DNA from: Clostridia bacterium
Lineage (GTDB): Bacteria; Bacillota; Clostridia; Oscillospirales; CAG-272
Length of the DNA stretch: 32,810 bases
NCBI GenBank assembly: GCA_017450945.1
Contig: JAFSSP010000011.1
Location: 1 to 32,810 of the forward strand
Reading direction: 5' to 3'
Within the stretch, counting starts at the first letter, position 1. Each line of letters begins with the position of its first letter. The position numbers were made by a program, and so were the translations under genes. Below are positions 1 through 32,810 of the stretch, piece after piece. The notes under the pieces are model-generated. The model was not told the origin of the DNA, made no database searches, and saw nothing but the letters and a program-made list of their open reading frames with translations.

Positions 1-19
1 AAATAAAACCAATTTTTAC

Positions 20-48
20 TTGACACAACTCTTCTCGTGTGTTATATT
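20..48 (+). promoter_or_regulatory. sigma-A promoter of the initiator tRNA gene
   Basis: A perfect -35 box TTGACA (20-25) and a -10 box TATATT (43-48) are separated by 17 bp. The tRNA starts 20 bp after the -10 box, as expected for a stable-RNA promoter. Confidence 0.85.
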
Positions 49-67
49 GTCTTACACACGAAGATAT

Positions 68-137
<70 letters not shown>

Positions 138-145
<8 letters not shown>

Positions 146-249
146 AAAAGCCAAGGCAGTCCGGTGGACTGCCTTGGCTTTTTGAATGCAGGAATGATCT
201 GTATTGCATGGCCGACGGGTTATGAGCCCGCGGGCGAATAACCCGGAGG
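138..249 (+). repeat. left copy of 112-bp direct repeat (attL-like)
   Basis: This segment recurs at 7167-7278 with one mismatch (G164 versus T7193). It begins with the last 8 nt of tRNA-fMet (CGCAACCA), contains the tRNA terminator hairpin, and ends in a stretch resembling the tRNA anticodon arm in both orientations. A direct repeat that starts inside a tRNA 3' end and flanks AT-rich cargo is typical of the ends of an integrated island. Confidence 0.8.
146..182 (+). terminator. rho-independent terminator of tRNA-fMet
   Basis: A 17-bp perfect stem (146-162 with 166-182) with a 3-nt loop GGT ends in TTTT and directly follows the CCA end of the tRNA. The same hairpin occurs at 7175-7211. Confidence 0.85.
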
Positions 250-390
250 TAGCGAGCAAAGCGAGCGGCCGAGCAGGAATGAATAACCGTCCGGGGGACG
301 GTTAGAACTGCGAGGTGACCGAGGCCGCTTTTGTCGCAACAAAAGCGGCAAGACCATGTGGTGGGCTCCCATCCCCGCAACCAAAAGATA
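250..390 (+). repeat. structured tRNA-tailed repeat unit, copy A
   Basis: Two hairpins are followed by a piece of tRNA 3' end. Hairpin one (284-304) has a 9-bp stem around GGG. Hairpin two (324-349) has an 11-bp stem around a CGCA loop. The tail (349-383) matches the 3' part of tRNA-fMet, including CCCATCCCCGCAACCA. A second unit at 7279-7392 has the same layout, the same CGCA loop and the same tail, but entirely different stem sequences that still pair. I know of no function for this element. Confidence 0.65.
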
Positions 391-772
391 CTCGCTTGAA
401 CCTTTCCGGTTCAAGCGGGTTTTCTTTTATGTCGCCGCCGTTTTTGCCGCTGGTGATCTCCGAGAGTTCTTTCTTTTTGAGGTGCTTCGTCTCCCTTTTG
501 TTCGTATTGTAAAGGATGATCACCTTGTCGTCAAACAGGATCGCGCGGTTAATAAACGAATTGAAAAACTCGTTTTTCTCTTCATCCCTTTGATACTTTT
601 TGTGCGCGAAATAGTTGAGGAACGCCTTGACGTCGCAAAGTTCCAGCGGCTTGACCTGCTTGGATTTTTCGATGACGATTTTTGCTTCAAGATCCTCCTG
701 CGCCGCCTCCAAGGTCAAGAGCTTTTCTTTCGTGCTTTTCGTGTAGATTCCGTTGATTGTATATCTTAAAAA
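302..772 (-). pseudogene. C-terminal remnant of a large serine recombinase
   Basis: The reverse strand from about 772 down encodes a reading frame that resembles the C-terminal end of large serine recombinases. A segment NGIYTKSTKEKLLTLE leads into a charged coiled coil, followed by FINRAILFDDKVIILYN, like the FINsVylyDDklvivfn block near the end of those enzymes. The catalytic resolvase domain, the recombinase domain and the start are missing: an in-frame stop lies just upstream (773-775). At its 3' end the frame runs on through repeat unit A to a stop at 302, so the natural C-terminus is also lost. It is a broken gene and probably a relic of what once moved the island. The similarity is judged from memory of the family. 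Confidence 0.7.
391..428 (+). terminator. rho-independent terminator after repeat unit A
   Basis: A 12-bp stem (391-402 with 408-419) with loop TTTCC is followed by TTTTCTTTT. It stands where a tRNA terminator would stand relative to the CCA-like end at 381-383. Confidence 0.75.
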
Positions 773-832
773 CTAAAGACATCCTTTTCAATTGCATCAA
801 TAATTTTATCTTGTAACACAAGAAGCAAAAAA

Positions 833-1912
833 TTAAAGCGCATCTACAATGGCGTGTATTCTTGATTCTATCTTTACAGGAGTATCTAGTTCCACACCAA
901 TATCTACAGATAAATCTGATGTAATGGCCTCTTTTTCTATATGATCTTTTTGTATATTGATTATTTTTCCAATATAAACACGGTCCCCTGTCTTATATAT
1001 TAAATAATCGTTAATTTTTATATTCTTATAACTATTATTAAAACACACAATATAATTATTAAAAACATTTATCGGTTTCTTGGTTTGGAATTTTTGGTTT
1101 TCAATCTTGCTATAACCAAGACTTTCTCTTATACAGATTCTGCAAAGGCAATCGCAAAAGACTTCAACAAAGGGAATGAGTCTATTATCGATCTCTTCGA
1201 GAGAAAGGCGATCTGAATTATTCCAACTATGAGCAACCGTGTTTCGTTGTTTAATCAATATTTCAATAGGTAAAAAAAGATCAGAAATATTATTTGTTCG
1301 TTTTAATTGAAATTCATGTTCATCCATAAATGATGGTATATAGTATCCTTTAAATATAGGCTCGTCCAGAATCTTGCTTTTTCCATCACATATTCCGAGA
1401 CTATTCATTATTTCGCATATTTCATCAACATGAATATTACCCGAATGAGCAAGTGCAAAAACTTTATTTATACAAGACAAGGTGTTCAGATTTAAAACTT
1501 GATTGTATTTTTCAATTTCTTTTTCAAATTCAAAATCGTATCCTTTATATCTCTGCGGCGATGATAAATAATCACCTATTTTTTCACGGTACTTTTTTTG
1601 CAAGCTTTGCGGAAGCTCTGAATGCTTTTTGTGATTTTCTAATACAATTTCAAGAAACACTCCCAAAATACTCGAAATATAGTTTTCAAAGCACCCATAC
1701 AAACTAATAATAATAGCATTGTTTACAATTTGAGAGTTTTTTGTCTCTTTTAAAGTTGACAAATAAAAGCTCTCTTCACCGTCAAACACTTTAGATTTAA
1801 TATTGCTTAAAAGGCGGCTTGAAATTGCACTCATACTCATTGTTTTCAAAAAGCTTTTAATTTCAAGTAAGTGATCCTGAAAAATTTTATATTCAATCAA
1901 CAGTCTTTTCAT
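833..1912 (-). CDS. HEPN-domain RNase-like protein (MAE_28990-like)
   Basis: A 359-residue, Lys/Asn/Ile-rich protein without membrane segments. The diagnostic feature is R223-NTVA-H228, the R-x4-H catalytic motif of HEPN ribonucleases, at the start of a helix after a mostly helical N-terminal part that includes CFENYISSI (about 74-82). The last 80 residues look like a small beta domain. HEPN proteins of this kind are known toxins or effectors in defence and toxin-antitoxin systems. Its start codon overlaps the stop of the upstream DUF262 gene by 4 bp (ATGA), so the two are translationally coupled and probably act together. Family assignment (MAE_28990 or RiboL-PSP-HEPN) is from memory. The target RNA is unknown. 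Base composition is far more AT-rich than the chromosomal genes to the right. Confidence 0.75.
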   Translation of the reverse strand: MKRLLIEYKIFQDHLLEIKSFLKTMSMSAISSRLLSNIKSKVFDGEESFYLSTLKETKNSQIVNNAIIISLYGCFENYISSILGVFLEIVLENHKKHSELPQSLQKKYREKIGDYLSSPQRYKGYDFEFEKEIEKYNQVLNLNTLSCINKVFALAHSGNIHVDEICEIMNSLGICDGKSKILDEPIFKGYYIPSFMDEHEFQLKRTNNISDLFLPIEILIKQRNTVAHSWNNSDRLSLEEIDNRLIPFVEVFCDCLCRICIRESLGYSKIENQKFQTKKPINVFNNYIVCFNNSYKNIKINDYLIYKTGDRVYIGKIINIQKDHIEKEAITSDLSVDIGVELDTPVKIESRIHAIVDAL

Positions 1913-3144
1913 AGTATTTCATTTTTGATAAATTCATAAAGTTTTTCCGTGCGCTTTATTATATCCGTTTTTGCTTGGTGCTTACCATCAAACAGCCTTT
2001 CATCTGCAATATTACCATCTTCTTGTTTATTACATTTTGTATAGAACGCTTTTAATTTATTAATATTGACATCACTGTTTGTAGAATCAAAGCAAATATC
2101 TTCGTTCGTTAGCGCCAACATCATCGGGTCATAAATCATACGAGACGGAGAAGACCATTTTTCAGTTTCCGAATTGTAGATTTTAAAAGCAAATAAACCA
2201 AATAAATCATTTGCTTTTTTTAGTGTTTTGGCAAACAAATTAGATAGATCATTCAATTGCTTCCCATTATATCGATTTAGAGCATACAAAGTATCGTCCA
2301 ACATACTTGATAGCGCATAATCAAAATCATTGATGTTTCTCATAGCAAAAAAACGCAAAACAAGTTCAACATCGTACATTCTCTTAAACAGCGCATTGCG
2401 ATCTAATTTGCGTCTTAAAGAATCATCATCGATTTGATCCTGTAAATCATAGTCTTCTTCATCTATTTCGGTTGATTTTGGAATTTCCCATAACGATTTG
2501 AACAAGACATTGTTAGATAATTTAATACACATGTCGTTTCCCGGACCATTATAAACCGCATTTCTTATTTCTTGGGGTAACAGTTTAACCCCACCAGTGT
2601 TTAAACGCTCAAAAACAAGCCGTCTGATTTTATCAGCCCTCTCAGCAGTTGTTGCAGATTCTTTTAGCAGGGTAACCACTTGAATCTGTCTACGGTCTAT
2701 CCCTTCTTTGACTTTTTCTGGGAGATCTTTATACTTTTTTCCGTCTAATTCTTCCCATTCTTCTAATCCGGACAAACGATACTTATTGTCATAAAAATCG
2801 ATAATGGCCGTTAACCGTTGTAATCCATCCATGACTTCATATTTGTCGTAATCATATTCATAAAGGAAAATAGGAGGGATAGGAATATTCACAATTAGAG
2901 ACTCTATTAACTTTGATCTTTTATTTGCATTCCACGTGATTCTCCGTTGGTAATCAGGTTGCAAATTGTAATTGCCTTGTTTGAAAATTTCTTTTATTAT
3001 GGAGACTTTGTAAGAACCGGTCTCTGTAACTACTCTTGAATATCCTTGTTCATATTTTGCATTGATATCAAATTGGGATTTATTCATTTCTTGGCTAATC
3101 CTTTTAATTGTATTTACTTCAAAATCGTATTTCTTAATATTCAT
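1909..3144 (-). CDS. DUF262 (GmrS/ParB-like nuclease fold) protein
   Basis: A 411-residue protein with the DUF262 signature: P63-DYQRRITW (about 63-71), D106-GLQR, and FERLNTGGVKLLPQEIR (about 178-194). DUF262 has a ParB/sulfiredoxin-like fold that binds and hydrolyses nucleotides. It is found in the modification-dependent restriction enzyme GmrSD and in several phage-defence systems. No DUF1524 HNH domain follows, so cleavage may be left to the HEPN partner encoded immediately downstream with a 4-bp overlap. The start is supported by GGAAG about 8 nt upstream. AT-rich, like the rest of the island. Function as a two-gene defence module is an inference. Confidence 0.8.
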   Translation of the reverse strand: MNIKKYDFEVNTIKRISQEMNKSQFDINAKYEQGYSRVVTETGSYKVSIIKEIFKQGNYNLQPDYQRRITWNANKRSKLIESLIVNIPIPPIFLYEYDYDKYEVMDGLQRLTAIIDFYDNKYRLSGLEEWEELDGKKYKDLPEKVKEGIDRRQIQVVTLLKESATTAERADKIRRLVFERLNTGGVKLLPQEIRNAVYNGPGNDMCIKLSNNVLFKSLWEIPKSTEIDEEDYDLQDQIDDDSLRRKLDRNALFKRMYDVELVLRFFAMRNINDFDYALSSMLDDTLYALNRYNGKQLNDLSNLFAKTLKKANDLFGLFAFKIYNSETEKWSSPSRMIYDPMMLALTNEDICFDSTNSDVNINKLKAFYTKCNKQEDGNIADERLFDGKHQAKTDIIKRTEKLYEFIKNEIL

Positions 3145-3199
3145 TATGCATCTTCCTTTCGGTTTTATGTGTTTGTTGCTTTCTACATTTTATTATGGG

Positions 3200-3227
3200 C
3201 ATATATCTTTATTTGCATCAGTTTCAA
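3200..3227 (-). promoter_or_regulatory. possible promoter of the DUF262-HEPN pair
   Basis: On the minus strand TTGAAA (3222-3227) and TATATG (3200-3205) are 16 bp apart, about 55 bp before the DUF262 start. Neither box is perfect and the region is AT-rich, so chance is possible. Confidence 0.35.
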
Positions 3228-3307
3228 TGTGTTCAGATGAACATGCCCCTTTTCTTGATTAAAACAATCAGATATTCTCATTTTTCTCTCCGTTACTTAT
3301 CATAAAA

Positions 3308-5446
3308 TCAAATAGTTTCAATTCCTATTGATCGCAAATATTCATACGTCCCATCGTAAAACTTCGGCAATCTTGTACTATCTTCCCAGAAACCGCTCGA
3401 AGTTTTGTTTGCATTTCCCTCGGGAACACAAATCACCATTCCGGCGCGAGCGCGGGTAAGCAGGACGCGATAAGCGTTGAGCATATACTTCATTTGTTCC
3501 TGCTGACTATCAGTATTGCCCAAAATTTCGTTCCATTTGGTATTTCCATTAAACCGATAATAACGCCATTCGCCGTTTTCATAACGCATATCGGCATCCC
3601 ATAAGACGCAAGTATAATCAAGTTCCAGTCCCTGAACCTGAATTTCCGTAGCGGCATCTTCCAAATAGTTAGACGATCTCGTATCAATTTTATCTTCAAG
3701 AAACCAATGGACAGCGTTTTCGTCGCCGGATGGCAAAATGTGTACCGCCAACGGTTTGTAGCGTGCAGACTCTTTTGTGACCAAAACGCCCGTTCGCTCT
3801 GTGCCCCTCACCTTGCTGTGAAGCCACTTGCGCGCTTTTTCCATATCTCTCGTTAACACAATGGGGTATTTATCCTTGATCTCGGCATACAACGTTTTGG
3901 CATTATCGTCAAAAGACAAAAGCGCATGTATGAAAGCCGACAACTTTTCAGCACGATATGAGCGCAGAGAAACACCCAAGTGCAAATCCTCTGAATAGGT
4001 AACGTTTTTGTTATCCTTCAAAAGATCGTTAATCTTGCCTTCGGCATATTCCGTTTCGGTCAGCTTCGGAGAAATGTAAACCTTCCAGTGCGTGAATTTC
4101 TCATTGATTGCTCGAATCCACTCAGAGATACCGGCTTCGCCGGTGTTGATTTCTTGCCCACCGCCGACAAGGCAGATAATCGTAGCCCAGTCTTCGCGCT
4201 GGTCAAGCGACCAGATCAGAAATGCCGCTTCGGAAACCGGGAAGTTTGGCACTTTTAGTTTGTTGCCGTAGGTTCCGCCTCGTTTGAGGTAATCGGCAAG
4301 GCGCTTATGTGTCCACGAACGTTGTGCTTCATCAAAAATTGCAACGTGTTCAACCTCGCCGAAACCGGCTTGCTCCATTTTTACAGCTTTTGTTGGATCA
4401 ATCTCAAGAATGCCATTTTCTACGGGATTTTTGATTTTTGCAAGCATATTGTCACGGTAACGGTGAATCATCTGGATCGATTTGCTCACCTCACGGCGAG
4501 AATCGGTCATTTTCTTTTTCTCACCTTCTTCTCGGCAACGCTTATAGTTATCCTGTGCAAGGGCTTCGGTCAATACTGCGACAAGCGGACCGTTGCCGGA
4601 TAGATAAACGGCTCCCTCGTCTTTTACCGGTTCGTTTTGTCCTTGATAGGTTTGCCGAATTGCAACGTCAAGGCCGACAAGTGTTTTACCGGCACCGGGA
4701 ACGCCTGTGACAAAACAGACACTCTTTTGTTGCTTTTCCTTGCTTTGCTTGATTACATCCAAAATATAAGCGATTGTTCGGTCGGTTGAAACTTTGTCTG
4801 CCTCGTGCCGCGTAATATTTTCGACAGAATGATTCTCATATAGTGATCTCGCGGCTTCAATAATGGTTGGGGTCGGTGCATATGGGCTGATTACCCAATT
4901 CAGATCAACCGGCGATTCATTTGGAAATCTGTTCAAAACAGCAGTGACCAAACTAAAGATACCGGACTCTCCTGTGACTAACGGATTGGTGACCCGGTCG
5001 TCATAGACAGACATCTTGATATCGGACGATGCCCACTTGTAGTTTGTAGCAATAAGGATTGGAACAATCACTTTGTTTTGGCTGAATCTATGGAAGTTCT
5101 TCAAATCCAACGCATAGTCAAGAACTTGATCGACGTCAGCTTCTAATATGTGAGACTCTCCAACCTTAAATTCGAGGCAAAATACGATCCCTTTGTAGAG
5201 CAGAACTACGTCAATCCGTTTGCCCAGACGGGGAATATCATATTCGAAGATGATACGGCCATTCTTGTCAGAAAATCTCGACAAAGTGTCTTTCATTGCC
5301 GAGATTTCGCCTTTCCACGCCTCTCTAGTTGTGGTTTTGGCATCGCCATGATAACGGTCGCATAACTTCCCCAGAATGGATACCTCGGCCTCACTCAAAA
5401 AATCTATTAAATTATTGTCATATAAGCACCGGGGACTATTGCTCAT
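3308..5446 (-). CDS. PD-(D/E)XK nuclease fused to DUF2075 (Schlafen-type) helicase
   Basis: 712 residues from an ATG with GGAG 9 nt upstream. The reading frame extends 24 codons further up, but that would overlap hipT. The N-terminal part has a restriction-nuclease-like core, with D79 in RIDVVLLYKG followed by E92-F-K94 (the D...ExK pattern). The helicase part has Walker A GVPGAGKT (about 248-255), Walker B DEAQ (about 372-375) and a motif VI-like NAYRVLLTRARAGM near the C-terminus, as in the DUF2075/SLFN group-3 helicase family. Such nuclease-helicase fusions are common in defence islands, so nucleic-acid cleavage during phage infection is a fair inference. The gene starts 43 bp after hipT and is probably transcribed with hipBST. 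Confidence 0.8.
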   Translation of the reverse strand: MSNSPRCLYDNNLIDFLSEAEVSILGKLCDRYHGDAKTTTREAWKGEISAMKDTLSRFSDKNGRIIFEYDIPRLGKRIDVVLLYKGIVFCLEFKVGESHILEADVDQVLDYALDLKNFHRFSQNKVIVPILIATNYKWASSDIKMSVYDDRVTNPLVTGESGIFSLVTAVLNRFPNESPVDLNWVISPYAPTPTIIEAARSLYENHSVENITRHEADKVSTDRTIAYILDVIKQSKEKQQKSVCFVTGVPGAGKTLVGLDVAIRQTYQGQNEPVKDEGAVYLSGNGPLVAVLTEALAQDNYKRCREEGEKKKMTDSRREVSKSIQMIHRYRDNMLAKIKNPVENGILEIDPTKAVKMEQAGFGEVEHVAIFDEAQRSWTHKRLADYLKRGGTYGNKLKVPNFPVSEAAFLIWSLDQREDWATIICLVGGGQEINTGEAGISEWIRAINEKFTHWKVYISPKLTETEYAEGKINDLLKDNKNVTYSEDLHLGVSLRSYRAEKLSAFIHALLSFDDNAKTLYAEIKDKYPIVLTRDMEKARKWLHSKVRGTERTGVLVTKESARYKPLAVHILPSGDENAVHWFLEDKIDTRSSNYLEDAATEIQVQGLELDYTCVLWDADMRYENGEWRYYRFNGNTKWNEILGNTDSQQEQMKYMLNAYRVLLTRARAGMVICVPEGNANKTSSGFWEDSTRLPKFYDGTYEYLRSIGIETI

Positions 5447-5489
5447 TATACTAAACTCCTTCGAAAAAAATCTTTTGCAATAACGCTTA

Positions 5490-6437
5490 CTAATCCAAGA
5501 TCCTGCACCGCATCTCAATCAGCTCCGAAAGCCGTTCTTTTAAGTTCTGCGACAACAGTGACTCTTCGCACATCTTTTGGTAGATTGGCTTGAGCGACAC
5601 AATTTTTGCAATCATTTTCTCTGCTGACGCTTTTGGAATCTCGCATTCTTCTGCAAAGACGAAAAAGTCTTTTTTGCGAATGTTGGCTTTCTTTCCATTC
5701 ATAGCAAGGGCAAATTCCTCGGTGTCCTCCGGCATAATGACATTGACCGGTAGCAGATCATATGCCGGCGATAGCACATAAATGCCGCTTGCCGCATGCG
5801 TTTCGATGAGCGAGAAGTTTTTGAGATGCATATCCGAATTGCCGACGACAAAGGAGAAAACAAGCCGCAAAAACAGTTCGGTCATATCCAACTTTGCCTG
5901 TGCGGAATACCGTGCGATTACTTTTGCACAACGCTCATATGAACCCTTATATTTATCCTGCGTCAAGCGTAGATCGAGCTGACAAAAATCTTCCATAGCA
6001 AGCATTTGAAGACTATTTCTATCAATGACTCGATCGACTCGTTTGGTTATATAGGCGAATTTGTTGTCGCTTTTGATGAGCGCGTGTGGCACCGTCGAGA
6101 TGCCAGTCGCGTCCGCCATAGTCATGACCAGTTGTTCGGCTTCCGGCAGACATTCAAATTCGGACACCTGCGGTTTCAGAATATATCCGGTTGGATAATT
6201 GACAAGCGTTAAGCGAGGTGTGTTACCATCCGAGTGCAAATGGAGCGACAACTTTTTTTGAACGCCGGGCACAGTGATTCCTTTGTTGGTGTTTTCTTTT
6301 GCGATCTCCTCTAATGTATGATCGTCAATTTCGATTTGCGGAATGGTGCTTGTCCCAAAAAAATGTTTGACGCAGGCTTGATGCCATCCGTTTATATCAT
6401 TTTTTCTTAAAGGTTTGCCACAGCAATAACAGTTCAT
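5490..6437 (-). CDS. hipT: HipT-type serine/threonine kinase toxin (HipA core without N-subdomain 1)
   Basis: A 315-residue HipA-family kinase. It opens with a small Cys-rich segment (CYCC near 3-6, then H and C near 19-22), often seen in short HipA proteins. Next come the glycine loop PGVQKKLS (57-64), the nucleotide-binding YILKP, the catalytic GNSDMHLKN and the metal-binding PAYDLLP. The domain that forms the N-terminus of full-length HipA is absent and is encoded by the gene just upstream, so the arrangement matches the three-gene HipBST systems first described in enteropathogenic E. coli. Known members phosphorylate aminoacyl-tRNA synthetases (HipA GltX, HipT TrpS); the target here is unknown. 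The start overlaps the hipS stop by 4 bp. Confidence 0.85.
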   Translation of the reverse strand: MNCYCCGKPLRKNDINGWHQACVKHFFGTSTIPQIEIDDHTLEEIAKENTNKGITVPGVQKKLSLHLHSDGNTPRLTLVNYPTGYILKPQVSEFECLPEAEQLVMTMADATGISTVPHALIKSDNKFAYITKRVDRVIDRNSLQMLAMEDFCQLDLRLTQDKYKGSYERCAKVIARYSAQAKLDMTELFLRLVFSFVVGNSDMHLKNFSLIETHAASGIYVLSPAYDLLPVNVIMPEDTEEFALAMNGKKANIRKKDFFVFAEECEIPKASAEKMIAKIVSLKPIYQKMCEESLLSQNLKERLSELIEMRCRILD

Positions 6438-6766
6438 TTCCTTTCCTCCGCTATGCTCACGTTTCCAATACCGTCTTTACAAGCAACGAGCAAAAGTCCA
6501 AAGCGATCCTTCGTGTCGATTTTCCAGTTCCGACTCACAACGTTGAGAAGCCATCCTTCCGGAATCAGACCGTCAAAGAATGGAAACAGCGTTCCGGATG
6601 TGTAAGGTGTGCTTGCAAGCGGAAGCGTCAAGGATACAGCGGACGCAGTTTCGGATTTTAGATACTCCTCATCATAGGCAAACAGATAGCCTGAATCGGT
6701 TTCAGAAAGAATACCGGCAAAAACATTCCGCACATACACGTATGCCTTTCTAAATGCGTCCATCAT
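6434..6766 (-). CDS. hipS: HipS-like antitoxin (HipA N-subdomain 1)
   Basis: A 110-residue protein equal to the N-terminal couple_hipA subdomain, with the family pattern LTLPLAS...GTLFPFFDGLIPEGWLL. In HipBST systems this separate subunit, not HipB, neutralises the kinase; I infer the same here. Two ATGs stand in tandem (6766 and 6763). The first overlaps the hipB stop in ATGA, and the stop overlaps the hipT start by 4 bp, so the three genes are translationally coupled. Confidence 0.85.
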   Translation of the reverse strand: MMDAFRKAYVYVRNVFAGILSETDSGYLFAYDEEYLKSETASAVSLTLPLASTPYTSGTLFPFFDGLIPEGWLLNVVSRNWKIDTKDRFGLLLVACKDGIGNVSIAEERK

Positions 6767-6966
6767 TTATCTTCCTTTCTTCCCGGGACGGCGGTAGCAC
6801 CAAACATTTCAAGGGCAACATTAACCTTATCCATACGCACGGTTTCTTTGCCCTGTTCTAGATCACGAATAAAGCGCAGTCCCAATCCAGAACGCATAGC
6901 AAACTCTTCTTGCGTAAGACCGGCTTCTTTTCTGCTTTTTTTCACAAATTCTGCAATTGGATTCAT
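6763..6966 (-). CDS. hipB: HipB-type XRE-family HTH antitoxin/repressor
   Basis: A 67-residue one-domain Cro/C1-type HTH protein: KSRKEAGLTQEEFAMRSG, then LRFIRDLEQGKETVRMDKV, with a short tail. I chose the ATG at 6966 because AGGAG lies about 11 nt upstream; a TTG at 6975 would add three residues but leave only 2 nt to that site. It is the first gene of hipBST, and three near-identical palindromes lie over and upstream of its promoter, so it very probably represses its own operon. Confidence 0.88.
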   Translation of the reverse strand: MNPIAEFVKKSRKEAGLTQEEFAMRSGLGLRFIRDLEQGKETVRMDKVNVALEMFGATAVPGRKEDK

Positions 6967-6999
6967 AAAACTCAACGCTCCTAATCAATTTTCACCACT

Positions 7000-7028
7000 A
7001 TTATATACCCTTTAAGGTATAAAGTCAA
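7000..7028 (-). promoter_or_regulatory. hipBST promoter
   Basis: On the minus strand TTGACT (7023-7028) and a perfect TATAAT (7000-7005) are separated by 17 bp. Operator site 1 (7004-7021) fills the spacer, so bound HipB would block RNA polymerase directly. Confidence 0.85.
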
Positions 7029-7103
7029 GAGTATATTTGAAAAAATATACCTTTACGGGTATATTTCTGTCGACGTCTGTGAATATATACCTTATCGGGT
7101 ATA
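7004..7103. promoter_or_regulatory. three HipB operator palindromes
   Basis: Three copies of TATACC-N6-GGTATA lie at 7004-7021, 7046-7063 and 7086-7103. Their centres are 42 and 40 bp apart, about four helical turns, so dimers would sit on the same face of the DNA. The pattern resembles the E. coli HipB operator (TATCC-N8-GGATA, from memory). Binding is inferred. Confidence 0.85.
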
Positions 7104-7166
7104 ATCAAAAAAACAAGTTTAGATAAAATCAAAACTCAATTACAAGTTCAATCAATGTCGTAAAAA

Positions 7167-7278
7167 CGCAACCAAAAAGCCAAGGCAGTCCGTTGGACTG
7201 CCTTGGCTTTTTGAATGCAGGAATGATCTGTATTGCATGGCCGACGGGTTATGAGCCCGCGGGCGAATAACCCGGAGG
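7167..7278 (+). repeat. right copy of 112-bp direct repeat (attR-like)
   Basis: Matches 138-249 with a single mismatch. Only the last 8 nt of the tRNA (CGCAACCA) are present here, preceded by unrelated AT-rich sequence. Composition changes from AT-rich to GC-rich across this repeat, so it marks the right end of the island. Confidence 0.8.
7175..7211 (+). terminator. hairpin copy of the tRNA-fMet terminator
   Basis: The same 17-bp stem as at 146-182, here with loop GTT. It faces the hipBST regulatory region and could work in both directions because A and T runs flank it. Confidence 0.6.
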
Positions 7279-7392
7279 GTGAGGCGGTAGTGAATGACAG
7301 TCAGGGGGACTGTCAGAGCCGCCGAACAGACCGCAGCATTTTCTCCGCAGAGAAAATGCAAGACCATGTGGTGGGCTCCCATCCCCGCAACC
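7279..7392 (+). repeat. structured tRNA-tailed repeat unit, copy B
   Basis: Same architecture as 250-390. Hairpin one (7295-7315) has an 8-bp stem with loop AGGGG. Hairpin two (7336-7359) has a 10-bp stem with the identical CGCA loop. Then comes the same tRNA-like tail ending CATCCCCGCAACCA (to 7392). Stem bases differ from copy A at nearly every position but remain complementary. An outer pairing GGCGG (about 7284-7288) with CCGCC (about 7319-7323) may enclose hairpin one. Confidence 0.65.
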
Positions 7393-7436
7393 AAACAGAA
7401 CAGGCAGTGCATTTTCACTGCCTGTTCTGTTTGGTT
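7389..7436. terminator. 21-bp hairpin after repeat unit B
   Basis: The arms 7389-7409 and 7416-7436 pair over 21 bp around a 6-nt loop. It ends with TTTGGTT rather than a clean T run. It lies 37 bp beyond the stop of the flavoprotein gene on the minus strand, so it may terminate that gene as well. Confidence 0.55.
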
Positions 7437-7472
7437 GTGAGTGATGTGTAAATTCCCTATTGTCATGCGCAT

Positions 7473-8618
7473 TTAGGCTTTGGCGGTTTTCTTCTCCCTC
7501 CGGTAGTCCCGGATGAGTTTGCCGAGGCGAGAATAGGGGTAATCGTACTCGGCGAGCAGATGGTCGATATAAAAGCCGACAAAGTTGTTTCTGCCTTGGG
7601 CAACCTTTTTGAAATACTTTTGCGAGGCCGGAAGAACGAAGATTTTTTGCAGGCGTTTGCCGTCCCGAATGATTTTTTGGTAGGGCTTCATGCGGGCAAG
7701 GAATGCTTTTCGGGCGCTCGTATGGCCTGCGGAAATTGCCTTTGCCGCCTCGATTCCGCTCGCAAGGGCAAAATAGAGTCCCTCGCCGTAGATCGGATCG
7801 ACAAAGCCGCCTGCGTCGCCGACAAGCAGGACGTTGTCCATGCCTCGGCTTTGTTTGACCAGTTTCCCGTAGGGCAAAAAGGCTCCTTTGATCGGGTAGG
7901 GCTCCGGATCGACGCCGAGTGTTCTGAGAAAGTCTTTTAAGATTGCGTCGTAGCGCACCGATTGGTCGTAGAGTCCGCCAAGGCCCACGCAAAGCTCTTT
8001 GCCCGAGGGGAAAACCCAGACGTATCCGTTTTTCACAACGCCAAAAGAAACGCCAACGGCGGTGTGGTTTGGCAGAGCTTCCTTCGGGATATGCGTCTCC
8101 ACGCAAAAGGCGAGCTCGGGAGAATCGTAGCCGAGCGATTTGGCCGTAGGGCTGAGCGCCCCATCCGAGATGACAAGATGCTCAAAGGCAACCGTGTCCC
8201 CGCTCGAAAGGGTTGCGGTGTGGCCTTTGGGATCCAGCGAGCTGCAGGTGGTATTTTCCAAGAGTTTGCCGCCACGCTTTTGGTACTCGGTGGCAAGGAA
8301 GTGATCGAACTCTCTTCTTTTGACAAAGCGTAAGGGCTTTTTGATCTTGGAGTGCGTCAGGCGCAGGTCGCCAAAGAAAAGCTCCAGAACGTCGTTCTCG
8401 TCGCAAAAGATTTTGGAGAGCGCTTCCTCCGGGAGCTCCAGCTCCTCCGAGAGCAGGCGGTAGGTTTTGTTCGTCACGCCGCCCCCGCAGGTTTTATCCC
8501 GTGGGAAGGAACGCTTTTCGACAACAAGATTGGAGACGCCGCGCTTGCAAAGACGGATGCCGCAGGAAAGGCCCGCGGGGCCTGCGCCGATGATGAGAGT
8601 ATCTACAACGTGGTTCAT
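7473..8618 (-). CDS. geranylgeranyl-reductase family FAD-dependent oxidoreductase
   Basis: 381 residues. The N-terminal Rossmann motif IIGAGPAGLSCGIRL binds FAD. KTCGGGVTNK matches the family CGGG element, and GDAGGFVDPIYGEG is the second FAD-contact motif of the GGR/FixC-like group. Members reduce isoprenoid chains or act as electron-transfer flavoproteins; the substrate here cannot be read from sequence. The C-terminal tail is basic. The start has a GGAGGAAAGGA ribosome site and a promoter at 8655-8683. It appears monocistronic. It sits just outside the island and has the chromosomal base composition. Confidence 0.85.
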   Translation of the reverse strand: MNHVVDTLIIGAGPAGLSCGIRLCKRGVSNLVVEKRSFPRDKTCGGGVTNKTYRLLSEELELPEEALSKIFCDENDVLELFFGDLRLTHSKIKKPLRFVKRREFDHFLATEYQKRGGKLLENTTCSSLDPKGHTATLSSGDTVAFEHLVISDGALSPTAKSLGYDSPELAFCVETHIPKEALPNHTAVGVSFGVVKNGYVWVFPSGKELCVGLGGLYDQSVRYDAILKDFLRTLGVDPEPYPIKGAFLPYGKLVKQSRGMDNVLLVGDAGGFVDPIYGEGLYFALASGIEAAKAISAGHTSARKAFLARMKPYQKIIRDGKRLQKIFVLPASQKYFKKVAQGRNNFVGFYIDHLLAEYDYPYSRLGKLIRDYRREKKTAKA

Positions 8619-8654
8619 CTTTGAATCGGTCCTTTCCTCCGGATTTGCTTTTTT

Positions 8655-8683
8655 ATTGTAACAGTTTTTGTCTCATTTTGCAA
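8655..8683 (-). promoter_or_regulatory. promoter of the flavoprotein gene
   Basis: On the minus strand TTGCAA (8678-8683) and TACAAT (8655-8660) are spaced by 17 bp, about 35 bp before the start codon. Confidence 0.7.
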
Positions 8684-8738
8684 GAAAAAATGAAGATTTT
8701 TTCTTTTTTTGCTTTTTTCTTCTTTCAAATCCGGGCGT

Positions 8739-8997
8739 AGGCATCAGAGATCCGAATCCACCCATTCAATGCTCCCACCACAAAATGAGGGTACAGTGTA
8801 CTGTACCCTTTCGCGCGCATTTTGCCGAGCGCATTCACAGCATAAGCCCAACGCCCTAAAAAACTCGCCCCCGGCGAGTTTTTTGCGCGCATACGCATAC
8901 GCCGGGCTTCCGAATCCACCCATTCAATGCTCCCACCACAAAATGAGGTGTAGCGAAAGCTACACCTCATTTTGTGGTGGGAGCGGGTGGATTCGGA
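8739..8997 (-). repeat. tRNA-Tyr-derived repeat block
   Basis: This gene-free stretch holds two exact 40-bp direct copies (8751-8790 and 8909-8948) of a modified tRNA-Tyr 3' end. They are inverted relative to the real tRNA end at 8966-8997 and carry an extra 7 bp, ATTCAAT, between the T stem and the acceptor stem. Hairpins stand between the copies: 8859-8885 (12 bp, with GGGGG at the apex on the minus strand) and 8789-8808 (GGGTACAGTGTACTGTACCC, wholly self-complementary). The left end carries GGCATCAGAGAT, a motif that also ends the repeats near 13130 and 13950. No gene is visible. Confidence 0.75.
8936..8977 (-). terminator. terminator hairpin of the tRNA-Thr-Tyr operon
   Basis: A perfect 19-bp stem with a GAAA/TTTC loop directly follows tRNA-Tyr on the minus strand and ends in CATTTTGTGG. 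The stem includes the CCA end of the tRNA itself. Confidence 0.7.
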
Positions 8998-9059
8998 CCA
9001 CCGAAGTCAGTGACAACAGATTTACAGTCTGCCCCCTTTGGCCGCTCGGGAACGCTCCC
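8975..9059 (-). tRNA. tRNA-Tyr (GUA)
   Basis: The acceptor stem GGGAGCG/CGCTCCC pairs perfectly, the anticodon loop CTGTAAA gives GUA, there is a long variable arm as expected for tRNA-Tyr, and CCA is encoded. The T loop reads TCCGAAT: position 55, almost always T (pseudouridine), is C. It is 29 bp downstream of tRNA-Thr and shares its promoter. Confidence 0.93.
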
Positions 9060-9063
9060 ATAT

Positions 9064-9086
9064 AAAAGTCCACGGTTGTGGACTTT
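9064..9086 (-). other. hairpin between tRNA-Thr and tRNA-Tyr
   Basis: A 9-bp stem AAAGTCCAC/GTGGACTTT around a 4-nt loop follows the CCA of tRNA-Thr, then TATA. It may be a processing signal or partial terminator between the two tRNAs. Confidence 0.5.
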
Positions 9087-9088
9087 GG

Positions 9089-9163
9089 TGGAGCTGGTGA
9101 TCGGAGTCGAACCAACAACCTGCTGATTACAAATCAGCTGCTCTGCCATTGAGCCACACCAGC
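9089..9163 (-). tRNA. tRNA-Thr (UGU)
   Basis: A canonical 75-nt cloverleaf: acceptor GCTGGTG/CACCAGC, anticodon stem GCTGA/TCAGC with loop TTTGTAA (UGU), T loop TTCGACT, discriminator T and encoded CCA. Confidence 0.95.
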
Positions 9164-9194
9164 GTGAACGCCGGTTTTTGACCGGAACGGTGAT

Positions 9195-9223
9195 ATTATA
9201 ACACGCCGCCCCTCGTTTGTCAA
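9195..9223 (-). promoter_or_regulatory. promoter of the tRNA-Thr-Tyr operon
   Basis: Perfect TTGACA (9218-9223) and TATAAT (9195-9200) with a 17-bp spacer on the minus strand. The tRNA-Thr 5' end follows 31 bp after the -10 box, across a short ACCGG/CCGGT hairpin leader. Confidence 0.9.
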
Positions 9224-9276
9224 CCCTTTTTCAAAAAGTTTTCGGAGGAGAGAGTTCTTCCCTTCTCCGAATCAAT

Positions 9277-10242
9277 TCAATACCACAAATTCCCATTCTG
9301 ATCGGTATTCCCGGTCGTGTTCTGCGTTCCGCTGTTGCTTGTCGTCTGCTTTTGTTTGCGATAGTTTTTGACGCTGGAGAAAATGCAGAATCCTGCAAAC
9401 CCGAGCATCACAATGCCGGTGAAGATCGTGGGCAGAACGTCCCACCAGGTTCTTTGAATCAGTATCAACACGTTGCCGGCGTCCTCAACGAGGATCACGG
9501 CAGGGATCTCGGTCGTCTCGGTAAAATAGGCAAGGCCGCTGTTGACCCGCGCCTCGTCCATCGGATAGTTGGTGTGATTCACGATGTGCGACGTATTGGG
9601 ATCGTGATTGGCTTTTTCGTCCTCCTTCTGAAAGCTCGAGGAAAGCCCGAAGCCCTTGACGGTATCTCCCAGATCGCGCATGGATTTTTCCAGATCGGCG
9701 CTCAGCGATTCGCTGTAATCGTCAGAGATCCAAGCAAGCAGGATGTCGCCAAGCTCGGTACCCTCGCCGCCAAGTTCGCGGTTGATCTTTGGCGCAAGGT
9801 TATCCCCGACGATCGAATACCAAGCAAAGCCGTTTCGCTCCTCGTTGATGAGAAGCAGCAAAAGAAAGTTATCTTCGTAGCCGGCCGCGTTTTCGTCAAA
9901 GATCTTTTCGTACTGCTCGATGCCGTAGACAAAAAGATCCTCATCGTCATACTGGAAAAAAGGCAGATCCTCAAGTCTGGAGGGTGCGACGACGCGCAAA
10001 ACCGAGGAAAGGATCAAAAAGGCCGCCACAAGGATGAGGATGATCGGCAAAACCAGACTCCAGATAAAGTTGCCTCTGCCGCCGCCTCCACCGCTTCCGC
10101 CGCCGTGCGCAACGTAGATGAGCGGGAAAAAGCCGATGCGATAAGAACCGCTCCCGGATGAACCATTTCCGCGGGAACCTCCTCCGAATCCGCTGCCGGA
10201 GAATCCTCCGCCTCCGTGACTTCCGCCGCCTGCTCCTGGCAT
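9277..10242 (-). CDS. glycine-rich two-helix membrane protein, function unknown
   Basis: 321 residues. The first 33 are almost only Gly and Ser, and a second Gly run (47-57) precedes a strong transmembrane segment (about 59-83). A folded, acidic extracytoplasmic-type domain (about 90-255) follows, then a second membrane helix (about 267-290), a short basic stretch and a Ser/Thr/Asn/Gln-rich tail. The middle domain, with its hydrophobic LLLLLINEE strand, is vaguely like TPM domains, which often occur with Gly-rich stretches, but I cannot assign it. AAGGA precedes the ATG. It begins 33 bp after the nucleotidyltransferase gene, so it may belong to the same transcript. Confidence 0.75.
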   Translation of the reverse strand: MPGAGGGSHGGGGFSGSGFGGGSRGNGSSGSGSYRIGFFPLIYVAHGGGSGGGGGRGNFIWSLVLPIILILVAAFLILSSVLRVVAPSRLEDLPFFQYDDEDLFVYGIEQYEKIFDENAAGYEDNFLLLLLINEERNGFAWYSIVGDNLAPKINRELGGEGTELGDILLAWISDDYSESLSADLEKSMRDLGDTVKGFGLSSSFQKEDEKANHDPNTSHIVNHTNYPMDEARVNSGLAYFTETTEIPAVILVEDAGNVLILIQRTWWDVLPTIFTGIVMLGFAGFCIFSSVKNYRKQKQTTSNSGTQNTTGNTDQNGNLWY

Positions 10243-10275
10243 AAACCATTCCTTCTTTCTGTAAATTCTCTGTAA

Positions 10276-11418
10276 TTATATTCCCAAACGCCGGTAAAAA
10301 TCCGCTTTCTCTTTCCCCTCGTCGGCTTCTTTTCTCAGCTTTTCGCCGCGAAAGAGAGAGGCGATCCCCTTCCCCGCATAGCGGAAAAGTTGGTAAATCC
10401 AGGCAAAGGGACGCAAAATTTTGTGCTTTTGAAAGGCCTTGCAGTTGGCCACGCCCGCTTTTTGCAGGGTCCTAAAGAAGCCATTTTGCTTGATCCCGAT
10501 CGAAAGCTCACGCATCGGCTTGTATTCGTAAGGGTCTTTTCTACCAAAGTTGCCGCCCGCAAGAAGCGTTTCAAGGAGTTCCTTTGCAGTCGCGTCGTCG
10601 GCGTCGTCGCACCACGCGCAAGGAGTTGGCAGGCCGAAATCGGTTTTGCACATTTTTGTGACGACTCGCGCCAGTCTTCCAAGCCCGCAGGATTCAAAGA
10701 GCGGCAGATAGGATGCCGCAAACTCGCCCTCCTCCGGAATCGAGTGGACAAAGAGCATAAAGTCGATGATCTGCCGGATCCCAAGCCCACCGTAAAGGTG
10801 GTGCCGGATGTGATCAAGCAGAACAAGACCGTTTACGGCTTTCGGAAGCATCGGGAAGGCGTTCCCGTAGAGCGTCGCCGTCTCGGCTTTTTCAATGCCA
10901 TTTTGCAGGATCTCTTCAATATCGTTTCTTTCGTCGCTGTACCGCTTGTGAAGCTCAAAGACCACACCGCCCGAAAGAAAACTGTAGTCGCGGCCGTCGC
11001 CGTAATCGGTATTATACTTGTAGCCGTTCTCTTTTAAGAGCGCAAAGGCGCGGTCAAAAGAACCTTTGCCGACGAGAATGTCCACGTCTCCCATTGTGCG
11101 TGCCGAGGGGGTGGGATAATAGATCGCCGCGGCGCATCCTTTGAGAATGACAAAGGGGATACCCTCTTTTTCAAAGAGGCTAACCAGTTTGGTCTGTTCA
11201 TAGAGTGCGCGCATAAAGTGCGCTTTGGCCTGAGACGCATCCGAAAGCCACGCGGCGGCCTGTTCCTTGGGAAGCGCAGAAAAAACGAGCGGCACGACGG
11301 TTTGCGCTTTGGCTTCGGCAAGCAGTGCCGCCCAGTCAAGGTCTTCCGGAAGTTCTGACGGTGCGCCGAAAAGTGCGGTTTTCAGGAGCGCAAGAAGCGC
11401 CGATTCGGTGTTATTCAT
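10276..11418 (-). CDS. nucleotidyltransferase (NTP_transf_5-like) of the candidate RiPP locus
   Basis: 380 residues from the ATG at 11418. A longer frame exists upstream but lies inside the kinase gene. FVILKGCAAA (about 89-98) and RTMGDVDILV (G110, D111, D113) form the nucleotidyltransferase signature GDxD of the NTP_transf_5 family. The remainder is helical with a basic C-terminus. Related proteins occur in lasso-peptide and other RiPP clusters beside HPr-kinase-like enzymes, where they are thought to tailor the peptide or its phosphate group. The start overlaps the kinase stop by 8 bp, so the two are coupled. Role in this locus is inferred from context. Confidence 0.8.
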   Translation of the reverse strand: MNNTESALLALLKTALFGAPSELPEDLDWAALLAEAKAQTVVPLVFSALPKEQAAAWLSDASQAKAHFMRALYEQTKLVSLFEKEGIPFVILKGCAAAIYYPTPSARTMGDVDILVGKGSFDRAFALLKENGYKYNTDYGDGRDYSFLSGGVVFELHKRYSDERNDIEEILQNGIEKAETATLYGNAFPMLPKAVNGLVLLDHIRHHLYGGLGIRQIIDFMLFVHSIPEEGEFAASYLPLFESCGLGRLARVVTKMCKTDFGLPTPCAWCDDADDATAKELLETLLAGGNFGRKDPYEYKPMRELSIGIKQNGFFRTLQKAGVANCKAFQKHKILRPFAWIYQLFRYAGKGIASLFRGEKLRKEADEGKEKADFYRRLGI

Positions 11419-12145
11419 CGGCAACCATCCCTTCCTTTGCCACGCATGCGGCGTTGGGATCGAGGTTGCAGGCAAGCGCGTAAAACGGAACCGTCTCACC
11501 GAGTTTTCCAACAAACTGTAACGTCGTCTCAAGCGCGCTCCGCTCCTCTGGGCGATAGGTTTGCGCAATGATCAAATGGAACACCTTTGCAAAATCGATT
11601 TTTTCGATTTTGTTCTCCTTGCCGCGAAAGAGCACGCAGATCGCCGCGAGCGGCAGGATTGCATTTTTGTTTCTTCCCTCTTTGCCGGCCCAAGGAGTGC
11701 CGCAGGCAAAAACTTTTCCGTCCATAAATCGAAGGATCGGTTTGTCGCCGTTGAGAATAAAGGCGTTCGGATATTTTTTCAGCCAAAAGCTCGTGTGCGT
11801 CGTCTTTCCAACGCCCGAGGGAGCCGTGAACAGATAGGCCTTGCCGTTAAGCCCCACCACGGCGCCGTGCATGAGAAAGGCGTTGTAATCGAGCATCTTC
11901 ACAACGATTTTTCGATAGACCGCGAGCGTTTCAAGATAGCCGTCGGAAAAATACTCCGGGATCCTGCCCTCGTGTTTTGCTTCGCTTGCAGATTTTTCGC
12001 GTTCAAACTCAATGTCAGAGGCGTCGATCGTCACCGAGAAGTCGGGCTCACCGCTCACAAGATAGTCGCGGCAGAGCGTATAGACTTCCTCGTAAAGGCT
12101 CGTAACGCCGATCTTCACACCCGCAAGCGAAATGGTAAACTTCAT
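11411..12145 (-). CDS. HPr-kinase-like serine kinase of the candidate RiPP locus
   Basis: 244 residues, starting at ATG with GGAG six nt upstream; a TTG four codons earlier is less likely. The P-loop APSGVGKTT (about 108-116) follows LMHGAVVGLNGKAYLF, and NGDKP plus GTPWAGKEG complete the HPr kinase/PEPCK-like core. The N-terminal HprK regulatory domain is absent, so it is not the carbon-catabolite HprK. Small kinases of this type phosphorylate a serine of the precursor in lasso-peptide clusters (paeninodin type). No HPr gene is nearby. The gene lies 18 bp after the peptidase and overlaps the nucleotidyltransferase. A likely substrate is the 108-residue product encoded at 13518-13844. Confidence 0.82.
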   Translation of the reverse strand: MKFTISLAGVKIGVTSLYEEVYTLCRDYLVSGEPDFSVTIDASDIEFEREKSASEAKHEGRIPEYFSDGYLETLAVYRKIVVKMLDYNAFLMHGAVVGLNGKAYLFTAPSGVGKTTHTSFWLKKYPNAFILNGDKPILRFMDGKVFACGTPWAGKEGRNKNAILPLAAICVLFRGKENKIEKIDFAKVFHLIIAQTYRPEERSALETTLQFVGKLGETVPFYALACNLDPNAACVAKEGMVADE

Positions 12146-12163
12146 AAAAAACTCCAAAAAGAA

Positions 12164-12640
12164 TTATTTGCCGGTCAATTTGTATTTGACCGCTCTTAGA
12201 AACTGTCTGGTTCCGCGTACCGCTTTTAAGACAAAAAACCGAGCGTGATAGGGCGCGCACCGAAGGTGGAGATAGCACCAATGCCGAAAGCCTTTGAAGG
12301 CATACGGTTTTCCGTCGCGCACAAGGCTTGTCAGAATTCCGAGGATGCACTCAGAGGGCACGATCTCGCCCGACGTGTCGTGATCACCGGCGATAAAATA
12401 AGTTCCGTCGCGGCGGACTTTTAAGATCCGATGTACCACATAATGGCCCCTGCCCTGCACATGCGGGCGCACAAAGAGAACCACGTCGAGTTTTTTCGGC
12501 GGCTCTTTGCAGGCCTCGATCATCATGACGTCCTTTCCTTCGCGGATGAGCGGCATCATGCTGACTCCCACGTTGGTGTAGATCAGGCGACCGTGCTCGG
12601 CCAGCTCACGCTCAAACGATGAAAATTTTTCGTTCGTCAT
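12164..12640 (-). CDS. S24/S26-family peptidase, Ser-His type, soluble
   Basis: 158 residues. GVSMMPLI places the catalytic serine at S27. GHYVVHRILKV puts H70 where bacterial signal peptidase I has lysine, as in the archaeal/ER (Sec11) and SipW type. FIAGDHD (D86, D88) could supply the acid. No N-terminal membrane anchor is visible, so it probably acts in the cytosol, unlike a secretory signal peptidase. It overlaps the PqqD gene by 29 bp and precedes the kinase by 18 bp. A job in removing the leader of the candidate precursor fits, since the exporter has no C39 protease domain. The basic C-terminal tail might contact membrane or nucleic acid. Confidence 0.8.
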   Translation of the reverse strand: MTNEKFSSFERELAEHGRLIYTNVGVSMMPLIREGKDVMMIEACKEPPKKLDVVLFVRPHVQGRGHYVVHRILKVRRDGTYFIAGDHDTSGEIVPSECILGILTSLVRDGKPYAFKGFRHWCYLHLRCAPYHARFFVLKAVRGTRQFLRAVKYKLTGK

Positions 12641-12914
12641 CGGTGATATTCTCCAGCAGTCCTTCTTGATTCAGCCGTCTTAAAAACAGGACGAGACTTT
12701 TGGCGATCTCCTCGTCGGTCGATTCCTCATACTTCTCCTTCAGATACAAATGAATCTTCATCGGAGTGGTGTCCTCTTTCATTTGTCCGAGGATGTCGGC
12801 AGAGACGGCGTTGAGCTTGAGCATGCCGTGAAATTTGTTTGCGTCCTCCCCGACCGGCACCGCGGCAAACTCGCCGCCCATATCCATAATGGCAAATTCG
12901 TAACGCAACTTCAT
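12612..12914 (-). CDS. PqqD-family peptide-recognition protein
   Basis: 100 residues from an ATG with GAGGTGA six nt upstream. The pattern LNAVSADILGQMKED, then IHLYLKEKYE and LVLFLRRLNQEGLL, is the PqqD winged-helix fold (RiPP recognition element), which binds leader peptides and presents them to modifying enzymes. It is the first gene of a tightly packed run PqqD-peptidase-kinase-nucleotidyltransferase with its own promoter. This is the strongest single sign that the locus handles a ribosomal peptide. Confidence 0.85.
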   Translation of the reverse strand: MKLRYEFAIMDMGGEFAAVPVGEDANKFHGMLKLNAVSADILGQMKEDTTPMKIHLYLKEKYEESTDEEIAKSLVLFLRRLNQEGLLENITDDERKIFIV

Positions 12915-12945
12915 AGCGGTCACCTCGCATAGTTTTCTATTTTCT

Positions 12946-12974
12946 ATCATACCACATCGCGCGCCGGATTGCAA
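12946..12974 (-). promoter_or_regulatory. promoter of the PqqD operon
   Basis: On the minus strand TTGCAA (12969-12974) and TATGAT (12946-12951) with a 17-bp spacer, 31 bp before the PqqD start. Confidence 0.7.
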
Positions 12975-13017
12975 GGAAAAGAAGGGAAAAAGATTCTTTT
13001 TCATGAGTTACTTCCCC

Positions 13018-13073
13018 ACTGACCCCTCATCCGTCACGGCAAGCCGTGCCACCTTCCCCTCAAGGGGGAAGGC
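13018..13073. repeat. REP-like intergenic palindrome
   Basis: Two nested hairpins: CACGGC/GCCGTG and CCTTCCCC/GGGGAAGG. The motif CCCCTCATCCGTCA with CACCTTCCCCTCAAGGGG resembles a repeat I recall from many gut Clostridia genomes. No coding capacity. Confidence 0.6.
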
Positions 13074-13129
13074 TAATGGGATTTGCAACTCACAGTGCAG
13101 AGCCGCCCTCCCGAAGGCGTAGTTCCTTA

Positions 13130-13404
13130 GGCGCCAGAGATTCGAACCCGACCGCCTCTCGGCGGACAGTTTCGGTGCTTTTGCGCCTTATCAGTCTTGT
13201 CCTACCTCCAGTAGGACTGCGACCTCTGCGGCTGAAATCCCTCAAAACTGTCTCGCCGATAGGTGCGTAGCAGTTTTTACAGAGCGGTTTTTCGTCGAGG
13301 CGCGAAAAAGCCCGCAGGCAATACGCCCGTATTGGCAAGGGCTTTGACAATGCATGGGCGGAAAACCGCCTGCAAAAACCGATTGGGTTCGCATCTCTGG
13401 TGCC
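13130..13404. repeat. structured direct repeat flanking the precursor gene, copy 1
   Basis: About 275 bp, shared with 13950-14184 at high identity apart from an extra block of about 40 bp near 13303-13343. The ends are inverted: GGCGCCAGAGATTCGAACCC on the left against GGGTTCGCATCTCTGGTGCC on the right, both resembling a tRNA T arm plus acceptor strand. Inside are hairpins CCGCC/GGCGG, GTCCTAC/GTAGGAC and GGCGGTTTTCCGCC. No credible reading frame. Confidence 0.8.
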
Positions 13405-13462
13405 TACGCCAAGGAAGTAGGCGAGGAGCAACGAAGCATGGCGAAGAATTCTGCGATGAAAG

Positions 13463-13496
13463 CAAAAATAAAAGCCGGCAAGTTGCCCTGCCGGCT
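13463..13496 (-). terminator. terminator of the precursor gene
   Basis: Minus-strand stem AGCCGGCA/TGCCGGCT (13473-13480 with 13489-13496) followed by TTTATTTTTG, 21 bp after the stop codon. Confidence 0.88.
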
Positions 13497-13517
13497 TCTA
13501 TTTGTTTTGAGCTTACG

Positions 13518-13844
13518 TCAGTTGTTGCCGTAGAGTTCCCAGTAGCTTGCGCCCTTGGTGTAGTACGCGCCGGAACCGTTCGGATCGACATACGCGTCGA
13601 AAGTATCGGCGTAAGGATTATACGTCCGATCATTTTCAATCGTTTCCGCACTGACCTCATACTTGTCGTAGGAATGGTACCCAACGATCCAAGTTCCTTC
13701 TTCCTCATAGGAAGGTGCCATGGTACCATAGACACCATAGTAACCGGTACCAGAATTGGAATCTGCCACGTAGAACAGGCTGGTTGCAAGCACGTCTTCT
13801 GCTGCGAAGCGCACAACTTCAAGCTCAGCGTTTGTGATTTTCAT
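13518..13844 (-). CDS. candidate RiPP precursor, Tyr-rich and Cys-free, 108 aa
   Basis: A perfect AGGAGGTGA site 6 nt upstream, a consensus promoter and its own terminator point to high expression as a single gene. The N-terminus MKITNAELEVVRFAAEDVLA resembles a leader. V18-L19-A20 before T21 fits the small-residue rule of signal-peptidase-type cleavage. The remaining 88 residues hold 14 of the 15 tyrosines, many Gly, Ser, Thr, Asp and Glu, two Trp and no cysteine, with repeated aromatic-small patterns such as GTGYYGVYG and GSGAYYTKGASYW. It has no hydrophobic segment. I know no named family. Identification as precursor rests on its place between exporter and PqqD genes, its size and its leader-like start. 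A small structural protein is the main alternative. Confidence 0.65.
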   Translation of the reverse strand: MKITNAELEVVRFAAEDVLATSLFYVADSNSGTGYYGVYGTMAPSYEEEGTWIVGYHSYDKYEVSAETIENDRTYNPYADTFDAYVDPNGSGAYYTKGASYWELYGNN

Positions 13845-13850
13845 TGGAAA

Positions 13851-13859
13851 TCACCTCCT
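13851..13859 (-). promoter_or_regulatory. perfect Shine-Dalgarno site of the precursor gene
   Basis: AGGAGGTGA on the minus strand, a nine-base complement of the 16S rRNA 3' end, six bases before the ATG. It is the strongest ribosome site noted in the window. Confidence 0.85.
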
Positions 13860-13882
13860 AAACCAAAAAATTGGACAGTATG

Positions 13883-13911
13883 ATTATACAAGAAGTTTTG
13901 CAATTTGTCAA
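13883..13911 (-). promoter_or_regulatory. consensus promoter of the precursor gene
   Basis: Perfect TTGACA (13906-13911) and TATAAT (13883-13888) with a 17-bp spacer on the minus strand. The only other protein gene here with the same full match is proS. Confidence 0.9.
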
Positions 13912-13949
13912 GCGTTTTGGAAAACTTTATAAAAACTTTTTTCGTCTTA

Positions 13950-14184
13950 GGCATCAGAGATTCGAATTCAACCGCCTCTCGGCGGACAGTTTCGGTGCTT
14001 TTGCGCCTTAGCGATCTTGTCCTACCTCCAGTAGGACTGCGACCTCTGCGGCTGAAATCCCTCAAAACTGTCTTAGCGATAGGTGCGTAGCAGTTTTTAC
14101 AGAGCGGTTTTTCGTCGAGGCTTTGACAATGCATGGGCGGAAAACCGCCTGCAAAAACCGATTGGATTCGGATTTCTGGTGCCT
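13950..14184. repeat. structured direct repeat flanking the precursor gene, copy 2
   Basis: Same orientation as 13130-13404. Left end GGCATCAGAGATTCGAAT, right end GGATTCGGATTTCTGGTGCC. The right end runs into the stop codon of the acyltransferase gene (14183-14185), so insertion there may have set its C-terminus. Long-range arms such as ACAGTTT with AAACTGT are conserved in both copies. Confidence 0.8.
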
Positions 14185-15307
14185 AAAACCGCTGTTCTCT
14201 TGTGGAGATTTTGTAGCGGATCCAACCGATGAGCACCGCAAGGCCAAAGCTGATTGCAAAGCAGATCAGGCTTTGATACGGAGAAATAAACGTCGTCCAA
14301 ATCTCCAGGCGGTCGAGCAGAACGAAAAGGAACCAAAGGAAGAAGGCGCAGGGCTGGCAAAAGGCGTACATTCTGCGCGCGTAGCTTCTGCCGTGGTTAC
14401 CGAAAAAGCTATCCTCCCAAAGAGTGGGCCCTGTGACAGCAAAACAGACGATCGAAATTGCCATGACGGCATAACCGATCATGTTGCCGGTGTAAACGAG
14501 ATAGCCGGATTTGCTGAGAAAATACAATTCACCGGCCGAGAGAAGGATCCCAAAAAAGAAGGTGACAAGATAGACGCCCCACGGAATTTTGGCAAGTTTG
14601 TCTACCCCGCGACGCAAAAACATGCCGATGAGCATAAAGGGGATCGCTTTGGTAACGGCTCCGCCCGGAATATAGGAATATCCGAGAAGCGAGAACTTGG
14701 TAAGGCCTGCAAACTCACCGCTGTAGAGCATAAAAGCAAGCGTCAGGATCAAAATTGCCAGATAGAACCAGGTCTTTGACAGCTTGATCTTTTCGACGAC
14801 AAAGAAGAAGAGATAAGCGTAAAGAAGGCTCTGGATAAACCAAATGCCGCCTCCGACCGACAGAGGCCAGACGTTGAGCACAAGAAAGTTAAAAGGCGTG
14901 CGCAGTCTCAAGAGCTCGGGAGAGAGCAGTTGATCCATCCTGCCGGTATAGTAGAAGTAAAACAGATTGATTGCAAGATAGCAAACAAAAAGAATGACAA
15001 AGGTGAAAAAGGATCTTCCAAGCGCGCGTGTGATCTTGCGCATGCGCCGTTCCCGGTCGGGAACCAGCACAAAAAATCCGCAAAGCGTGAAAAAGGCAAG
15101 CCCGGCAAACCCCGAGATCGCATTCACATAGTTGCTGATAATGGTGGAGATCGTCAGCCCGCGCCCCTCTAAAAAGCTCAGGACCGGGAAGCCGAGCAGG
15201 CCGAAAAAGACAAACGGCATGAGCAAAAACTTGACCAGATTGACAAGAGGGGATATATTGCCCTCATCGTAAAAAGTAGAGAGCTTTTGCTGACTCGATT
15301 CGTTCAT
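14183..15307 (-). CDS. membrane acyltransferase (acyltransferase_3-like)
   Basis: 374 residues from the ATG that overlaps the ABC gene stop by 4 bp. A second ATG 12 bp upstream lacks a spaced ribosome site. About ten hydrophobic helices, with GGGIWFIQSLLYAYLF (about 160-175) like the WFl-x-LL-x-YL element of acyltransferase family 3. The usual N-terminal histidine motif is not obvious, so it may be a divergent or permease-like member. Coupling to the exporter and proximity to the precursor suggest a role in the same peptide pathway, for example acylation or immunity; this is inference. The stop lies at the edge of repeat copy 2. Confidence 0.65.
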   Translation of the reverse strand: MNESSQQKLSTFYDEGNISPLVNLVKFLLMPFVFFGLLGFPVLSFLEGRGLTISTIISNYVNAISGFAGLAFFTLCGFFVLVPDRERRMRKITRALGRSFFTFVILFVCYLAINLFYFYYTGRMDQLLSPELLRLRTPFNFLVLNVWPLSVGGGIWFIQSLLYAYLFFFVVEKIKLSKTWFYLAILILTLAFMLYSGEFAGLTKFSLLGYSYIPGGAVTKAIPFMLIGMFLRRGVDKLAKIPWGVYLVTFFFGILLSAGELYFLSKSGYLVYTGNMIGYAVMAISIVCFAVTGPTLWEDSFFGNHGRSYARRMYAFCQPCAFFLWFLFVLLDRLEIWTTFISPYQSLICFAISFGLAVLIGWIRYKISTREQRF

Positions 15308-17259
15308 TCGTTCCACCATCCTTCGTTTTGATGTTCGGGAAGCACGCCTGTGTCAGAGCCTTGCGCCATCGCCTCTGGCGGCGGCATCGGGCGCGCGGGT
15401 TTTCTTTGCCCTTCGGTCGGCAGATCCGCATAGCGGAAGATGAGCTCGGCCACCTTTTTGCGATCGACTTCTTCGAGTCCGCCCTCGGTAATGCGATAGA
15501 TGCGGTCGCAGAGTTTGAGTGCGCTCGGGCGGTGCGTCGAGACGATGATGACCTTGTTGGGATGCGCCTTGATGATGTTGCGGAGCACCTTTTCCTCGGT
15601 CTCCACGTCAAGCGCGCTGGTCGCCTCATCGAGAAGCAGGATCGGCGCGTCTCTCAGAATTGCGCGGGCGATCGAAAGGCGTTGTGCCTGTCCTTCCGAA
15701 ACGCCTCTTCCCCGCTCTCCGAGTCTGCCGTTGATGCCGTCCGGAAGTTCGGAAACAAATTCATAGGCGCAGGCAGTCGTAAGGGCTTCGACGATCTCTT
15801 CGTCGGTCGCGTCCTCTTTTACCATGCGCATATTCTCGGCGATCGTACCCGAGAGAATGGTGTTCCCCTGCGGAACGTAGGAAAAAAACTTGCGCAAATC
15901 GGCGTTGACCGGGACCTCTTTGCCTTCTTTATCGGCAAGAATGACCTGCCCTTCGTCGGCGTCAAGCATACCGAGAAGCAGGCGCATGAGCGTGGTCTTT
16001 CCGCCGCCGCTGCTGGCAACGACCGCAACGATCTCGCCGGGTTGTGCCGTAAAATCGGCATGCTGATAAACCCTGCGGCCCTCTCTTTCGCCATAACCAA
16101 AGGTCACGTTCCGGAGCTTGACCGAAAAACCCTCTTTTTCAAACTGTTTCAGTTCCTCGTAGGCGCACTCGTCGTGCGCTTCTCTCGGCAGTTCGATGAG
16201 TTCTCTGACACGGTGCGCCGAGACTGCCGAATTGAGCATACCCGGAACCGTACCGATGAGGTTGTTGAAGCGGTTGGAAAGGTTGGAGCGCTGCTGCAAG
16301 AAGAAGGTCATGTCGCCGTAAAGGATCTGGCCCGTCCAGAGCCGCCAGAGGCAGTAGCCGAACGCGGCGAGCGAGACAAGCGTGGAAACGAGCGTCATAA
16401 GGATCTTCGATTTGATCTCAAACTTGTTGTAATCGAGGTTGAACTGTTTGAAGAGCTTTTGCCACTCGCGCAAACGTCTGGAATAGTGCCCGAAGATGCC
16501 AAAGGATTTGATCATGTCGAAATTGTAGAAGGTTTCGACTTCAAAGCCCATCATATCCGAATTGAGTTCGAGCACGCGCTTGCGGTATTCGCGCATCTTT
16601 CGCAGGATGTACCGGCTCATCAAAAGCAGGAAGGGCGCCGATAAAAAGGCGATCCATGCCATGGTGGGGTCGGTCTTGAAAAGCGCAAAAAAGACGAGCA
16701 AAAAGGTATAGAGATTGATGATCAGGTTCGGGATCCAGTTGATCGCGTTGGACGCGATGGTGCTCACGTCGCCGTTGAAGCGGTTGAGCAGATCTCCGCT
16801 CGGGTATTTGGAAAGTTCCTTCCAGCGTGCGTCGATGATGCGGTCAAAGATCGCGCCCTGAATATCGTTGTTGACATAGATCGAAACGCGGGTAAAGATC
16901 CGGCTGTTGATACTCGAAAAAACGAGCGAAAAGATGGTCATACCGACCATCGATCCGATGAGCAGCCAGAGCTTGTCCACTTCTTTGCCGACAATGATAT
17001 TGATGAGCATTTTGCTCAGCCATGCGGCGCCGAGTGAAAGGGTCGAACTGAAAATGCCGATGACGGTATAGAGAAAAATGATCCCCTTGTACTTTTTGGA
17101 AAAGCTGAAGATCCATTTCCAGTCGCCGATGAACTCTTTGAATGTTCCATCGTATCTTTTATTGATGAATGTTTGCAGAGTCTCGCTCCGAAAGATGCGA
17201 TTGACCCCGGTGTACTTCCCTTTTTGTTTGCGACTCTTTTTTTCGCGTTTTTCTTTCAT
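15304..17259 (-). CDS. ABC exporter, fused permease and ATPase
   Basis: 651 residues from the ATG at 17259. After a Lys/Arg-rich start, a type-IV exporter membrane domain with about six helices (about 55-325) is followed by a nucleotide-binding domain: Walker A ASSGGGKTT (415-423), Q loop VPQGN, signature VSEGQ (520-524), Walker B ILLLDEATSALD (540-551) and STHR. There is no C39 leader-peptidase domain. One such protein would work as a homodimer moving substrate outwards. It heads the locus and overlaps the acyltransferase gene. Export of the product of 13518-13844 is the obvious guess, but lipid or drug export cannot be excluded. Confidence 0.88.
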   Translation of the reverse strand: MKEKREKKSRKQKGKYTGVNRIFRSETLQTFINKRYDGTFKEFIGDWKWIFSFSKKYKGIIFLYTVIGIFSSTLSLGAAWLSKMLINIIVGKEVDKLWLLIGSMVGMTIFSLVFSSINSRIFTRVSIYVNNDIQGAIFDRIIDARWKELSKYPSGDLLNRFNGDVSTIASNAINWIPNLIINLYTFLLVFFALFKTDPTMAWIAFLSAPFLLLMSRYILRKMREYRKRVLELNSDMMGFEVETFYNFDMIKSFGIFGHYSRRLREWQKLFKQFNLDYNKFEIKSKILMTLVSTLVSLAAFGYCLWRLWTGQILYGDMTFFLQQRSNLSNRFNNLIGTVPGMLNSAVSAHRVRELIELPREAHDECAYEELKQFEKEGFSVKLRNVTFGYGEREGRRVYQHADFTAQPGEIVAVVASSGGGKTTLMRLLLGMLDADEGQVILADKEGKEVPVNADLRKFFSYVPQGNTILSGTIAENMRMVKEDATDEEIVEALTTACAYEFVSELPDGINGRLGERGRGVSEGQAQRLSIARAILRDAPILLLDEATSALDVETEEKVLRNIIKAHPNKVIIVSTHRPSALKLCDRIYRITEGGLEEVDRKKVAELIFRYADLPTEGQRKPARPMPPPEAMAQGSDTGVLPEHQNEGWWNE

Positions 17260-17293
17260 TGCTACCCCCAAAAAGGTGCGTTTCTCTGTTCAA

Positions 17294-17320
17294 GAGAGGC
17301 GCCGCACGGCGGCGCCTCTC
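17294..17320. terminator. GC-rich hairpin after rpoC
   Basis: A 10-bp stem GAGAGGCGCC/GGCGCCTCTC lies 14 bp after the rpoC stop and 35 bp before the ABC gene. There is no T run on the minus strand, so it may be a weak terminator or an RNA 3'-end stabiliser. No clear separate promoter for the ABC gene is visible. Confidence 0.5.
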
Positions 17321-17333
17321 AAGGATTGTTTGA

Positions 17334-20300
17334 TTAGACTGCGTCCTCGTCGGGTTCCGCGTTCACCGGATGCACGTCCACGCCCTTGTAGCAGGCCATG
17401 CCGGTGCCGGCAGGAATGAGTTTGCCGATGATGACGTTTTCTTTCGGGCCCATGAGGTAGTCGACCTTGCCCTGGATCGCGGCTTCGGTGAGCACCTTGG
17501 TGGTCTCCTGGAAGGATGCGGCCGAAAGGAAGGACTCGTTCTGCAGCGAGGCCTTGGTGATACCAAGCAGAATAGTCTCGCCGACGGCGGGAGCAAAGTT
17601 GCCCTCTCCGGCCTCGGTGCGCTTCTCAAGCTCTTTGTTGGCGCGCTCGAGTTCCATGACGTCCACAACCGATCCCGGAAGCAAGGAGGTGTCTCCGCTC
17701 TCGGTGATGCGCAGTTTTCTGGTCATCTGACGGGCAATGATCTCCACGTGCTTATCGTTGACGTTACAGGACTGCGAACGGTAGACCTTCTGGATCTCCT
17801 TGATGAGGTATTCGTAAACCGCGTCAAGGCCGAGGACTTCCATAATATCGGCGGGGGCCTTGTTGCCTTCGCTGATCGCGTCGCCGAGTTCCAGATGCTG
17901 GCCTTCGGTGATGGCAAGCTTTGCGCCGTAGTTCAGAGCATATTTCTGCTCGGACTGCTGTGCATCGTCCGGGTAAACGGTCACTTCATGGATGCCGTTT
18001 TCGGTGGTCGAGATGTGTGCAATACCCGCCACTCTGGAAATGACGGCGGCTTTCTTGGGCTGTCTTGCTTCAAAGAGTTCCTCAACGCGAGGCAGACCCT
18101 GGGTGATATCCGAGCCGGCAACGCCGCCCGAGTGGAAGGTTCTCATGGTCAACTGCGTACCGGGCTCACCGATCGACTGAGCGGCGATGATACCCACTGC
18201 TTCGCCCACGTTGACGAGCTTGCCGTTGGCAAGATCGGCGCCGTAGCAATGCGCGCAGATGCCGAATTTGGCATGGCACTGAATGACCGTGCGGATGCAG
18301 ACCTTGTCGATGCCTGCCGCTTCGATCTTTTCGGCAGCGGCGTCGTCGATCATCTGGTCGTCTTCCAAAATGACCTCACCGGTCTTGGGATCCACAACCG
18401 GTCCCATGGTAAAGCGGCCGATGATACGGTCGGAGAGCGGCTCGAGAATGTTGTTTTCTCTTTCATCCACGACTGCGCTGACCCATGCGCCCTTCTGGGT
18501 GTCGCACTTGACTTCTCTGACGATGACGTCCTGAGACACGTCGACAAGACGGCGGGTGAGGTACCCGGAGTCGGCGGTACGGAGAGCCGTATCCGACAGC
18601 GACTTTCTGGAACCCTTTGCGCCCATGAAATAGTCGATGACCGAAAGGCCTTCGCGGAAGTTGGATTTGATCGGCACTTCGATGGTACGTCCGTTGGTTG
18701 CAAACATAAGTCCGCGCATACCGGCGAGCTGACGCATCTGAGCGATCGAACCACGGGCTCCGGAATCCGACATGATCTTGATCGGGTTGAACTGGCTGAA
18801 GCAGTCCTGCAGAGCGTTCGTGACGTCGTTGGTGGTTTTATCCCACAGCTTGATGACGGCGCTGTAACGCTCCTCTTCCGAGAAAAGACCCATATGATAA
18901 TAATTGTTGAGTTCGTCCACCTGCTTCTGCGCCTCGGAAATGAGGGCGGGCTTCTCTTTCGGAATGGTCATATCGTAGACCGAGATCGAGAAGGAGGCTC
19001 TGGTGGAGTACTGGTAACCGAGCGCCTTGATATCGTCCAGCATGGTCGCGCAGACGGTAGGCCCATTGTTGCGGATACAGCGGTCGATGATTTGTCCGAG
19101 CTGTTTCTTCTTGATGACGAATTCGACCTCGAGCTTGAAGGCGTTTTCGGGCTTGGTGCGATCCACAAAACCGAGGTTCTGCGGAATGACCTGGTTGTAA
19201 ATGAGTCGGCCGAGCGTGGTGTTGATCACAGCGGATTTCTTTTCGCCGTCGATCTCTTTCTCCACGCGGACAAAGATCTTGGCATGCAGGCCAAGAACAC
19301 CGTTGCGGTAAGCGCACATCGCCTCGTTGAAATCGCGGAATCTGCCGCCTTCACCCGGCTCGCCGTCCTTTTCCATGGTCAGGTAGTAAGCGCCGAGGAT
19401 CATATCCTGCGACGGCACGGTCACAGCCTTACCGTCCATAGGCTTGAGCAGGTTGTTGGCCGAGAGCATGAGGAATCTTGCCTCTGCCTGCGCCTCGGCG
19501 GAAAGCGGAACGTGCACCGGCATCTGGTCGCCGTCAAAGTCGGCGTTAAATGCCGGGCAAACCAGCGGGTGGAGCTTGATGGCGCGGCCTTCGACAAGGA
19601 TCGGCTCAAAGGCCTGAATCGAAAGGCGGTGCAAAGTCGGCGCGCGGTTGAGCAGCACCGGATGCTCCTTGATCACGTTTTCAAGCGCATCCCAAACGCA
19701 AGCGTTGGCGGGATCGTACGCGCGGTCGATCTTCTTCTGCGCGTCCTTAACGTTGGTCGCCTTGCCCATTTCGACAAGGCGCTTGATGACAAAGGGCTTG
19801 AAGAGCTCGATTGCCATTTCCTTTGGCAGACCGCACTGATAGATCTTAAGGTTCGGGCCAACGACGATAACAGAACGTCCCGAATAGTCGACACGTTTGC
19901 CAAGCAGGTTCTGACGGAAGCGTCCCTGTTTACCGCGGAGCATCTCGGAGAGAGATTTGAGCGCGCGGTTGGAAGGGCCTGTGACCGGTTTGCCGCGTTT
20001 GCCGTTGTCAATGAGCGCGTCCACAGCCTCTTGCAGCATCCGCTTTTCGTTGCGCACCACGATCTCGGGGGTGCGGATCTCCATGAGCTTTTTGAGACGG
20101 TTGTTGCGGCTGATGACGCGGCGATAGAGCTCGTTGAGGTCGGAGGAGGCGAATCTGCCGCCGTCGAGCTGTACCATCGGGCGGATATCCGGCGGGATCA
20201 CGGGGATCACGTCCAGGATCATCCAGTCGAGGTGGTTGCCCGAGCGACGGAAGGCCTCGATGACCTCGAGCCGCTTGATGATGCGGGTCTTCTTCTGACC

Positions 20301-20909
20301 CGACGCTTTTTTGAGTTCTTCCTTGAGAGAGGCGGAAAGCTCTTCGACGTCAATCGACTGCAAGAGTTCCTTGATGGCTTCGGCGCCCATTCCGACGCGG
20401 AAGGCGTCGCCATAGTATTCTCTTGCCTCGGTATATTCTTTTTCGGTGAGCACCTGGCCCCGTTTCAGTTCGCTGACATATCCGGGATCGAGCACCACGT
20501 TCTGGGCAAAGTAAAGCACCTGCTCCAGAGCTTTGGGCGACATATCCAGCGCCAGCGCCATTTTGGAAGGAACCGCTTTGAAATACCAGATATGCGAGAC
20601 CGGGGAGGCAAGCTCAATATGTCCCATCCGCTCTCTGCGTACCTTCTTTGTGGTGACGTCCACGCCGCATTTTTCGCAGCGGATCACCTCTTTGCTACGG
20701 GAATTCTTATACTTTCCGCATTGGCAGGCCCCGTCCTTGGTCGGCCCGAAGATCCTCTCGCAGAACAGTCCGCCCACTTCGGGCTTGAGGGTTCTGTAAT
20801 TGATGGTTTCGGGTTTGTTGACTTCTCCGTAGGACCACTCCCGAATCATTTCGGGAGATGCCAATCCGATCTTAATCGAGTAAAAATCGTTACGCTCCAC
20901 AGTAATCAA
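17334..20909 (-). CDS. rpoC: RNA polymerase beta' subunit
   Basis: 1191 residues, the usual length in Bacillota. The N-terminal zinc site has C62, C64, C78 and C81. NADFDGDQM (455-463) holds the three catalytic aspartates. GARGS and the trigger-loop region precede the second zinc cluster, with [30 protein letters not shown] following. It pairs with rpoB upstream. The start is TTG, chosen because AAAGGA lies 7 nt upstream; the nearby ATG is out of frame, and an in-frame GTG is three codons further in. Confidence 0.97.
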
Positions 20910-20968
20910 CCATGAATCCTTTCTATCATTCTACTTTGCGCAAAAAGCGCAAGCTACACTGCATCCTG

Positions 20969-21002
20969 TTTTCCGGGACGGGACAAGCCCGCCCCGGGAA
21001 AA
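20969..21002 (-). other. hairpin in the rpoB-rpoC gap
   Basis: TTTTCC and GGGACGGG pair with CCCG and the CCCCGGGAAAA arm (14 bp with one mismatch and one bulge) between the two genes. No U run follows on the minus strand, so processing or attenuation fits better than full termination. Confidence 0.5.
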
Positions 21003-21006
21003 TCAA

Positions 21007-24000
21007 TCAAAGATCGTCGGTCTCGTCGAAGGAGCCGTCTTCGTAGACTTCTTCCTCTTCAATGGTTCCGTCTTCGTCCTCAAGCAGGAAGGAGTCGCGC
21101 AGGTCCTCTTCGTCGCCGCGCTGTCCGAGAGCGGCTTCAATCGCCTCTCTGTCGGCGCGGGTCATAGAAGGTGCGTCATCCTCCTGGGTGAACTTGGCGA
21201 GATCCACATCGTTGCCGTCGCGATCCTGAACTCTGACGTCAAGGCCAAGAGACTGAAGCTCTTTGATCATGACCTTGAAGGATTCGGGAATGCCGGGCTG
21301 CGGGATGTTCTGTCCCTTGATGATGGCCTCATAGGCTCTGCGACGGCCGTTGATATCGTCGGATTTCACGGTCAGGATCTCCTGAAGCGTGTAAGCGGCG
21401 CCATAGGCCTCGAGCGCCCAGACTTCCATTTCGCCGAAACGCTGTCCGCCGAACTGGGCCTTACCGCCGAGAGGCTGCTGGGTGACCAGAGAGTACGGAC
21501 CGTTGGAACGGGCGTGGATCTTATCGTCCACGAGATGGTGCAGTTTGAGATAGTACATGATACCGACCGTGACCGGGTTGTCGAAAGGCTCGCCGGTGCG
21601 ACCGTCGTACAGAATGGTTTTGCCGTCCAGGATCTTGAGTCTATGCTCGGCGCGGAGCTGGTTCATAAACTCTTCGTCGGCGCGCTCCTCCATCGAGAGG
21701 GTGCGCAGAGTCTTCTTGCCGGTGGCCTCGTCGGTGGTCTCTTCGTAGAGATCCTTGCCTTCGGGGTTTTCGAGCGGGAACATATCCCGCTGCATGCCGG
21801 CTTCCTTGAGGCATTCCAGAATGTCTTTTTCGTTTGCGCCGTCAAAGACCGGAGTCATGATCTTCCAACCCAGTTTCTTTGCGGCAATGCCGAGGTGCAC
21901 TTCCAGCACCTGACCGATGTTCATACGCGAAGGCACGCCCAGCGGGTTGAGCACGATGTCAAGCGGGGTTCCATCCGGCAAGAAAGGCATATCTTCGGGC
22001 GGCAGGATGCGCGAGACGACGCCCTTGTTTCCGTGGCGGCCCGCCATCTTATCGCCGACAGAGATCTTTCTCTTCTGCGCAATGTAAACCTTGACCACTT
22101 TGTTGACGTCGCTGGGGAGCTTATCGCCCTGGTCGTGCGAGAAGACTCTCACGTCGACCACGACGCCGCTCTCACCGTGAGCCAAGCGCAAAGAGGTGTC
22201 GCGCACTTCTCTTGCCTTTTCACCGAAGATGGCGCGAAGCAGTCTTTCCTCGGCGGTCAGTTCGGTCTCGCCCTTCGGGGTGGTCTTACCGACCAGGATG
22301 TCTCCCGAGCGGACTTCTGTTCCCTTCTTGACGATACCCTCGGCGTTCAGATCCTTCAGAGCGTCGTCGCCGACGTTCGGGATCTCGCGGGTGATCTCTT
22401 CCGGCCCGAGCTTGGTGTCTCTGGCCTCGTGGGTATATTCCTCAATGTGGAGCGACGTGTACATATCGTCGCGCACGAGTCTTTCATTGAGCAGGACGGC
22501 GTCCTCGTAGTTGTAGCCTTCCCAGGTCATAAAGCCGATGAGCGCGTTCTTACCGAGCGAGATTTCGCCGTGATAGGTCGCGGGACCGTCGGCAATGACC
22601 TGACCGGCTTCCACGCGATCGCCTTTTTTGACGATCGGGCGCTGGTTGTAGCAGGTACCCTGGTTGGTTCTCTTGAACTTGATGAGGTTATACACGTCCT
22701 TGATGCCGCCGTCGCAAGCGACCACGATCTGGTCTGCCTGCACGCGCTCGACCACGCCGGCTCTCTCGGCGATCACCAGAACGCCCGAGTCCATGGCGGC
22801 CTTATGCTCCATACCGGTTCCCACGATCGGGGAATCGTTGACCATCAGCGGCACAGCCTGCTTCTGCATGTTGGAACCCATAAGTGCACGGGTGTTGTCG
22901 TCGTTTTCTAGGAAGGGGATCATGGCAGACGCGACCGAGACGAGCATCTTCGGCGCCACGTCCATGTAGTCGACCTTTGCGGGATCGCATTCCACGATCT
23001 CGGTCTTGTCGCGGCCGACGACCTTTTTGTTGATAAAGCAACCGTCCTCGTCGAGCGGCTCGTTGGCCTGCGCCACGATGAATCCGTCCTCAACGTCGGC
23101 GGTCATGTATTCGACCTCGTCGGTCACATGATGGCGAACCGTACCGTCTTTGGCCACGATGTGCTCCACCTTGCGGTAGGGCGCTTCGATGAATCCGTAA
23201 TCCGAAATCTTTGCATAGGTGGTCAGATAGGAAATCAGACCGATGTTCGGGCCTTCGGGGGATTCGATCGGGCAGATACGGCCGTACTGGGTATAGTGGA
23301 CGTCACGCACGTCAAAGGAAGCACGGTCACGCGAAAGACCGCCGGGACCGAGCGCCGAGAGACGGCGCTTGTGCGAAAGTTCGGCAAGCGGGTTGTTCTG
23401 ATCCATGAACTGCGAGAGCTGGCTGGAGCCGAAGAACTCGCGGATGGCGGTGGTGACCGGGCGGATGTTGATGAGCTCCTTGACGGTCATCTTTTCGCTG
23501 TCCTGCGTGGTCATGCGCTCACGGATGATCTTGTCCATCCGGTTAAAGCCAAGTCTCATCTGGTTCTGGAGCTGTTCGCCCACCGAACGGATGCGGCGGT
23601 TGCCGAGATGGTCAATATCGTCGACGCGGCCCACGTCATGGGTCAGGTTGAGAAGATAGCTGATCGAAGCGAAAATGTCATCCTGCGTCAGACAGGGCGG
23701 GCAGAGCTCAAAGTAGCGCTCTTTTGCCATGGCCTTGATGGTATCCAGGTCGCCTTCGGCCTTCTCCATGATGTCCTTGAGGACTGCAATGCAGGCTTTT
23801 TCGCGCACGCCGCAATCTTTCAGATCAAATCCGAGGACCGCTTCGGGCTCGACCGTGTTGTTGCCGATGACCCGGGTGGTATCACCGTTGTCAAGCGCAA
23901 TGACGACTTCGTTGATGCAGGCGCGTTCGATCTCGCGGGCCTTTGCGGGGGGTACGACCACGCCGGCCTCCAGAACCACTTCGCCGGTCAGCGGGCTGAC

Positions 24001-24915
24001 TGCATCCTCTGCCAGACGGTGGTTGACGATTCTTGCGCTGATCTCCATCTTTTTGTTGAACTTGTAGCGCCCAACCGGAGCGATCTCATATCTCTTGGGA
24101 TCAAAGAAGCTGTTGTGAAGCTGGGTGCGGCCGGCTTCCTCCGTGGGAGGCTCGCCCGGACGGAGCTTGCGGTAGATCTCTTTGAGCGCTTCCACAACCG
24201 GGGTACTTCCGGTCGCCTGAGCGGCTTTGACAGAATCATCCTTCTCAAAGGTGGTTCTGAGCTTTGCTTCATCGCCGAAGAGCGCGCAGATCTCCTCATC
24301 GGTACCAAGCCCCAGTGCGCGGATGAGCACGGTCAGAGGAAGTTTGCGGTTTTTATCGATGCGCACGTACATGACGCCGTTGGGATCGATCTCATACTCG
24401 AGCCATGCGCCGCGATAGGGGATGATCTGGGTCGCATAGGTCTTTTTGCCGGCCTTGTCGATGTCGCTCGCATAATACATACCGGGGGAACGGATGATCT
24501 GCGAGACGATGACGCGCTCGGCGCCGTTGATGACAAAAGTGCCGGTTTTGGTCATGAGCGGGAAATCGCCCATGAAAACCTCGTCCTCCTGGACAGCTCC
24601 GGTCTGACGGTTGGTGAGTCTGACCTTCACGCGCAAGGGAGCAGCATAGTTCGCGTCGCGCTCTTTGCACTCTTCCACAGGATAGGTCGGGTTTTCCTCT
24701 TCCAGGCGGTAGGAGATAAACTCGATGACATAATTCCCGAGATGATCCACAATGGGAGAAGCATCCCGAAGAACCTCTTCGAGCCCCACGGTTTTGAACC
24801 ACTCGTACGACTTGGTCTGGATCTCCACCAGATTGGGCAACGGGTAGTCAAACTTGGACCGGGCAAAGCTCTTTCGCAGGTTTTGACCGAGTTTTTGATC
24901 TCTTACGTTGATCAT
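21007..24915 (-). CDS. rpoB: RNA polymerase beta subunit
   Basis: 1302 residues from the ATG preceded by GGAGTGA; the open frame runs 33 codons further up but without a ribosome site. Clear landmarks: the rifampicin-site block [20 protein letters not shown] and [30 protein letters not shown], and the C-terminal [26 protein letters not shown]. The C-terminus has a long acidic tail. No ribosomal protein genes rplJ/rplL lie upstream, which is unusual. Confidence 0.97.
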
Positions 24916-25053
24916 GAATTCAATCACTCCATTCAAAAAATTGGTTTGCGGGTTTTCCTCGCTTTTCCGAAAACTTTTTCTCCATATAAGTAAAAGCTGG
25001 GGGACTTTTTGCATGGGGAAAGAGCATGGTAAGCGATTATAATGCAGTTTACT

Positions 25054-25082
25054 ATTTTATCATCCGAAATCGTCGTTGTCAA
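25054..25082 (-). promoter_or_regulatory. rpoB promoter
   Basis: TTGACA (25077-25082) and TAAAAT (25054-25059) with a 17-bp spacer on the minus strand, 139 bp before the rpoB start. A second TATAAT lies at about 25037-25042. The leader has no obvious gene. Confidence 0.75.
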
Positions 25083-25132
25083 GCCTTTTTTCCAATTTTT
25101 TTCAAAAAAAGTAAAAAAAGTACAAAAGAAAG

Positions 25133-25167
25133 AAAAAAGCCCTTCGGAAAACCGGTTTCCGAAGGGC
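25133..25167 (-). terminator. terminator of the S1-domain gene
   Basis: Minus-strand stem GCCCTTCGGAAA/TTTTCCGAAGGGC around CCGG, followed by TTTTTTC, directly after the S1 gene stop. Confidence 0.9.
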
Positions 25168-25173
25168 AAAAAA

Positions 25174-26139
25174 TCAGCGCGGGGCGTCAAAGGAGGTCTC
25201 CACAACCTTTCCGGATTCGAGCGGCGAATAGAGCCAATGCGAAAGATGCGTCGTGGCCTTTGTGTCAACAAAAAAGGTCAGATCCTTTGCAGGAAGAATT
25301 CCCCTGCAAAAATCGATGAGCACGAGCTTGACCTTCATACGCTCGGGGGAAATGCTTTTGATGTAGACCGAGACCGCTTCACCGATATGGTCGGCAAGCT
25401 CCTCTCTGGAGAACTCGCGCAATTCGGCAAGCCCGGCAAGATTGGGAGCCAGTTCGACAAAGGCGCCGTAGGATTCCACACTGCGCAAAATCCCGAACAC
25501 CGTCTGCCCCACTTCAAAGCCTGCGGCATTTTCCTCCCATGTGCCGAGCAGTTCTCTCAAAGAGAGCGTGATCCTTCCGCTGACAGCCTCCATGGAGCGG
25601 ATCACCACCGGCAGTTTTTGCCCCTGGAAAAGGCGCTCTTTCGGGTGCCGGATGCGCGAGACCGAGATCGCGTCTACCGGAAGCAGAGCCGAAAGGCCGC
25701 AACCGAGGTCCATGAAGGCGCCGAACGGCTCCATGTGCGTGACCCGGGCAAAAAGGATATCCCCCGGCCGCTTGTTTGCAAACAGATACTCCTGACAGTT
25801 CTCCTGCGCTTCCCGCCTCGAAAGATAAGCCACAATCCCGGCATCGGTCTTTTCGAGCCTTTTGACGAGCGCGGTCACAGGCTTCCCTACTCTTGTGATG
25901 AGCGCCACGTCCTTGCGGGTCTCGCCGGGGCGGCAGTAAAGCGCCTCGTCGGCGGGAAGGATCGCTTGCGCGATCCCCAAATCTACGTGCAGATTCCAGT
26001 CGCTGTCACAAAGCCGCACAAAGCCCTCCACAAGGAGTTCTTCCCGCATGGCGCGCTCGAGTCCCTCAAACGAGGAAAGCAGCGCACGGTTGCTCTCCAG
26101 TAAAAACAATTCCCCTTCCGGAACATAACATTCTTCCAT
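25174..26139 (-). CDS. S1 RNA-binding domain protein
   Basis: 321 residues with at least two S1 modules. The clearest (about 125-195) contains GDILFARVTHMEPFGAFMDLG and ends RITLSLRELLG. The next (about 205-275) contains VGQTVFGILRSVESYGAFVEL. An N-terminal part (about 55-115) may be a third, degenerate module. It resembles the short RpsA-like proteins of Clostridia, which lack the full set of ribosomal S1 domains. RNA binding, possibly in translation, is likely. AAAGGAGG precedes the ATG. It is divergent from the germination gene and has its own terminator before rpoB. Confidence 0.85.
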   Translation of the reverse strand: MEECYVPEGELFLLESNRALLSSFEGLERAMREELLVEGFVRLCDSDWNLHVDLGIAQAILPADEALYCRPGETRKDVALITRVGKPVTALVKRLEKTDAGIVAYLSRREAQENCQEYLFANKRPGDILFARVTHMEPFGAFMDLGCGLSALLPVDAISVSRIRHPKERLFQGQKLPVVIRSMEAVSGRITLSLRELLGTWEENAAGFEVGQTVFGILRSVESYGAFVELAPNLAGLAELREFSREELADHIGEAVSVYIKSISPERMKVKLVLIDFCRGILPAKDLTFFVDTKATTHLSHWLYSPLESGKVVETSFDAPR

Positions 26140-26154
26140 TTTTTGCCTCCTTTT

Positions 26155-26184
26155 GCAAAGAAACCTGCCGATCGCTTCATTCTA
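26155..26184 (+). promoter_or_regulatory. possible sigma-G (forespore) promoter
   Basis: CATTCTA (26178-26184) matches the sigma-G -10 consensus CATNHTA, and GCAAA (26155-26159) differs from the -35 GHATR at one base, with an 18-bp spacer. It lies 81 bp before the germination gene. The match is short and read by eye. Confidence 0.4.
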
Positions 26185-26265
26185 TGCGAAAGAAAAAAGA
26201 TTCATTCCCGCATGGATCTTTCCCGCGCGGCAAAGACTAACAAAAACTCAAAAAGAAGGAAAACG

Positions 26266-27687
26266 ATGGAACTTTGCGGAAATTACAAGGAAAATATCAA
26301 ACGAATGGACGCGTCGCTCGGCGTTGGCGAGAGCTTTGACCTCATCAAAAAGATCCTGTTTGTCGCAAATACCGAGCTGACCTTTTACTATCTGGACGGC
26401 TTTGTAGGCCCTTCGATGAACAAACTGCTCATGTTCCTTGCCGGACTGCAGAAGATCGAGATCCCAAGCGGGCTTTATCCCGAATCCGCGATCGCATATT
26501 TTGCCGCACACTACCTGCCGTTTGTCGAGACGGCCCCTTCGGGCGACCCCGCCTCCTTGACCCGAGCGGCGCTCTCCGGACAGGCGATCCTTTTTGGCGA
26601 ATGCTTCGGCCCTTATGGCATTGTGATCGACTGCCGCTCCTACCCCGCGCGCTCGGTGGGAGAACCCGAGAACGACCGCGTGATGATCGGATCACGCGAC
26701 GGATTTGTCGAGACGCTGGTCTTCAACACCGCGCTCATCCGCCGCAGGATCCGCGATCCCGCACTCCGTATGAAGCACCTCTATATCGGCTCCTCGGGAC
26801 AAACCGACGTTTCTCTCTGCTATCTCGAAGGAAAGGCCGACGACGCCTATGTGAAAAAACTGACCGAAAAGCTCTCCTCCATCAAGACCGGGGCGCTGAC
26901 GCTCGGGCATGAATCGCTTGCCGAACTGCTCATCAAAAAGCGATGGTACAACCCCTTTCCGAAGATCCGTTACACCGAGCGCCCCGACGTGGCGGCGTCG
27001 CAGATCCTGGAAGGAAGTGTGGTGGTGCTCTGCGACAACTCGCCCGAGGCGATGATCCTGCCAAGCTCGATTTTTGACTTTTTGCAGGAGACAAACGACT
27101 TTTATTTTCCACCGCCGACCGGCACCTATATCCGCGCGGTGCGCTATCTCGTTTTTCTCTCAACGCTCCTCCTGGTACCGCTCTGGTTTCTGCTTGTCAA
27201 AAACCCGGAGGCCGCCCCAACATTTTTGGAGTTTGCCCTTCCCCGCTCGACCGGCCGCATCCCGATCTTTTTACAGCTGCTCCTTGTGGAATTCATGATC
27301 GACGGACTGCGCATGGCCTGCATGAACACGCCGGACATGCTCTCCAACTCGCTCTCGGTGGTGGGGGGACTCATTCTCGGCGACTTTGCGGTGGACGTCG
27401 GCTGGCTCATCCCCGAGGTTATCCTTTATATGGCTTTCGTCTCGACGGCAAACTTCAGCCAAAGGAGCTACGAGCTGGGATACGCCTTCAAATTCATGCG
27501 CATCTCGCTGATCATTCTCATCGAACTTTTCAACTTTGTCGGCTTCTGGATCGGTGTGGCCGGGATCGCGGCGCTCCTCTTCTCCAACCGCTCGGTGGGC
27601 GGCGGAAGGTCTTATCTCTACCCGCTCATTCCCTATGACAAAAAGGCGCTCTCTTCCTTTTTTGTACGCCACCGAAAACGCGAATAA
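26266..27687 (+). CDS. GerA/SpoVAF-family spore germination protein
   Basis: 473 residues from the ATG with AAGGA 5 nt upstream; the frame is open 41 codons further up, without a good start. The soluble N-terminal half begins with LGVGESFDLIKK, matching the LGVG-SFD opening of SpoVAF. The C-terminal half has five or so membrane helices (from about residue 288), with the family stretches PIFLQLLLVEFMIDGLRMA, SVVGGLILGDFAVDVGW and FMRISLIILIELFNFVG. It ends in a basic tail. No GerB or GerC partner is adjacent, which favours a SpoVAF-like stand-alone subunit of the spore inner membrane over a complete GerABC receptor. It indicates an endospore-former. Confidence 0.85.
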   Translation: MELCGNYKENIKRMDASLGVGESFDLIKKILFVANTELTFYYLDGFVGPSMNKLLMFLAGLQKIEIPSGLYPESAIAYFAAHYLPFVETAPSGDPASLTRAALSGQAILFGECFGPYGIVIDCRSYPARSVGEPENDRVMIGSRDGFVETLVFNTALIRRRIRDPALRMKHLYIGSSGQTDVSLCYLEGKADDAYVKKLTEKLSSIKTGALTLGHESLAELLIKKRWYNPFPKIRYTERPDVAASQILEGSVVVLCDNSPEAMILPSSIFDFLQETNDFYFPPPTGTYIRAVRYLVFLSTLLLVPLWFLLVKNPEAAPTFLEFALPRSTGRIPIFLQLLLVEFMIDGLRMACMNTPDMLSNSLSVVGGLILGDFAVDVGWLIPEVILYMAFVSTANFSQRSYELGYAFKFMRISLIILIELFNFVGFWIGVAGIAALLFSNRSVGGGRSYLYPLIPYDKKALSSFFVRHRKRE

Positions 27688-27689
27688 AA

Positions 27690-27709
27690 AATGCCCTGTT
27701 TCGGGCATT
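27690..27709 (+). terminator. weak terminator after the germination gene
   Basis: A 7-bp stem AATGCCC/GGGCATT with loop TGTTTC, 3 bp after the stop, followed by CCCTCCTTTAC rather than a pure T run. Confidence 0.5.
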
Positions 27710-27715
27710 CCCTCC

Positions 27716-27744
27716 TTTACTTTTCTTTGAATTTATGTTATACT
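27716..27744 (+). promoter_or_regulatory. promoter of the YhaO-like gene
   Basis: TTTACT (27716-27721) and TATACT (27739-27744) with a 17-bp spacer, 32 bp before the start codon. Confidence 0.55.
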
Positions 27745-27776
27745 AAGAAAAACGAAACGGAAAGGGGGAGAATGCG

Positions 27777-28850
27777 TTGAAACTCATTCACACTGCCGAT
27801 CTGCATCTGGATTCGCCCATGACGGCGCATCTTTCGATCGAAAAGGCCAAACAGCGCCGGGAAGAGTTGCGCCGAAACTTTGGCCGTCTTGCCGAAGAGG
27901 GAGAACGCCTCGGCGTCGACTGCATCCTGATTTCGGGAGACCTGTTTGACGAAAAAGCGCCCTCCAAAAGAAGCCGCAAATATGTGCTTGACGTGATTGC
28001 GGAGCACCCTGCTCTTCGCTTCTTCTATCTTTCCGGCAATCACGACGGAAAAGAAGTCCTTTCCGAGGTGGGAAAACTCCCCGAAAACCTCTTTCTCTTT
28101 GATGAAAACTGGACGACCTATACCCCGTTTCCGGGGCTGACCATTACCGGAAGCACGCACCCAGACGCCTCGACGCTCAACGCGCTTCCGGAGAGTTCCT
28201 GCAACATTCTTTTGCTCCACGGGCAGGTGATGAGCGGGACCGGAAAGGAAGAGAGCGACCTCATTTATCCCGAGCGCTACAGGGGCAAAAACCTCGATTA
28301 TCTCGCGCTCGGACACATCCACAGCTATTCCTCACAAAAGCTCGACGCTCGCACCACCATCTGCTATCCCGGTTGTCTCGAGGGCCGCGGCTTTGACGAA
28401 TGCGGCGAACGGGGATACGTTCTTTTGGAACGGGACGAAAAAGAGCTGCGCCACAGCTTTGTTCCCTTTGCAAAGCGGCGGGTTCACCTGGTTGAATGCG
28501 ATATCACCGGCTGCGAGTCTCCGCTTGAACTGGACGCGCGGATCGAGAGCGTGCTTGCCGGGATCCCCGCCTCGGATCTTGTTCGCCTTGTCTTTTGCGG
28601 AACCTATCTGCCCGATTTCATGCCCGACCTGACCGCGACCGCGCAGTCGCTTTCGGATCGCTTCTTTTACGCCGAAGTCGAGCTTGCCGCGCGCCCGCTC
28701 ATCCGCAAAGAGGACTATGAAAACGATATCTCGCTCAAAGGGGAATTTGTGCGCACGGTGCTCGCGGACAAAATGCTGACCGAAGAGGAGGCCGACCGGA
28801 TCATCCTCTGCGGCCTGCGCGCGCTGATGGGAGAGGAGCCGATCCTATGA
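27777..28850 (+). CDS. metallophosphoesterase, YhaO/SbcD/Mre11-like nuclease
   Basis: 357 residues. Metal-binding motifs of the calcineurin-like fold appear in order: HTADLHLD (5-12), ISGDLFDE (about 53-60), SGNHD (about 84-88), LLHGQ and LGHIHSY. The C-terminal 100 residues form a cap domain. The start is TTG, set by GGGGGAG 6 nt upstream; no in-frame ATG is near. The next gene overlaps by 4 bp, giving the YhaO-YhaN type nuclease-ATPase pair, a relative of SbcCD that processes DNA ends. Confidence 0.85.
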   Translation: MKLIHTADLHLDSPMTAHLSIEKAKQRREELRRNFGRLAEEGERLGVDCILISGDLFDEKAPSKRSRKYVLDVIAEHPALRFFYLSGNHDGKEVLSEVGKLPENLFLFDENWTTYTPFPGLTITGSTHPDASTLNALPESSCNILLLHGQVMSGTGKEESDLIYPERYRGKNLDYLALGHIHSYSSQKLDARTTICYPGCLEGRGFDECGERGYVLLERDEKELRHSFVPFAKRRVHLVECDITGCESPLELDARIESVLAGIPASDLVRLVFCGTYLPDFMPDLTATAQSLSDRFFYAEVELAARPLIRKEDYENDISLKGEFVRTVLADKMLTEEEADRIILCGLRALMGEEPIL

Positions 28851-31057
28851 AACTGACAAAACTTCATGTGGAAAACTTCGGGGCTCTGCAAAACTTTGAC
28901 TTCATCCCCTCTGCCGGGCTCAACCGCCTGGAATACCCCAATGGCTGGGGAAAAAGCACGCTTGCGGCCTTTCTCAAAGCCATGCTGTTCGGGCTTCCGA
29001 GCGCCCGCGGGAGCGAGGAAAAGAACGAGCGCAAAAAATACGCCCCCTGGCAGGGCGGACTGTTCGGCGGCACGCTGGAGCTTTCCTGCTCTTTGGGAGA
29101 ATTCCGGATCGAGCGCTCGTTCGGTCTGCGCCCGATGCAGGACAGTCTTTCGGTGATCGACCTTGCTACCGGACGTCCCTCCGACCGTTTGGGTGAAACT
29201 CCCGGCGAAACCTTGCTCGGGATCAATGCCGACGGCTTTGACAAAAGCGTTTATTACACCCGAAGAGAGCTTTCCGACAGCGGCGACGGAAATGCGAGCA
29301 TCACGGCGCGGCTCAACAGTCTTCTCGACAATGTGGAGGACGCCGGGAGCTTTGAATGCGCAATCGATCAGATCAAAAGTGCAAAAAAAGATCTGGAAAA
29401 CCCGCGCGGGGGCGACAAGCTCGCCTCGTTGGGAGATCAACTGTTCGATACCCGCAGGGTCATTTCCCGCCTCGAAGAAAAGCGGGGCGACCTTGCCGCT
29501 CTGGAAGAACGGCTTGCCGCCTGCAATGATTCGCTTGCCGCACTTGAACAATCCGAAGAGGACTTCCGGCAAAGAAAGGAATCCTATCTCCTCCTGCAAG
29601 CCCGAAAAAAACTGCTTTTGGAAAAGAGTGCCGTCAAAGCAAAGCTGGATGCTCTTGAAGCGCTCTTTTGCGGGTACCCGCTTTCCAAAGAGGATCTGCA
29701 AGCCCTCTCGATCCACTGCCGGGATCTGCAAGCGGCAAACGCCCGCACCGAAGCCTTGAAGGAGGCCTTTCCAAAGGCCGAATACGAGCGCCTGACGCAG
29801 ACGCCCCTGCCCGACGAGACGACGCTAAAAAAAGCAGAAGCTCTTGCAAAGGAGCGCACAGAACTCTCCAAAACGCTCGCCGGACTGCAAAACGAACCCT
29901 CAGAGCCTGCAAAAAACGCAAAACCGCTCTTTGTTTTTGCCGCCTGTCTTGCCCTCTTTGGGATCGGAGCCGCGATCCTCGCCTTGCTTTTGAAAAAACC
30001 GCTTCTTTTGATCGGAACGCTCCTGTTTTTGGCCGGCTCCGGCGCGCTCTTTGCAATCGGATGTTCCAAGCGCAAAAAGGCCGGCAATAGCCAAAACGAA
30101 AAAGCGATCCTGTTGCAAAGGATCGCCGGGCTGGACAAAGCCTTCGGCCGCCTGTCCCCTGCCCTTTTTGGGGAAAAAGCCGAAGAAGAGCTTGTCCTGC
30201 GCCTGCGGCGCGACATCGAGCGCGTCGCCCGCCTGAAGCTCGAAAAAGAGCGTCTGGAAAGCGCAAAGGCCGATTCCGAAAAGCTCGCCGCGTCTCTGGA
30301 AGCATTCTCTTTGCGTTACGGAACGCCTGCAGAGAACGGCGATCCTGCCGCCACGCTCTTACGCCTGACCGGCGCACTGGCCGAGATTGAATGGAACCGC
30401 TCACTCCTCTCGGAAAAGGAAGCGCAAGAAGTTGATCTGAACCGGAAGATCGGCGATCTTCCCGAAGACCTGCAAAGCGCTTCTCCCTCGGAAGAACCCG
30501 ACTGGAGGGCAAAGCGCGCCGAGTACGAAACCGAGCGCAAAAAACTCGAGCGCGAGATCGACATTCTCTCGGCCGACATCGACCGCATTCCCGAGCTTTC
30601 GGACTGGGTCGCCGCAAAGGAGGCCGACCTTGCCCGCCGCAAAGAAAAACTCGCCATCCTTGAAAAGACCGACGCTTACTTAAAGACTGCCAAAGACTCG
30701 CTTTCGGCCCGCTATCGCACCGGGATCGAGCGTCTGCTTCCCTCCTACCTGGAGCGGGCCGCCTCCACCCTGCCCGAGAGCCGAGTGGATCCCGACCTGC
30801 AGGTCTATTACTACGCCGGCGGAAAATCGCGGCCGCTCTCGGCATTCAGCCAGGGAGAACGCGACCTGACCGATTTCTGCCTGCGCCTCTCGCTCACCGA
30901 ATCCCTGAGCGCAGGAGGAGAAACACCCTTTTTGCTCCTCGACGACCCCTTCGTCAACCTCGACGACGATCGCTACGCCGCCGCAAAAGCCCTCCTTACC
31001 GACCTCGCACACGACTATCAAATTTTCTACTTGGTGTGCAGGAAGGAAACGGAATAA
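28847..31057 (+). CDS. SMC/Rad50-like AAA ATPase, YhaN-type
   Basis: 736 residues. Walker A PNGWGKST (31-38) follows the typical ENFGAL start. The C-terminus has the ABC-type signature FSQGERDLTDF and Walker B FLLLDDPFVNLDD. Between lie coiled-coil stretches (about 190-250 and 440-640) and two hydrophobic helices (about 358-405), a feature of YhaN proteins not found in SbcC. It overlaps the phosphoesterase gene by 4 bp and should form a complex with it, perhaps at the membrane. Confidence 0.85.
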   Translation: MKLTKLHVENFGALQNFDFIPSAGLNRLEYPNGWGKSTLAAFLKAMLFGLPSARGSEEKNERKKYAPWQGGLFGGTLELSCSLGEFRIERSFGLRPMQDSLSVIDLATGRPSDRLGETPGETLLGINADGFDKSVYYTRRELSDSGDGNASITARLNSLLDNVEDAGSFECAIDQIKSAKKDLENPRGGDKLASLGDQLFDTRRVISRLEEKRGDLAALEERLAACNDSLAALEQSEEDFRQRKESYLLLQARKKLLLEKSAVKAKLDALEALFCGYPLSKEDLQALSIHCRDLQAANARTEALKEAFPKAEYERLTQTPLPDETTLKKAEALAKERTELSKTLAGLQNEPSEPAKNAKPLFVFAACLALFGIGAAILALLLKKPLLLIGTLLFLAGSGALFAIGCSKRKKAGNSQNEKAILLQRIAGLDKAFGRLSPALFGEKAEEELVLRLRRDIERVARLKLEKERLESAKADSEKLAASLEAFSLRYGTPAENGDPAATLLRLTGALAEIEWNRSLLSEKEAQEVDLNRKIGDLPEDLQSASPSEEPDWRAKRAEYETERKKLEREIDILSADIDRIPELSDWVAAKEADLARRKEKLAILEKTDAYLKTAKDSLSARYRTGIERLLPSYLERAASTLPESRVDPDLQVYYYAGGKSRPLSAFSQGERDLTDFCLRLSLTESLSAGGETPFLLLDDPFVNLDDDRYAAAKALLTDLAHDYQIFYLVCRKETE

Positions 31058-31064
31058 AAAAGAA

Positions 31065-31105
31065 TGCGGGAAAACCCTTTTTTGAAAAAAAGAGGTTTTC
31101 CCGCA
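31065..31105 (+). other. hairpin after the YhaN-like gene
   Basis: A 12-bp stem TGCGGGAAAACC/GGTTTTCCCGCA with an inner T6/A7 pairing begins 8 bp after the stop. No T run follows it. Between here and 31240 the 305-bp gap shows only short inverted repeats such as CGAAATTTT/AAAATTTCG and no gene. Confidence 0.55.
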
Positions 31106-31244
31106 CTCCTGTTGAGGTGCCCGAAATTTTTCGGTCGCGCTTTGCGCTCCCAAAATTTCGACCTCTGCCACTCCTCCCGCTCCCTGTTTCCCGCACAGCG
31201 GGCGGTCGCGCTCGTCCCCTTCCGAAAAAACGAACGATATAAGA

Positions 31245-31286
31245 AAAAGCGCTTACCGGGCATTCCGGCGAGCGTTTTATTTTTTG
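31245..31286 (+). terminator. rho-independent terminator, plus strand
   Basis: An imperfect stem from AAAAGCGCTTACCGG and CCGGCGAGCGTTTT is followed by TTTTATTTTTT. It probably ends the YhaO-YhaN transcript. Confidence 0.6.
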
Positions 31287-31307
31287 TTCAAAGTTTTTGA
31301 AAAGGGT

Positions 31308-31341
31308 GCGGGGAAAACTTTTTGCAAAAAGTTTTCCCCGC
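31308..31341. terminator. 34-bp palindrome, likely terminator of gap
   Basis: GCGGGGAAAACTTTTTG pairs fully with its complement CAAAAAGTTTTCCCCGC. It lies 21 bp after the gap stop codon on the minus strand. Its symmetry would let it act from both sides. Confidence 0.65.
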
Positions 31342-31362
31342 AATTCTTTTTATTCCAAACTC

Positions 31363-32490
<1,128 letters not shown>

Positions 32491-32581
32491 TTATCAATTT
32501 TTGCAAAAAAACTTTTCCTGCAAAGCCAAAAACCGCTCAAAAGAGCAAAAAAAGAAGGCTTTTTCCGATTGTGAAAAACCC

Positions 32582-32610
32582 TTGACAAGCGCGCAAAAGG
32601 GCGATATAAT
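32582..32610 (+). promoter_or_regulatory. proS promoter
   Basis: Perfect TTGACA (32582-32587) and TATAAT (32605-32610) with a 17-bp spacer. The short leader that follows has a hairpin CCTTCCC/GGGAAGG and is too short for a T-box. Confidence 0.9.
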
Positions 32611-32672
32611 AAAATCAATGTAAAAATGTGCCTTCCCCACCGGTTCGGGAAGGCAAAAAGGAAAGGTCGATT

Positions 32673-32810
32673 ATGGCAAAAAACAACGAAAAAATGGTAG
32701 AACAGATCACCTCAATGGAGGTGGATTTTGGTCAGTGGTACACCGACGTGGTAAAAAAGGCCGAGCTGGTCGATTATTCCGGCGTCAAGGGCTGTATGGT
32801 CATCCGCCCC
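32673..32810 (+). CDS. proS: prolyl-tRNA synthetase, archaeal/eukaryotic type (5' part only)
   Basis: The window ends after 46 codons. The start [15 protein letters not shown] followed by [15 protein letters not shown] and [13 protein letters not shown] is characteristic of the short, editing-domain-less ProRS found in archaea, eukaryotes and many Clostridia. GGAAAGG precedes the ATG. It attaches proline to tRNA-Pro. The catalytic motifs lie beyond the window. Confidence 0.9.

Follow-up and report, generated by a model that had tools for sequence, protein, structure and literature searches.

The locus described here occupies positions 10276..17259 of a 32,810-nucleotide stretch of contig JAFSSP010000011.1 (Clostridia bacterium), which is termed the window below. 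Open reading frames, together with Pfam and NCBIfam searches, bear out the gene run that an initial annotation had reported at this place, with all genes on the minus strand and in the order exporter, AT3-like membrane protein, 108-aa gene, PqqD, S26 peptidase, HprK-like kinase, and NTP_transf_5 protein. The features are as follows:

15304-17259, minus: ABC exporter, MsbA/LppD-like (Pfam ABC_membrane 1.5e-24, ABC_tran 8.1e-24)
14183-15319, minus: AT3-like membrane protein (Pfam Acyl_transf_3, E 3.2e-4, 20.3 bits; Pfam cut-off of 31 not reached)
13946..14185, strand not given: repeat element, upstream copy beside the precursor gene, 240 nt
13883..13911, minus: sigma-70-type promoter of the precursor gene, perfect TTGACA-17-TATAAT (13911-13883)
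13518-13844, minus: predicted precursor gene, 108 aa (leader family and neighbourhood)
13466..13503, minus: strong intrinsic terminator 3' of the precursor gene (13503-13466)
13126..13406, strand not given: repeat element, downstream copy beside the precursor gene, 281 nt with insertion
12612-12914, minus: PqqD, a discrete RiPP recognition element (RRE), LppB-like (Pfam 8.6e-8)
12164-12640, minus: S26/SEC11-type (Ser-His) leader peptidase, LppS-like (NCBIfam archaeal signal peptidase 9.3e-6, below cut-off)
11411-12145, minus: HprK/PEPCK-type kinase, LppK-like (conserved P-loop; weak family matches, HprK_rel_A 0.061 and ScmC 0.072)
10276-11421, minus: NTP_transf_5 protein, LppN-like (Pfam 5.8e-38)

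The Lpp names refer to the linear polyphosphorylated peptides (LPPs), published in May 2026 with lppA-K-B-S-D-N of Paenibacillus alginolyticus, for which a core set of SpI-type peptidase, discrete RRE, HprK kinase, NTP transferase, and MsbA-like exporter is described (PMC13381572). The same core set is found here, and the earlier view that the chemistry matches no known class is not supported. For the exporter, MsbA is the best NCBIfam match (8e-75, under the cut-off of that model), the Pfam scan found no peptidase domain, and a search of the genome-contig collection returned 29 relatives with 50-79% identity. The S26 gene has no Pfam match; its profile aligns S-M..H-R..G-D-N with SEC11 (E about 0.01), hydropathy points to no transmembrane segment, and the peptidase is probably soluble. 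Likewise, the HprK-like gene matches no Pfam family, and profile searches of the PDB that started from the HprK, AT3-like, and leader alignments gave no matches. The absence of the named RiPP enzymes holds within the window (17 further ORFs, Pfam E up to 1e-5), where neither a cyclase, radical SAM, LanM, YcaO, or C39 domain nor a lasso Asn-synthetase-like cyclase or transglutaminase-like B2 protease was found.

The small gene has the ribosome site AGGAGGTGAT and, judged from this site, the promoter, and the terminator, can be expected to be strongly expressed. Its product comprises a leader of approximately residues 1-20 (MKITNAELEVVRFAAEDVLA), then Ser22 and a core that extends up to a C-terminal Asn. 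The leader pattern F...DV[IL]ATS is common to 26 family members, with a mean pairwise leader identity of 0.58 (0.23 when shuffled), whereas the cores barely align (0.30 versus 0.25 when shuffled), vary in length from 64 to 119 aa, and are rich in Gly, Tyr, and Ser with merely 0.1% Cys. Two positions outside the leader are nevertheless conserved: Ser22 is invariant (26/26), and the C-terminal residue is Gln in 22 and Asn in two precursors (24/26 together), the exceptions being that of Kandleria vitulina DSM 20405 (L114), which ends in Tyr, and that of L112, which ends in Glu. When 66 sequences from the fetched loci (some contigs being present twice) were scanned with a leader profile, all matches above 20 bits were precursors at such loci or, in G011 and G033, elsewhere in an operon-bearing genome; the next best match (10.5 bits) belonged to a related cluster (L121). 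Searches of the precursors against Pfam and NCBIfam revealed no convincing family (single weak Pfam matches of 0.014-0.093), and no match of the precursor region to Rfam reached the gathering score. Relatives in which the enzymes persist but a short ORF never occurs are not the pattern obtained from the neighbourhood comparison; rather, a short ORF with a conserved N-terminus recurs, which supports the proposed RiPP-type system and, on sequence grounds, identifies the small gene as its precursor gene.

Across 31 loci, the precursor was found at 20, the HprK-like kinase at 22, and NTP_transf_5 at 16. The 11 loci that lack a leader ORF include cut contigs, one with only a 3' precursor fragment left (L056), one whose precursors are located elsewhere in the genome (L097), three with the exporter alone seen (L116, L123, and L124), and one with PqqD, S26, HprK, exporter, and AT3-like genes and no precursor within 18.7 kb (L106). 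A screen of 35 genomes from the genus recognized the operon in five of them, and these five are also the ones that encode the small protein or a fragment thereof, although the operon of one of them (G028) came to notice via the small-protein match alone. Dispersed mini-precursors occur in the genus as well; their genes frequently follow those of large secreted proteins, and they are apparently clients of a second HprK-PqqD-S26 trio. Several lineages have the precursor and the full enzyme set next to the exporter, as does the isolate K. vitulina DSM 20405 (L114, NZ_JNKN01000009.1), a cultured host that makes product hunting practical.

The long, Gly/Tyr/Ser-rich, and nearly Cys-free cores could also be those of an unmodified product, either a common structural protein that is secreted or a bacteriocin that folds, for which PqqD and S26 would provide no more than a leader system for secretion. 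We regard this as improbable in view of the frequent HprK-like kinase with its conserved P-loop and of the published homologue, which phosphorylates the core in LPPs (PMC13381572). A known cyclized or crosslinked RiPP class (lasso peptide, lanthipeptide, or sactipeptide) with its main enzyme encoded elsewhere in the genome appears more improbable still: precursors away from the operon in G011 and G033 do show that parts can be separate, and sister clusters (L121, L138, L141, L149, and L223-L226) carry a radical SAM gene, yet the cores offer hardly any Cys and the window none of the enzymes listed above, neighbours at other loci having been compared with a chosen reference set only.

How the leader may be recognized is suggested by a comparison with LppB. 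A broad PqqD profile matched LppB (9x8z, 2.2e-5) and lasso B1 proteins in the PDB, and a narrow one gave chance matches only. In LPPs, an Asp of the RRE bonds to the leader Tyr (PMC13381572). In the 22 operon-type PqqDs, the equivalent of LppB Asn33 is always Asn, and that of Asp70 is never Asp. At the leader position of the LPP Tyr, the 26 precursors have Ile (11), Met (11), or Leu (3), one being too short, and the Pro of the LPP motif is present in 16. When leaders and PqqDs are paired, Tyr coincides with Asp in 26/26 and non-Tyr with non-Asp in 23/24 cases, counts that include the PqqDs of 30 genomes (the source of 16 Tyr-Asp pairs and of the one exception) and whose rows stem mostly from related genomes. 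The exception is L194, where a Phe leader is accompanied by an Asp-bearing PqqD of the same genome. As far as such pairings can tell, the covariation links the leader to PqqD, and the loss of Asp70 matches the aliphatic residue (Ile, Met, or Leu) that replaces the leader Tyr. This would amount to a new leader-RRE recognition code.

The AT3-like membrane protein has 10 hydrophobic segments. It is present as the initial annotation had it, but the label "acyltransferase" is doubtful. Pfam Acyl_transf_3 matches 15 of 21 members (best 1.1e-12), and the basic residue of the AT3 motif R-X10-H is retained in 20/21 (counted by eye). The His of this motif, described as absolutely conserved in AT3 proteins (PMC9833829), is however missing from helix 1 in all 21 homologues; within the first 110 residues, K/R-X10-H is matched once, in L113, at a place before helix 1. 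Acylation of the peptide is hence unproven. At the same time, the divergence of this protein tracks the core best (r 0.64, Mantel test on sequence identities), with r remaining at 0.52-0.68 once ABC, HprK, S26, or PqqD is controlled for, while the core correlations of the other proteins drop to -0.13 to 0.05 with the AT3-like protein controlled for. Of the 20 precursor-bearing loci, 12 have its gene directly ahead of that of the precursor, and in L103 both were duplicated together. Altogether, this suggests that the AT3-like membrane protein is a partner of the core with which it covaries.

Two readings of this partnership compete. A genuine acyltransferase, which would modify the core as it is exported and yield an acylated phosphopeptide, would account for the Pfam matches, the retained basic residue, and the tracking of the core as expected of a tailoring enzyme; given the missing His, we consider it rather doubtful. 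A cognate immunity, receptor, or export-gate protein, with the core as a bacteriocin-like or signaling peptide, is a serious possibility, if somewhat short of probable. It would agree with the tracking of the core, the gene arrangement and joint duplication, and the loss of the catalytic His. On the other hand, the second AT3-like copy of L103 has its closest match in the first copy there rather than in the copy that accompanies the nearest core, the copy of L101 and the first one of L103 share 95% identity against 54% for their cores, and LPPs are described as frequently linked to capsule loci, with a role that is not known (PMC13381572). If an immunity or receptor role proved true, the role of LPP-type peptides would become directly testable.

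Taken together, the cluster most probably represents a clostridial branch of LPP-type RiPPs, that is, a cleaved, phosphorylated, and exported peptide with an AT3-like partner. The 108-aa precursor would bind PqqD via its leader, with Ile3, Leu8, and their neighbours replacing the YxxPxV of LPPs. By analogy with the Paenibacillus LPP work, from which phosphorylation, RRE-dependent cleavage, and the order of steps are carried over, the HprK-like kinase would phosphorylate Ser22 just past the leader, and the SEC11-type S26 peptidase would cut the PqqD-presented precursor beside Ser22, conjecturally after A20 (small-residue -3/-1 rule). A plain signal-peptidase cut after A-T-S (-3 Ala, -1 Ser) is possible; the invariance of Ser22 fits an LPP phosphosite better. 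NTP_transf_5, where present, might extend the phosphate by a nucleotide or a sugar, export of the core would fall to the MsbA-like ABC protein, and the AT3-like protein could conceivably, as a core-specific partner, act on the exported core or protect against it, any biological activity being likewise conjectural.

Two ideas about the C-terminus were weighed. A coupling between loss of the C-terminal Gln and loss of the kinase, considered for L112 (Glu end, no HprK at the locus), was rejected, as HprK lies on another contig of that genome. For lasso-style action of the kinase or NTP_transf_5 on the C-terminal residue, no direct tie emerges: Gln is present at L111, L117, and L122, where NTP_transf_5 was not found. 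This second idea is retained only within a further scenario, unlikely as a whole, which is that the C-terminal carboxamide residue serves, besides Ser22, as a second point of modification or recognition (for instance, by P-N linked phosphorylation or nucleotidylation, the chemistry of L-glutamine kinase and microcin C; PMC6429109), and that the AT3-derived protein, having lost the acyl-transfer His, is a core-specific immunity or receptor protein. If true, the family would be one of peptide warfare or signaling with a hypervariable core rather than a capsule-linked phosphopeptide.

Several known systems share parts of this arrangement. Phosphorylated lasso peptides such as paeninodin and pseudomycoidin (the latter with PsmK/PsmN) also combine an HprK-type kinase, a nucleotidyltransferase, and a discrete PqqD-type B1 protein, but rely on the macrolactam cyclase and B2 protease not found in the window, and their kinase targets a C-terminal Ser in place of the Gln/Asn seen here (PMC8498205, PMC9266682). 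AT3 proteins such as OafB (PMC9833829) resemble the AT3-like protein in its weak-to-clear Pfam match and approximately 10 membrane segments, and differ in the R-X10-H His. This order and phylum also contain PqqD-radical SAM-HprK-S26-ABC clusters (L068, L121, L138, L141, L149, and L223-L226), which have the RRE, kinase, peptidase, and, in most, the exporter in common with the present one but differ in their short Cys-bearing precursors and radical SAM enzyme. Neither a radical SAM enzyme nor the Cys-bearing core of sactipeptides and ranthipeptides was found in the window.

The closest relatives are the LPPs as described in PMC13381572. Shared are the SEC11/SipW-type leader peptidase, the discrete RRE, the HprK-like kinase, the NTP transferase, the MsbA-like exporter, the lack of a cyclase, a precursor with conserved N-terminus and variable C-terminus whose size falls within the 35-200 aa of LPPs, the conserved Ser directly after the leader, and the Asn33 equivalent of the RRE. 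By contrast, the LPP leader YxxPxVLxHQxIxFETxxS (cut between FET and xxS) is not matched, with Ile, Met, or Leu for Tyr and DVIATS for FETxxS, so that cut site and phosphosite are assigned here by analogy, and Asp70 is absent from the PqqDs. The C-terminal Gln and the orphan precursors in two genomes further set the branch apart, as does the AT3-like membrane protein ("acyl" and "acyltransferase" being absent from the main text of PMC13381572), and the hosts, going by their record titles, are from rumen and gut. Because of the unmatched leader motif, we describe the family as a related branch rather than a strict LPP member; judged by its sequences, what is new in it is the AT3-like protein without the AT3 His, the C-terminal Gln, and the aliphatic-for-Tyr leaders, and it widens the range of a months-old class to Clostridia of the rumen and gut and to an isolate of the Erysipelotrichia.

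The gene cluster in the window most likely forms a new branch, from Clostridia, of the linear polyphosphorylated peptides of Paenibacillus (LPP, lpp genes; PMC13381572), which were described as a RiPP class in May 2026. The window is contig C2 of a 1.47 Mb genome (84 % complete), and the tight run of biosynthetic genes around one small gene that the initial annotation had proposed is real, all on the minus strand and in this order:

15304-17259, minus strand, ABC exporter
14183-15319, minus strand, acyltransferase-3-like (AT3-like) membrane protein
13518-13844, minus strand, small gene (precursor, 108 aa)
12612-12914, minus strand, PqqD, a discrete RiPP recognition element (RRE)
12164-12640, minus strand, S26 peptidase
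11411-12145, minus strand, HprK-like kinase
10276-11421, minus strand, NTP_transf_5 protein

Three gene overlaps (S26/PqqD, HprK/NTP_transf_5, and exporter/AT3-like) suggest that the exporter and AT3-like genes, and those from PqqD to NTP_transf_5, probably form two operons flanking the small gene, which is isolated, with a perfect promoter on one side and a terminator on the other. As the initial annotation had also noted, no further RiPP enzymes were seen among the window ORFs scanned. A directly repeated element of 240-281 nt has one copy on each side of the precursor gene (13126-13406 and 13946-14185; 94-96 %) and recurs in full or in part in contigs C27, C11, C14, C31, and C6 of the same genome; by eye, its ends look like a tRNA 3' end (GGTTCGAATCTCTGG), and it may therefore be a small mobile element. 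A REP-like repeat of 56 nt (about 13024-13080) is matched about 40 times across the genome; two arms of one element may account for some of these. Adjacent genes for HEPN, GmrSD-like, Schlafen-group helicase, and HipA (C- and N-terminal domain) proteins at 833-6766 constitute a possible defence island.

HprK matches occur in 37 of 60 relatives; the window's own genome (G000) aside, those of 65-69 % are limited to genomes G017, G033, and G011, and the remainder (31-46 %) mostly represent a paralogue from a separate HprK-PqqD-S26 trio. The small protein is matched in the same genomes as the operon, that is, in G000, G033, G017 (3' fragment), G028, and G011, while matches elsewhere (G002, G039, G042, G054) have E values of 0.03 or worse. 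The genus survey comprised 35 genomes and used HprK and the small protein only, the G028 operon, whose PqqD-S26 end lies at the edge of a contig, being recognised through its small-protein match. Among 295 family genomes drawn, one more genus was found (G120), with two tandem precursors adjoining the operon. Searching GTDB genomes with an exporter alignment (A3) yielded 37 loci; the 29 with 50-79 % identity (L097-L125) were combined with the window and L056 into a set of 31; contigs carrying two labels (L097=L058, L099=L062, L112=L134, L113=L135, L118=L077, L120=L053) were counted once. The short ORF with the family leader, whose recurrence across Clostridia the initial annotation had proposed to check, is indeed present in 20 of these 31 loci; over the same 31, the other genes occur as exporter (30), AT3-like (25), PqqD (22), S26 (23), HprK (22), and NTP_transf_5 (16), as called at leader ≥20 bits, exporter ≥700 bits, and E ≤1e-20 for the others with profiles made from the same loci, so that matching is partly by construction.

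The precursor accompanies the AT3-like gene in 20 of 25 loci. As for the other five, L056 retains a fragment only, L097 belongs to G011 with two precursors elsewhere, L102 and L115 have the AT3-like gene at the end of a contig without a precursor, and L106 is a true exception, with no precursor found in 18.7 kb. The L056 fragment (3943-4179; G017) is the 3' part amid intact operon genes, reflecting either a deletion or an assembly gap. In G033 (L055:5821-10338), the neighbour of an orphan precursor is a 659-aa ORF that is partly duplicated, in a 191-aa copy sharing its N-terminus. Three loci (L116, L123, L124) have the exporter only, and L121 is a radical SAM variant (6890-11815), in which a same-family exporter, an apparently fused S26-HprK, PqqD, and a radical SAM protein occur together with a 90-aa precursor with six Cys and a leader ending EDIVVAS.

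Across 26 precursors (window included, L121 left out), mean pairwise identity is 0.58 in the leader (0.23 shuffled) and 0.30 in the core (0.25 shuffled). The cores comprise 64-119 aa with 12.6 % Gly, 10.5 % Tyr, and 0.1 % Cys, and end in Gln in 22 cases (Asn in two, including the window, Glu and Tyr in one each). When the precursors are clustered at 60 % identity, 16 of the 20 clusters have this Gln, against 3.8 % of 290 other ORFs at precursor loci. None of the 23 members scanned had a convincing Pfam or NCBIfam match. Ser22, just after the leader (residues 1 to about 20), is invariant in all 26 operon-type leaders and sits at the same place in 20/20 mini-precursors.

The latter are dispersed ORFs, 37-55 aa long, marked by a Y..P leader and a D[IV].TAS-like end, and are found in the window's own genome (L191, G000:C12:75546-75641) and in others of the genus (L192-L210). 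The genus holds 89 matches (E ≤0.05) in 25 of 35 genomes, at most 13 per genome, six being operon-type precursors. Three of the 20 examined sit at a contig start, and 12 of the other 17 lie 12-24 nt behind another ORF, of at least 461 aa in 11 cases, several with starts that appear signal-peptide-like by eye. C-terminal Gln occurs in 0/20. The separate HprK-PqqD-S26 trio (L052:8113-9562 in the own genome) is the likely processing machinery of these mini-precursors, and theirs is possibly the more surprising system. A leader-profile search, with matches in 10 of 391 class genomes, also gave L152 (G882), where the gene of a large protein is followed by a 40-aa precursor and, directly after this, by such a trio.

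In 12 of the 20 precursor loci (window, L100, L101, L103, L104, L105, L107, L108, L110, L113, L120, L122) the AT3-like gene directly precedes the precursor, and at L103 both are duplicated together. Component divergence was compared across 20 precursor-partner units, a set without the three orphan precursors, L120, and one member of each tandem pair at L111 and L118. In this set, AT3-like identity correlates with core similarity at r 0.64, followed by PqqD (0.45), ABC (0.44), HprK and NTP_transf_5 (0.42 each), leader (0.34), and S26 (0.31). Controlling for ABC, HprK, S26, or PqqD leaves 0.52-0.68 for the AT3-like protein and -0.02 to 0.37 for other components; with the AT3-like protein controlled, every other component falls between -0.13 and 0.05. 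Two observations speak against simple pairing, however: at L103, the second AT3-like copy is nearest to the first, and this first copy is 95 % identical to that of L101, with cores at 54 %. Of 21 members, 15 have a match to Pfam Acyl_transf_3. The helix-1 His, described as absolutely conserved in AT3 proteins in PMC9833829, is absent by eye from 21/21, the basic residue of the motif is kept in 20/21 (by eye), and a single chance K-X10-H (L113) lies before helix 1.

Between the S26 profile and human SEC11A/C, the alignment (E about 0.01) covers the catalytic Ser-Met, His-Arg, and Gly-Asp-Asn, and no hydrophobic segment is present in the S26 protein of the window. The kinase keeps the P-loop S-G-x-G-K and weakly matches ScmC (11/17) and HprK_rel_A (7/17), and the PqqD profile matches lasso B1 proteins and LppB, the RRE of LPP. 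In the LppB-leader structure presented in PMC13381572, the contacts of LppB with the leader include a bond from Asp70 to Tyr, and Asn33 keeps the Pro kink in place. Mapped by alignment, the Asn33 equivalent is Asn in 22/22 operon-type, 9/9 second-trio, and 9/12 other PqqDs (mostly radical SAM clusters), and the Asp70 equivalent is Asp in 0/22, 8/9, and 11/12, respectively. The Tyr place is Ile (11), Met (11), or Leu (3) in operon-type leaders, one being too short, and Tyr (19) or Phe (1) in the 20 mini-precursors. In 33 leader-PqqD rows (three loci counted twice), Tyr pairs with Asp in 10/10 and non-Tyr with non-Asp in 23/23; two of the latter, L138 (Trp with Gly) and L152 (Phe with Ser), do not belong to the operon type. 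In 30 genomes, the best PqqD at the locus of a non-operon HprK match has Asp as the Asp70 equivalent in 30/30 and Asn as the Asn33 equivalent in 29/30. Their 19 mini-precursors contribute 16 Tyr-Asp pairs beyond two that had been counted before, and L194 (Phe with Asp) as the one exception, giving 26/26 and 23/24 overall; these totals exclude L069, L142, and L222, where PqqD has no recognisable leader next to it, and the mini-precursor L207, whose genome gave no HprK match. As the rows are mostly related, independent weight rests on L138, L152, and L194, two for and one against.

From the genetic parts, a mechanism may be proposed for the clostridial branch: PqqD would bind the precursor leader, the kinase would act at Ser22, S26 would cut beside it, and the exporter would release the core, for which the AT3-like protein would be specific. 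NTP_transf_5 may add to the phosphate; in pseudomycoidin, PsmK and PsmN, the latter presumably an NTP_transf_5 protein, yield a phosphate plus a hexose (PMC9266682).

The earlier view that the chemistry matches no known class is not supported, as the window's gene set is that of LPP, given in PMC13381572 as a SpI-like peptidase, discrete RRE, HprK-like kinase, NTP transferase, and MsbA-like exporter. There, LPP precursors comprise 35-200 aa with the leader YxxPxVLxHQxIxFETxxS, which is cleaved after Thr-1 in an RRE-dependent manner; core Ser3 is polyphosphorylated (S3T and S3Y are not), the host shows no visible change when lppN is deleted, and LPP are assigned no function. The terms Clostridi, acyl, and acyltransferase were not found in its main text, and a full-text literature search for the class name gave no second paper among the matches listed. 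Compared with LPP, the leader motif of the clostridial branch fails the strict definition, and the branch has features of its own, namely an additional membrane protein that co-evolves with the core and a C-terminal Gln that is conserved.
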